From positions 248,001 to 312,000 of the forward strand of contig JAJOHG010000030.1 of the NCBI GenBank assembly GCA_021029095.1: a stretch of DNA of 64,000 nucleotides, written 5' to 3'. This document shows, piece after piece, positions 1 through 64,000 of the stretch. Position numbers and translations under genes: made by a program. Within the stretch, counting starts at the first letter, position 1, and every line of letters starts with the position of its first letter. The notes under the pieces were generated by a model. That model saw nothing but the letters and a program-made list of their open reading frames with translations, searched no databases and was not told where the DNA came from. The stretch comes from Phellopilus nigrolimitatus. Lineage: Eukaryota > Basidiomycota > Agaricomycetes > Hymenochaetales > Hymenochaetaceae.

Positions 1-1023
1 AGATTTGATTAAAACGTACCCCGTTTGGATCCCACACCTTCACCGTCCGATCGCTCGACGCCGTGAACAGTGCGCCCTTCCCACCAACCCCGCCTCCGCC
101 CCACTTCACGCAATTTACGCTCGCCGCGTGGCCCCCAAGGCAGTACTCCACACGCCTCGTCGCCGGATTCCACACGCGCACCGTCCCGTCCTTCGACGCG
201 CTCGCGAGGCGCGGGTTCGCCGCGTCGAGGTGTATCGGCTCCCACGCGAGGCTGGTCACCCACTTCGCGTGGCCGCGCATCGCGTCGCCGACGGGCGCGC
301 CCGTCGCGGGGTCCCACAGGCGCACGTGGCCGTCGTGCCCGCCCGTCGCGAGGCGGCGCGCGCGGCCCTCCCACTCGAGGCAGAGCACCCAGCCGCGGTG
401 GCCCGCGAGTGTGTGGCTCGGCGTCTCCGACGCGAGGTCCCACAGGCGCGCGGTGCAGTCGCCGGAGCCCGTCGCGAGGTGCGCGCCCGTCGGGGAGAAC
501 GCGGCGCAGAGGATGGGCGCGCTGTGCCCCGAGAGCGAGGACGAGCAGCGCGTCGCGGGGCGCACCTTGAAGACGGCCTGCGGGGAGCAGTAGACCGTGA
601 ACTTGTCTTCGGCGGTGAAGTCGTAGTTTGGGTTGGAGAGGACGTCGGCGTCGATGGATTTCGAGATGGTCACGCGCGTTGGTGCGCTCGACGGGCCGTC
701 TTTAGGCGGAGGTAGGGCAATGTAGAACGAGAACGGAGTGGGATCTCCATCCTGTAAATTTTTGTTTTACAAAATTAGAAAATCGAACAAAGTTTTAGGG
801 AAAAGGCTCGACACACCTTCGTTGATAATCTGTTGACGAGCAGTTCCAGGTCTTCTCTGCTCACGTTAGCAGGAAGCTGCACGGCGGGAGCGAGGCTTTT
901 GCCGTCGTCCTCTGCAACAAATTGGACGACGATGTTCGGCACGGGTGCAGGCGCAATCTTCGCTGGTTCCGGTATGCCATGATAAAGCTTTGCGCGTTTC
1001 GGGGGCGGCAGGAGTGCCGCCAT
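1..1023 (-). CDS. RSA4: Ribosome assembly protein 4 (Rsa4/NLE1), C-terminus cut by window edge
   Basis: WD40 protein of 60S subunit assembly; family members dock pre-60S particles onto the AAA-ATPase Rea1/midasin in the nucleolus and nucleus. Two exons are visible: 817..1023 and 1..751, split by a 65-nt intron with donor GTGTGT and acceptor ACAG. Exon 1 encodes the NLE domain (VVQFVAEDDGKSLAPAVQLP, then LELLVNRLSTK). Exon 2 continues in phase into WD repeats with SGHSAPILCAAFSPTG, GHRGWVLCLEW, GHAKWVTSLAW and GHAASVNCVKW followed by DRTVKVWD blocks. The start is the ATG just before AALLPPPKRAK. About half of the usual ~500 residues are present. Family assignment is firm; only the partial extent is a limit. 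Confidence 0.93.
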
Positions 1024-1205
1024 TGTCAGCAGCGAGCGGTGAGCGGAGAGCGGAGCAGTCAGCGCCCGACTCGCACTTGTTCTGCAAATTTCGATCAATG
1101 TACAAAAAAGGCAACCACGCATACACACTGCTACACGCGCGCGTTTACTCCCCCGAGGGCCCGAGCCTTGTCTTGCGTTATAAAAGAGACCATGGACTGC
1201 TTTAA
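1024..1205. promoter_or_regulatory. Short shared promoter between RSA4 and the pirin gene
   Basis: The two start codons point away from each other and are 182 bp apart, so both promoters must lie here or in the 5' ends. A TATAAAAG-like stretch occurs near 1180. Promoter function is inferred from position only. Confidence 0.4.
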
Positions 1206-2355
1206 ATGCTTGACCAGAACGCGACTGTGCCCATCCTGCCTCCTCTGCTCCGCTCCGTCTTGAACGCCTCTCGCTCTCGCGTCAGCTCCTCAAAAGCTCT
1301 CAGCTCGTCTCTATCCACATCCACCGACAACATGGTCATGAAGATAATCCCCCGCAAGAGCACCGAGCGAGGCAACGCAGACCATTCATGGCTCAGGTCC
1401 TTCCACACTTTCTCCTTTGCATCGTAAGTGGTGCTAGTCGCAACTGTGAACCACTAAGTAATTGACTACCCCATCCATACGTAGGTACCAAGACGACAAG
1501 CACGAGCAGTTCGGTGCTCTTCGCGTGATCAATGAGGACCGCGTCGAGCCACGCACGGGCTTCGGCACACACGGGCACCGTGAATTCGAGATTTTCTCAT
1601 ACGTCGTGAGCGGCGAGCTCGAGCAGTAAGCCCACCGTCCTTTTTTCGCGGAGCATATAATATGTAGTAACTCTCCTGTCTCCGCCCTTCCCCCGCATCA
1701 GTCGCGACTCGATGGGAAATATGGAGGTTCTCAAGCGCGGCGATGTCCAGCTCACGTCCGCGGGCACAGGCATCCGGCACAGCGAGAAAGCCCACGGCCC
1801 CACGCAAGTCCATTTCCTGCAGATTTGGACGCAGCCTTGGAAGAACGGGCTCGCCCCCAAGTACTTCACTCGGTACGCCGAGTTCATGCGGTCTTCCAAA
1901 GCCCCTCTTTATTTACACGTACTCACAGACACTTCACCGACGAGGAGAAGAAAGACAAGTGGGCGCACGTCGTCGCCCCCACTACCTCCCCGAGCGTGAT
2001 CCCCGAGCGCGAAGGCGCGGGGCCCGCGCCTGTGCAGTCCCCCGTGTCGCTTTATGCGACGCTCCTCTCCCCCTCCACTTCGCTTGCCCACACATTTCCC
2101 AGCACATCAGCAGCAGGCGAAGCTGCCGCCGCGTCCGCGTCCGCACAGCGCAAGGCGTACATGCACGTCGTGCAGACGTCGGGCTACAACCCGAAGGCGG
2201 CAAACGGTGCGTCCGTGAAAATCTCCGCTGAGGGCGCGGAGCTTGTCCTTAGGGAAGGGGATGGAGCGTATATTTATGGCGAGGCCGGAAGGGATTTGTC
2301 GGTTGAGAACGTCGGGGACCGGGTTGCGGAGGTCCTGCTTTTCGACGTCGAATAG
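1206..2355 (+). CDS. Pirin-family cupin protein
   Basis: Four exons: 1206..1423, 1485..1625, 1702..1872, 1929..2355; introns of 61, 76 and 56 nt. The protein is a bicupin of the pirin/YhhW type. The N-terminal cupin shows the metal-site residues in THGHREFEIFSYVVSGELEH and GTGIRHSE. Family members bind Fe or other metals; bacterial YhhW and human pirin have quercetin 2,3-dioxygenase activity, but a substrate cannot be inferred here. Translation could start at 1206, giving a Ser/Arg-rich 42-residue extension, or at the ATG at 1332 just before VMKIIPRKSTERGNADHSW, which matches the usual family start better. The C-terminal cupin ends NVGDRVAEVLLFDVE. Confidence 0.9.
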
Positions 2356-2632
2356 AGGCGATTCTAGCACTCGCTTGCGGCTTCCATTTGTACGATTCTG
2401 AGTCTCACTCATACATATGTATTGTACTTACTTTTGCCTAATCGTTGTACGATTTCATTCATGTACCCAACATATACATACATATCTTTTTTTTTGTCTT
2501 TCTCCTCACGAGCGCTAAACTTCGGACATGACACGTCTAACCTATTCGTCCCAAAGCACAAGAAGAGCATCATGTTTCGGCGTATACTAGTGAATCAGTA
2601 CATATCGGTCTGGAAAACGGCATCGTAATATG

Positions 2633-2637
2633 AAAAA
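2633..2637 (-). terminator. Pol III T-run terminator of tRNA-Ser
   Basis: On the minus strand a run of five T follows the tRNA 3' end by about 20 nt, as expected for RNA polymerase III termination. Confidence 0.6.
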
Positions 2638-2656
2638 GACATAAATTATTCCTTTA

Positions 2657-2759
2657 CGACACCGGCAGGATTCGAACCTACGCCCTCAAAGAGGAACAGA
2701 TAGCCAGAGAATACATCCAAGATTCGAATCTGTCGCAGTAACCACTTTGCTACGGTGTC
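2657..2759 (-). tRNA. tRNA-Ser (anticodon CGA) with ~21-nt intron
   Basis: The fold can be drawn completely: 7-bp acceptor GACACCG/CGGTGTC, discriminator G, D-arm with GG, anticodon stem ACAGA/TCTGT, loop TTCGAA-A with anticodon CGA, a class II variable arm CCTC-TTT-GAGG, and a T-arm GTAGG TTCGAAT CCTGC. About 21 nt (2702..2722) interrupt the anticodon loop one base 3' of the anticodon, the canonical tRNA intron site. The long variable arm and discriminator G fit serine. It reads UCG codons. Confidence 0.92.
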
Positions 2760-2857
2760 ATTGCGGTAATTGTCAATGAATCTCCCCCTGTGGACTGGCA
2801 AAATTTGAGTTTGGTGGAAATGATAGGTTTACAGTGTTTACACTGACAGCTGTTTGA

Positions 2858-2913
2858 CAGTCGCGGGTCAGATTGAAATGAAATGCAGTCGCGGGCCAGA
2901 CCGAAATGAAGTT
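2858..2913. repeat. Two-copy 28-bp tandem repeat
   Basis: Units 2858..2885 and 2886..2913 begin CAGTCGCGGG and share GAAATGAA; they differ at five positions, four of them transitions. No coding context. Confidence 0.6.
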
Positions 2914-3419
2914 TGTTATTTCTGCGAACCGAGATCGTGTCGTCCGTTACAGTGAGATCGCTAGCCTTGTTTCCAGTAACAAGAAATTAAAGGCCAATTT
3001 GTGCGAGACTTATGTATCATGTCAAAGAGGAAGACTCAAAAGACACGCTTGTGCCTCAAGTAAGCCGAGATATGCCTGGTGCGGATTTCTCACCACTCAA
3101 GGGGGCGATCGATGCTTATGAAGTATAGTAGACACTGGAGCATTTGTTGACGAAATACTCGAGACCGAAAGGTCAAGCACGTAAGACATCGTGACTCTCC
3201 AAAGCAAGGCACTCGAGCGTGTGGAAGCGAGCGAATATCGACAGGGTGGCAGGGGGGAAAGTCTTACTTTGCGCTGAGCCAGACTAGTAGGAACAGCGGC
3301 GAGGAGGGGGATCAGACCAAGATGCCATACACATATGTCATGTCATTGCAGAACGAGTAGATAAAGAAAAGGAATAATGCAGCATGTAACATGGACACAG
3401 GCGGTAGGCTATAGGGAGA
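2914..3419. other. Intergenic stretch, no gene seen
   Basis: No supported reading frame, RNA or repeat was found between the tandem repeat and the eL33 stop codon; it probably includes the eL33 3' UTR. Confidence 0.5.
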
Positions 3420-4128
3420 TCAAATCGTCGAGGGGTACAGCATCTGGAAGATTCAGGGAAATTTTATATGAACAATCTGCTTGAACGCTGTGAAGAGCGA
3501 AAAATGAACGCACCACACGGACGGAAGCGCCGAAAACGTGCGGGGGCAGGTTCGACCTGAATTTTGACTTGACAACGCCAGAGTTGCCGTGCGAGCGGGT
3601 CACGCGCCTATACAATTCAGAAGCATCAGCACCAAAACATCTCGAAATCGCTGAACACAGTTAGATCGCTGCTGCAAGTACTGACCCCCAGATGACGCGG
3701 ACCTTGGAGCCGTTGACCTCGCGCTTTGCGCGGTAGACGTAGGCCACACGTTTTCCGAGATAGAACTGCGCCTCCTCCTTGTTGGTGACGCCCTCGATTT
3801 CGACGAGGGAGGTGTTCGGGCGGGTGTTGCGCTTGCCGCGCTTGTGCGAGAGGACGCGGCCCTTGGAGTACAGTCTGCGAAGAGAGTGCAGTGGTTAGTG
3901 CTGAGAACTCACGAACGATAAGTCGGTTCTAAGCCAGCCAGCTGCTCGACGACATCCGTCCACGCTCCACGCCCAAGCCGTATCATCCGCTGTCCGTCCG
4001 TGCCATCCACCACCATATCCGCCATCCATCTTTTCCTCGACCTCTGACCGCTCCTTCTCATCCAAACTGACATCGAGCAGCCCAGCAGCGTTGCAAACGA
4101 CGACAGATGCTCACCTTGAGGAGCCCAT
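3420..4128 (-). CDS. RPL33: 60S ribosomal protein eL33 (L35A)
   Basis: Four exons: 4115..4128, 3686..3874, 3514..3607, 3420..3443, total 321 nt and 106 residues, the family length. The first exon is only 14 nt (ATG GGC TCC TCA AG) before a GTGAGC donor and a 240-nt intron. The second gives [37 protein letters not shown] and [13 protein letters not shown]. The third gives [17 protein letters not shown] and [12 protein letters not shown], and the last MLYPSTI. It binds 25S rRNA in the large subunit. The long first intron, common in fungal ribosomal protein genes, could hold regulatory sequence or a snoRNA, but I see no clear box C/D or H/ACA element. Confidence 0.95.
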
Positions 4129-4737
4129 TTAGTCTTGCTGGTTTGTCGATTTCACCCGCCGTGGTCAGTTTGGTGGTCCTTCGATCTTGCTTGGTTGGAC
4201 CCTGAATCACCCAAACACTGCTAAACAAGTGTCGTTTTCGATTCGCGCTTACGCCAAAACTTGTTATACAGTTTGAAATCAATGGGTTTGAGCAAAGGCC
4301 AACAGACGAATATCGGCTGGAATATACATAAACGAGGTGGTTAGACCCACATTTAAATCGAAAAAGTAGAGGCTGGGAATGAAAGAGAGCACTGATTGAA
4401 AGTATGGTGCCGACGGCACTTTCCGTGGTGCGAGAATAAAAATCAAGCCAGGCGTTTTCGTTGTCGGTTGACCAGCGACGCAGTCATCGGGCTGCACTCG
4501 GACGTCCTCGTCGACGACTGGCCGAGTAACGGAGCGCTGGCAGAGCAATTCCCGGTCCTTGGTCTGCTTTATTATTTTCTAAATATCTTTATGTTTACCG
4601 CTGTATTGTCGGTGCTCGTATTCCAAGGACACATCTAATATATCTCTTCTCGAACTTTGTGCCATTGGCGTGCGCCCGCATCTGCATTCTCTGCATTGGT
4701 TTCCTGTGCCCTGTGCCTACAAAAGCAAATCGCAATC
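4129..4737. other. Intergenic region between eL33 and ArgJ
   Basis: Divergent promoter region of eL33 (leftward) and ArgJ (rightward). No convincing frame in either strand. Confidence 0.5.
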
Positions 4738-6441
4738 ATGCTAAAAGGTCTATCTAGTCAGATTTCTCTTTCTGCTGCCATCGCCATGCCTCGCTGTCGC
4801 ATCAGTGTTCCGCCCTTCGCCCGGATGTCCTCGACGTCTGCTGCAAGTCTCCAGTTTTCGATGAAGTCTCTCCCCCCAAAGCACATCACCATCAGCCCAT
4901 CCCAGCCTCCGCTTTCCCGCGGGGTTTCATCCTTGGCGGCACGCACGCCGGCGTCAAGAAAAACGCGTCCATTCCCGACCTCGCGCTCGCCGTGTCGACG
5001 TCCGCACGCCCGACGGCAGCCGCAGGCGTCTTCACGCGCAATGCCGTCGCCGCCGCGCCTGTGCTCGTCAGCGCGCAGGTGCTCGCGGAGGGCAAGGGCC
5101 ATGTGCGCGGCGTCGTCGTCAACAGCGGCTGTGCGAACGCGGTGACGGGCAAACGGGGACTCGAGGATGCGTGGAAGATGGTGCGCGCCGCGGACGACGT
5201 CTTGGCTGCTCTAGATGGCAATGGCAAAAGAGTCGCAGGGAGCGAGAGTCTCGTGATGAGTACGGGCGTCATCGGACAGACGCTTCCCATCGACAATATC
5301 CTGCGCGGCATTTCGTCGCTCTCCACAAAAAGCCCGTCAGCCGAAGACGAGAATGCACCGCTCGGCAGCACCTTCGCGCACTGGGAGCGCGCGGCGCGCG
5401 CCTTCATGACGACGGACACCTTCCCGAAGCTGCGTGCACGCACGTTTCGCGTCGGCTCGCGCGAATACCGGCTCGGCGGCATGAGCAAGGGCGCAGGGAT
5501 GATCCACCCGGACATGGGTGGGCTCGCGCCGAAGGCCGAGCTGCACGCGACGCTCCTCTCGCTGATCCTCACCGACGCGCCCGTTGCGCCCGCAGCGCTG
5601 CAGCGTGCGCTGGAGTACGCGACCGCGCGCTCGTTCAACTCGATCTCCGTCGACGGCGACATGAGCACCAACGATACTGTGCTCGTGCTCGCCAACGGCG
5701 CTGCTGTCCCCGCAGCGTCCGCAGACGCGATCGAGATCGACGACACGCGCTCCCCGGTGGCATACGGGCAGTTCCGGGACGCGCTGACGGGCTTCGCCGC
5801 CGAGCTCGCGCAGCTCGTGGTGCGCGACGGCGAGGGCGCGACCAAGTTCGTCACCGTCACTGTCGATGTAAGCGTTTTTTTCAAACTAAATTGTTGGTTC
5901 AGTACTGAGCGCCGTCGCTCGCTTTCCACAGGGCGCGAAAACGTATGAAGACGCGCACGCCGTAGCTTCACGCATCTCCACGTCTGCCCTTGTCAAAACC
6001 GCGCTTTACGGCGAAGACGCAAAGTGCGCTCTGGCTCCTCGATCTCCTTCACTTCCTTTACTTATTCTCACAATTTTGTTTCTAGCTGGGGCCGCATCCT
6101 TGCTGCGACAGGCTCGCTATCATCGCTTTCCACGCCGCTAGACCCCGAGCGCATATCCGTCTCGTTCGTCCCCACGGACGGCTCCGCGGCGCTCCCGCTG
6201 CTCGTCGCCGGCGAGCCGTGCGGTGTCGACGAGGTACGCGCGAAGGAGATTCTCAGCGGCGAGGACCTCGAGATCCGCGTCGAGCTCGGCCTCGGCAAAG
6301 AGAGCGCACGCTATTGGACATGCGATTTCAGCTATGTGCGTCTAACCTACCTTTATACCGGAAACGTAACCATGCTTACCCGCCTTTTCTTACCCTTCAT
6401 CTCAGGAATATGTCAAGATCAACGGAGACTATCGCAGTTGA
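4738..6441 (+). CDS. ARG7: Mitochondrial arginine biosynthesis bifunctional protein ArgJ
   Basis: Ornithine/glutamate N-acetyltransferase of arginine synthesis; it transfers acetyl from N-acetylornithine to glutamate in the mitochondrion. The main exon runs to 5867 and holds FILGGTHAGVKKNASIPDLA, VVNSGCANAVTGK, MSTGVIGQTLPI, GGMSKGAGMIHPDM, the ATLLSLILTDA block whose Thr is the self-cleavage nucleophile, and NSISVDGDMSTNDTVLVLANG. Later exons are 5932..6023, 6086..6335 and 6406..6441, ending EYVKINGDYRS. The ATG at 4738 opens a basic, Ser-rich presequence (MLKGLSSQISLSAA) in a different frame from the enzyme, so an intron of length 2 mod 3 must lie between about 4800 and 4905. I could not fix its ends. 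Confidence 0.93.
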
Positions 6442-6758
6442 GAGACTCTCTAAAAGCAGCAGCGCATAAAAATACATTCGTCGCACAATTGTAAATGTAC
6501 AATAAATCGATCTTCTACTCGGAAAATAGGGAAGCAGGTAAAAAGGACTGTAGGCTGAGCGAGTCATTAGAGATAGGTGTTCTTTGTGAGGGCGAGTCTG
6601 GTCTCACGCGCGTAGAATAAGTAGATGCAGAAAGAAGAGGGAAGAAAAAAAAACTGAAAGTGAGAAGTGGAGGCCACTATTGTAATGTGCTGTTGGCGAG
6701 AGAAGAAAAAGTTAATGAGAAGAGTATTTGCATGCGCTAGTCCAAATTTCTATGTGCT

Positions 6759-9691
6759 TCACGCATCCTTTATCTCCTTTCGAATCTCGTCGAGTCCCTC
6801 GTCGCGCGTCCAGAAGCCCGTCGCGTCCTCGGGGTCACTATTTCCCAAATCCGCGTTCGCAGACTCGCCCTCCGCACCACCCTCGCTCTCAACGATTTCC
6901 CGCCCGACCTCACCCAGGCGGCCTTCCGCGTCCTCTACGCCAAGACTGCGCAGGTACCACGCCTTCACCGCGCGTTCCGCCTCCTCCTCCTGCGCCGCCG
7001 CGCGGCTCCCGCGCCACACCGCGCGCTCGAGCACGTGCCGCACGAGCAGCCGCGCGAGCAGGTGCGCGTGAGACGCGCCGAGGGCGAGCAGCAGCGCGGG
7101 GAGGACGAGCGAGCTGTAGTTGTAGCTCGACGAGAAAGTGGTTGTGGACGTGAGGCTGAAGGGCTCGGTGGTGGAAGTGGGTGCGGGACACGAAGCGTTA
7201 AGCGGGTGATCAGAGGTATTGATAGCTGTGCCGCCCGCTGTTGAGGAAGGGAAGCTGGTGGGTCGGAAGAGATAGACAAGCGCCGAGTTCGTGAGTGCGG
7301 AGAGCCACGCGATGAAGCTCTGACCAAGCGAGGAAGGGAATAATACTTTTTAATAGTATGCGACTTCGCCAGATAGAATCAATAATGACTGACCAGTGTA
7401 TCGACCCATGGCCCAATAGTTTCTGTGCGAAAAGGTATTGGCCTCCTACAATGAGTCGTAATCTTGAAAGCGTCGCTGCGCAGTTCAAGCCAGTTATTTA
7501 GAAAGGCCATAACTATCATAAAGAACGGTTCATCAAAAGCACTTCCCGAGGGCATGTCAGGGCACTTACCAGGTGCCAACGGCCAGATGGTACTCCACAG
7601 CGCAACGTACCCAAACTGAGTGACCATTTCGCTATAGTCCCCAAATAGAGTGTAGTCGGGCAGAGCGACCTCATGGCGCACGCTTGCCAAGAACTCGCGC
7701 TCCTCCTTTTCGCCGCTTTCCTCGTCCTCGAACACCACACGCTTTCCGTTCTTCTTCGGCGTACTGGAGCTAGCCACGCTCGACCCCGAGCTTGCACCTG
7801 ACGCACCCGTACCAAGATTGGCCTTGGCCTTGCGGCTTGCGCGCCACTCGTCGATCTTGCGTGTGACGAAGGGCAGTCCGACCTCGGTGAACGTGCCGAC
7901 CGCCTGGTTAGTCACGGTGTACGCGAACATCTGATTCTGCAGGCGGGACGGGTCCGTCTTCGCGCTGCGTGCCCATACGTTAAATTCTTTGGCGCCTCCC
8001 GGTACCTGCAGATTTACCGGTGGTCCCAGCGACGCCGGTCGCGGTGATGAAATCGGCTGCGCGCGTCGCATGTGCGCCAACGGCCGCACTTGTCGCGAAG
8101 AGCGTGCGCGAGACACTCCCCATGAGCTGTTCGCTGAAAGGCACATACACGAACGCGGAGAGCGCGAGGCCGAGGTACGCAACAACAGCGGAGAGTGCAA
8201 ACGTCTTGAGCGTGAGCGACGCCTCGTACGTGGATTGATGTGCGTGGTTCTCCCAGTCTGTGAGCTTCACAGCATAAGAGTGGTAGACACCAAGGAGCTG
8301 CGGAACAAGCGCGACGAACAGCAGCGTTGGGCTGAAAGACTTCAGAGATTGTTTGAGTTTCAGTATGGAAGGTTAAATATAATAGTGCGTACTATGATTG
8401 TCTGCCCTGGGCCGGTATAGAGCTGCGTTACGAAGGCTTCGAAGAGGAAGATGGCTGTCAGGAGCGTCGCCAAGGCTGCCGCAAACAGAAAAATGACGGG
8501 TAGGCTTGCAAGGATACGAGCGTCCCTTTTCCACCAGGGAAACTTGTTGTCATTGCCGCCGCTCGAGTTTCCGTACTGCGCTCGGCGGCGTTCGACGCGG
8601 AAAGAACCACGGGTGCCCCAGCGCACCGCTAACGAACGTTCGCGAATGCGCCAGAACTCAACGAAAGTGACAGACCAGAGGACGAGGAGCGACGAGTAAA
8701 TAACCGAGTATGGCATTCGGAGGACATAGAACACAACTCCTAGTCCGGCTATGTATCCGAGGGACAAGGTGTACGTTGAAAGAAACGCAAAATACAGCGC
8801 AACAGCTTCACCGAACTAGAGTAAGCGTGACTATTCAGCAACCTATTCCTATTTTGTTTTTAAGAGGAACGCACCTGGTCTTTAATCTTATCTAGCTCGA
8901 CCTTTCCAATTCCAAAACCAATCTGACGGCGCGTCCAACTACGCATCCACAGGTCATTAAATTTATGGTCATGAAGCGCGAAGACGCTTTCGACGCGTGT
9001 CCATTCCTTACTGCCGGGGACAACGCCGAGACCGCCGTCATGTCGAGTGGAAGTGACGAACTCATAGACAAGGCGCAAACGGTCTGCAGGAGCGAGCAAG
9101 GCTGGGTCGGTAACGACAGAGGTATCATTTGTGACTAGCTCCGTAGATGGAAGGCCACGGAGGAAGTCGGTGTACCTGTGATAAGTGAAGATGCGTTTAG
9201 ATGATTTTAACTTCATAACTGTAAGTAAATTCGCAAGCGCGAAAGATATAGAAGTAACTCTCGGATATGTTAATGCATGGCAATCTTAGCCTCGCTTTCT
9301 ATTCCTCCAACACAAAAAGGTAGAAACAAAGTGTCCAGAAGACTTGTAAGGCGACCATTTCGTCGCTCCCTTCGTCTCGCGCCTTTACCTCTCTAAGAGG
9401 AAGAAACACAAGGATGAAGAGTACTCACCTCTCGCGCTGCACCATCTTAGCCAGCTTAACTGTCGGGGCCCACACAAAGACTAAGACCTGGCCGTTCTTC
9501 TGGCCACGCTTGCCCGTTGCGCGGAGACCCGCACCCTGCAGCGTCGCCAGCAGGCGCGCGTACTCCGCCTCGGCGGAGGCGGCATTTTCGCGCGCCTCGT
9601 GTTTGGAGGGGTACTTGGATGCAGGGTGAGCAGACGTGCGGAAGACGAGGATGATGTCGACTTTGGGGGCGTCGGCGGGTGAAGGCGCCAT
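6759..9691 (-). CDS. Anoctamin (TMEM16)-family membrane protein
   Basis: Exons: 9429..9691, 8875..9175, 8393..8815, 8339 to about 8030, about 8000 to 7570, 7394..7512, 6759..7319. The N-terminal cytosolic part (VDIILVFRTSAHPASKYPSK, KRGQKNGQVLVFVWAP) precedes several hydrophobic segments, then SRLQNQMFAYTVTNQ, EVGLPFVTRKIDEW and GYVALWSTIWPLAP, the core of the fungal anoctamin/Ist2 family. Relatives are Ca2+-regulated phospholipid scramblases or ER-pl. membrane tethers. The frame changes by one between RAADFITATG and VNLQVPGGAKEF near 8000-8040. The only in-phase GT-AG pair nearby is 28 nt, too short for an intron, so either another splice or a 1-nt indel is involved. The C-terminus is acidic, without a clear lipid-binding basic tail. 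Confidence 0.85.
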
Positions 9692-12600
9692 GGATCACGT
9701 TGTCGTTGTCCTTTGATTCTGAAGTCCGTGTTTGATATCGACTGTCGCCAGAGTCGGGAATTCTTGTCGTCGTGAGCAGAAGAGCGGCTCTGCACGTCGG
9801 AGACGTAGATTTCTAAGACGCGGAGAGTGGAGACGAGGAGTGGAACGAGCGAGGTAGGCGCAGGTTGAGCGCCGCCACGGCGAGGAAAGACAATGGATTG
9901 GATTCGGCGCGTGCCATCTGATGTCATGCCGTAATTGGCCTTCCGTCTTGCCTCCGTCAATAACTAATGCCGATCCTTGACCGCGACTTGCTCGTCGACA
10001 CCGACAGCGAACGCGCTACATCTAGTCTGTATGGCTGTGTCGTCGCGCTCGTCGCGCTGTTGATATATACTACTAACTGCCTATATCTTCTCTGCGCCCG
10101 CACGCGTTTGTCTGACGACCAAACACCTCGGGGGTGTCGCTCAGACAATGGACCCTTGGCGGCCCTCCGAAACCCGACATGCACATAGGTACTTATGGCA
10201 CGGCATATTGTCCGTCCTTTATTCGATATCCGAGCAATACCGACTTCTCTCGACTTGCCATCTGCCATCAGAGGTCCGAGGAAGCGTGCGGCGTTGTTTG
10301 TGGCGTAAATATGTCACGGCGCTCCTGCACGCTTTCCCCGACTCGTCTAGTTTTGGCTCGAAACCCGCCCAACGGGGATAATCGAACCCCATCATGCTCG
10401 AAGCAGAATCGCGGTGAGTACATATTTTGTACCTGCGCATTAACAACGCGTGTTAGTGCTTGCCTTGCCTGGCTGAATGGCAGCTTCTCGTCTCATCAGC
10501 CCTGCTTTGAATTACCCCTTCAGCAAGTCATCCAGACTTGGATTCGCATTTTTGCGCTTCTGCTTGCTTCGCCACCGACGACACGTGAAGTCTTACTGCA
10601 CCCATACATTGCTGTTGACGACTTCTGTGCTTCTGCACTTCCGCTCTCAGATTCATATCACTCGAGGGATTTGTATTCTGTGAACAGATCTCCGGATAAC
10701 AAGATATCCCGAGCTCTGATTTCCTCCACGATAAATTCTTCAAATTTTAGCTTCGGTATTCCAGACCTATATCACAGCTTTGGACTATCCAGGTTCATAG
10801 AATCAGGGGGGAGAAGCAGAATATGTATGAGTCACTGAAACCTTCCGGAGAAGTACCTTTGTCGCTATGTTTCACGTTTCCCATGCTCGTGGCCAGACCT
10901 TGATCCACGAGGCATCAGTGTCCGGTCTAGAGGTAGCAGGCCTTTGGAGACCGTGTTTGTACACATCTATTCACATCAGTGCGCCCAAGGATGTGATACG
11001 CTCTGGAATGAATCTCCACAGGGCAGTTCATGGCAGTTATCCTGACGCATCTCGGCCCATGGACTGCCTAGACCGTTAACACCACAATTAGGAAACGGTT
11101 TACTTGGCTAAACATTCTTTGTCTAGAATGGGAATGCCGAAACAAACTATCTGTAAATGCGTCCTTTGGGGACGGTCTGGCCGCTTTTGTGAGTTTCGGT
11201 TCGTCATAACCTGACTTATGACGCTTCTAACTTGATATAGTACTTTTATAAGTCCAATTCAACTGTTTCCTACTCTCTCACAGATAAAGCTCGCTATTCA
11301 CTCGGTCATTCCATCGCGTGTTCTAAGTCGTGCATCTTTGCATGTACTTGCTGAAGCGCGCGACCTAAGTTTCGCGTTCAATTACAAATGTAATTAGGGG
11401 ATTTCCGCCGATGCGCACGGGAACGCCGCTGTCAAGGACAAGTCCGTTGGCAACAATCATTTTAATCGCGGGTGCTGATGCCGCCGATGGGCAAGCTTCT
11501 ACTACTATAGGCGCAAATTCACAGATGTTTTCCTTGGATCTCGGACTTGTCTATTTTATTCTGCAGTCTCTCAAAAGAACATGTTTTGGGGCTGTACCTT
11601 ACGGGCATGTGCTCGGCGACCACCCAATGGGAGAACACGTTAATCTGATGTCTGTGGGTTTCTGTCATATATGAAGATAAACTGAACATGTGTAATACGT
11701 AGTAGCCAGCCGGGAAGAGTGTGACCCGTTGCCCGAGCTTCAGACCTTTCAACGGTCATTTATATTTCCATTGATGCGGAAGGCGTATTTATTTTAGAAG
11801 GGCCAACCGCAGTCGGCCGCCGAAATTTCATACGTCTCAACAAGTCTCAGGAGGGGTGGAAGTCAGTGTTCATACGCCCTTCTTTATGTGTTTGTTTTTC
11901 CTTTACATACTTTCGAATATTTTCTGCCCTCAGTACAAACTAAGACGCAGCCACATCTGGGTCTTGAATCGGACCGAAGCCGATGTTGTGAGGTGAGATG
12001 AAACAGAGTGCGAGCGTGGGAACGTCTCTGGTCGTCAAGGGCGGATCTGATGGATCTACCGAAAGTCGTGGCGTAAGCTCCGAGTCTCGTCCCTGGAAAA
12101 AAGCTCAGAAAAGACTATTTAAAAATAATATTCGGCGTGATATGCAGACGAGTCCCCTTTCGAAGAATCGAAAAAACACATCGATTTGCAGATGAGAGAA
12201 AATGAGTGGAGGAAGAGGGGAGTGTTTTGCAAGTGCAGGGTTGGCACTGGACCGTGGACGTCGTAGTCGCGTCGCGGGTAACATGAACTATTACATACAC
12301 AGTGGCATCCCTACCGACCCTACCGCTGGCCAATTCCTGAACGTGTCTCCTACCCCCAGCACGCGCTGCTCTCTTCGCTGAGTCCGTTCCGGCCACCGTT
12401 CGATTAATTCATTAAAATCGCTGCTTGATCGCTGCCTACTTATCGCTATCCAACGCCCTCTGGCTCCAGCTCTGCTCTTGTTTTCTTCTAATCTCGTCGA
12501 CACGTCTCGCTATCTGTGTCTGCTCTCGACTTTTCACCGACGTGACGCCAGCTCACAAAGACTCTCCTCTCACCTCTCGAGCCTGACAACTTGTTTAATA

Positions 12601-13057
12601 CGCGTATACGCACTCAATCGTCCCCTGTCTCAGATCGTTCGACCTATCCACCAAGCGAAGAACATAATCTGTGCTTTATTCTTATGTACGTCTCATCTTT
12701 TGCCGCAAGATTTGCGCCTGTGCGTTGCTTGCCGTCGCTCGTATGCGGCGTTGCAGCTACGTGCCTGTAGCGAATGCTATCCGGTTACGCTCTCATCCGC
12801 TCCCAGCTGACTTCGTTTTGCCTTTGCGCTCGCACGCCTTGCCTTTCGTTTTGGCATGCAGGTTATATTGATCTCTAGACGACCCACTCTCGTTTCGTTC
12901 GCTGCTCTCCCTTCTCCGTTTGTTGTGTAAAAAGGGAATAAATTATAGGACTTAGATTGGCGTCAAGCAAAGTACGTTATTCTCTCGTTTGGCGCTTATC
13001 CCTCTTTTCCTGACTGCCAATGTACCTGCTGCAGAAGCCATCTTCGTGTCCTTGCTT
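9692..13057. other. 3.4-kb region with no convincing gene
   Basis: Several open frames of 60-230 codons exist but show no domain, exon pattern or codon bias like the flanking genes. The right 500 bp are CT-rich and probably the promoter and 5' UTR of the gene at 13058. The rest may be decayed sequence. Confidence 0.4.
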
Positions 13058-16000
13058 ATGGCCTTCTTCTCGTCTAAATCTTACGATCGCGACCGGCGTA
13101 CACTCAAGCGCACATATTCCACTGACCGCGACCGTGACCGCGACCGCGAGCGTCAACATGGCCCCTCACGAAGTAAAACTCTACCTGCCACCTCGGAGTT
13201 CGGCGTCATCATGGAGAACGGTGGCGGCGCTGCATACTCTGCAGCATTCCCGTCTGCACAGATGTCCCCCTCTCTCCACTACGTCCGGTCCGGGTCGCTG
13301 TTCGTGCCCCCATCCGCCATTAGCCCGCCCTCCTCGACTTCGCATTATCCATATTTATCTACCCCGAAAACGTCCCTGAGGTCACCGAGCCCGGCGTCCG
13401 CGGGGGCAAGCAGTGGCAGCACCTCGAAGCGAACGTCGCGCAGTCCGAATCCGTCCCGCCGGCGCGTGCAGCAGCACGATGGCGTCCCGAGCCCGCGGGA
13501 CGGCTCGGACGCCGGCCATTCTTCGCATTCGAATACGAGTAATAAAAAGAACGAGGCGATAGCGCGTGCGCGCTCCTCGCCGGACGTCAGGGCGGAGCGC
13601 GTGGCGACGAAGCCGCGGTCGAAAGCGTCGTTGCGCTCACATGCGCCGAGCAATACCAACAGCCATGATACCGAAGTGCCCCCTGCGTCCTCTAGCACTC
13701 CCCCGCGTCCGCCGCGGAGTACACGCCCACCAGACTCTGCTCTCGAGAGTCTGCCTTCTCGGTCAACACACGCTAGCTCTTCTCCAGGCCCAAGTAACTT
13801 ATTGCATGAATCGTCTATGTTTCCATCCAAGTCCTCGTCATCTTCGGCAGCCCTCTCTTCGTCATATACTTCACTTGGACGTCAGCGTCCCTCACATTCT
13901 CCATTTCCATCCGCTTCGTCTCGCGATCAGATGGACTCAATGTTAGTGCCCCCACCAAAAGGCTACAAACCCTCGGGGAGTGTGTCGGATAACTCGTATG
14001 GTGCCCCGCTTTCTGAGCTCGGAGTTGGTATCAACATGAAGCGCCTTCTCTCGAAGCCCGCTGCGTCCTCAAGCATTGGCGCAGGTGGGCGCACCCTCGT
14101 CGTGCGCTCTGAGCCTGATATGGACTACGGCTACAACTTGCTCTCCGCGCCCCGGCGGCGCGTAGAGACAAGCTCAGTGAACTCCCTGAATAATATGAGT
14201 CTTAGCAGTGCTAGCGCCCATACGAGCCCCACTGTGCTGCGCGACGGCGCTCACCAGCAGCTCGATTTCGGTGCAGGCGCAATGCGCAAACCAGCGACGT
14301 CGGATCCGGAGCCGCGGTTCAATCCGGGGAGCATTGGTCGCGCGCGCGGTCTTGAGTGGGGCCACGTCCTTGATCCTGAGAAAGAAAGGGAGCGGGAGCG
14401 TGGGCGGAGTGGTCGTGCACATATGCGAAATCACAGCTCGTCGTTCTCGCTGTCGTCGCCGTCCGAGGGCGCGAGTGCGGGGTATCCCATCGGGCTTGCG
14501 TTCGAGCGCGAGCGCGAGCGCGTCAATGCAAGCAATGGCGTTGGTGGCGCGACGCGGCCGCAGATACAGCTAACGACGAGCGCGGTGCGACGCTTCTCCG
14601 CTCTCGGCGCGCGAGAAGTGGACTCGCCCGTTACACCGATTACTTTTGCCTCGTCCGTATCGTCCGCGAACTTGGCTTCCCGTCCGCGGTCCCGCCAGCA
14701 GCAGACGCCGTCGCCGCTCGCGCAGGCCGGAGTGGCGCGTCGGAAAAACTCGCCGCCCCCGCCAGGGCTTGACGCCTGCCTGAGATTGTCGCGCACGCAG
14801 TACAAGCAGCAGGAGCGCCGGCGGGCGGAGCTCGCGCGGGACGCGTCGAAGGACATCGAGCAGCCGGAGAAGGTCGGGAAGAAGGAGGGCGAGAAGGCGC
14901 AGAAGTCGGTACGAGGAAGGGACAGGTCCGCGCGCAGCGTAGGTGGGGAGGGTGTGGCCGGACACGACGACGAAGATGTGACTACACCATACTACACCGT
15001 CTTCGGGAACCCGACCGAGCGCACCGTAGCGATTGGCACTGAGCATCGACTAGCGCATTCGGTCTGTTTGAGCGCGGGCGAGAGCGCAAGCTCACGGAGA
15101 CCGAACAAGCGGTGGTCACGGAGGTTTCAATCTCATCGGCACCCGCCGCGTCTGTAAATGAGAAGCAGAGCGCGCCGTCGACTCTGAGACGGAAGCTGTC
15201 GAAGAAGATGTCGGGGAAGTTTAGGAGAGAATGAAAGCATAACGCGTGGTGGCAGTAAAGGAGGGCATCGAGGGAACGAGTGGGCGGGATAAGCAGGATG
15301 GCGATGTGCGGCGGCAAGCAAAGACGTATTCGAGAAAACGGATAGCCAACCAAGTTTGGGCCTTCAAACATCGTCATCTGAGGAGACGATCAGCTACGCT
15401 GCCGCGCGAGAAACCGACTCACCAAAGGGTGAAAATGTCGATGGATAGTTTCATCGCTGTGCAGGGCACGGAGCCAGGCTCGGGCGAGTCGGCGCCTTCG
15501 GCCGCGAACGGCAGCCCGGTGGGCCCGCAGTTCGGAGTGGCCGGGAGGCTGGGCTTGGATGACCGCGATCGCAGCGTCAGCGATCCAATCGCGAAAATGA
15601 AAGGCAGGTACGAGAAGCACGAGAAGGGGGAGAAGGGAAAGCTGTGGGGGCTCGTGAAGCGCATCAGCACCAATGCGCTCAAGGATAAGTACAAGCGCGC
15701 ATCTGTGGAGATACCGCCTCCAGTGCCCGCTCTCCCGCACAATTTTTCGCCTACGTCTCCTTTGACGCGGTTCGACTACGAGGGAAAAGCGAAAGATGCT
15801 TCGGGCAATTATCCGTCCCCGGTCTCACTCACGGGCAAAAAGCAGACTTCATCCTCGCATGTGAAGAGACCGTCCACGGCGCCGGCATTGACTACCGAAT
15901 TCCCGAGTGGGCGATTCGTGGTCCGAAAGAAGCAGTCCTCGAATCAGAACCAGCTGCTTGCTGCGGCAGGGCAGGACGGCAAATTGACCACAATAACGCG

Positions 16001-17001
16001 CTCTTCCTCGCCTTTCTCATCTGATATAGCATCCTCCGATTCGTTCAATCGCATGCAGTCGAACCGCTCGTCGGCATCCTCGTACGGCGATATTCTCCTA
16101 GGCGCTGGCGAACGTGGGCCACGGACACATAAGCCGTCGCTCGGACAGCATATTATGCCCCCAGAAAAGCTTTTCATGCTCGACGACCTTGATCTGAGCT
16201 TCGGCGGCTTCAACGACGGCGAAACAAAAAACACGTCAGATGCGAAGAACCCCGTGATGAGCGATTATAGCAACCTCTTCTACAGCGAGGAGTCTGCTAG
16301 CCACCAGGCTTTGCCAGTCCCTCCCCGCCGTGCGAATCAAGCGAAGCACGACGATTTCCGCTCAGATTCTCCTCCCATCCCTACCTTTTCTGCTGATAAT
16401 GCCGTAAATACTTTTGGATTCCGTACCTCGCTCCGCCACGAACGCGACCACAAGCGCTGCGTCAGCTTTCACCGGCTCTGACTTTGGCATGCGTGGCTCC
16501 GTTTCTTCTCGTGCGGCATCATTTTCATCTTCCATTGAGCCGCCCCCGCGCCCTCCACGCAGCGTACGCCGCGGCCCTGCGGCTCCGAGCATTCTTCAGT
16601 CTTCTCAGTCCTCGCATTCTTCGCTATCCCGTATCTCCACATCGGGGACGATTCTCGAGGAGCGTGCCGGCCGTGGTTCGATTGGTGCGCTCAGCGAAGC
16701 ATCGACCGCCCGTCCGAGTATCCAGCGAGACCCGCCTTCGCCGCCCGCGCTGCTCGACTCTCAGTCGCCTGTGTCCGCATCGGACTCGAACTCGAGCACG
16801 TTGACGTTCCGCGACGTGAACGGCACCTCAGGGCCTACGTGGTCGGCAAAGGAGAAGATGGAAAAGTGGAACGACTTGCTGGACCGCAGCGACAAAGCGG
16901 GCGGGACGCTACATGTCGGGTTTGGCGGACTGCTTTCAGATCATCTTCGTGACTCTGCATACGACAGCGGCATTCGCGACTCTGCATATTCGGAGTTCTG
17001 A
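13058..17001 (+). CDS. Large Ser/Pro-rich protein of unknown function
   Basis: Starts MAFFSSKSYDRDRRTLKR with a DRDRDRDRER repeat and continues as low-complexity Ser/Pro/Arg sequence to about 14,900-15,050. Coding resumes in other frames: one about 15,041..15,230 (LTETEQAVVTEVSISSAP, STLRRKLSKKMSGKF), one about 15,430..16,421 (RYEKHEKGEKGKLWGLVKRI, PPEKLFMLDDLDLSFGGF) and one 16,465..17001 ending HLRDSAYDSGIRDSAYSEF. A 43-nt intron with donor GTACCT (16422..16464) would join the last two in phase. The joins between 14,900 and 15,430 are unresolved. No catalytic domain is visible; polybasic stretches and Ser-rich text suggest a regulated scaffold, which is inference. Confidence 0.6.
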
Positions 17002-17521
17002 CTGTGGTCGAAATGCAGTGAACAAGGACGATTTGTCTGTTCGTTTTCTTCCCCTTCTTATTTCTACAGGATGGAGTACCATATTTCATTGTACATCTTC
17101 CTTTCGACATTTCACGCGATTTTTTCCTTCTTGGTTGTGCTTTTGTTCGCTGTTCCGGGACAGCTACATACTCGTTGGCTCTACTAATCCGCTCATTTGT
17201 TTCCGTTTTCCCTTAACGCGCTAACCATTCATTTGTATCAATGTTTCGACTCATACCATCATACCCTGTTGATGTTACTCTGCAAGTATGAAGACATGTT
17301 GCATCTGCACCTATTTTACTACATACTTTACATACGCTTTTGTATATGTCTCAAAGCTGTCTTGTATATTTGACTCTTGAGAAATTCGATATATTTTGTT
17401 TGGCTTCTACTTCCGAGTACAGGGCTTCATTTGCAGGCGGTACAGTAGGATTCTTAATACAAATGAGGGAAATAGCTTGACGAAGTGTTGGAACGTTGGT
17501 CACCTGAGACGATGCTATTAG
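17002..17521. other. Convergent 3' region
   Basis: Lies between the stop codons of the Ser/Pro-rich gene and the P450 gene. AT-rich, with nothing recognisable beyond likely 3' UTRs. Confidence 0.5.
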
Positions 17522-20080
17522 TTAGGTAGTCGCTTCCGCTTCGACCACAGCACGAATGAGACCCGGCACAGTTTCCGATCGCGGAGAGACCCTGCACTTG
17601 AAGGGCTTTGGTCCTCTATAGCAATTCAAGAGAATGAATCGATAACCTAAAGTTGGGTCTAGAAATGCAAGTACATGGCACGCACCTGAAAGCACTATCG
17701 ATGTACTCGCACGTCGGGGTGATCGGGCCGTTTGAGTCTGTCGCTTTGTTGAAGTCAAAGCACGCGAGGAGAGAAGCGATCGCGATGAAGAGCTGAAGAA
17801 TCGTGATGTATGAAGGTTAGAACACAGTATAGAAAGGGAAGAGGCAGAACCGTGCAGGGATCGACTTTTCAAATACTTACAGTATTCTCGGCCAGTAGCA
17901 TTCCCGGGCAAATTCTATCTCAATATATGAGTAAAGACGGATACGTATCATGAAATCTGGAACTATCACCGCCTTCCGAACCCGAAGGCAATTTTGTTGG
18001 GGTTCAGTGGGATTGTGGTGCCGTTCGATGGCATCCAGCGTTCCGGCATGAATATCTCTGGACTCGCGTACTCACGTGGGTCGCGAAGCATCGCCCTGGA
18101 TTCAGTGGGATGAACGAGAAGAAGTATTAGTGGTGCAAGCGGACAGTGTTGACTAAAAATGTAAATACATACCATTGATTCGGAACGACGACTGTGCCTG
18201 CGGGAATGAAGTAGCCATTGTAGTGGTCGTCGACATCTGTGCTGTGGGCCGTCCCTTCAATCGTCGTGAATGTTATTATGATAGAATCTGGAAGAGTTAG
18301 GAATGAGCAGTGCTTGTAACGTACCCAACGGCACGAGCGCTTCCCATCTACACCACATTCGTGTGCAAATCTTTAATAAGAGCTTTTTGAACGACGCAAA
18401 AACTGCAATCACTTGCCTCAGGCATTCCTTGCAGATGGCATTCACGTAGGGCAGATTTTCTCTGTCATCGAATGTCGGAAGGGTGTCTCGTCCCACAACC
18501 GCGTCTATTTCCTCTTGGCCACGCTTTTGCATTTCCGGATTCAAGACAGCCTGGAGAATGAAGGTGAGTGCTGGCGATGCATTCTAGACATTTATTTTTA
18601 TTTTTAAGTGAGTTTATGGGCAAAACGTTAGACCTGGCAGTGTCCAAGCACGTACTGAGTCCGAACCAGCTGTTTAATAAAAGATCACCATGTAATCTTC
18701 GGAACAGAACAGTAAGTATGTGATAGACTTACCAGTAGATATGGCGGCAGCGGCGCCGGCGATGTCTTCCTCATGTCGGATATTCTCGTATTCGTCCGAA
18801 TTAGCTTCGATGAGCTGGCTCGTGAAAGATGGTACTGCAGTTCCCTCATGCTTAGATAAATCGAAAACATTAATGCAAGATTAGGGGCTACATCCAATGA
18901 AAGCACATCAGATCGTAGAGTGAGACATACAGCTTCAGCTTTCGTCTTCTCGTGCGGGATGCGAAGCAAGTCTTTTGCGATCACACGTACCGCCCTCGCC
19001 GTCTTTTGGAACCCGGCGCCCGGGAACCATTCGGGAATATATCTTACTATGTAGTCATACCAGAAGATTTCTTAGCGAAAAAGGGTGAGAGGAAATGATT
19101 CAGGAACGCACGCCATGGAATGTAGTCTACAAGGTATTTGAGGCCTACACCTTCGCCGAAAGCCACGTCCGCGACGTTTGCGAGCGTAAGGAGGGGGTCG
19201 TCATGAGTATTCACTGTCTTTCAAGTTTAGATGGATTTGTAATGGCACAAGGAGCTATACTAGCCTTCATGGCCATATGCAATCATCATAATGATAGCAC
19301 ACGACATTCTGCAAAAGCAATATTATCACCTCAGCACCAACCACTCAACGTCATGAACAGTTCTGGATGGATGCAATAAATAAAGATGTCAGTAGGGACA
19401 CATACAGCCTGACGTGAGTGTAAACATCATCCGGGGTATCCTGAATTCTGAGCAGCATCTTGTGCGCCTCGCGAAGCTGTAAAGGCTTGTAGTTGCTGAC
19501 AGCATCAGCGTTGAAGAAGCGATGAAAGAACTTGCGCTGGCGTCGCACGCGCTCGTTGTACGGCATTGTAGTAACAATGTAGTCAAATCCTTCACTATAG
19601 CGCAAAGTCGCGGATTAGATCCCGTTTCTATTTGTATCCGTAGAGGCGTAGTTTCGAAAGAAATAGAGCGTACAGTTCATTGAGAAAAACGCTCCATGGC
19701 CTCGAAGAGTATAGCTTCGATCGCTTCTCAAGTAGCTCGACCGCGGCGGCGTACGAGTTGATGTAGAGGATCTTGGTACCCAGATTATCGATAAACACCA
19801 AGTCTCCTAAGGGGCAAGAAGTAGGTTTTGAGCTAGTGAACATGATCAAGCAGCCTTACTCACCATAAGTACGGCCCCACTCAGCGGCTTTCTCCCACTC
19901 AAGGGACTTGGGTGAGATCAGATAATTTCCGATGATTGGTAGCCCCTTGGGACCAGGTGGATATGGATAATTTTGACGGCGCTTCTTTGCCAACGTCCCG
20001 ATCCAGATCAAAGCAATCGTTACAGCTGTGAGGTCGAGGGTTAGACCCATGATAGTGTAGGTACCCAAGGGTAGGTCCAC
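17522..20080 (-). CDS. Cytochrome P450 monooxygenase
   Basis: ER-anchored heme-thiolate monooxygenase. The N-terminus has a membrane anchor (LDLTAVTIALIWIGTLA) and the hinge YPYPPGPKGLPIIGNYL. Downstream are PYNERVRRQRKFFHRFF (C-helix region), SCAIIMMIAYGHE, an I-helix AGSDS motif created across an intron near 18,665-18,735, the ExxR helix in NAICKECLR, EIFMPERWMPSN, and the heme loop FGFGRRICPGM formed across an intron at about 17,916-17,972. There are about ten small exons. The Cys ligand, ExxR and PER motifs are all intact, so the enzyme is probably functional. It looks like the expanded agaricomycete CYP64/O-methylsterigmatocystin-oxidoreductase-like group, but the substrate is unknown and no biosynthetic neighbours are present. 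An alternative start is the Met at 20050. Confidence 0.9.
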
Positions 20081-20624
20081 GAAGATAAGCTAGACAGTAA
20101 CTTATATCAGTTCGTGGGAGCATGTTCCTTTCAGGTTGATAGAGTTGTTGAATCTAAAACTGAATGTGTTCCTTCGGTGGCTCCCAAATATCAAAAACTG
20201 TTAATGTTCCGCGTAGCGTAGACGTGAGTCAGACACAAAGCGAATCGAGAGCAGACCTAGTCAATGATGTAGCGTTCGCTAGTTTTCACCTTTGCTTTCG
20301 GTGACGTAAGCCGTGGATTAGCGACAGCCACATTTTCGACAAAGACAAAAACGAAGTATTGCAACTTAAAGTGAATCGTATTTCATAACAATCCAATTCT
20401 GCTGAAATGATGGCTAAAACTCTTACATCAGTATATGGCACCGTGACTACTTCAAGTACTTACACGTAGCGGTGAGTCAAGCAAGTCGCTTCGCGTTTCT
20501 TCCGTGCGGGACACGTTTGCCGAACTTACTCCCACGGACGTGTACAGGTCTCCCACGTCTCGTCTCACCTACTCGTCACTAGCTCCTGCAACGCCATTCA
20601 CCCATCCTTTACTTTGCTGTGACA
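20081..20624. other. Divergent promoter region, P450 / coiled-coil gene
   Basis: Holds the promoters of two genes transcribed away from each other; no other feature seen. Confidence 0.45.
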
Positions 20625-22164
20625 ATGGGGGCCATGCAGAGCTCTGTACCTCCCGAAGTGGCCGTCGTCGGTGCGCTCGTTGCTGGTTCCGTCACCGCGT
20701 ATGGCCTCTACGCGCGCAACACAAACGCGGACAGTGCTGGCGCCGGCTCCTCGAGCAAGAAAGCTCAGCCGTCTGCGCCTGGCAGCAAGAAGCCAAATAA
20801 GAAGAAGGGCGCGAGCTCTGGTTTCGGCGATGCCGAGTTCGAGAAGATCATCGCGGCGGCGAACAAGGAGAACCAGACCGCCGTCGCGTCTAAGGTGCGC
20901 GTCGTGCCGTTTCCCGAAGTCGTGCCCGGTGCTTTCGAGGCGGGCGCAACGAGCGCGGGAGATGCAGAGGCGAAAGAGAAGAAAGCCCGTAAGAAGAAAG
21001 GCAAGAAAAGCACACCTGCCAGCACCACATCCTCCACCGCTCTGCCTAGCACACTACCGACTCACACCGCCCCGGAAGAGTCTATCGTTCATGTACCTTC
21101 TGTTGCACCTACCGATCCTGCGCGTCCAGCATCGAAGAAGGAAAAAAGGCGCAAAATTGCCAGGACTGAAGGCGCTACCTCGACTGCAAGGGAAGGCGCC
21201 CGGGAGCTCAGTTGCTGGCACGCCTGTAGGCACTGCTTCGGGATCGAAATCAAAATCAGACTCTCCATCTACTGCGCCTCCTGCAACGACATCGGCTGGC
21301 CCATCCATTTCTGCCTCACAGGGTCTCACTCAGAGTCTGACCTTTAGCGACGCGCCCGACGATGTGTCGTGGACGCGTGTTTCCACTCGCAAGCGGGCAG
21401 TGCCGGGTACCGTGGGGGAGCCCGAACTCTTGACGAGCGACACGAATTTAACGACGAGCAGTGACTGAGCCGAGCAACACAGAGGACGAGGAAAGTGTGC
21501 AGGAACTTGAGGCTCAAAAGCGCAAGACCTTTGCGGAGCGGATGTTGCCCCGTCCTCGAAAGACGGGTGTCGAGGAGTGAGTCACCGTTCTCTTTCTCTC
21601 ACCATTTGACATAGCTAAACAAGACTGCTCATAGTATGGAGGACGAGCCCTTGCAACCAACACTTGCCCGAGTCATCCGTGTCAAGCCGACCCCAAGTGA
21701 GAAGCCCGCCGATGGTTTCTCGTGGGGTGACTACGAGGAGTACGCTCGGGCGGACGATGGAACCAGCGCGGATGGAGACGCAGACGATGTATGGGAGGAG
21801 GTGAAAAGCAAGAAGCGGAATAGTCAGTTCCTCTCCGGATCGTAAGACTGTACTCCAGCTAACGTGCTAAGCAGAACCCGATCGTGGCTCGGCACTGTCT
21901 TCATCAGCCGACTCCCTTCCCGCAGGACAGCGTTCGACCACAACGCCGGAAGCGCTCACAAAACGCCAACGCCAAAACATAGAGCGCCGGGAGGCTGCGA
22001 CGGTCGACAAGCAGGCGCAAGAACGGGAACGTCTGGACCGTCTGGAGCGCCACAGGCGCGAGCTCGAACGCACGCGTATCGCAGAGCAGTTCTCGGGTGG
22101 GAAGAAGGTGAGCGGCGGTATGCAAGCAAGTGTTGGGGAGAGTGGAAAGCTAGTCTGGGATTAA
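20625..22164 (+). CDS. Membrane-anchored Lys-rich coiled-coil protein, function unknown
   Basis: Proposed exons 20625..21092, 21130..21406, 21462..21576, 21635..21822, 21875..22164 total 1338 nt (445 residues) in one frame. Residues about 11-27 (VAVVGALVAGSVTAYGLYA) form a single hydrophobic anchor, followed by Lys/Ala/Ser-rich sequence, an acidic part (SWGDYEEYARADDG), a charged helix (QAQERERLDRLERHRRELER) and the C-terminal GGMQASVGESGKLVWD, which looks conserved in type. The second intron (donor GTACCG, branch TTTAAC, acceptor GCAG) is well supported by phase. The first would be only 37 nt; a 1-nt error in an A-run at about 21,142 would explain the same frame change. I do not recognise the family. 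Confidence 0.7.
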
Positions 22165-22750
22165 TTGCAGCCGTCGATGCTGAATCTTCGTGCAAGGAAC
22201 TCGGGCATGTATACAGCATATCGCACTTCCCTCTGCAAGTATTTGCCATATTGGCGTTTTAATTGTGACTGTATTATTATCTAGTTCACTCCTCTATAGT
22301 TAGTTTACCCAATCGTCTCCATTTTTAGTGGTTGCTCTTTCTTTCATCATTTAGTTTACTCGGCTTTCATCACTGCTTGGACGTACATGCTATGGGAATG
22401 GAACTACGGTTTTAGATATACATATACGCGTGATTCCGCAGCCGATTCTTAAGTCAAAATATCAGAGTCGCAAGTATTCGGTCAACGCGGAGTTCACGTG
22501 CCGGACGGATCCAAAATTGTATCTCCCTCCTTCACTTTGAAGAAAGAAATTGGAAAATCAAACCGTATAGATGGCCATTGCATGCAACTCGAAGATTTGA
22601 AACATATTTTCTACAAACTCGTGGAAAAGGGAGAGGGCACGGGGAAACTAGTATTTGTCTGCAAGTACTCGCCACATCTTCGGTCAAAGTTAATTTTAAA
22701 TTATACTATGCGTCTTAACTCCTATAAAATTCGTTCAGCGGAGCCATTGA
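22165..22750. other. Intergenic region
   Basis: 3' flank of the coiled-coil gene. A short frame from 22498 runs into the next feature in another frame and has no supporting features. Confidence 0.4.
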
Positions 22751-23495
22751 ATGCTAACCACAGCAGACCCCAAGACTATGAGCGCCTCGAAGAACCTAGT
22801 TAAAACCTCGACGAACGAAGCTCCAAATGAATCTATTCTAAAGTGTTACCCAGAACGAGGTTTGAAGAGACAACCCGCCATTCGCCGTCTCCGTCGTCCG
22901 GGTTCATCCTCCGAGCCATCCATATCGCTACAAAACGGAATAAACAACTCAGACTCGTCGCGTGCAAGAGCGCGAATCGCCCAATCACAGACAGGATCAC
23001 CCCCTGCAAAAAAGCTCGCAGCTGTTAACCTTCAAGAGCATCAACCAAGAAGAGATACGAAGAAGGAAATATCCGTGTGGGTGGGTGTTTTGAAGCGATT
23101 GGCTCGGAAACTGGGAAATCTGAAGGCTGTAATAAATAAACATCTCGAGCGTGTATAGTCTATAGAGCCATTGTTTACTCATCTCACTTAGTAAATCGGA
23201 GTCTTCAATACAGATTCCTCTTGAAGACTTTAGTTTTGATGACCGTGTTCACGATCCGATCCGAGAATTATTCCACTTCATAGGCGAGTTTGGTGGAATC
23301 GCAGTATGTGCCTCATTGCTAGGTTTTAAGAGTAGTGAGATCCAATCAATCCAATCTTTGGTATTCAATGAACTTCAACTGACTCCGATACCTAAATGTG
23401 CGGACAAGCCAACAAAGACAAAGACTGCCTTGTTCCTGGTCCACTCAACACAATTCCCTTTCTCATTATTCTCAGTCACCTTAAGCTCACGATAA
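22751..23495 (+). CDS. Possible small two-exon gene, function unknown
   Basis: An exon 22751..23080 ending EISVW at a GTGGGT donor joins in phase to 23214..23495 after an ATACAG acceptor (133-nt intron), giving 203 residues. The first half is basic and Ser-rich; the second contains a hydrophobic segment (FHFIGEFGGIAVCASLLGF). No family recognised. Weakly supported; it may be a chance pair of open frames. Confidence 0.35.
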
Positions 23496-24333
23496 ACCTG
23501 ACAGGCCCAATGAGACTAAACTAGTCGATGGATTATATAGACCCTGCGTCTCAGCACGCTGGCTCGACTAGTATGATATACTATGAGCTTCGATACCTCA
23601 GTCGCCAGGACTGAACTACATGAAACACACAAGAATCCAATGAACACATAAGCCGTTCCCTTTATCCATGCTATGAAATAAAATAGTCGATTATCAGAAC
23701 TTAACCTAGGTGTATGCGAAGCCATGAGCACCGACAGCAGTGGCTCGCTTCTTTCCGTAAAGAGGATGCAGATCTGCGCTACTCAAAAATCCCTTTTTGG
23801 AGAGTCAGACACTCTTGACTCATGAGTGGACTTTACATGCCAGCAAGAACATTGCTCAGCTCCTGTACGGCCCGGATCTCGAGCTGAGATACACGCAGAA
23901 AACATCTCGGCTCCTCCTCGTGGTTGCTTAGAGATCCCGAACAACGTGCACCATTTGCTCTATGTGCTTGGTCGAGCGCAACTTCAATGCTTGCTGGCAT
24001 TTTTCAGACATCGAGCCAAGTATAAGCTGAATTGATATAGGTGCAGAGCCAGTCCTATAAGAAAATGAATCCATGCTCCCGCATAAAACTAAGCGTGGGT
24101 GCAGACAGTTGATATCGTCTCATTACAACTCAGTCGAAAGATACAATTTTGTTCTCAGAGACGAAGCGATGTACAATGCAATAGATAGATGATCTGTAAA
24201 AGACCTGATAAAAGAGCGGCAGTCCAAACGAGCGTATAGGATATTTACTCGAACTCCGCCGCCTGAACGAGCAAGCATACATTCCACACGCACTCCGACT
24301 TTATAAATATCTCGTTCTCCGCCATCTTTAACT
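23496..24333. other. Intergenic region
   Basis: Nothing recognisable; the right end is probably HSE1 3' UTR. Confidence 0.5.
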
Positions 24334-27300
24334 CTACGCAGTCTGTGCAGCGGGAGTAATACCAGAAGGTGATCGCGGCTCGCCCACACCCATCGCGGCG
24401 AACTGACCATGCATCTGGGCGTATTGAGCATTCGTATTATACGTAGAGTGTGGGTGCGGCTCCGATACGTGTCCGGCAGGGAGCGAGCCCGCATTCTGCG
24501 CAGCAAACGTAGGATCAGCAGGGTAAGGGTTCGGCGGGTACGCCTGCTGACGCTGCGCGCCTGCCCCAGGAGAACTCGACTGAGCCTGGGAGGCACTATA
24601 AAACGAGCCACCAGAATGCGAGGCATGGGGAAGAGTCGGAGAATTAGCAGCGGCCTGGGGTAGAATATGTTGAGGCTCGCCGACGGGGTGCTGTGGAGAT
24701 GTCTTTCCCTGGTCGATAGGAACAGGCTGTGCTCCTAGAGATGCCGAGCTTCCGTTCTGCAGAGGCTGCTGCTGAGACGTAAAGTAGCCTGGCACTTGAT
24801 CGGCTGCGGGCTGCTGCGGTTGTTGCTGGGCAGAGTAGGCCTGGTAGAATGATGTGTTTTCTGCCGCTGGCGAGCCTGAAGTAGGCTGGGCCTCCGCTTG
24901 AGACGGTTGCTGTTGTCTTTGTCCTTGTCCCTGAGGCTGAGGCTGAGCGGCTGGAGACTGCTGTTGGCCATCAGTCAAGCCAGGGATTGAAATGAAGTAA
25001 ACTGCTCCAGTCAAATCGGTTCCACCTTGAGCATAATACTGAGCCCATGCGTGTGCATTCGCATCAGGATACACTGCATTAGGGTCAAAGACATATGGTG
25101 GGCCTTGAGTAATGGTAAGCGGTTGTCCTTGAGTCTCTTGAGCCTGAGCCTGAGCCTGAGCCTGAGCATGCGGTTGGGGTTCTGACTGCGCCTGCGTCTG
25201 AGGCTGTATCTGCACCTGAGGCTGCGCCTGGGCCGTTGGAACCGGTTCATTGTAGCCATTCTGATACACTTGCGGTTGAGCAGGAGTCTGAGCTGGTACC
25301 TGCTGGTGTGGTAAGGGCTGTTGCTGAAGCTGGACAAATGCCGGAGGGACTGTTTGACTTTGAGGCTGAGGTCCCATCTGATTATGGCTAGCATTAGGCT
25401 GAGCATAAGGACTATAAGCAGCGGGCGCGTCCACGGGCGGCTGGGGGGGTCCGTACGGACTTGGAGTCTGTTGTACAGGATATTGCTGCGGGTATCGAGA
25501 TTGCTGAGCAGCAAAAGAATTGGGTGTAGCATATGGCTGAGGCGCAGGGGTGGAAGCCACCGGAGGATATCCAGAATTTGGCTGGGGATATCCAGCAAAG
25601 CCCTGATCATATACAGCGCCGTAAGCAGATGCAGAATAGTCCTGACGAGGCTGCTGCACAGGCTGGAACGAAGGTCGTCCATCGTAGACTAAAAAAGGTC
25701 TCAGATTACATGAAAAGTCTTTGAATTTAGCACTTACTTCCGCTGTGACGAGCAAGGCTCTCTTCCATCATGCGATCAAACATAGATCGCGCCTTGACAA
25801 AACTCTCGTTCATTGAAACAAGTTCGGCTAAGTATACCATAGAAATTAGCGCGTCTGAAATTGAGGAGCGGTGTTGCATTATGGCTGACCCCGCTTTTGA
25901 CTGTATTTGTCAATCAATTTAACGATCTTCGGGCGTAAGGTCATGCTCGTGCGATATAATTCCTGATTAGAAGAACAAGTTAGTCATGGATCAGAGAATT
26001 AGATACTTGAGCGGAAAAGCGAGCCAGTTCTCACCTGAATTTCTTCATTATCGGCAAGACTGTCTCTCGCGGGGTCCAAGCCTCGAAGCATGCTCAACAA
26101 CTTGTCAATATCCGCTGCTTGAGCAAAAACTGCGGCTTCTTGCTCAGCCTCCTTCGCAATCTCCTCTGGGGTTGGATCAGGCAAAAGTTCCTAGAGTTAT
26201 GCCGTGTAAAACGCGGAGCTAACAAGGGAAACACGACAATGCTTACGACATAGTTAACGGGAAAAATGCCAGTTCGGCCCTTCAGCTGACCCCTCCACCA
26301 ATCTTTATAATTGCGGTCGACAACTTTGATTATGTCCCCTTTCTCAATCGTAAGCTCTCCTTGCTCAGTACCCTCGAATGAGTGCAGAGCACGGACACGC
26401 GAGACTGAGGTGAAGGGCAGTGACGTCTGCGAAAATGTCTTCGCCTGGGTCAGGGGAGGCGTCGTCGCTGTGGGAATATGATTTGTCGTTGGGGCCGCAA
26501 CGTTAACGACAGGTGACTGGACCTTAGGCGAAGGCGTGCGCGCAGAGACATAGCCGGAAGTCGTTTTCGCGTATCCATAATCAGTGCTGCCGTATCGAGA
26601 TGAAGAACCCGCAGCAGCCGTATCAGCAGCTCGGCTCGGACCCGCAGTGTGCTTGGAGCTCGAAGGACCAGCTGTGCTAGTTTCTCCAATACCTCCGTTA
26701 TACCCATCCCAAGCGGTACGTCCACCTTTGTCATGAACAGACATTTCTAAGACACGTTGAAGCTCCTCCTCTTCGCGCCGGCGGATCTCGTCATCAACCT
26801 GTGGTGGCGGAGGTTCACGAGGTTCTTCAAACTTGTAGCCTAGGACAGATACAATTTATCTTCACGGAAGATGACAATTGTAGAAACGCCAATAACATAC
26901 CCTTGGCCTTTAGGTTCTCGTAGCATTCCTCCATAATTCCGAGTGTAGGGTCACTATCAAAGTCGTTCGTCCACATGAGAATTAATGACAGTGCCTTCCG
27001 TTTGACCTTGTCATGTGTAGTCTGATGGTCAAGTAGCCGTCAGAGCATGCTTTGGATCACTCCGTCTACTCCAGCAACGCACCCTGTCATTAATGATTCG
27101 TTCCAAGCCCTGCGTAAATGACCGAGAAGCGATCTCGCGATGAAGCTCAACGCCGCAATTCTTCGATAGCGCCTCTACGAGCGCAAGTGTGTACAGCTGA
27201 ACATTGGGGTTGCGGTGCGCGAGCCTCTTCAGCGCCGCAGCAATGACATTACGAGCACTACGAGAGTCCGTCAGTAAGCATTGATCTGGTCTCAAGCCGA

Positions 27301-27513
27301 TGGACAGCGCGCACCCTTGCTCTCCCTCCTCGACTACTTTGTCGCATAAGTTCAGAATCAGCTCCCAATTTTCGCTGGTGAGGTTCTCATCAGTCGTCTT
27401 CGCTGCATATGCATTCCCGGTGAGCCCGCTGAATGACGTTTGATGAGCAGCTTAGAGTGAGCGCACGCACCGACGATATCGTCGTATGGGTTAGGCTGGC
27501 CTCCTCTGAACAT
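24334..27513 (-). CDS. HSE1: ESCRT-0 subunit Hse1 (VHS-UIM-SH3-GAT)
   Basis: Nine exons: 27471..27513, 27315..27402, 27083..27257, 26901..27021, 26247..26839, 26035..26190, 25890..25962, 25738..25827, 24334..25688. They total 2694 nt, 897 residues, with all phases consistent. VHS domain: AKTTDENLTSENWELILNL to about residue 150. A ubiquitin-interacting helix follows (DDEIRRREEEELQRVLEMS), then an SH3 domain (VRALHSFEGTEQGELTIEKG, DWWRGQLKGRTGIFPVNYV) and a GAT-type coiled region (ADIDKLLSMLRGLDP, SFVKARSMFDRMMEESL). With Vps27 it sorts ubiquitinated cargo at endosomes. The C-terminal ~450 residues are Gln/Pro/Tyr/Ala-rich and far longer than the yeast tail. Confidence 0.95.
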
Positions 27514-27709
27514 GTCTAGACGTAATTAACCGACGGCGCGACGAGTGAGCGACAAGAGGCGGACTTGGTCGAGCGACTTGGAAAAGGGCGGTGCACTGCT
27601 GACTGCTACCTCCGGATTAGGGTTGTTTGTGCCCTGAGTGCACATATGCTAGACCGTCACAAGCGCCTTGCTTGCGTCTTTCCCCCTCGTCTATTGCCTG
27701 ATCGTCTTG
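27514..27709. promoter_or_regulatory. Shared divergent promoter of HSE1 and MMS2
   Basis: 196 bp separate the two opposed start codons. Role inferred from position; no factor site identified. Confidence 0.4.
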
Positions 27710-28320
27710 ATGGCGAGGAGTACGTACATTGGATTTGTCTTTCTATAATTCTACTTTAACACTGACTTACATTTGGTCTGAATTCAGCTCCACGAAACTT
27801 TCGACTACTCGAAGAGCTCGAGAAAGGCGAGAAAGGCATCGGCGATGGCTCGTGCTCATATGGTCTCGAAGATGGTGAAGATATCCTTATGAACAACTGG
27901 ACCGGCACGATTATCGGTCCTGGGCATGTAAGCATCTCTTGTGTTTTTTCTATCGGACGCGAACCGACACTGATCTGCCGCGCAGACAGTGCATGAGAAC
28001 CGCATCTATAGTCTCAAGATCACATGCGGCAATAACTACCCCGACAGCCCTCCGGAAGTAAAGTTCCTTTCGCGCGTAAATTTGCCATTCGTGGACCAAA
28101 TAAATGGGAACGTCAGGGCGAACGAGCTGCTCGTATTAGCGAGGTGGGACAGGAGCAAGAGCATTGAGACCGTTCTAGTGGAAATACGGAAGTGCGTTGT
28201 TCCCTTCTATTAGCTTCAAAGGAGTGCTCATCTATTTACCTAATTTGTTTTAGGGAGATGGCAAGTTTTAACAACAGAAAGCTCCCGCAGCCGGCTGAGA
28301 ATACTCAATTTGGAGATTAA
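27710..28320 (+). CDS. MMS2: Ubiquitin-conjugating enzyme variant Mms2/Uev1
   Basis: Exons 27710..27719, 27788..27927, 27986..28191, 28254..28320; 423 nt, 140 residues, the family length. The first exon is only 10 nt (ATG GCG AGG A) before a GTACGT donor. The protein has [36 protein letters not shown] and [17 protein letters not shown], and lacks the catalytic Cys, as expected for a UEV. With Ubc13 it makes K63-linked ubiquitin chains for error-free post-replication repair. Confidence 0.95.
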
Positions 28321-28720
28321 GATGAAGGCTGCGTCCCATCAGTAGATGAAGTTCTGTTTGACATACTTGTGCTATTACTTGTCATTACCAGCTCACAGCA
28401 TAAACACTTGTTTCATGTTCTGTACCAATTATCTAACTTGTTTCGTATCGATATCCCCGTGCAATGCTAGAGTTGAGTCCCTACTCACTTTTTAAAACGC
28501 AACACCGAATTATGTCGATGATTCGCGAGAAAGCAATTGTAACAGCACGGATTGAACCACGAGAAAAAATACAGCTGGATACATGTCGACAGGGCTATTG
28601 TATGATAACCAGGGCAGTGTCAGACTAAAACATAGGAAAGGCAGAGAATACCAAGGGGACTCACAAGATAAATTACAAGCAGCACGAAAATGTAACCGAG
28701 AACATACAACGCCGATTCTC
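28321..28720. other. Convergent 3' region of MMS2 and BUD20
   Basis: Both genes end here; only 3' UTR sequence is expected and nothing else was seen. Confidence 0.55.
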
Positions 28721-29271
28721 CTAGCCGTCACTTATGGCCGTGCTCGTCGGCCGCTTAACTTCCCGGCCGAGTCCAGCAGCGCGCTCCGATTCCTCGATCG
28801 TATACGCGGGCTCCTTCAGCTCCTTGCACCGCCGCTTATGCACCTTGCTACGCCAGTGAGATTGAAGAGCGACATCGCTTTCAAAATATCTGCGTGCATA
28901 TGGGAATGGTCGGTGACGCTGTCATAAGATGGTAGGGAGCAGTACAGACTTTGCGCACTCGACACAATAATGTTGTGCGAGGCCTGGCTTCTCAAAGTCG
29001 AGGGGTTGGGATTCGAGTGCGGCCCGATGCTGTCATAAGGTATATTATTATCGCCGCGGTACAAGTCTGCGATGCTTAAAGCGAACTCACCTTGGGATCC
29101 AGGTCTATGAGTTGAATCTGGTCCAAATCTTTCGTCCTCGCCTGCCATTGAGTGAGAAATAGTCAGTGTTTAGTTCTTTATCCAAGTCACAGGCCAGCTC
29201 ACCCGCGTACGTGAAGCTCTATGCACGTCCCGCCGAGCATGGTGGGCCCTGGACCGGCGTAAACGTCCCAT
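28721..29271 (-). CDS. BUD20: Pre-60S export factor Bud20 (C2H2 zinc finger)
   Basis: Exons 29203..29271, 29091..29141, 28950..29029, 28721..28889; 369 nt, 122 residues. The basic N-terminus (MGRLRRSRAHHARRDVHRAS) leads to RTRARTKDLDQIQLIDLDPK. The zinc finger is split over an intron: HYCVECAK then YFESDVALQSHWRSKVHKRR, giving C-x2-C and H-x5-H. The end (CKELKEPAYTIEESERAAGL) matches the family. Bud20 is a shuttling factor that helps export pre-60S particles. Confidence 0.93.
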
Positions 29272-30473
29272 TTTTAAAAGGAGAAGGAAAATGACCGGAA
29301 GGGCTTGAAAATAGGAGAAACATCACGTTATGGGTGTCGATCATCCTTATACGGAAGAGCTTTCCAGACTGGGAAGTGATGTCGAACTTCAGCTTTACCG
29401 CTTCCACACTGCTGGCACGCTGGCCTTCAGGTTTTAAATCAAGTGCGCCTCGATTATCATGGGTGGTGAGTTTTTATTTATATATTTTTCACCGTACTTT
29501 TGAAAGTCGAACGAGTGCTTGCAACTACCTGGAGTTTTCGATTAATCGAACAAACAGAGAAGTCATATGAACGAATGGTTTGGGTGAGCGTCGACACAAT
29601 GAAGTCTTTGGACCTGCGCAAGAAATCTCGTGAACTCAAGTGATCGAAAAACGCCATCCGCAAGCGATAAAAGTCTTACAGAATTGGCGACCCAACAGAC
29701 TCGCATCTCGCTCTTGACCTCTGCCGCAGAGCTTAATCATTCTTGAGAATTCGTAACTTTGCTAGGACATCACTCGTTCTCGGATGTCATCAAGAATTTT
29801 GACGTACTCTCGTGAAATATAAAGAAAGAGAAGCCTGTCAAGTATGAATTTCGGAAGAGGTCTTCTGACAAGCAGTGGCAGCACGATCTCTCGCTCTGCA
29901 TACGCGCAGGGAGTAGAGCTTATTCTTCGAACGGAGTCAGTATTTCCCCCACCAGACAATGTAACTGAAGTCCATGAGATTTGGGCCATCTTTTACATAA
30001 AACAGGTTTATCTGCTGTCGAGTTGGATAAACTGATGCAACGAGCTCCGCAGAACCCTGAGACAGGCGACCTTCATGGCGGAGTTCGCGCAGATTGGACG
30101 TTTTTCGGATCTTCCATCCCTATTATCGACCCGAGAAGAATGCTGGAGCGACAAGTAAGGAAAGGTCCAGGATAGGTATGACACTGCGTCCTCGTTTGCA
30201 GTAAATTCGAATGCTAGACAGCATATACGTTTGATTTTGATCTCAGGGAGCTTCGCTATTGCTTTTTCAATCAACTTGCCTTTGGAATTTCCTTCAAGAG
30301 TAAATTTCGAAGCTTGTCGCGCTTGCTATGTCTGGCGGCGTTACACGTACTGATGGTTGCAGTAGGAACATCGACCGGATATTCCATAATAAATATGGCA
30401 GACATATCAGGAGACGGAAAACACGGATATGACCTCTTGTGAGTTTAAGTGGCACATAATGGTCATTGAATAC
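29272..30473. other. 1.2-kb region without a supported gene
   Basis: Short frames on both strands (for example 29,844-30,035 and 29,981-30,175) have no domain or consistent splice pattern. Confidence 0.45.
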
Positions 30474-31109
30474 CTAATTCACTAGTAAATGATCAGTCGA
30501 GTCCAGGTGCGTATGGCGTGCTCTCTTCGCTTCCCAGTAAATGGGCTGCTTGTCACGGAGGCTGGTGAGGAGGCTCGCAATAATCTTGCGTACTTGCGGC
30601 TGGAGGTAGCTTATGTTCTGAGGCGTCGGATCCTCACTCAAACACTCCTCCAATACTCCGCGCAGTTCAGTCGAGAAAGCCAGACACGTCCCTGCAGATG
30701 GAAAGCAATAAAGTAAAATCCGAGGTTGTGATGAGCGAGCGGCGATAGGGTAACTGACTAGCACAGGCGGCGCGCACCTCATGTTGATATTGTATGCAGC
30801 AAACGCTGCGAGCATCTCATGGAAGCAGTTGCCGAATGTGACAAACTCTTCGCTAACTTCTACCTCGGTGATTTCGAGCGATCCCCATTGGCGGAGCGAA
30901 GCCTCGAGCCGGCGCATCGTGTCAAGGAGATTATTGACGGCGGTGGGGATGTCTGTGACCACGCGCTACATCCAGTCAAGATATACATATTTACGGTTCA
31001 TCTCAGCATCTGAGAAGCGCTAGAGTGGAGATGAGCCACTCACGCTAGGGCTCTTCGTTCTGATGCTTGGCGGATTGGGTAGCCCGCGAGTTGGTTGCAA
31101 GTTGGCCAT
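30474..31109 (-). pseudogene. AIP3/Bud6 N-terminal domain fragment
   Basis: Exon 1 (31044..31109) encodes MANLQPTRGLPNPPSIRTKS; exon 2 starts at 30965 with VVTDIPTAVNNLLDTMRRLE and contains EVSEEFVTFGNCFHEMLAAF, then TELRGVLEECLSEDPTPQNI and YLQPQVRKIIASLLTSLRDK. This is the AIP3 N-terminal domain of the polarity and actin regulator Bud6. The frame then stops after about 160-185 residues, with no C-terminal actin/formin-binding core to the left. The intron expected after NINMR (donor GTGCGC, acceptor CTGCAG) would leave a stop after a few residues (DVSGFLD), while reading through keeps the frame. The piece therefore looks like a truncated copy, or less likely a genuine short paralogue. Confidence 0.65.
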
Positions 31110-31801
31110 GGTAAGCGAGGTTTTATACGCGCGTTAGTTGACTTTATCGAAAGTAAGAGCAAATTAATAAACGGTGAGACTGAACTTGTCCTTCATGAAA
31201 GGGGATAGCACAAAACAGGCGATCTCGATACTAGGTGCTCACCTCTTTAACGCATTCGCCGGCTGTGTTCTTTTAAGCGGACACAGGTTAGCTGTAACAG
31301 ATTGAATGGCTTGACAGAATCTTGCTTGCTTCTCGGACTGCTTTCGACCGCGGGCACTACACTCTCGTTTCATCCGGCTGCTATGTCCTGGGCAGGCTAT
31401 ATATGCGCGCCCATGATCACTAAAGACCAACTATCCGCATTGGGTCGGTACCTTCTGGAAGAAGCCAAGAAGTAATTTTATAGCGCTCGGTCTTTCTCAC
31501 ATAGGAAATATCAGGGAATGGCTTTATTAGTATACAGATAATGCAAGGACACGTAACTTATAAGAAGTATGATTGAGTGTTTCTGGGAGTGTGCAGTAAT
31601 TATCAAGTTGTTTGGTATCAGATGAGGCATCGAACACGACGGGTATGGGGTCAATAAAAAAAGAGAGCGGGGGTAGCGACGGATCGCAGAGGCGATGAGC
31701 GGATGGAGTGGTTCCAGAAGGATGTTGTTGCTCTGTTGGAGCGAGAAATGTACGTCGATGCATGTCTTCCTCGAAAGTCTCGGTCGTAAAAGAATGATTT
31801 G
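31110..31801. other. Intergenic region
   Basis: Between the AIP3 fragment start and the DSC1 stop; no supported feature. Confidence 0.45.
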
Positions 31802-34800
31802 TTACAATGGCGGTAGAGGCCGCCGGCACTGCGGGCAAATGTTCTACGTAACGAAATAGTAAGTCGATGTGTGTAGTGAAAAAAGAGCTGAAGTCACCTT
31901 GATAGCCAACCACTATTAAGATTCATATGTCAGGTTGTCTTACTAGATAATGAACGGAGAAAATAAACATACCCGTTCTAAACACGCTGTATGCTTTCGG
32001 TATGGCGACAAATTAACGTGTGTAAAATATAATGTGAAACGGAGAAATTGAAACTCACGAAAAGATGATGGCACGGCGCCAGTGCATAGCTTTTCCTTCT
32101 CCCACTACCCCCGATGCCGACACCGGCGCCGGTGGTCCGTCCTGCGACAGCTTCTATTCTGTTTAGGATTCCCGTCACACCCCTTTCTCGGTCCTTTTCC
32201 CTTTCCCTCTCCTTAACGCTGCTGCTCCTTCTCCTCCCGGAAAGAGACTTCTCGGACATCGAGCGGCGATGCAAGTGAGAGTCAGGCTGTACGAGGATCG
32301 CATCCATGCAGATCGCGCAGTCGCCGAGGGATGGCTCCGGTGCCTCGACGTCAGGAAGGGGCATGTATGGATGATAATCGTACTGCGTTGTGGGGGTATA
32401 CTGCTCGACTCCATCATCAGTAAATCGAGAGGAAGATGACATGCGGAAATCACATACACTTCGCGGTAGGAAGAATCCAGGTCCTAGATATTCCTGAAGT
32501 ACTACAACGACAATCTGAAGGAACACGAATCCGACCAGAACGAGGATCCAGGCTAAGTAATTCAGACAAAGTCAGTGAAATTCCGCGATTCGGGTAAAGA
32601 AATAATTACGAGATGTATCGATGCCGAGAACATTATTTGGGCATGCAAATAAATCTGTCAAGTGGAATTCAATTTGCTGAGAAGGCCAGTATAGAGCGGT
32701 ATGACCCACAGAGCGCAAAGAACGATCTACACGCGCTTGTGCCGATTAGATACTCTACGCGCAGTCCGGATGTTGTTCCACGACGCGCAGAGCGCACAAT
32801 CTGCGGAATCCAAAAGTTGCTGTACACTCCTGCTATGGTAAGTAGCGCGAGTGATGGGGAAACGAGCACGCGCACGAAAAGCGCGAGCGCAAAAAGCATG
32901 GAGAGCCCTGTTACTAGGGCGTCAGAGAAACGTGAAGAAGAGGAATAGAAAAACTCACAAAAACGCGCCTGCGGGCTTTCCCTTAATCTTTGCCATGTCT
33001 GGAGAAGGAGATTCTGAGGGGGAGGTCTGGCCGGTGGGGCTGGCGACAAGGCCTGAGCGTCGGGGTTTGCATCACCGACGGGAACTGCAGCAGGCGAGGC
33101 CATAGGTGGAGTGCCAGAGGGAGCCATTTGCTCCGTTGGCGTAGGTGAGGGCGGACTGGGCCGAGGCGGTGAGGGACTGTTCTCCTCAGGTTGCTGGATT
33201 TGGTGAATAAGGACAGAAAATTGCTGTTGTAGTCATGTAAGACAGACGAAGCGTATATATACAAACAGGACTGACTGCTTCGTATACCAGTAAAACAGAT
33301 GCCAAAAATGCTGGGGCAATAAGCGAGAGAGAAGGCCGGCCATCCGCTAATATTCCAAAAGTAATGTGCTGTTAAGTGAAACATGATCGTAACAATCAGG
33401 AACTAGAATCGCCCAAACAGTTAGCTCCAAGAATCGTAGACTTACTCCAACGAATGAAATTGAGTCCGTCGCAGCCTGCGTGAGGAACGTCCAGCGCGAT
33501 ACTCGGGAGATACCCGCCGGGGTCTGGCTTGCCTCTGCTTGTCTGATAAAAAGCAGAAGGAGCGCAAGGTAGACAAAAGCAGCGACCGCAGAGTCTATTT
33601 CGCAAATACCATCAGCGAAAAGATATATATATTTAGTACATTGATAGTAATAAAATGGCTCTTACATGTAGTAACCTTCCTCCAAAATCTCTGAGACTTC
33701 AAGCCCTCAGCATGAGCGCATTTCCAGTAAGATCCCGCACTCTTTGCTCATGAGGACAGCGTTCATTTTGAGCTCTGGTCGCGAAACCGTCGTTATTCCA
33801 GTCGGGTTCTCCATCTCGTTCTCAAGCTCTTGCATCAAGTCAAGCGGCACGGAAGTCGGAATCAGTTGTCCGAAGAGGATGAAGGGACAAGTAGTCTTCG
33901 GGGATTCCTCTGAAATTGTTACGCGAGTCCGAAAATGAGATTTGTAATTGCGCATGGGAACGGAACGACAGCGTACCAGAAGACTGATTATCAATTTCAA
34001 TAACACCAGACTCGACCATGTCCTGAAGGCGCTTTATTCGTGCAAGTAATTCTGCATTCACTGCCTGTGCAGTCGCATTCATATATTGTGAGGGAACGAG
34101 CGAGGGCAGATCCCGCACGTCAACATGGCGTCTGAGACATAAATAAACGTCACTTGCTTTCGTTTAGCACCCGAGCGAAGCACATACCCCGAAGGCTCTG
34201 CAAGCCCATACACTGTCCCATTCTCTACAAAATGTACAGCTTCCATGTCGAATCCAAGCTCTTCACCGGAGGTAATATCTGTGAGCTCTACACGGCCGTG
34301 CATTAGATTGATGTCCGACCACAGTGACGCGTTCATTCGTTCGCTTGAATCGTCGCTTTGCCTCTACCCCACGTGCCGCCTGGACGCTCAATTACAGGCC
34401 TTTTCTCTAGCACGCGAAACGCCAAGCTCTGTCGGCGCGCTCCAGTTCCATGTTCCAATGCTCTCGAGCGCAGAGGTCATGTTGATTTCTTTGACAAATT
34501 CAGGGGCGAGGTGTGCCCATAGAGGAGGGGCCACAGAGGGTAGTGAGGAGGGAAACGGGAGCTCTGATCCGGAATCAGAATTGAGATTTAGACGCGGCGC
34601 AGAGGGATCGGTAGAGACGTTGAGAAAGAGGCCAGACGTAAGGTTGTGCATCTCCATTGAGCCGTGCACGAAGCCGGTGAAATTCGAATAGTAGGACGAG
34701 AAGGACGGATTTAGAGGCGCACCGAAGCCCATCACAGCATGCGCGAGGGCAACGCTCGAGTTGTCTGTTTCAGGCTGTACGAAATTCATATCATCAGCAC

Positions 34801-35218
34801 TCGCTGACTATACAGTGATATCATCGGCAAGGAAAGATAAGTCAATGCTCACGAGTGTGAAGTTAAATTCCATTCCCTCCGACGCGTTCATTCCAGCATT
34901 ACCGCCTGCCCACAACCATGTACTGAAGTTCCTTTGCTGAGCGCGCAAGGTCATCAAGCTCTCACGGTACTGGCTGCGCACAAGGATGTCATCGCCGCCG
35001 CCGTTGGCGAGCATAAAGAGCATGACGGTCATAAAGAGGAACGATGACATGTTCCCACGTCCGTTCTGCGCTGCGAGGCCAGGTGTCTCCAGCGAGTCGA
35101 TCCCTGCGCCATTTTCCTCGTCAGCTTGGTTAGCGGTCGGTGAAGGCCTGATCGTATTGGGTTGGGTTGGAGATGGGGGTGGCGGAGGAGACAGTCGCGA
35201 GTCCTCTGGCCTGGACAT
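31802..35218 (-). CDS. DSC1: Transmembrane RING E3 ligase of the DSC complex (Dsc1/Tul1)
   Basis: Golgi/endosome membrane ubiquitin ligase. The start at 35218 gives a Pro-rich cytosolic tail and a first membrane segment (SSFLFMTVMLFMLANGGG), followed by a long lumenal part with many N-glycosylation sequons (RQQRNFSTWLW region, YYSNFTGFV, LFLNVSTD). Multiple membrane segments follow (TTYAVAAFVYLALLLLF, LVTGLSMLFALALFVRVLV, ILVLVGFVFLQIVVVVL). The C-terminal RING is CAIC ... APCHHLF-HTACLERWLAIK-NICPQCRRPLPPL, spread over exons including 31973..31993 (21 nt), 31898..31912 (15 nt) and 31802..31843. The first and second Cys pairs are separated by an unusually long charged insert. In fission yeast the complex activates SREBP; in budding yeast Tul1 does membrane protein quality control. 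Frames shift around 34,330-34,430, where the exon ends are unresolved. Confidence 0.9.
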
Positions 35219-35344
35219 CGAGAGCGACGACGGTAGACAGCTGCCGGCTGTACATTACTGTATTTCAGGCTCCGCGTGATCATTCGTCGTACGTAATTAA
35301 ACGTAGCGCGACGCGTCGCAACTTCAACCCGACCTTCAACACCG

Positions 35345-36221
35345 ATGTCGAACGCGACTAGCAGTGCAAACGCGTCTTCTTTGCTCAATCAAAGCCAGAC
35401 CCAACCTTCAGCCAGTAGGAGATTTACGCATTTCCAGACCGCTTTGCACCTCGCGATCCAGCGCGCATCGCACAAATGGACGTGAGTAGTCTGGCTACCG
35501 CTCACGTGCACATGAGCTTGACTCCTTTTCGCAATGACATAGGTACGAAGAGTTCTCAGAATGCTTCGAGTTGTGGTGCAAGGAGGAGCCTGATGGCGCG
35601 TCGGGCGTATACAATACCATCTCGCTGCATATGGAACATCTCATTACCGTACGTCTCATCTCATGTCCTCCTTTTGCACAGTACTGAACTGCGGAAACTC
35701 AGAACGCGTGCGATGAACTGTTCGTCAGGTACAAGGCACACGAGAACATTGATATTATGCACAAAGTCGTCACTGAGGCGCGCGAGCGCCAAAAAGCCGG
35801 ACTGCCACCAGGGCCCGATACTTGGAAGGCGAACCTAGAGCCTCGTGCTGCTGCGCGAGCACGAACTGTTCCTATTCTAAGACAGGAGAAAGACGTATTG
35901 GAGGCGCAACTGGTAAAAGTGAGCGGATCTAGACATTGAAGATGATTCGATGCTGATCAAACATGTAGTTGGAGAAAGAGAATTTGAATTTGCAGAACCA
36001 GATTATGGAGAACGTGCACACGATGAAAGAGGCTGATGCGGAGGAGGTGCGGCGCCTGGATCTCTTGGACGAGGTATATATAATCCTTCATTCTTCTGTT
36101 ACTGTTCTTACAGTTTCGTGTTTGTTAGCTGGAGGCGAAGTGGTCGTCGCTGCCGATCGAAGATATTCAGGAATGGACATTGCGCACAGCAGAGACTCTT
36201 GCGATGAAACCCGTAGTGTAG
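35345..36221 (+). CDS. NNF1: Kinetochore MIS12-complex subunit Nnf1
   Basis: Exons 35345..35481, 35543..35648, 35703..35918, 35969..36073, 36129..36221; 657 nt, 218 residues, all phases consistent. RRFTHFQTALHLAIQRASHK and WTYEEFSECFELW match the Nnf1/PMF1 head domain; the rest is helical (EKENLNLQNQIMENVHTMKE) and fits the coiled-coil body. Nnf1 with Mtw1, Dsn1 and Nsl1 links centromeric chromatin to the Ndc80 complex. It starts 126 bp from the divergent DSC1 gene. Confidence 0.82.
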
Positions 36222-36543
36222 TGCTCCGTTATTCTTCCACTTGTATCTATTTGCAGATTGTTGTTGTATTTTTACGATTTAGGTGCGCCGTCGCCGACGA
36301 TGACAGGCCGCGTCTGAGCAAAACCCTTCGGGCCGTCCACCGTTATCGGCAATTAGAGCGCGGGAAAAGACGGAACTCGCCGGGCGTGGGCAAGTTTTGT
36401 CGCCTCAGTTCAAAGTCCCTTTTCATCCTTGCGCTGTCATCACCGACACCCACCGCTCTTCCTCTAGACTGGTCTCTGGCAGGCTGCCGTCCAGCTTCTC
36501 CGTAGACTTTACTCTTACTTTCTCATCTTATCCCTAATTTACG

Positions 36544-37858
36544 ATGGCTTCTGCTACCAAGTGGGACGCGCGGTCAGTACACGCTCTCGCCACCGGTTTT
36601 TCTCCGCCTTTTTTTTGCTCATTTGCGTCGATTTTTTCTGCGTGTCTTCCAGCTATGTTGACGCCAAGGTCCCTCACGACCTCCCGTACTACTCCAAGTG
36701 CATGCTTGGTGGTGTTCTTGCTTGTGGGTTCACTCATGCCGGCATCACCCCTCTCGATGTGACAAAATGTAACATGCAGGTACGTGTATCGTTTATCTCC
36801 TTCCTTTTTTCCTTCTTAGTTTGTCGATCGTGGCGATCCAAATGGTCTCATACTACTGTCTATCTGGCGGATCATCTTATTTTACTTTATTGTGTCTCAT
36901 CCTTACCCCCACATCTGACGCTTGGATGTTTTGCAGGTCGACCCCGGCAAGTTTAAGGGCCTTACCTCTGGTCTTGCGACTCTGGTCCGCGAAGAGGGTC
37001 AGAACGGTATCTGGAAAGGTGTCGGCCCCACATTTGTCGGTTACTCGCTCCAGGGCATGTTCAAGTACGGTCTGTACGAGGTCTTCAAGGACGCTTACTC
37101 GAACGTCGCTGGCGAGGAGAACTCCAAGAAGTACAAGTCGCTCATCTGGCTCGCTGGTTCCGCGTCGGCCGAGGTTTTCGCGGACATCGCGCTCTGCCCG
37201 CTCGAGATGACCAAGGTCAAGATTCAGACATCGCCAGCTGGCACATTCCCCACCGCGTTCGGTCCTGCGCTCAAAGAGATGAGCAAGCTTAAGGCTGAGA
37301 CGCGCTACCCCTTCGGTTCGATAGTTCCTCTGTGGTCCCGTCAGGTGCGTTTCTTTCACCCAAAGACCTTAACTTGGTTATTATGTGTCTTACGCAATGC
37401 GTACATTCATTGGCACTGCCACTTGTAGATCCCGTACACAATGGCCAAGTTCTTCTTCTTCGAGAAGATCGTCTCGCTGTTCTACACGCACGTCTTTACG
37501 AAGCCGAAGAGCGAGTACTCGAAGAACACGCAGCTCGGTGTTACCTTTGCGTCTGGTTACCTCGCCGGTGTCGTCTGTGCGGTCGTCTCGCACCCCGCAG
37601 ACTCGCTCGTCTCGTTGATGGGCAAGCAGGCAAACAAGGGCAAGGGTGTCGGTCAGATCGCTAGCGAAGTCGGCATTGCGAACCTTGCGACCAAGGGTCT
37701 TGGCACGCGTGTTCTCATGATCGGTACTCTGACTGGTAAGTACCGCTCCGAGCTATTAAATGTCTCATGCATAAGCTCATTATGTGACAGGCTTCCAGTG
37801 GTGGATCTACGACACCTTCAAGTCTACCATGGGCATGGGCACGACCGGCGGCAAGTAA
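36544..37858 (+). CDS. MIR1: Mitochondrial phosphate carrier
   Basis: Exons 36544..36572, 36653..36779, 36937..37344, 37429..37735, 37791..37858; 939 nt, 312 residues. Three mitochondrial-carrier repeats are visible: GITPLDVTKCNMQ, ALCPLEMTKVKIQ and SHPADSLVSLMGKQ carry the Px[DE]xx[KR] signatures (the third with HPADSL). YYSKCMLGGVLACGFTHAG and GVGPTFVGYSLQGMFKYGLY are typical of the phosphate/H+ symporter of the inner membrane. Codon use is strongly biased, as in highly expressed genes. Confidence 0.95.
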
Positions 37859-38561
37859 ATTGCAGCATCATACCCTCCCAAAACCTAGCGGATCTCTGCT
37901 TTCGTTTATGTTACATGTTGTTGTTTATAGCCTTTACTTGTCCACATTTGAATGCCATAGACGACCTCGATACAATTTCGAAGTTTGTGATAAAGTGAGA
38001 AACACGGATGCGATAAACTAGATTGCTTGTCAAAGCCTCAAAGAGCCCCTACTTTCTTCGCTTTACGAGACAGCGGCGGTAGGTTGATATTGTAATACAC
38101 TCTGGGCAAGATCTGCGTATGTTTAAGGCGTAGTAGTTTATTTTTCCAATGGTTTTTCTTAATCCCCGTCCTTGTCTGTCTAATTGCACTTGCCGTCACT
38201 GCGACATACCTACCGCTAAAATTCTTCCTGAGGACAGACATAGATACGGCAGACATAGATACGGCAGTGATGCTTAGATTTGACTGTCGGAGTAGCACGA
38301 ATTTATGAAGGTCATTATATCTCGACTTGCTCCGATAAGGCTGCAAGCATTTCCTCCGCTATTTCCTCACTCTGACAACCTCTGTCGGAGCGCCTTGCAT
38401 TGAGTCTCGAGAGCTCAAGCAAAAGTCCCAACTTCTGCAGAGGTTTATCAGAGGTTTCTGCTTAGTAAGTATATTCAGGGTCTCGGCGTTCAAACTTGAC
38501 CTTCCCTTTTCAGTTGCCGCACCGATCTACCAAATCGACCCCTCAAGACAACGACGACGAG
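37859..38561. other. Intergenic region with a 15-bp direct repeat
   Basis: AGACATAGATACGGC occurs twice in tandem (38236..38250 and 38251..38265). The right part is the eL37 promoter and 5' UTR. No gene seen. Confidence 0.5.
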
Positions 38562-39325
38562 ATGGTGAGTGCATTCCGGCCGTATCTGCGTGCAGGACGT
38601 CCAGAAGAGGCTGCTGGGGGTCAAGGGGTGTGGTTGGGAGGTCCGAGAGGGGCGTAGGGGCGGTGGAACGGGGTGGATGGTGTGTCGGGCCTCTGGATGT
38701 CCTGCATCTGACGGAAGGCGAAAACGGCTTGCTGACGCTCTGCTTGCCTTCTCTTCTCTCTCTAGACAAAAGGTCTGCTTTGCTATAAGTCTACAGTATG
38801 GGAGGAGACAATGCTGACTGACATGATTCATATTTGATTTCGGCGTGAAGGTACCTCGTCCTTTGGGTGCGTCTCCTCTGCTATTTTCCCTTCCGCCTGC
38901 TTCAATTCTCACCGCGACGACCTGCAGTAAGCGCCACACCAAGTCGCACACGCTGTGCCGCCGCTGCGGGAACCGCGCGTTCCACAAGCAGCACAAAAGT
39001 GCGTTTCTCAGCCCTTTTCCCGCTGCTTTTTTCAAGCGCCCGGCTGAACTCGGCCTTTTTTTTCGTTCTGGACAGCCTGTGCGCAGTGCGGGTACCCGTC
39101 TGCGAAGATCCGGTCGTTCGAGTGGGGCCTGAAGGCGAAGCGCCGCAAGACGACGGGCTCGGGCCGCATGCGCCACCTCAAGGGCGTTTCGCGCCGCTTC
39201 AAGAACGGCTTCAGGTGCGTTCACCCTGTTCTCCCCTCATTTTACATATTTGTTCACCCTTCTCTTGCTCCGGCAGGGAAAACACCTCCGCTGTAAAGAG
39301 GAAGCCGGCGTCGGCCGAGGCCTAA
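38562..39325 (+). CDS. RPL37: 60S ribosomal protein eL37
   Basis: Six exons: 38562..38564, 38766..38772, 38851..38866, 38928..38998, 39076..39214, 39277..39325; 285 nt, 94 residues. The first exon is just the ATG, the second 7 nt (ACAAAAG) and the third 16 nt, together giving MTKGTSSFG. The rest reads [40 protein letters not shown] and [12 protein letters not shown]. The four Cys of the C-x2-C...C-x2-C zinc ribbon are present. Confidence 0.94.
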
Positions 39326-40650
39326 ACATCCCCTTTCGTCCCTCCCCTCTTCTCTTCCCTCCCTCTTCTGCTGGTGTACTACTGTCACTATGTGCGGGGG
39401 TCGCGTCGGGTCCTATGCCTCTCGTCGATCATGAATATGTATTTCCCACCCACACGCCTTCCGCACTGCACAAAATATGACCGCTTCCGTCGTGACCTAC
39501 GTATGCTTTTTTCGATCGTCTTCGTGCTTTGGCCTGTGTGATAAGTGTGGACCTTTTACATCGGTATGGCAAGCTGCGATGTTGGGGAAATTTTGGAAGC
39601 CGCGAGTTCCCTTGTCAGGCCTCCTGGGTAGCTTTGCCATACCCCGCACGGATCTCGGGATACTGTACTCTCTGCATTCCAACGGTTGCTTTTTAAGTGA
39701 GAGACGCGTCAACCGGCATCCGTCCTTGCACGGATCTCGAGATTCTGCGCGTCTCATTTCCAACCACTGCCTTTACTTGACAGACACTGCAACTGTCAGA
39801 ATCATATCGTCAACATTTGTGACTGCGCCCCGGCGGTGCTGCCCAACGCAGGAGAAGTGTATTTTGCAAAAACACAATTCGCAATCCGCAATCCGCAATC
39901 CGCAGTGCACTGCAAGCAAAAATCTCAGATGTCACTATGTAGATTGAATTCTTTGGGTAACACGGGTTTTTCTAAGTACAAGCATATCGCTGACAACGCG
40001 ATTGCTGGTAGAAGCTGATAATCGAGGTCGGTCTGCATTGTGCAGCGCCATTGCTATTCGCGTTCACATCGAGAGAAAATCAAACAAAAGAGGAAAAGAA
40101 AAGAAAAAGGAAATGCATTGAAAAATCTATCCGAGACACGCATTAGGGCGCCATGCATCACAGACGAAAGTGCACTAGGTAGGTAGGTAGGTAGGTAGGT
40201 ACGGACTACTAGTACTTGTGTAAGGTATGTAGAGCGTACGTGCGCAATGGAGTAGCGGAAGAGATGCAAGTGGGGGGGAAGGCGTCGGGTGCTGGACGGC
40301 TGGTTATGGCGAGATATAGATAGACGCGAGGCGGAGTGGTGGGGGGCCGCGCAGGATGGTGGTGTACAGTGCAAATGCTAGATGGATAGGTAGATGGGCT
40401 GAGATGAAAAGTAGAGGGGGGTGGATGGGTCGGTAGGCAAAAGGGGGGAAGGGGAGAAAAAGAACAACAAATAGTTAGAAGCTGGGTGTGAAAGGCTTAA
40501 AGACGGCGGGCCGGGCGGAATGAAAAAAAAGGAGAAGGGAGGAGAATGTGAAAAGGAGGGGGGAGGATAGGATAGGTGAGGAGAGAAAGAACCAACAAAG
40601 TCAATGTGAAATATGACGGAGTTGTATAAATGCTGAAACGACCGAACGGA
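39326..40650. other. 1.3-kb region without a gene
   Basis: Left part is the eL37 3' UTR. Right part is purine-rich (G/A runs at 40,440-40,600) and includes a microsatellite; it is probably the 3' UTR of the next gene. Confidence 0.5.
40176..40200. repeat. (TAGG)n microsatellite
   Basis: About six perfect TAGG units in a row. Confidence 0.9.
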
Positions 40651-42088
40651 TCACGCAAGGGCGACCAGCGGGAGCCTCATCTTGCGCCCCTGCGGCTTCC
40701 CGCGCTCCCGGCTGTTGGGGGACGGAACAGAAAGCTCGCGCGGGCCGGGCGAGGAGGGCGACGGGGGCGCATCTAATTCGGCGCATCTAGAAGACCGGGA
40801 AGGCGAGGCACTCGGTATGCACAGGGGCGCTCGGCTCTTCGGCCGCGAGGGGGACGGCGAGGAGGGCGCGAGGCCGGCTGTGGGAGGGGGAGACGGCGGG
40901 GGCGTCGGCGTGGACGGCGTCTGCTTCGCGGCGGGGGGATGCACCGGCTGGCATACAGGCAGGAACGCAGGCTTTTGGCCGCCCTGCCTCCGCGCGCTCG
41001 GACAGGCGCAGGGCCAGCCCGCTCCCTCGTCCTCGTGCTCTTCCTCGCCCGACTCCTCGCCCGATGAAACCTCGTGCGGCGCGGCCAGCCCCAGCTTGCG
41101 CTCGAGCCCGAGCGACCCGCTCCCGCCGACGCCCACAAACGCCCCGGGGCCCTCGTATGTCGAGTACGCGCCCGGGTGGCGGGGGGCGGACGGCCCTGGC
41201 GGGGGCGACGCGCTGGCCGGGCGGACGGGGCTGCTGTAGCAGCTCGCGCTCGGCGCCGCGGACGGGGACGGGGCCGCGCAGGGCGTCTCGAGGAGTGGGA
41301 GGAAGGCGAAGTGCCGCGCGCGCGCGGTCGGGGGCGGCGCGGGGATGGACGTCACGAGCGGGCGCGGCGGCGTGTCCGGCGGCGAGGGCGTCTGCAGGAG
41401 GTGCTGCGTGCCCGCGCCGCGCGCGTGCGGCGCGCCTGCGTGCGCTGCGGCGTTGCTCGGGTGCAGCGCGCACGACTTGGCGTGGCCGTGCAGCCCGTGT
41501 GCGCGCGCGCCGGCGTCTGCGCTGAAGACCCGGCAGAGGCACGCGTCGGAGAAGGAGAGGCCGATGGGGGTCGTGGAGGGCAGCGGGGGGCTGCCGGGGG
41601 TCTGCGGCGAGGCGGAGCGGGGCGAGGAGGGCGAGGCCGGGGACACGGGGGACGCCGTGGCGGCGGCGGCGGCGGACTCGGGGAGCAGGGGGAGGAGGGT
41701 CAGGGGCACGTGGGAGAGGATGCGCGAGCTCGTGCCGCTCGCCTTGGAGGCGCGCGCGCTCGCACGGGCAGCTGCGATCTGCATCTGCTTGAGCTCGAGG
41801 ATGTCACTAATTCGGATTTGGCCCGATAAGATTAGCAAGGTGCTTTCTTGTATAGAAATACGGCACGTACTCGTAGGAGAGCTTCGGGGTCACGTCGACG
41901 GAGGACCTGTCCCAGTCGTCTGCGATGTGGACCTCGTCTGCGTCTTTCTCGAGAAAGCTGACGGTGCGGGAACAGGTCGGGCGACACGGCTGGCCTGGGG
42001 CTGCGAGAGAAGATAAATTCTCATCTGAGGACAGAGATTGAGGGGTGGATGCGCCACTGGATCGTTTGAGGCAGCTCTTGAATTTCAT
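40651..42088 (-). CDS. Pro/Ala/Ser-rich protein with N-terminal RVxF-type motif
   Basis: Exons 41871..42088 and 40651..41806, 457 residues. The N-terminal domain reads SRTVSFLEKDADEVHIADDW then DRSSVDVTPKLSYDDILELK; RTVSF fits the RVxF docking motif for protein phosphatase 1. The rest is disordered and very GC-rich, with a Cys/His patch (SDACLCRVF, HGLHGHAKSCALHPS), an acidic run (SGEESGEEEHEDE) and a basic C-terminus (SRERGKPQGRKMRLP). A PP1-regulatory role is inference from the motif alone. High GC produces long open frames on the other strand, which I treat as shadows. Confidence 0.75.
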
Positions 42089-43212
42089 GGAAAGGACTTG
42101 TGCTGCTCAGCTGCTCTCACAAGCAGGAAGAGCGAATCGGAGTCGTATGAGGGCGGTCGTGTGCGGCCGTAGACGTTCAGGATCGGTGTGGGCAAGTCTG
42201 GCAAGAGCAGCCGCCCAAGGTGCAAAAACTTTGTAGGTCTCGGGTGAAACCGGATGGCGGGTATCAGCTAGTGGCGCTCTCAACCTCCGAGTCAGATTGG
42301 CGAACAATTGGGCAAGATGCTAGTGGTGAGAGAAAGAGCGAGTGTGGAATATATAGAGTCCATGACTGCATCGTCGAACGATTCAGTTGTGCCGTGACAT
42401 CGTGCACTGGCATCCGCAGACTTTCAATTTTACCCGCACGCACACCTATTCCAATTCCATGTCCGCCAATCACTACCTTTACAGCTTCGCTAGACTGCTA
42501 GCTCCCAGTGTCTCAGTCATCTTGCGATGAAATACAACTCAGCAGTGCACAGATGAAAGGATACGAAAATGGTCTCAGCAAGCGAAAATACATTCCCATG
42601 ACCTCTTCTTCGCGCTCCGCACCACTCTTCCGCCTTCCGTCGCGGCTGATCCGTATTGCAATTTCATGTCGTCGACGTCCTCTATCTTCTCGTGACTCCA
42701 TGTGCTCTGTTCTCGTGAGATGCTGTGGATATCTCTCCAAAGAACAAATTAACTTGGAAGCATTGCCGTTTATCAATTCGACCTGCTCGTCGTATCACTG
42801 CTTGTTTTTTTTTACCTAATGCAATGATGAGACGTAGTTCCCACATGCAGTACGTACATTATTTTCTTATTGGTACGGTCCGTATCAATGTGTTCCAATT
42901 CTGACCAGACTTTAGGTCGATACAATGCGGTACGTATCCCTATCAGCATCCACATAATATTGCATATTATGTCTACAGGCTCCGTGCACAACTCGAACAC
43001 CTTTGCCTATCACGCGCAGAAGTGAAGGGCAGTTTGGAACTGAGAAAATTCTGCGGCTTTCTCTTCTCCATTCATTTTGGGGCTTGGACAATGCTGGAAA
43101 TTCAAACTTGTAGGTTCGAGTTGACTGTGTCATTTCTGAACAAAATTCCTTTGCATCTTGTGCTGTCTAATTGTTAAAATAAATAAACATAATAATAATA
43201 ATAATAACAAAA
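42089..43212. other. Intergenic region leading into transposon-rich DNA
   Basis: Promoter side of the RVxF gene. From about 43,100 rightward the sequence turns AT-rich, with an (AAT)n tract at about 43,186-43,207. Confidence 0.5.
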
Positions 43213-43638
43213 TACAGTTGATTATCTCATGATAAATAAGCTACTAATGCATAAATCTATTAATGCATAGAAAATGGTGGGTCCTGACGTCGTGCCCGCG
43301 TTAATATGCACAAAGTCTACTATTTAATAATGCATAAGAGTTTGGAGAGTTTATGCATTAGCATAGCTATATAGGCAATTTTAGAAAAATTGGTCTCCAC
43401 TGTTACTTCGGGGACAATGTTCCAGGATTACGCTTTAAAAGGTGTAAGTTTCGGAGTTTCTATGGCTCTGTCATGACTACAATATGCCAAATTCGGATGG
43501 TACCGAGCTTAGTCACTCTGTATAACAAGAAATAAATCATTTAGAAATCATTTAAGCGTACTGTATTTACTATTGCATATTATCTATTAATGCGTAGGAA
43601 ATATTGGAACGGTATGCATTATGAGATAATCAACTGTA
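43213..43638. mobile_element. TA-flanked MITE with 16-bp TIRs (Tc1/mariner or pogo type)
   Basis: The ends are TA-CAGTTGATTATCTCAT and the exact inverse ATGAGATAATCAACTG-TA, so the TIR is 16 bp within a TA duplication, typical of Tc1/mariner-pogo elements. Total about 426 bp. The interior holds repeated TAATGCATA-type motifs and no coding frame, so it is non-autonomous. Similar TGCATTA motifs continue to about 43,980, possibly a related decayed copy. Confidence 0.75.
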
Positions 43639-44152
43639 CTAGTAAATTAAATTAGAAATAATACTGAATATTCTTGTACTGCATAAATCTGACAATACAT
43701 AGCCTTTGAGTGGAATCGATGTTATGCATTATAATAATTTCAAATTAATTCAAAGTTATTGGCGTCTCCGATGACCGCAAAATTGCTTATGCTTGTGACT
43801 TTGCCTCACTATAGAATGCATTTTCTCCACATCAGCAAAACTATTTTCAGCTTAGCCGAATTGACATGCATTAGAGTGCTTACGTGATCTTATTTATGTC
43901 TTACCAACTTGAAATACGGGCGCTAAGCGGCGGTAAGCAGGCTAAGCACTTATAAAATGTGACATGCATTAGCTCATTGCGTGCTTACCAACTTGCAACA
44001 CTTTGTACAAGCCAAATAAGACATCTTAAGTAAATTTATGTTTTGCTGATGCAATATGCAACTGGATCTAAATGCCAACGGCGATTCGACTCATAAGATA
44101 GACACTTCTGCCTTCTGGGTGCACCCTTCTTTCCCTCTCTCAATACTCCAAC
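43639..44152. other. AT-rich upstream region of the F-box gene
   Basis: Contains two copies of CTTACCAACTTG (about 43,910 and 43,984) and scattered TGCATTA motifs. No gene. Confidence 0.45.
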
Positions 44153-44532
44153 ATGTCGAACATACCAAACAAAAGCCTCCTTCCAAACCTTCCTGCAGAA
44201 CTGCTCACTGGAGTCGTGTGCAAATGCGATCTGAAAGATGTCGCCCACATGAGAGGTGTATGTTGGGACCCTACTTTATACAAAGATCACTTATGAATGT
44301 GCTCCTTCTTAGACATGCAAGTGCATAAAGAATGTCTGTGACTCGCCTCAAGTGCAAAAATATCTCCTGCAGAGCCTGGATGTCACGCGGGCACCCAACA
44401 TCACTCCATATGATCGCCTAGATAGCCTTTTACCAGACCAAATGTGTTCCAAATTTGCTGAGGCTGTTGGATCCTCACACAGATGGCTAACGTCTGGCAA
44501 GGACAAGAGATATGCTCAGGAAGCATCACTAC
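44153..44532 (+). pseudogene. F-box protein gene, 5' part (split by copia insertion)
   Basis: Exon 1 (44153..44257) reads MSNIPNKSLLPNLPAELLTG then VVCKCDLKDVAHMRG, an F-box motif near the N-terminus. After a 55-nt intron, exon 2 from 44313 reads TCKCIKNVCDSPQVQKYLLQ and runs to the LTR at 44533, right after the target duplication ACTAC. The frame continues at 60634 (see the 3' part). F-box proteins bind Skp1 and recruit substrates to SCF ubiquitin ligases. The insertion must disrupt the protein unless the whole 16-kb element is spliced out. Confidence 0.8.
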
Positions 44533-44784
44533 TATCAGATAATTAGTATTACTCATGGTCACTTACGGTCTCTTAGTCAGTTTCTATTGTCTTACTCATG
44601 TTGCTCGCTCAGCACTGTATCGCATCATTATTGCGACATCTCTTTTGCTTACTGATCATGTAGCCCTTGGGTATATAAGGGCAGCTACTCCTGTACGAAT
44701 ATACAAGTACTCTGAAGCCTCTGATCTGTGTGATCTCTCTGCGCTGCCGCTTTACCTAAGAAATACCTTTGTGGATTTCTATTA
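44533..44784 (+). repeat. 5' LTR of the copia element
   Basis: Starts TATCAGATAATTAG and ends GATTTCTATTA. It differs from the 3' LTR at only two positions I could find, both transitions (about 44536 and 44621). Confidence 0.92.
44672..44678 (+). promoter_or_regulatory. LTR TATA box
   Basis: TATATAA in GGGTATATAAGGGC inside the LTR, about 110 bp before the LTR end; the same site occurs in the 3' LTR. Likely start region for genomic RNA. Confidence 0.55.
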
Positions 44785-44795
44785 GGTTATGAGCC
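44785..44795 (+). other. Primer-binding site complementary to tRNA-Met anticodon loop
   Basis: GGTTATGAGCC abuts the 5' LTR. Its complement GGCTCATAACC is the anticodon stem-loop of initiator tRNA-Met, so priming would use a cleaved half tRNA as known for Drosophila copia and yeast Ty5. Confidence 0.7.
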
Positions 44796-44832
44796 TTGGG
44801 CTCTGAGGCGCGCTTTGTACTTCGCTTAGCTT

Positions 44833-45623
44833 ATGAAACTTATTCGTCACAATCAAACCGTCACACTCGCATATACGACCTCTCGACCTCGACTCACATC
44901 TCGTCTTCACCTCGCTCAGACTGGGACTCCCATTGACCCGTGGATCCCTATTTCAAACGACCTACTTGAGGCGTTACAAGACACTCCCGACGATCTCATC
45001 CAGTTTCAGCCTAGACAGGTTGACTTCGACACACGTGTAGCTGCGTATCAAGCTAACTCGTTCAATTGGCTGTTTGATTGGGATATTTTCGCTGAGTTCC
45101 TCGCATTTATCCCTACACCTGTTATCGCTACTGCACCAGCCCAGCCACCACTCACCTATCGTCGAATTCTCACAATGGTTGAAGTCGCAAAAGTTTTCTC
45201 TGATGTCGAACAGCTTAAGCCCGACGGCTCGAATTACCGACCGTGGATCGCTCGCATCAGGCAATGCGCTCGAGCAGCAGGCGGCCGAGCCCTGCTTATT
45301 GGACCACCGGCTGCCAATGATGCGGCCATGGTTAGCCTGGACGATCAGCTCGTCGCTGCGATCAATGGGAAGCTTCCAACACAAGTTTTCCTGAAGGTTA
45401 TGACCTTCGAACACGCTCACGAAGTCCTTACGGTTTTGGAGCGCGATTATAATGTCGTTAACCAGACCGTTGAGGCAGTCACCGAAGCTAAGCTATACCA
45501 ACTCAAATGTCATGATGATAAAGGAATTGATAAGCACATCGATCAAATGCTTGACGTTCGCAGTAAACTTGCGGAATTTGGCCGCAACGTATCCGACGAA
45601 ACTTTCATCAACGCGCTCTCGGC
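44833..45623 (+). pseudogene. Copia Gag, first segment
   Basis: Open from 44833 (MKLIRHNQTV) with a second plausible start at 45175 (MVEVAKVFSDVEQLKPDGSN). Contains YRPWIARIRQCARAAGGRAL and VTEAKLYQLKCHDDKGIDKH, the copia Gag (UBN2-type) pattern. Interrupted after INALSA by MITE 1; the last 8 bases are its target duplication. Confidence 0.85.
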
Positions 45624-46009
45624 TAGGGCATAGCACAGGTTGATCCGCGGGTTTTAGCATTTTGCTCATAGCACGACACAGTCAGCTCCAAATTTAATGA
45701 TCTTATATGCGAGATGTGCGCATGAATATTGTCCACAATATGCAAAAACCCCCGTAAGGATTGGTGCAGTATTGATAGCACAAACGGCAAACGAGTCATC
45801 AAAACCCGTGGGTATCAGTACCCACGGGTCTTGATGACTCGTTTGCCTCTCCTGCTACCAATACTGCACCAATCCTTACGGGGTTTTTTGCATATTGTGG
45901 ACATTAGTCATGCGCACATCTCGCATATAAGATCATTAAATTTGGAGCTGACTGTGTCGTGCTATGAGCAAAATGCTAAAACCCGCGGATCAACCTGTGC
46001 TATGCCCTA
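45624..46009. mobile_element. Palindromic hAT-like MITE 1 (386 bp)
   Basis: The whole element is nearly one inverted repeat: TAGGGCATAGCACAGGTTGA at the left and its inverse at the right, with the hairpin centre near 45,817 (ACCCGTGGGTATC/AGTACCCACGGGT). It is flanked by the 8-bp duplication CTCTCGGC (45616..45623 and 46010..46017). The 8-bp duplication and TAGGG terminus fit the hAT superfamily. No coding capacity. Confidence 0.88.
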
Positions 46010-46017
46010 CTCTCGGC

Positions 46018-46178
46018 CTCGGTACCGGAGAGCTATCGCGACGTCATCCAAAGTCTAAAGGGCAATATCGATACCGTGAATGCAATCATCATCGCTCAAA
46101 TGGCGGCCATCAACCAGAACGTACCGGCCGGCCAGCAACCAATTCAGCCCCAGACGCGCGCTTTCACTGCCACCGAGG
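46018..46178 (+). pseudogene. Copia Gag, second segment
   Basis: Without MITE 1 and one duplication the frame continues SVPESYRDVIQSLKGN, MAAINQNVPAGQQPIQPQTR, TATEV up to MITE 2. Confidence 0.82.
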
Positions 46179-46186
46179 TAGTAAAC

Positions 46187-46551
46187 TAGGGCATAGCACG
46201 GGTCGATCCCTGGGTATTAGCATTTTGCTAATAACACAACGAGTTCGGCTTCGATTCGAATGATCTTACATGCGTTATGTGCGCATCGTTAACGTCTAGA
46301 GCATACAAAAATACACATTTAAATTGGTACATTATTGACAGCGCTAAAGGCAAACGGGTCATCAAAACCCGCATCGACGGGTATTGATGACCCGTTTGCC
46401 TCTAGTGCTGTAAATAATGCATTAATCGAAACACATTTTTTGCATTCCGTAGCAATTAACGATGCGCACATAACGCATGTAAGATCATTCGAATCGAAGC
46501 CGAACTCGTTGTGTTATTAGCAAAATGCTAATACCCAGGGATCGACCCCTA
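46187..46551. mobile_element. Palindromic hAT-like MITE 2 (365 bp)
   Basis: Same family type as MITE 1 (left end TAGGGCATAGCACGGGTCGA) but clearly diverged. The 8-bp duplication TAGTAAAC is at 46179..46186 and 46552..46559. The right terminus lacks about 9 bases corresponding to CATAGCACG of the left TIR, so the ends are asymmetric. The hairpin centre is near 46,378. Confidence 0.87.
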
Positions 46552-46559
46552 TAGTAAAC

Positions 46560-47361
46560 GCATTACGATCGAAAGCCGCCTCCAAGACCGTCTTAGCGAA
46601 GTCAGGTCAGCGCAAGGAGGAGCAGGCGAATTATTCCGGAGGAGGCCGCGGCCGCGGAGGAGGTCGTGGCAGAGGATCCGGACGAGGCGGCCGTGGTGGA
46701 CGTGGTCGCGGAGGAGGCCAGGGTCATGGCCAGCGCGATGGCAAGTCCGACGATTCCAGCAAGAAATGCTACAACTGCTCTGGTTTCGGTCACTTCGCCA
46801 ACAAATGTCCTTCGCCAAAGCGAAAGCGCGAATCGGCCAGCGAAGCGACAGACGACAAGTCGAAGAAGAAAGACGACAAGAAGGACGACAAGAAGGAGGA
46901 GAACAAGTTGACGGCTGCATCAGCTTCTGCTGCGTTTATCGAGGAGCTACCCGACAATGCCTGGCTGTGTGCCACCGAGGAGCAAGCCTCTGCGGCATCG
47001 ACTTACCGCATCGACGCCTTTGATTCCGCGGCAACCCTCCATCTCACGCTGGAGATTAATCGGCTTTACAATGTCCAGCTCACCGAGCCCATCACTATTC
47101 GCACGGCCAATGGCCAATATTTCGAGTCGACACATTCTGGAGACATGGACGTCACTGTCCCTTGCAAGGACAAACAAAATGTCATGAAGCTGAGTGACGT
47201 TCGCTATGCGCCGGATTTACACTCTACGCTTATTTCGGTCCCGAAGCTTGATAAAGCGGGCTACACGTGTCTCTTTAGTCGAGGACACTTGTGGATCAAG
47301 AACCGGGTCGGCACTATCATCGCCGACATCGCTCTCCAGAACGACTTGTACGCTATTCGCT
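46560..47361 (+). pseudogene. Copia Gag C-terminus, zinc knuckle and protease region
   Basis: Frame resumes with NALRSKAASKTVLAKSG, an RGG-like run, the zinc knuckle CYNCSGFGHFANKC and a Lys/Asp-rich linker (SKKKDDKKDDKKEENK). The protease-like part reads FDSAATLHLTLEINRLYNVQ and DVRYAPDLHSTLISVPKLDK. The catalytic triplet expected as DSG reads DSA here, which would weaken or abolish the protease. The frame stops at YAIRWHR, where the first 5.08-kb element inserted. Confidence 0.85.
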
Positions 47362-48318
47362 GGCACCGCACTGCTGCCAGCCAACTGATTCATTCAAGGC
47401 CAGCAAATGCTTGCTTGCGCAAAGTGTATGAAGCCCAGGTATAGCTGGTTAACTTTGGGCCAGCTACGCTACAGGCATTGAATAATAGGTATACCAGCTG
47501 CTTGTGCTTTATCAGGCAGTGTTAGCTAATTAAACTACTTTATAATACAGAATTGGGTATTATTAAATGTATATGCCTCGCAGAGAATTTTTTGCTTTTA
47601 AATATTGATCTAATCACTAATCTTTGCTTCTTTAGTATTAGACTGTAGCCCATCAAACATCTGACAGGTGGCCTCGGCCTCGGCCTATGCCAAACATGGA
47701 GGGTGATGCACTGCCGCACTTTTCCCATTATATAATTCAAACTCTAATGAGTGCCGCCGCCCGCCGCTACCGCCGCACTTACTGCCGACGGGCCGCTCAC
47801 CGTCGCCCGCCCTCGCGCTCACTGTTCTCAATGTCGGCTTTTTTTTTTACTTTAATTTATTTGTATACTATGGGTTAGCTACCGGACGTAGCTAAAATGA
47901 AAGAATACACTTTTTTTACTCTGAAAAACGACTGGGGGAGGTCGAGGAACGGCAATCACGCAGGAAAGAAAAAAAAAGGCGGGCAGCTCCTTTTGCCAAT
48001 CGCCCGCCCGCTTTCCTGTCCTGTGCATCGTTTCGGATCCGTTTTCTCACTCGCTGCCTGCGCTGTGTACCCCGGCGCGCTCGCTCACCCGTTCGGGGCA
48101 TGCTGCACACCGTGCCGCATTTCTGTGCTTCCTATCCACCTGCTGCCCCCACGTTCCTTGGCCGACCTGTATCTCGCTAGTGCTGAGGTTTGCTCGACCC
48201 CGCCGAGCAGTCAGAGATTGGCAACACCAACTCACACCCTCATAAAAGCACTCACTAAGGGATGGCCGCCACGGTGAGGCGGCGGCAGTGCGAGGCTCAT
48301 TCTCAGCCGCTCATTGCA

Positions 48319-48461
48319 GAGATCACGCGCGAGGAGCGCGGGGAGTTCAGTTGAGGCGAACGCGGAGACGACGGATAGGCGGCGCTGGTTCTGGTTGACC
48401 TTGACGTGCAAACATCGCCAGCGCTTGGTCGATGCGAGCAGGCGCCCGCTGCGGCACGTCA
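48319..48461 (-). pseudogene. Captured ribosomal protein uL4 (RPL4) fragment, copy A
   Basis: Encodes RSGRLLASTKRWRCLHVKVN and QNQRRLSVVSAF, then ASTELPALLARD; HVKVNQNQRR is a hallmark of uL4. It is preceded by an intron-acceptor-like CTTTTTGCAG, so it was taken from genomic DNA at an exon start. It has several replacements of otherwise conserved residues. Confidence 0.82.
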
Positions 48462-48623
48462 CTGCAAAAAGCCCAACATCCTACTTCATTTCCTGCCGTA
48501 CCCCTTAGCCCTTAGTCCACTTACTTCACCTTGTCATTTAGTAGCCGCTGTAGGGAGGTGTCTCGAGTGAGGATCGGTCAAAGCGAAAGCAAGGTACGAA
48601 TAAACTGCTGAAAGTCGAGGCGA

Positions 48624-48921
48624 TCAGGAAGCAATTTTGGCAGCGGCAGCATCGGCAGCAGCTGCAACGGCCGGGTTGACCGTCTTGCAGTCCCTGTAAC
48701 GCACGCGAGGGGGTGGGACGCAGTAGGCGATCGTACAGTTTCGGAATCACGTATTCTGCGCAAACGATCAGGCGGAGAATCCTCGAAATGAAATTTCAGC
48801 TTACCCTGGTAGACTGACTCCTCGGAGATGTCACGGATAGCGACGGACTCGACCATGTTGCGCACGGTGAAGCGCTCGATGGCCTTGTCCTTGGGAACAC
48901 AGTGCGAGCAGTTCGAGCAGC
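48624..48921 (-). pseudogene. Captured ribosomal protein eS26 fragment with intron, copy A
   Basis: Reads [38 protein letters not shown], then a retained 49-nt intron (donor GTAAGC, acceptor GCGCAG), [12 protein letters not shown], a gap where the central exon is missing, and the C-terminus [22 protein letters not shown] with stop. eS26 normally has about 119 residues; the middle is deleted here. Confidence 0.88.
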
Positions 48922-49055
48922 ACAAACCGAACGCGGATGATGGCGAGGGATGCGAGGCGGAGACCGGAAAGGAGCACAAGAGCCAGTAGAAGAACTTGAT
49001 GTACGACGTACTGCACAGGCAGCGTTAGATCGGCGCGCAACGCGGATGTTGTGGA

Positions 49056-49135
49056 TGCTCGACCATGGTGCGGACAATGGAGCACTTGATGGCCTTGTCC
49101 TTGGGTACACAGTGCGAGCAGTTCGAGCAGTGCAT
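49056..49135 (-). pseudogene. Second partial eS26 fragment, copy A
   Basis: [26 protein letters not shown]: the same eS26 segment duplicated upstream with different substitutions, then loss of homology. Confidence 0.75.
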
Positions 49136-50418
49136 GAGCTCGACATGGAGGTTATGATGCTCGCGAGGTGAACAGACTGAAAGGGACAGAGAGACGACAC
49201 GACGACGACGAGCACGACGAGCACGATGAGCACGACGAGCACGAAACTCAACATGTCACGGGTGACTTACCGGAATAGGTCATCACTTTCGTCCAAATGA
49301 AGTATGTTTTGAATCAAACGATATTGATGGGCTCGCCACAGCTACAAAACATAGCTGTAGCGCTCCACCCTCTCAATTATAAATCCCCATAAATTCATTT
49401 TATAATTATAGCTCATATAATCTTTCTTTTCAGAAACAATTAGGTCTATGTAAATGCTATATATTGAGTTATTAATCTAATAGTGCAAATTTCACTTTTT
49501 CCTCAGTGTTGCCTTTGTAGTGCTATATACAGGGTGCCCGAAGCACTGTCAGTATTTAGTATAGGTTTCTAGTACATACTTCTTCTAAATTGGAAAGTTT
49601 AAGCACCTGAGAAAGTCTACATCTTGTGTATAATAGCTTTTAATACGGGATACACTGTATGCAGCAGTTTCGAGTCTGTTAGATTTTTCCTCCATCTGAA
49701 AAGGCATTTAATCACCTAAATGTTAATCATACCAAACTATAGTATATTTATATCATATAATAAAGTCCTGAACTGTTTAAGACCTGGACAGTTGCACTGG
49801 AAGGCAAAGATGCTGCAAAAAGCTGTTTTGCAAGCTGTAGCAAATTCTGAATATTTTGGGGGCACACAAAAATTATTTCTTTGTTGCTTCAAAGCACTCT
49901 GAATGCATCCGAGACACCCTGTATTTTTTGTTTAGGAGTTTTCTATGAGAGTACAATATGTCAAGGCTTCGAACCAGTAAGGTCGAACTGGTTCCAAGAA
50001 AAGCAGACCGATCTTCAGCTTTGAACATACATGTCTCCTAGATTTGCATATTCTAGTCCCTCAATCAGTAATCAAAGTATATAAAAGGTTTCTAAGTACG
50101 TTGAAGACATATGACACGAAAATTGAGCTCGTTCGGCCCAGCCGATGGAGGTCGACAATTGTTTTGGTGAAAAGGGAGCCAAATCCCCTTTGCTCGTTAA
50201 CTAAATGCTGTATTCATCAACATCGCGAGCCTCTTAGCTTCTCAATCTTTTTTAATGGATGAAAAAATACTATATAGATGTAATTATGCGACGACAAACC
50301 GATCCGTTGCGTCGTTGAATTGTAAAAAACGAAACAGTTGTGCGCTACCGCGAGCGCTTACGAGCGCTTGCGCGGTTCGACACAACTTTCGCACGGTTGA
50401 ACATGCGTGCTCGCTGGG

Positions 50419-51235
50419 TTCGACTTGCTCAACAACGTCGTCCACGACACCCAGGACCGTATCAAGCTTAAGGTAAGTGTTTAAACACTCAGCGGGCCCA
50501 TATATAACTAACGTTATTGCTTTTATACCTATTCTATACGTTCAGGAGTCGCTAACACAGCTGTCGACGACGATTAGGCACGGGTGCACCAACTTCGCCG
50601 CGACGAACCTCAAAGGTACTACGCGCCCGCCGCGCCCGAGCCCGTGCAGCACAAGACACTCCCATAAGCGCTCGGGTGTGCAGCGATGACCACGGCACAG
50701 GCGCTGCAAAGCACGAGCACCGGGCCCGATGGGAAGGCGACGACATAACCATGCAGGCGTGTGGGACAAGTACGTGTCCTCTACGCTTCCCTGTCCTTTC
50801 CTCTCATTCTCATCTTAGGGTTTCGTTACAGATCGCGGACGCGCGTCTCACGCAAGACAGCACGATCCGCACGCACTTCCTGCGGCTCTGGCAGGCGACG
50901 CTCGCCAACTCGATCGCGATTACGCTCGAGGTGCTGCAGGCGGTCTCGGCGTCGCGGCTCGAACTTGACACGGCGAAGTAGACGCTCAAGACCGCGGGCC
51001 CCGCGAGGCAGGAACAATTGCGGCTCGAAGTCGAGAACGCCGAGGACGATCTCGTGCAAAAGACGGAGGTCGCGATCACGCTCATGAAGACCGTTCTTGA
51101 CAAGGTGCGTACGAGCTCTGTTCAATCGATGATACGTTCTCGTGCTCAACTTATTGCAGCCTGAACCCTTGAAGAACCTGAACAAGCTCGTCGGTCTCAA
51201 TTCGTCTACCTCGCATCCGCTGCAGAGGTGCTCTC
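50419..51235 (+). pseudogene. Captured BAR-domain protein gene fragment, copy A
   Basis: Reads DLLNNVVHDTQDRIKLK, then an intron (GTAAGTG...TTCAG, about 50,473-50,545), ESLTQLSTTIRHG, a diverged stretch, another intron (GTACGTG...TTACAG), IADARLTQDSTIRTHFLRLW, VLQAVSASRLELDTAK, a stop where Gln is expected, TLKTAGPARQEQLRLEVENA, EDDLVQKTEVAITLMKTVLD, a third intron, and PEPLKNLNKLV. This matches the C-terminal helices of fungal Gvp36/BIN-like BAR proteins. Three introns and a nonsense codon make it a DNA-captured pseudogene. Confidence 0.72.
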
Positions 51236-51388
51236 CGCCATAATCGCCTGCGCGTTGACACGCGAATCCATCACGACGAGCAGCCGCGGCTCCTTGAACG
51301 AGCGCGCGAGGTCATCTCCAACGTGCACATCGCCATTGTCTGTCTTCCTGTCGCATACCGATAGTACCGACTCCGCCAATCTCTCTTG

Positions 51389-51710
51389 CGGATGCGGCAC
51401 GCTCGGCGTCCAAGGCGAAGCGCAAGGTCATCTTCAAACGCGCAGAGTCGTACGTGAAGAGCTACGTCTCAAAGGAGAAGGAGGAGGTGCGCCTTAAGCG
51501 CGCGGCCCGCGCTGCGGGCGACTTCTACGTCCCGGCAGAGCCGAAAGTGTACTTCGTTGTCCGTATCCGCGGTATCAACGAAATCGCACCGAAGCCGTGT
51601 AAGATTCTGCAGCTCTCCTGCCTGTTCCAGATCAACAACAGTGTTTTCGTAAAGGTCACAAAGGCGACGCAGCAGATGCTCCGTCTCGTCGAGCCTTACA
51701 TTACTTACGG
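51389..51710 (+). pseudogene. Captured ribosomal protein uL30 (RPL7) exon, copy A
   Basis: [98 protein letters not shown], ending at a GTGCGC donor. A long intact uL30 exon with a few replacements at normally fixed positions (KPCK for KPRK, LSCLFQ for LLRLLQ). No start codon or C-terminus. Confidence 0.92.
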
Positions 51711-52446
51711 GTGCGCAATTCTTCTCTTGCGCGGGCGCGGGGAGCTCGGTTACTCTGGCCTTCCGAATCCCTTCCCCCCCTTTCGTAATTAATGCGCGCC
51801 GCTTGCTCCTTGCAAGTGGCAACTCTTGTTTAATTTAATCTCACATATAATCCCCCCTCCCCCATATGGTTTTAAATAGAGAAAAAAGAACAGTGCAAGA
51901 ACAATAGAATAGACAATAATAACTACAGTATGCAAAATAAACGAATTTATTTGATGAGTTTTTCGTTGAGCTACGCGAAGGCGGCGGCAAACAGTGAGCG
52001 GGAGGCGGGAGGTCTGCTTATGTGATCCCGACGAATCGGCGCGTGAGGGATAAATAAATAGAAGCATACAAATGTATTTGTAATTAGTCCCCCGCCCCGA
52101 TGACAATGAGATCACATCAATCAAACTCCAGGGCACAATCATAGAAGCTCCGAAGTAATACCTGTAAACTATAATCATGACACCCCTGATATTTTTAGTT
52201 TTTTGATAATAAAGAAATTTAAATTAAGTGCTATTTAAAAAAGTAGCCCCTAGGCTGCCCAGATATCATTAAATAACCCAAAATCGCTTTTTTCGGTCTG
52301 CCAGATAGCTGACCAAGCCTGCTACACAGTGAATTCAATCCCGGCAGCAACGCTGCCTTAAATTATTCAATGAACGCAGGGCCTTATACACTTTTGCCTG
52401 CTAAGCATTCGCTGGTTAGTATTGAATTATCTTCCTGGTAGGACTG

Positions 52447-53483
52447 GACTGGTAGCGTCGTCGTTTGCGGCTCTTCGTCGTTCTCAGGCTCGGTTACTGG
52501 GCCAATGTCGACTTCGACTGGTTGCTCCTCCTGAACGTCGGAGGGCTGCAAATTTAGCATTTGAATGTTGCGCTCAGTAGATACCTTGCGCTCTTTCTCC
52601 CAGTAAACGCGATGACCTTTTGCTGTTTCGTCAGGTCCAAGCCAGCGACCTAAGGTGCCGCGGTTGTCGAGCTTTTCAGCTGATTCGAGCCGAATGACGC
52701 ATCGTTGTCCAAAACGATAAACCCATTGGAGGTTCGGCGGGTGGCCGAAGCGTACCTCGTAAGGTGATCTGAAACCAAGCGCTGAGTGCGGTGTCCGATT
52801 ATAAACATATGAGACGTACTGTAAGCACTCTCCCCACAGCCATGTGGGTAAGTGCGCGCTGGCCAAATTGGCCCTTATTGCATTGAATATTGTGCCATGA
52901 GCACATTCCGCAACTCCATTTTGCTGCGGCGTATCGTGGACGGTGAGGCGGCAAATCGTGCCATTAGCCTCGAGATACTGGCTGAATTCGCGCGAAAGGA
53001 AAGCGCTGTCGTTGTCGGATTGGAGGACTTTAATCGTAATGTTGTGCTGGGTTTTAAGCAGCGATTGCCAGCCGACGTATTTTGACATGGCGTCCGATTT
53101 CGCGGTCATAGTTTGCATTTGAAGCCATCGAGTTTTGTCGTCCACGATCGTAAGCGCATAGCGTGTGTGGTTAATTGTCCTAACCTTCGCCGGTCCCCAA
53201 ATATCCATATGGAAATGATCGCCGAACTCCTTGGCGAGGGGACTGGTGCGTTCAGAAGGAATAGGTGTTCGTCGAATCTTGCCAAGCGCACAGGCGAGGC
53301 AATCCTTCTCGGTGTCCCGCTTTGGGTCGAGACGCATGCCGACTAGTTTCCCATCGTTGTTGAGACGGCGAATGTAACCATAATTGATATGGCTGAGTCG
53401 ACAGTGAATATCGTATAGCGAGAGTAGCGGCCAATCTTTAGACCGTGCGTCGGTGTCGGCAGCGTTGGCGTAATGACGGTGCC
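52447..53483 (-). pseudogene. Copia GAG-pre-integrase and integrase core, inverted segment
   Basis: Read on the minus strand: HYANAADTDARSKDWPLLSL, YDIHCRLSHINYGYIRRLN (HHCC region), CLACALGKIRRTPIPSE, DHFHMDIWGPAKVRTINHTR, YALTIVDDKTRWLQMQ, VLQSDNDSAFLSREFSQYLE, TPQQNGVAECAHGTIFNAIR and RTPHSALGFRSPYEV. The DD(35)E residues are D in MDIWGP, D in QSDN and E in GVAE. It is opposite in orientation to the rest of the copia and bounded by the 5.08-kb copies. Its upstream end joins in frame to WHR at 47,361, its downstream end to the RT part at 58,571. Confidence 0.92.
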
Positions 53484-54219
53484 CAGTCCTACCAGGAAGA
53501 TAATTCAATACTAACCAGCGAATGCTTAGCAGGCAAAAGTGTATAAGGCCCTGCGTTCATTGAATAATTTAAGGCAGCGTTGCTGCCGGGATTGAATTCA
53601 CTGTGTAGCAGGCTTGGTCAGCTATCTGGCAGACCGAAAAAAGCGATTTTGGGTTATTTAATGATATCTGGGCAGCCTAGGGGCTACTTTTTTAAATAGC
53701 ACTTAATTTAAATTTCTTTATTATCAAAAAACTAAAAATATCAGGGGTGTCATGATTATAGTTTACAGGTATTACTTCGGAGCTTCTATGATTGTGCCCT
53801 GGAGTTTGATTGATGTGATCTCATTGTCATCGGGGCGGGGGACTAATTACAAATACATTTGTATGCTTCTATTTATTTATCCCTCACGCGCCGATTCGTC
53901 GGGATCACATAAGCAGACCTCCCGCCTCCCGCTCACTGTTTGCCGCCGCCTTCGCGTAGCTCAACGAAAAACTCATCAAATAAATTCGTTTATTTTGCAT
54001 ACTGTAGTTATTATTGTCTATTCTATTGTTCTTGCACTGTTCTTTTTTCTCTATTTAAAACCATATGGGGGAGGGGGGATTATATGTGAGATTAAATTAA
54101 ACAAGAGTTGCCACTTGCAAGGAGCAAGCGGCGCGCATTAATTACGAAAGGGGGGGAAGGGATTCGGAAGGCCAGAGTAACCGAGCTCCCCGCGCCCGCG
54201 CAAGAGAAGAATTGCGCAC

Positions 54220-54541
54220 CCGTAAGTAATGTAAGGCTCGACGAGACGGAGCATCTGCTGCGTCGCCTTTGTGACCTTTACGAAAACACTGTTGTTGATC
54301 TGGAACAGGCAGGAGAGCTGCAGAATCTTACACGGCTTCGGTGCGATTTCGTTGATACCGCGGATACGGACAACGAAGTACACTTTCGGCTCTGCCGGGA
54401 CGTAGAAGTCGCCCGCAGCGCGGGCCGCGCGCTTAAGGCGCACCTCCTCCTTCTCCTTTGAGACGTAGCTCTTCACGTACGACTCTGCGCGTTTGAAGAT
54501 GACCTTGCGCTTCGCCTTGGACGCCGAGCGTGCCGCATCCG
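54220..54541 (-). pseudogene. Captured uL30 (RPL7) exon, copy B
   Basis: Mirror copy of the fragment at 51,389-51,710, same substitutions. Confidence 0.9.
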
Positions 54542-54694
54542 CAAGAGAGATTGGCGGAGTCGGTACTATCGGTATGCGACAGGAAGACAGACAATGGCGA
54601 TGTGCACGTTGGAGATGACCTCGCGCGCTCGTTCAAGGAGCCGCGGCTGCTCGTCGTGATGGATTCGCGTGTCAACGCGCAGGCGATTATGGCG

Positions 54695-55511
54695 GAGAGC
54701 ACCTCTGCAGCGGATGCGAGGTAGACGAATTGAGACCGACGAGCTTGTTCAGGTTCTTCAAGGGTTCAGGCTGCAATAAGTTGAGCACGAGAACGTATCA
54801 TCGATTGAACAGAGCTCGTACGCACCTTGTCAAGAACGGTCTTCATGAGCGTGATCGCGACCTCCGTCTTTTGCACGAGATCGTCCTCGGCGTTCTCGAC
54901 TTCGAGCCGCAATTGTTCCTGCCTCGCGGGGCCCGCGGTCTTGAGCGTCTACTTCGCCGTGTCAAGTTCGAGCCGCGACGCCGAGACCGCCTGCAGCACC
55001 TCGAGCGTAATCGCGATCGAGTTGGCGAGCGTCGCCTGCCAGAGCCGCAGGAAGTGCGTGCGGATCGTGCTGTCTTGCGTGAGACGCGCGTCCGCGATCT
55101 GTAACGAAACCCTAAGATGAGAATGAGAGGAAAGGACAGGGAAGCGTAGAGGACACGTACTTGTCCCACACGCCTGCATGGTTATGTCGTCGCCTTCCCA
55201 TCGGGCCCGGTGCTCGTGCTTTGCAGCGCCTGTGCCGTGGTCATCGCTGCACACCCGAGCGCTTATGGGAGTGTCTTGTGCTGCACGGGCTCGGGCGCGG
55301 CGGGCGCGTAGTACCTTTGAGGTTCGTCGCGGCGAAGTTGGTGCACCCGTGCCTAATCGTCGTCGACAGCTGTGTTAGCGACTCCTGAACGTATAGAATA
55401 GGTATAAAAGCAATAACGTTAGTTATATATGGGCCCGCTGAGTGTTTAAACACTTACCTTAAGCTTGATACGGTCCTGGGTGTCGTGGACGACGTTGTTG
55501 AGCAAGTCGAA
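54695..55511 (-). pseudogene. Captured BAR-domain gene fragment, copy B
   Basis: Mirror copy of 50,419-51,235 with the same retained introns and the same in-frame stop. Confidence 0.7.
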
Positions 55512-56796
55512 CCCAGCGAGCACGCATGTTCAACCGTGCGAAAGTTGTGTCGAACCGCGCAAGCGCTCGTAAGCGCTCGCGGTAGCGCACAACTGTTTCG
55601 TTTTTTACAATTCAACGACGCAACGGATCGGTTTGTCGTCGCATAATTACATCTATATAGTATTTTTTCATCCATTAAAAAAGATTGAGAAGCTAAGAGG
55701 CTCGCGATGTTGATGAATACAGCATTTAGTTAACGAGCAAAGGGGATTTGGCTCCCTTTTCACCAAAACAATTGTCGACCTCCATCGGCTGGGCCGAACG
55801 AGCTCAATTTTCGTGTCATATGTCTTCAACGTACTTAGAAACCTTTTATATACTTTGATTACTGATTGAGGGACTAGAATATGCAAATCTAGGAGACATG
55901 TATGTTCAAAGCTGAAGATCGGTCTGCTTTTCTTGGAACCAGTTCGACCTTACTGGTTCGAAGCCTTGACATATTGTACTCTCATAGAAAACTCCTAAAC
56001 AAAAAATACAGGGTGTCTCGGATGCATTCAGAGTGCTTTGAAGCAACAAAGAAATAATTTTTGTGTGCCCCCAAAATATTCAGAATTTGCTACAGCTTGC
56101 AAAACAGCTTTTTGCAGCATCTTTGCCTTCCAGTGCAACTGTCCAGGTCTTAAACAGTTCAGGACTTTATTATATGATATAAATATACTATATAGTTTGG
56201 TATGATTAACATTTAGGTGATTAAATGCCTTTTCAGATGGAGGAAAAATCTAACAGACTCGAAACTGCTGCATACAGTGTATCCCGTATTAAAAGCTATT
56301 ATACACAAGATGTAGACTTTCTCAGGTGCTTAAACTTTCCAATTTAGAAGAAGTATGTACTAGAAACCTATACTAAATACTGACAGTGCTTCGGGCACCC
56401 TGTATATAGCACTACAAAGGCAACACTGAGGAAAAAGTGAAATTTGCACTATTAGATTAATAACTCAATATATAGCATTTACATAGACCTAATTGTTTCT
56501 GAAAAGAAAGATTATATGAGCTATAATTATAAAATGAATTTATGGGGATTTATAATTGAGAGGGTGGAGCGCTACAGCTATGTTTTGTAGCTGTGGCGAG
56601 CCCATCAATATCGTTTGATTCAAAACATACTTCATTTGGACGAAAGTGATGACCTATTCCGGTAAGTCACCCGTGACATGTTGAGTTTCGTGCTCGTCGT
56701 GCTCATCGTGCTCGTCGTGCTCGTCGTCGTCGTGTCGTCTCTCTGTCCCTTTCAGTCTGTTCACCTCGCGAGCATCATAACCTCCATGTCGAGCTC

Positions 56797-56876
56797 ATGC
56801 ACTGCTCGAACTGCTCGCACTGTGTACCCAAGGACAAGGCCATCAAGTGCTCCATTGTCCGCACCATGGTCGAGCA
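56797..56876 (+). pseudogene. Second partial eS26 fragment, copy B
   Basis: Mirror copy of 49,056-49,135. Confidence 0.73.
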
Positions 56877-57010
56877 TCCACAACATCCGCGTTGCGCGCC
56901 GATCTAACGCTGCCTGTGCAGTACGTCGTACATCAAGTTCTTCTACTGGCTCTTGTGCTCCTTTCCGGTCTCCGCCTCGCATCCCTCGCCATCATCCGCG
57001 TTCGGTTTGT

Positions 57011-57308
57011 GCTGCTCGAACTGCTCGCACTGTGTTCCCAAGGACAAGGCCATCGAGCGCTTCACCGTGCGCAACATGGTCGAGTCCGTCGCTATCCGTG
57101 ACATCTCCGAGGAGTCAGTCTACCAGGGTAAGCTGAAATTTCATTTCGAGGATTCTCCGCCTGATCGTTTGCGCAGAATACGTGATTCCGAAACTGTACG
57201 ATCGCCTACTGCGTCCCACCCCCTCGCGTGCGTTACAGGGACTGCAAGACGGTCAACCCGGCCGTTGCAGCTGCTGCCGATGCTGCCGCTGCCAAAATTG
57301 CTTCCTGA
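57011..57308 (+). pseudogene. Captured eS26 fragment with intron, copy B
   Basis: Mirror copy of 48,624-48,921; the retained intron is at 57,128-57,176. Confidence 0.87.
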
Positions 57309-57470
57309 TCGCCTCGACTTTCAGCAGTTTATTCGTACCTTGCTTTCGCTTTGACCGATCCTCACTCGAGACACCTCCCTACAGCGGCTACTAAATGACA
57401 AGGTGAAGTAAGTGGACTAAGGGCTAAGGGGTACGGCAGGAAATGAAGTAGGATGTTGGGCTTTTTGCAG

Positions 57471-57613
57471 TGACGTGCCGCAGCGGGCGCCTGCTCGCAT
57501 CGACCAAGCGCTGGCGATGTTTGCACGTCAAGGTCAACCAGAACCAGCGCCGCCTATCCGTCGTCTCCGCGTTCGCCTCAACTGAACTCCCCGCGCTCCT
57601 CGCGCGTGATCTC
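57471..57613 (+). pseudogene. Captured uL4 (RPL4) fragment, copy B
   Basis: Mirror copy of 48,319-48,461, again right after TTTTTGCAG. Confidence 0.8.
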
Positions 57614-58570
57614 TGCAATGAGCGGCTGAGAATGAGCCTCGCACTGCCGCCGCCTCACCGTGGCGGCCATCCCTTAGTGAGTGCTTTTATGAGGGTGTGA
57701 GTTGGTGTTGCCAATCTCTGACTGCTCGGCGGGGTCGAGCAAACCTCAGCACTAGCGAGATACAGGTCGGCCAAGGAACGTGGGGGCAGCAGGTGGATAG
57801 GAAGCACAGAAATGCGGCACGGTGTGCAGCATGCCCCGAACGGGTGAGCGAGCGCGCCGGGGTACACAGCGCAGGCAGCGAGTGAGAAAACGGATCCGAA
57901 ACGATGCACAGGACAGGAAAGCGGGCGGGCGATTGGCAAAAGGAGCTGCCCGCCTTTTTTTTTCTTTCCTGCGTGATTGCCGTTCCTCGACCTCCCCCAG
58001 TCGTTTTTCAGAGTAAAAAAAGTGTATTCTTTCATTTTAGCTACGTCCGGTAGCTAACCCATAGTATACAAATAAATTAAAGTAAAAAAAAAAGCCGACA
58101 TTGAGAACAGTGAGCGCGAGGGCGGGCGACGGTGAGCGGCCCGTCGGCAGTAAGTGCGGCGGTAGCGGCGGGCGGCGGCACTCATTAGAGTTTGAATTAT
58201 ATAATGGGAAAAGTGCGGCAGTGCATCACCCTCCATGTTTGGCATAGGCCGAGGCCGAGGCCACCTGTCAGATGTTTGATGGGCTACAGTCTAATACTAA
58301 AGAAGCAAAGATTAGTGATTAGATCAATATTTAAAAGCAAAAAATTCTCTGCGAGGCATATACATTTAATAATACCCAATTCTGTATTATAAAGTAGTTT
58401 AATTAGCTAACACTGCCTGATAAAGCACAAGCAGCTGGTATACCTATTATTCAATGCCTGTAGCGTAGCTGGCCCAAAGTTAACCAGCTATACCTGGGCT
58501 TCATACACTTTGCGCAAGCAAGCATTTGCTGGCCTTGAATGAATCAGTTGGCTGGCAGCAGTGACCAGTC

Positions 58571-60369
58571 ACCAGTTCAGACGAAACGCTCGTATCCGAG
58601 GATACCAGCACCGAGGAAGGACGTGGCAAACGCCAAAAGAGGACATCGCGCCGTGTCCAACAACTCGAATACGATGAAGACGCCCCTCCACCACAGGCTA
58701 TGTCAGGCGAAGTCTGGCTAGCCGCAGGAGGAGACAACCAAGACGACCCGACCACCATCGCCCAAGTCAACAAACGCCCTGACGCCGCGCAATGGTACAA
58801 TGCCATGAACACCGAATCGAATGTTCTCATTCAGCGCGAAGTCTTCGAATACGTCGACCTTCCACCGGGCGCCAAAACCATTGGCTTGCGGTTTGTTCAC
58901 CGCACTAAGCGCCGGGCGGATGGAACCATCGATAAGTATAAATCTCGGTTGCTCAAGGTTTTTTGCAGGTCGATGGAGTGGATTATTACTCCGACGACAC
59001 ATTCGCACCCGTCGCTCGTCTCGCCACAGTTCGCGCCATATTGGCATACGCCGCTGCACACGATATGGAGATTCAGCAGATCGACATCAAGTCAGCATAC
59101 CTATACGGCAAACTTGACGACGACGAAATCATTTACGCACGGCCGCCGGCTGGTTATACCATGCCCGGCATCAAACCAGGACAAGTCTTGCGCCTTCGTA
59201 GGGCGCTTTATGGACTTAAGCAGTCAGGACGACGATGGTATCAGGTATTATGCAAGATGCTTGCCTCAGCAGGGCTAAGTCGTGCCAACAAAGAATATGC
59301 GGTTTGGTTTCGTCATCACCCAGATGGGGCCATGACAATAACATTCTCGCATGTTGACGATTTAACGCTTATTTCGAGCAGCGTCGCATACCTCGCCAAA
59401 TTAAAGGAATTAATCGGCAAACAGGTAGAGTTTACCGATGGAGGAGAAATTAATTGGCTTTTAGGCATTGAAATCAAGCGTGACCGCGCTAAACGAACGA
59501 TCATGCTACGCCAGCTCTCATACATCGACACCATCCTCCATCGATACGGTTTCGCCGACGCTCGTGACGCCAACACGCCTATGCTCCCCGATGCAAAACT
59601 AACGAAGGACAACTGTCCCACCAACGACGCCGACATCGAGGAAATGGCAAAGCGACCCTTTCGAGGCGCTACAGGAGCACTGCGATACGCTACGGACATC
59701 ACTCGCTACGATACCGCCTACGCAGTAGGACAACTCGTGCGGTTCATGGAGAACCCGGGCTACGCCCACTGGGAAGCTGTGAAGCGTGTCTTCCAGTATC
59801 TCAAAGCGACGAAGGAACAATGGTTAGTTTTGGGAGGAGAAGGACAAGGATTGGTTGGATATTCGGATGCGGACGGCATGTCCACTGAGGGACAACACGC
59901 CATTTCTGGCTACGTTTTCAAGTTATTCGGTGCCGCGATCTCATGGTCATCGAAGCGGCAGGAGATCGTTACACTCTCCACTACTGAAGCCGAGTACGTC
60001 GCCCTCACACATGCTGCCAAAGAAGCGATTTGGCTTGCAGACATCCTACACGACGTCCTCAAAATGAACACCCTCCCCGTCACCATCCTCTGTGACAATC
60101 AGTCGGCCCTCGCCACGGCCAAGGAGGAGCGGTTCCACCCTCGTACGAAACACATCGATATTCGTTACCACTGGGCCAAGGAGGAGCGGTTCCACCCTCG
60201 TACGAAACACATCGATATTCGTTACCACTGGATTCGCGAGCACGTTGACAAGTGTACTATTCACCTCGAATACGTCAAAACGGACGACAACGAGGCAGAC
60301 ATGTTTACCAAGGCGCTTGTCCCTGTTAAAGTCAAACGCTTCACCGAAAGACTCGGATTGCGCGTTTGA
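58571..60369 (+). pseudogene. Copia reverse transcriptase and RNase H
   Basis: The linker EYDEDAPPPQAMSGEVWLAA leads to DAAQWYNAMNTESNVLIQRE, YVDLPPGAKTIGLRFVHRTK and DGTIDKYKSRL. Near 58,950 the frame is lost: CGGTTGCTCAAGG lacks 1 or 4 bases compared with the expected RLVAQGFLQ. It resumes as QVDGVDYYSDDTFAPVARLA, QIDIKSAYLYGKLDDDEIIY, RRALYGLKQSGRRWYQVL and the RT active site FSHVDDLTL. RNase H motifs GYSDADGMST, LSTTEAEYVAL and ILCDNQSAL follow. A 57-bp in-frame tandem duplication (60118..60174, 60175..60231) doubles AKEERFHPRTKHIDIRYHW. Ends GLRV-stop. Confidence 0.93.
60118..60231 (+). repeat. 57-bp in-frame tandem duplication in RNase H
   Basis: Two identical 57-bp units encode AKEERFHPRTKHIDIRYHW twice next to the RNase H active site; related proteins have this segment once. 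Confidence 0.95.
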
Positions 60370-60376
60370 GGAGGAG
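60368..60376 (+). other. Polypurine tract of the copia element
   Basis: GAGGAGGAG immediately upstream of the 3' LTR, the expected plus-strand primer site. Confidence 0.75.
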
Positions 60377-60628
60377 TATTAGATAATTAGTATTACTCAT
60401 GGTCACTTACGGTCTCTTAGTCAGTTTCTATTGTCTTACTCATGTTGCTCGCTCAGCACTGTATCACATCATTATTGCGACATCTCTTTTGCTTACTGAT
60501 CATGTAGCCCTTGGGTATATAAGGGCAGCTACTCCTGTACGAATATACAAGTACTCTGAAGCCTCTGATCTGTGTGATCTCTCTGCGCTGCCGCTTTACC
60601 TAAGAAATACCTTTGTGGATTTCTATTA
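60377..60628 (+). repeat. 3' LTR of the copia element
   Basis: Starts TATTAGATAATTAG, ends GATTTCTATTA and is followed by ACTAC. Two differences from the 5' LTR in 252 bp. Confidence 0.92.
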
Positions 60629-61925
60629 ACTACGTATAACACCACATACACAATTCAACCATGGAGGCAGTGATGAGAAATATGTCTTTATGCGGCCTCG
60701 GCTTCTACCAGGTGGGCGCTATGCACTCCTTGTGAACAGGAGGGATCTACAACTCTGGTCGCTTGAGCACTCCACTTGTGTGTGGGTTGCCGAGCCACCA
60801 CATACCTATAATCTCCGCAACTGCGATACATTTGACTTTGAGCTTCTGCAGGATGGGAAAGTTCTCATTATCGCAGCCGGGTTTTCAAATCCAACTAGCA
60901 GGTGAGTACTATGTGTTGAAGAGTATCATATTAAACCTGTCAAGCTTATTCTTCTCTCACCAGGTCTGTCTATGTGTATAAATTTGATTTCGAGTCACGG
61001 AAGGGCACATGTGTCTTTAAGTGTGGCATTCCTTATTCTTCCGCTCCCCCTCAACTCATGGTCAGAGGCAAGCTTGTCATGTCATTTGTCTCCCGAGGAA
61101 ATCAGATAAACCTGTTCAATTGGAAGAAGTCTGAAGCAGTCATACTTGATTACCATCATGTGAATGTCGGTGTAAGTAAATTTTCTCATCTGGGTCTGTA
61201 TTCTTCTCAATCTAAGTATCGCTAATCATGATGACTTCTATGTGCCAATATAATTGCCGACAAAGCCATTGATGACACTTGTTGAAGACCATCACATTGT
61301 CACTGCACTAAGAGTTGGAACCAGTGATATCATGCTTGCTGCCATCTCGGTCTCCTCACTTGACGGAAAGTGGACAAATGTTCAAATCAGAAATTGGACT
61401 GAGTGGAGACATGCTGTATACTCTTTTTCTCGAGAGAATGGAGCTGAGAATCGAGGCGTTCTATGCTTAAAACTCCCAAGAGGGAATGGAAGGCACATGA
61501 TGCTCGAGCTGCACAGTATACTCGGGATGCACAGGATGCTCGGGATGCATGCATTCACGCCTGCATGGTACCCAAAGACAAAGACAGAGAACACTGACAC
61601 TGCAGAGATATTTGTTGCTGCATACGAAATCCTGGAAGATAAGACAGCATACCTCGTATCGTACCGAGTCCAGCTTTCACGCCAGAAGGCAGTGGCAACC
61701 TCAGACATTGCCTGGCACCTCTCGTTAATTGCACAAGACCGTGCAGCCATGACGACGATCCCCCAACCCAGCCTGTATGGGTCTGTGTATAACATCTCAA
61801 ATTCAGGGCGCATGTTCTCGCGAATCGGTCCGGAAGTTCATTGCCACCAGCTTTTCTGCAAGGACCAACAACCTGTGGGTTATGGTCGGATTCCGAGCTC
61901 AGCACGTAAAGAGAATCTGCAATAG
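60629..61925 (+). pseudogene. F-box protein gene, 3' part (split by copia insertion)
   Basis: Directly after the LTR the frame left at 44,532 resumes: RITPHTQFNHGGSDEKYVF, MRPRLLPGGRYALLVNRRD, LQLWSLEHSTCVWVAEPP. Exons end at 60901 and 61171, then 60964 and about 61266 start the next ones (VYVYKFDFESRKGTCVFKC; LMTLVEDHHIVTALRVGTSD). The C-terminal part (WTEWRHAVYSFSREN, VSYRVQLSRQKAVATSDIA) resembles the WD40-like tails of agaricomycete F-box proteins. The true end is uncertain: the frame stops at 61925 but a second open frame overlaps from 61777. Confidence 0.75.
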
Positions 61926-61989
61926 AAATCCGGCTCAGTCTAGACGGTGTACCAGTGTACCACTGGCTACCTTCCGATATCGTTGCGAA

Positions 61990-62140
61990 GCAGGTACAGG
62001 ATCGCGGTTGAGCACTGAGACAGATCAAGGATCGAGGACGAGCAGAGAGGATCGAGCACGAACGCGGACATGGATCAAGGATCAAGGATCAAGCGCGAAC
62101 GCGGACGTGGATCAAGGATCGAGGATCGACGCAGATGACA
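61990..62140. repeat. Degenerate ATCAAGG/ATCGAGG heptad tract
   Basis: Irregular repeats of GATCAAGG, GATCGAGG and GAACGCGGAC follow the F-box 3' end; three ATCAAGG units are in tandem near 62,072-62,094. Confidence 0.6.
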
Positions 62141-63177
62141 CAGGGATGATGAGTAGGGTCGCGGAGACATCACGGAGCACTCTTGATCAGTTTCCTTACA
62201 GGGATCGCGCACGGACCGTAGACAGAACATTGATTCGGTATTTAGTCAAGATAGAGGCATCTTGTACGAGGTCCCCCCCCTTTCGCGATCTATATACGGG
62301 GTCTTCCCCTTCGCGATCACCACACTGAATAGGATTGACACACACTTCTCATCTTCTCTCCTCTCGATCTCCTGTTCGCTCTTCTTGACTTCGCGATCGA
62401 CGCTTGATCCGTTTCTCGACACCGTCTTCGCTTCTGAACCTTACTCGACACCGTCGTCCATCTCGAACGGTCCGCGACCTCGACCTCACTGGATCGCCGT
62501 CTCGACAGCATCAATAGAGAGGGAACGAGTCATTGTCGCGTCGTCCCAGTGTTGAGTCCCCTGTTGGCTTTTCTCTCTTCTGGATCAAGGCACTGTAGAT
62601 TCCCCGAACCCTGTGGGCTGTCTTCGACCGTCTGCGCTACTTGCCCGAAAGGGTCTCGTAAACCTGGAACCAACCGCGGGGGTTTCAAAGTGTCTAGCTG
62701 ACCAAGACTCGACACACCAAACGACTGCGATCATGCTCCAGCCCTGCCACACGAAGGCCGTAACCTACTAGGAGTGCTCCGCGACGTGCTCGACGATCCA
62801 GATCGCGATCCAAGACACACTCCCAAGATCGAGGACGTCCACTGACTTCTCGATCTATCCGCCGCTTTCTCGATCCTGCCCATTGCGGGGTCCATCACTC
62901 TCTCCTTTCTTGATCCTGCCCGTCGCAGAGTCCGCCACTTTCTCAACTTGCCGCTGTACAGACAGCCCCCTCGCTGGCGCTGCCGTACAAGTGGAGCAGC
63001 CCGCCGGACTCTCGCCCAGAGGATCAGGGACGAACTCGGCCCTCGGCGACTCTTCGACGCCGAGAACCCTCGGCTGTCCCTACTCGCGTCCGAAACGGCT
63101 CGCGATCTATCAGTCACAGCACATGACGAGTGTCGCTCGGCAGCCGATCCATACCCGCTCGATCTCGGGGCTCGCCT
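62141..63177. other. Repeat-like region, element unidentified
   Basis: Contains TATATA within CGCGATCTATATACGGGG near 62,290, pyrimidine-rich blocks, and a minus-strand frame from 63261 to 62731 (MSPTSSAPSAKPKRGFVPRG, then Arg/Ser-rich). It may be part of another retroelement, but no diagnostic domain is seen. Confidence 0.4.
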
Positions 63178-63498
63178 CGGGCAGTTCAGATAGCCGAAGA
63201 AACCTCGCGGTACGAACCCTCGCTTCGGCTTCGCCGACGGCGCAGAAGAAGTAGGGGACATATCACGGGATGAGCAGGGTTAGGATCGGCGCATCGACCT
63301 CAGATAGTAGACGACCGAGTAGTTTAGCCGATCCTGTATTTTAGGCTCAGAGCTGCACCTCGGTGAGGGCAGCTTGCGCACCCCCTTCGTGTTCCCAGTA
63401 TTGACCATTTAGTTCATTTTCTCCACGGCCCGAGTCAGTGTATCTCATCGCCGAGTTCATTAGCTCGCGCTTTCGTTTCTCAGTCTTTAGTGCGCCTG
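63178..63498 (+). repeat. Left arm of terminal inverted repeat at window end
   Basis: The inverse complement matches 63680..64000 base for base where I compared it. The inner end is TTTAGTGCGCCTG. The arm contains the start of a frame beginning MSPTSSAPSAKPKRGF on the minus strand. The loop 63499..63679 is 181 bp of CT-rich sequence. Confidence 0.85.
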
Positions 63499-63679
63499 CG
63501 GCACTCCTCACGCTCTCGCTGTCTCTCGCCTCGACCGGCGTTCGCTCCGCGTCAGTTTTCCTCGCGTCTGTTTATCCCCTTTGGATCGGAGACACACGAT
63601 ATCCCTCAGTGTCTATCTGGCTGAGACTCGTTCTCGAGTCGTTAGGTTTGCACTGCAGCCCGTTACACTCACGTATATC

Positions 63680-64000
63680 CAGGCGCACTAAAGACTGAGA
63701 AACGAAAGCGCGAGCTAATGAACTCGGCGATGAGATACACTGACTCGGGCCGTGGAGAAAATGAACTAAATGGTCAATACTGGGAACACGAAGGGGGTGC
63801 GCAAGCTGCCCTCACCGAGGTGCAGCTCTGAGCCTAAAATACAGGATCGGCTAAACTACTCGGTCGTCTACTATCTGAGGTCGATGCGCCGATCCTAACC
63901 CTGCTCATCCCGTGATATGTCCCCTACTTCTTCTGCGCCGTCGGCGAAGCCGAAGCGAGGGTTCGTACCGCGAGGTTTCTTCGGCTATCTGAACTGCCCG
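63680..64000 (-). repeat. Right arm of inverted repeat, continues past window
   Basis: Mirror of the left arm; the plus-strand frame from 63919 (MSPTSSAPSAKPKRGF, VPRGFFGYLNCP) runs off the end. True arm length is therefore unknown. Confidence 0.85.

Follow-up and report, generated by a model that had tools for sequence, protein, structure and literature searches.

Two closely related insertions in the genome of Phellopilus nigrolimitatus very probably belong to a family of non-autonomous, Kyakuja-like KDZ DNA transposons that carries captured fragments of six host genes. Both lie in the window, by which we mean the whole stretch of 64,000 nt that was analysed (assembly GCA_021029095.1, contig JAJOHG010000030.1, 248,001 to 312,000, forward strand). 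The first-pass annotation had proposed a basidiomycete Pack-type element that makes 7-bp target duplications (TSDs) and contains several host genes acquired by capture, and the tests described here support that proposal. The element it described was real, and the inverted copy 2, the eL19 and uS2 fragments and the surrounding Ty1/copia element had been overlooked. A tRNA search found no tRNA genes in the window. The features are listed in Table 1.

Table 1. Features of the window discussed in the text (host, parental gene in the same genome).
Feature	Position	Strand	Details
Copy 1, putative non-autonomous Pack-type KDZ element	47369..52446	+	5,078 bp; ends recurrent in genome, TSD cross-match
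Copy 2, same element inverted	53484..58563	-	5,080 bp; alignment to copy 1
TSD 1, GGCACCG	47362..47368	+	reverse-complement partner at 53477-53483
TSD 1 partner	53477..53483	-	reverse complement of GGCACCG at 47362..47368
TSD 2, GACTGGT	52447..52453	+	reverse-complement partner at 58564-58570
TSD 2 partner	58564..58570	-	reverse complement of GACTGGT at 52447..52453
Ty1/copia element (our reading) holding both insertions	44533..60628	+	LTRs and 5-bp TSD ACTAC
Spacer between copies 1 and 2	52447..53483	-	1,037 bp of copia sequence, one 7-bp TSD copy per end
5' terminal block common to C168 element	47369..47562	+	194 bp, 89.7%
3' terminal block common to C168 element	52166..52446	+	285 aligned positions, 90.2%
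eL19 (RPL19) fragment	48189..48269	+	79.5%/83 aligned positions, host C1 (L060), E 8e-13
uL4 (RPL4) fragment	48279..48457	-	76.5%/183 aligned positions, host C113 (L040)
eS26 (RPS26) 3' part	48526..48924	-	85.4% and 90.2% to host L032; PF01283 E 9e-15
Second, shorter eS26 piece	49058..49148	-	86.8% to host; PF01283 E 3e-9
Gvp36-like BAR fragment	50541..51241	+	81.8%/765 aligned positions, host L033 on C179; PF10455 E 9.5e-16
uS2 (RPS0) fragment	51243..51312	-	88.6%/70 bp, host on C603
uL30 (RPL7) internal exon and start of next intron	51405..51727	+	92.6% ungapped/323 bp, host L031 on C555; PF08079, PF00327

Two insertions in one retroelement

Aligned over 5,081 positions, a flanking base among them, the two copies in the window showed 99.96% identity, and the only difference between them was a 2-base indel. 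The limits proposed earlier for copy 1 proved exact to the single base. The 7-bp duplication claimed for it does exist, but not as a direct repeat: the sequences immediately flanking copy 1, GGCACCG and GACTGGT, are mismatched, and the four flanks in the window pair only crosswise with the inverted copy 2, giving two perfect 7-bp TSDs. This crosswise match indicates that the spacer between the copies is inverted relative to the remaining copia sequence. When the spacer was flipped, the copia reading frame was open over both joins and in frame with both outer copia flanks. The LTRs (44533-44784 and 60377-60628) differed at 2 of 252 positions; the retroelement appears to be Ty1/copia by our reading of its translations rather than by a family search. 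The two copies would have entered a single copia element, one in each orientation, and the spacer may have been inverted by recombination between them or by an assembly flip.

Termini and copies across the genome

The termini are imperfect inverted repeats, as had been described, with 97 of 153 aligned positions identical (63%; E 4e-10 in that alignment). The genome-wide search that the first-pass annotation had suggested showed them to be recurrent, with matches to the 5' end at 10 places and to the 3' end at 9 (both window copies counted). All nine two-ended copies had CA..TG ends (CACTG..GGACTG) and a perfect 7-bp TSD; the agreement at 7/7 bases, crosswise in two of the nine, corresponds to a chance of 4^-7 for each. 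Cargo-bearing copies with the common ends occupied eight different sites with a 7-bp TSD at each. Copies C346a and C346b occupy different sites and showed no difference along 5,107 bp, and the C13 copy had 2 base differences and a 290-bp insertion. Copies that are identical or nearly so indicate that movement continued after capture.

A copy of a sister family (C625) had the 7-bp TSD GATCACG and the ends CACTGG../..GGACTG. Among seven host genes tested, the cargo of the sister family comprised eS26 and BAR only, which suggests that capture was stepwise.

Captured gene fragments and their parental genes

Five of the six cargo genes are ribosomal (eL19, uL4, eS26, uS2 and uL30); the sixth encodes a Gvp36-like BAR protein, and eS26 is represented twice. 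Parental loci were found for 6/6 cargo genes, on six different contigs. The uL4, BAR, uL30 and both eS26 fragments had been recognised in the first-pass annotation; all are present and each matches an intact-looking gene in the same genome. The host genes of uL4 and uS2 were identified as PF00573 and PF00318, respectively, and that of eL19 by a 119-aa stretch matching PF01280 and PF25476. Pfam did not recognise the degraded uL4, short uS2, eS26 C-terminal and upstream BAR fragments, which were identified by DNA alignment to the host genes, and large parts of the window element matched no Pfam family. The eS26 pieces were 89% identical to each other and form a direct duplication at a distance of 210 bp. 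The uS2 fragment begins 1 bp past the end of the BAR match.

A single alignment of the BAR fragment to its host gene covered exons and introns, and the first eS26 piece seems, by our own reading, to keep part of an intron. Retained intron sequence in BAR, eS26 and uL30, with the underlying exon limits also read by us, shows that capture took place at the DNA level. Captured promoters were considered and rejected: the eS26, uL30 and uL4 pieces begin inside their genes, so seemingly no promoter was taken along. The ratio of changing to silent differences was neutral-like in BAR and eS26, and we infer that this cargo behaves as non-coding passenger DNA. In the uL30 fragment, silent change relative to the host gene exceeds what capture followed by neutral decay predicts, which counts against our best explanation. 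Purifying selection between uL30 copies was dropped as an interpretation, the changing:silent counts in six pairs (1:3 to 11:9) being too few and the C25 copy having a stop.

A transposase-encoding partner

The window element was said to contain no transposase, and none was found in a six-frame Pfam scan of 47369-52170 at E 0.01 (last 276 bp excluded). The search for a transposase-coding relative, also proposed earlier, led to the C168 element of 16.6 kb (16,647 bp), which shares the ends of the window copies, is flanked by a 7-bp TSD and encodes a KDZ transposase domain (PF18758, E 1.1e-40), absent from the window element itself, and a CxC2 domain (PF18803, E 2.2e-37). Besides the ends, the two elements share one 56-position match and otherwise little. 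The C168 transposase was found in discontinuous stretches, one of them carrying a stop as read by the search, which counts against our best explanation. The scanned parts of the C168 element yielded no TET/JBP domain; ~7 kb of the element were scanned solely as selected open frames. Searched against proteins, the CxC2 stretch gave no relative at E 0.001; full-length relatives perhaps fell outside the length limits of the tool. The C168 element also contains a weak stretch matching PF00384 (E 4e-4, below the cut-off), complex-I-like by our own reading.

The window element was most likely moved by a KDZ-type enzyme. Kyakuja is reportedly a member of the KDZ superfamily (Iyer, 2014). Published TSD lengths are 7 bp for Kyakuja and 8 bp for Zisupton and Dileera, and the C625 sister copy agrees with Kyakuja in this respect as well. 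The label Kyakuja is a putative one, drawn from the length of the TSD, the letters at the ends and the domains. The earlier statement that this is not a standard described family needs qualifying: the ends and the C168 transposase assign it to the already known KDZ superfamily, closest to Kyakuja. The literature searched contained no account of Pack-type KDZ elements.

Comparison with other gene-capturing transposons

Pack-MULEs use a MULE transposase and have a TSD of ~9 bp, which differs from the 7 bp and the KDZ partner found here. CACTA/EnSpm elements have a 3-bp TSD and CACTA ends, as against a 7-bp TSD and CACTG ends. Helitrons are rolling-circle elements without a TSD and with TC..CTRR ends; the present elements have TSDs and end in CACTG..GGACTG. 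Gene-carrying Helitrons with captured genes are described in Pleurotus, likewise an agaricomycete (available text of PMC4289320), but they differ from the present elements, which have TSDs and ends of the cut-and-paste type.

In the available text of Kojima (2025; PMC12730594), Kyakuja has a 7-bp TSD and CA..TG ends; these features and the basidiomycete host are shared here, as are the KDZ and CxC2 domains of the C168 partner. The two Laccaria Kyakuja families described there lack TIRs and carry a TET/JBP gene, in contrast to the weak TIRs (63%, 153 positions) and the scanned parts of C168, and, as described, they differ from the small non-autonomous copies with several host gene fragments found here. 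The difference in TIRs weighs against the Kyakuja-like reading, but a lack of TIRs is published for these two families and need not define the group. KDZ1-3 of Cryptococcus neoformans, whose mobility was demonstrated by experiment, have TIRs of 139-241 bp and TSDs of 4-8 bp and, like the C168 partner, a transposase that combines KDZ with CxC (PMC12810828); weak TIRs are therefore not evidence against a KDZ element. Captured host gene fragments, here from six genes, go unmentioned in the text available from that source. Pack-MULEs and animal Pack-TIR elements, which are likewise TIR elements with captured outside DNA, are assigned to the superfamilies hAT, TcMariner and MULE, with repair and template switching as the proposed origin, and the available text mentions neither KDZ nor Zisupton (PMC8277862). 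Capture of a housekeeping gene by a fungal DNA transposon, followed by its amplification, is also described for a hAT element with histone H3 in Pseudocercospora (available text of PMC6710886), but that element carries one gene, belongs to another superfamily and has RIP-inactivated copies, as against the six-gene KDZ cargo.

Alternative readings of the element

A normal host locus or a cluster of pseudogenes without any mobile element would account for the pseudogene-like sequence and for nothing further. This reading has next to no probability and is refuted by the recurrence of the unit at eight sites, each time with perfect 7-bp TSDs. The first-pass annotation had held that the element would have to be given up if the termini occurred nowhere else or the fragments lay in unchanged order at an ordinary locus lacking terminal structure; the termini recur and the parental genes are on separate contigs. 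The inverted pair, with nearly identical arms of 5 kb on either side of a 1-kb spacer, also invites the reading of a single composite or foldback unit in place of two insertions. This is extremely improbable: the four flanks make up two different TSDs, which refute it, the flipped spacer extends the reading frame of the outer copia flanks on both sides, and the element is present elsewhere as single copies. It is very unlikely, too, that a different superfamily that makes 7-bp TSDs, hAT7 for example, accounts for the element and that the C168 transposase comes from an unrelated element nested in it. Rust fungi do have described hAT7 families with 7-bp TSDs, but KDZ and CxC2 lie inside one 16,647-bp unit with the common ends and a TSD, and TSD length and CA..TG ends agree with published Kyakuja.

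Mechanism and cargo bias

The C168 transposase or a relative would bind the common ends and move the copies by cut and paste, and break repair within the element, with template switching to host genes, may bring in fragments one by one.

Fragments of uL4, uS2, uL30, uL3, eL19, eS19 and eIF3a were found beside other KDZ genes. Across five scanned KDZ intervals every gene family that Pfam recognised serves translation (eL19, eS19, eIF3a), and two of the five had no recognised cargo gene. For a second KDZ family the other end was sought and not found. A fixed distance of ribosomal pieces from the element end (~650-1,300 bp in several families) was discarded because the C146 eS19 piece lies ~3 kb from the end.

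This preference for translation genes is somewhat more probably than not a mutational or detection effect. Genes for ribosomal proteins belong to the most heavily transcribed and best conserved of all, which makes them easy repair templates and easily recognised when degraded. The non-ribosomal cargo (BAR, and the PF00384 stretch in the C168 element), the apparent lack of a captured promoter, the large parts of the element without a Pfam match and the intervals without a recognised cargo gene are in line with such an effect. The purely translational families in the five intervals speak against it, as do tubulin and actin, which are likewise conserved and abundant, yet no isolated fragment of either was seen by eye. 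It is unlikely, though worth stating, that the translation-gene fragments are a recurrent, selected, non-random component of KDZ elements in this fungus that, being derived from essential and highly expressed self genes, lets them pass as self or hold the host hostage in small-RNA silencing. If this were true, hairpins giving rise to such small RNAs would naturally form from the inverted pair, lying as it does within a copia transcription unit, comparable to Mu killer of maize.

With these elements KDZ, a seldom studied group, joins the transposons that capture and shuffle host genes, in a clear fungal case that reveals the ends, the TSDs, a likely partner, the parental genes and some of the order in which they were captured. 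The recurrence of translation-gene pieces near KDZ genes raises the testable question of why such genes are involved: capture may track transcription, recognition may be biased, or the pieces may aid escape from silencing.

Two copies within a Ty1/copia-type element

The Pack-type element studied here (copy 1), from the wood-decay fungus Phellopilus nigrolimitatus, was found a second time in the window in the opposite orientation (copy 2), with one 2-base indel as the sole difference. The first-pass annotation had bounded copy 1 by a 7-bp target duplication (TSD); TSDs of 7 bp are real, but the two flanks of copy 1 differ from each other and pair only crosswise with those of copy 2. Both copies are enclosed by an element whose 252-bp LTRs differ from each other at 2 positions and which has a 5-bp TSD of its own; it was assigned to the Ty1/copia type from a reading of its translations. 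The 1,037-bp spacer between the copies runs against the copia reading frame; turning it round leaves the frame open over both joins and one TSD at each. The orientation of the spacer and the restoration of frame and TSDs on turning indicate two insertions followed by an inversion, which was either a recombination event in the fungus or a flip in the assembly. Further repeats of the window are included in the table.

Features of the window and of related loci; C numbers are contigs of the same genome and percentages for fragments are identities to the host gene
Feature	Location	Description
Copy 1	window 47369-52446	flanks GGCACCG (5'), GACTGGT (3')
Copy 2	window 58563-53484	flanks in its own orientation GACTGGT, GGCACCG
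Long palindrome	window 45624-46009	94.6% self-complementary; 5' part of copia element
Long palindrome	window 46200-46548	86.9% self-complementary; 5' part of copia element; ~73% like the other palindrome
Tandem duplication	window 60117-60231	57-bp period, in frame; copia RNase H-like region
Perfect inverted repeat	window 63178-63498 and 63680-64000	321 bp, reaching the window's end
Matches to C112 stretch	window 45618-46216	two, 32-35 bp
eL19 fragment		79.5%
uL4 fragment		76.5%
eS26 fragment		minus strand; 85-90%
eS26, second copy of part		86.8%
BAR fragment		81.8%
uS2 fragment		88.6%
uL30 fragment		92.6%
Captured uL30 exon	window 51405-51727	compared with host uL30 on C555 (L031:625-947)
eL19 piece and adjoining DNA	window 48033-48269; C168:65.1-65.4 kb (KDZ-linked stretch L057)	common to both places
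Weak PF00384 match, below cut-off	~4447-4725 of the C168 element (L015)	resembles complex I 75-kDa subunit fragment (by reading)
uS2, three pieces	C168	inside the C168 element
uL4	C290 and C90	adjoining KDZ
uL30, at least 4 tandem 50-bp exon pieces	C57:3830-4091 (KDZ-linked stretch L041)	~70 bp apart, between KDZ gene and element end
uL3, two tandem pieces	C631	
Sister copy	C625	4,320 bp; TSD GATCACG
Sister copy	C112:15015 onward	5' end only seen

Related copies and the KDZ partner

The genome (56.4 Mb, 635 contigs; Hymenochaetales, Agaricomycetes in the taxonomy record) was searched for the termini of the element. The termini recur: counting the window copies, no fewer than 10 matches were obtained with the first 200 bp and 9 or more with the last 200 bp. 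Nine elements had both ends, namely the two in the window (with crosswise TSDs), two on C346 and one each on C112, C90, C13, C25 and C168, and the TSD bases were identical at 7 of 7 positions in all nine. A match on C624, which lacks the first 4 bases and for which no 3' end was obtained, was excluded from these counts. The two C346 copies are identical across 5,107 bp at different sites; between them and the C13 copy there are 2 base differences and one 290-bp insertion, and between them and the C90 copy 141 base differences. The C25 copy is 11.8 kb long and carries extra sequence. Copy 1 is ~88% identical, at ungapped positions, to the copies on C112, C90, C346 (both) and C13, with 79-87% in the middle (1781-3873) and 95-100% at the two ends. 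Since the middle is more diverged than the ends, the copies look like mosaics.

A transposase-encoding relative, for which the first-pass annotation had proposed a search, was found on C168. This 16,647-bp element resembles the window element at both termini, over the first 194 bp at 89.7% identity and over the last 285 aligned positions at 90.2%; one further match of 56 positions lies near the 5' end. It encodes a stretch matching the Kyakuja-Dileera-Zisupton (KDZ) transposase (E 1.1e-40) and a CxC2 cysteine cluster (E 2.2e-37). Its first 9.5 kb gave only 2 Pfam matches, both below the cut-off, and the remainder was scanned as selected open frames. KDZ matches in the genome number at least 73; many are pieces of the same gene as another match, and some are apparently alleles.

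In Kojima 2025 (PMC12730594), Laccaria Kyakuja families are given 7-bp TSDs, CA..TG ends and no TIRs, and 8 bp is given for Zisupton and one Dileera family; capture of a TET/JBP gene is also treated there. By TSD length and end letters the element described here fits Kyakuja, although, unlike in the Laccaria families, its ends are weakly inverted (97 of 153 positions). That fungal DNA transposons can capture genes is already known. In the titles and abstract openings listed for open-access papers, a scope outside which most subscription papers fall, no description of a KDZ element carrying gene fragments was found.

Captured genes and order of capture

Alignment to the host genes, the parental genes elsewhere in the genome, bore out the uL4, eS26, BAR (Gvp36-like) and uL30 fragments named by the annotation and added eL19 and uS2, which it had missed. 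Host genes were identified with Pfam (uL4, eL19, uL3, uS2), from their translations (eS26, uL30) or by protein search (BAR, located on C179). On the window element itself, Pfam recognized uL30, eS26 and BAR. With exon limits set by reading, the BAR and eS26 alignments take in introns and the uL30 piece continues 17 bp beyond the splice donor. Outside the two copies, the window had no match at E 0.001 to seven host genes (the six cargo genes and uL3); an eL19-bearing stretch from C112, itself KDZ-like, matches the window at two short places (table).

In BAR and eS26, the balance between amino-acid-changing and silent differences from the host gene is consistent with neutral decay after capture (one-sided p of at least 0.2 in every row). 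The captured uL30 exon, unlike these, differs from its host gene mainly at silent positions: the window copy has 16 silent and 7 changing differences, with 14 changing expected (p 0.003; simple binomial), and a similar leaning is seen in the six further copies tested (p between 0.0003 and 0.03 by simple binomial, the copies not being independent). A donor from another lineage would explain this silent excess, as would constraint.

Both examined copies of a sister family carry eS26 and BAR, and neither has uL30, uL4, uS2, uL3 or eL19, the other host genes tested. DNA searches suggest five further candidate members (C390, C112:2.19 Mb, C114, C212 and C53). Loss of the other cargo in the sister family is a possible explanation. 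Because the sister copies have eS26 and BAR and lack uL30, the cargo fragment closest to its parent, the pattern fits stepwise capture in which eS26 and BAR would have come first.

Pieces of translation genes near other KDZ genes

Ribosomal pieces were also found in stretches with other KDZ genes (table). The uL30 tandem unit of C57 is present on C9 as well, with further matches on C244 and C555. The pieces on C168, C290, C90, C57, C9 and C631 came from searches with ribosomal sequences and are a biased sample, in which uL3 was chosen without prior sign; among these KDZ-linked stretches both ends are defined for C168 alone. A less biased test was based on another KDZ family, recognizable by its end GAGCCGTACCAACCAA; this end occurs at 22 sites and the reversed pattern at 3. 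By our own count a KDZ match lies within 10 kb of this end at 15 of the 22 sites, 8 of them with cargo still unrecognized.

The five sites with the shortest gene-to-end interval were scanned in six frames against all of Pfam, C146 over the 4.9 kb nearest the end only. Gene families at E 0.01 were present in two of the five intervals: eL19 (3e-6) in C168:64-68 kb, and eS19 (6e-10, 3e-7) and eIF3a (6e-9) in C146. All of these serve translation. The DNA of the C168:65 kb stretch was already known to resemble the window element, and its selection was therefore not fully independent. The remaining intervals (C625:495 kb, C96 and C401) had no Pfam gene family at that threshold; the one on C625 matches host uS2 DNA, and in C96 and C401 no cargo gene was recognized. 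As controls, judged by eye, tubulin matches could be grouped into three genes of several pieces each, of which two were present at two places apiece, and actin-family matches into actin and actin-related genes, with no isolated tubulin or actin fragments seen among the genome matches.

Five intervals and two control families make a small sample, and conservation helps a gene to be recognized; a bias of KDZ cargo toward translation genes is therefore graded as likely, and it may be mutational, selected or an effect of detection. The eL19 piece and its adjoining DNA are common to two KDZ families with different ends, which suggests exchange of cargo modules.
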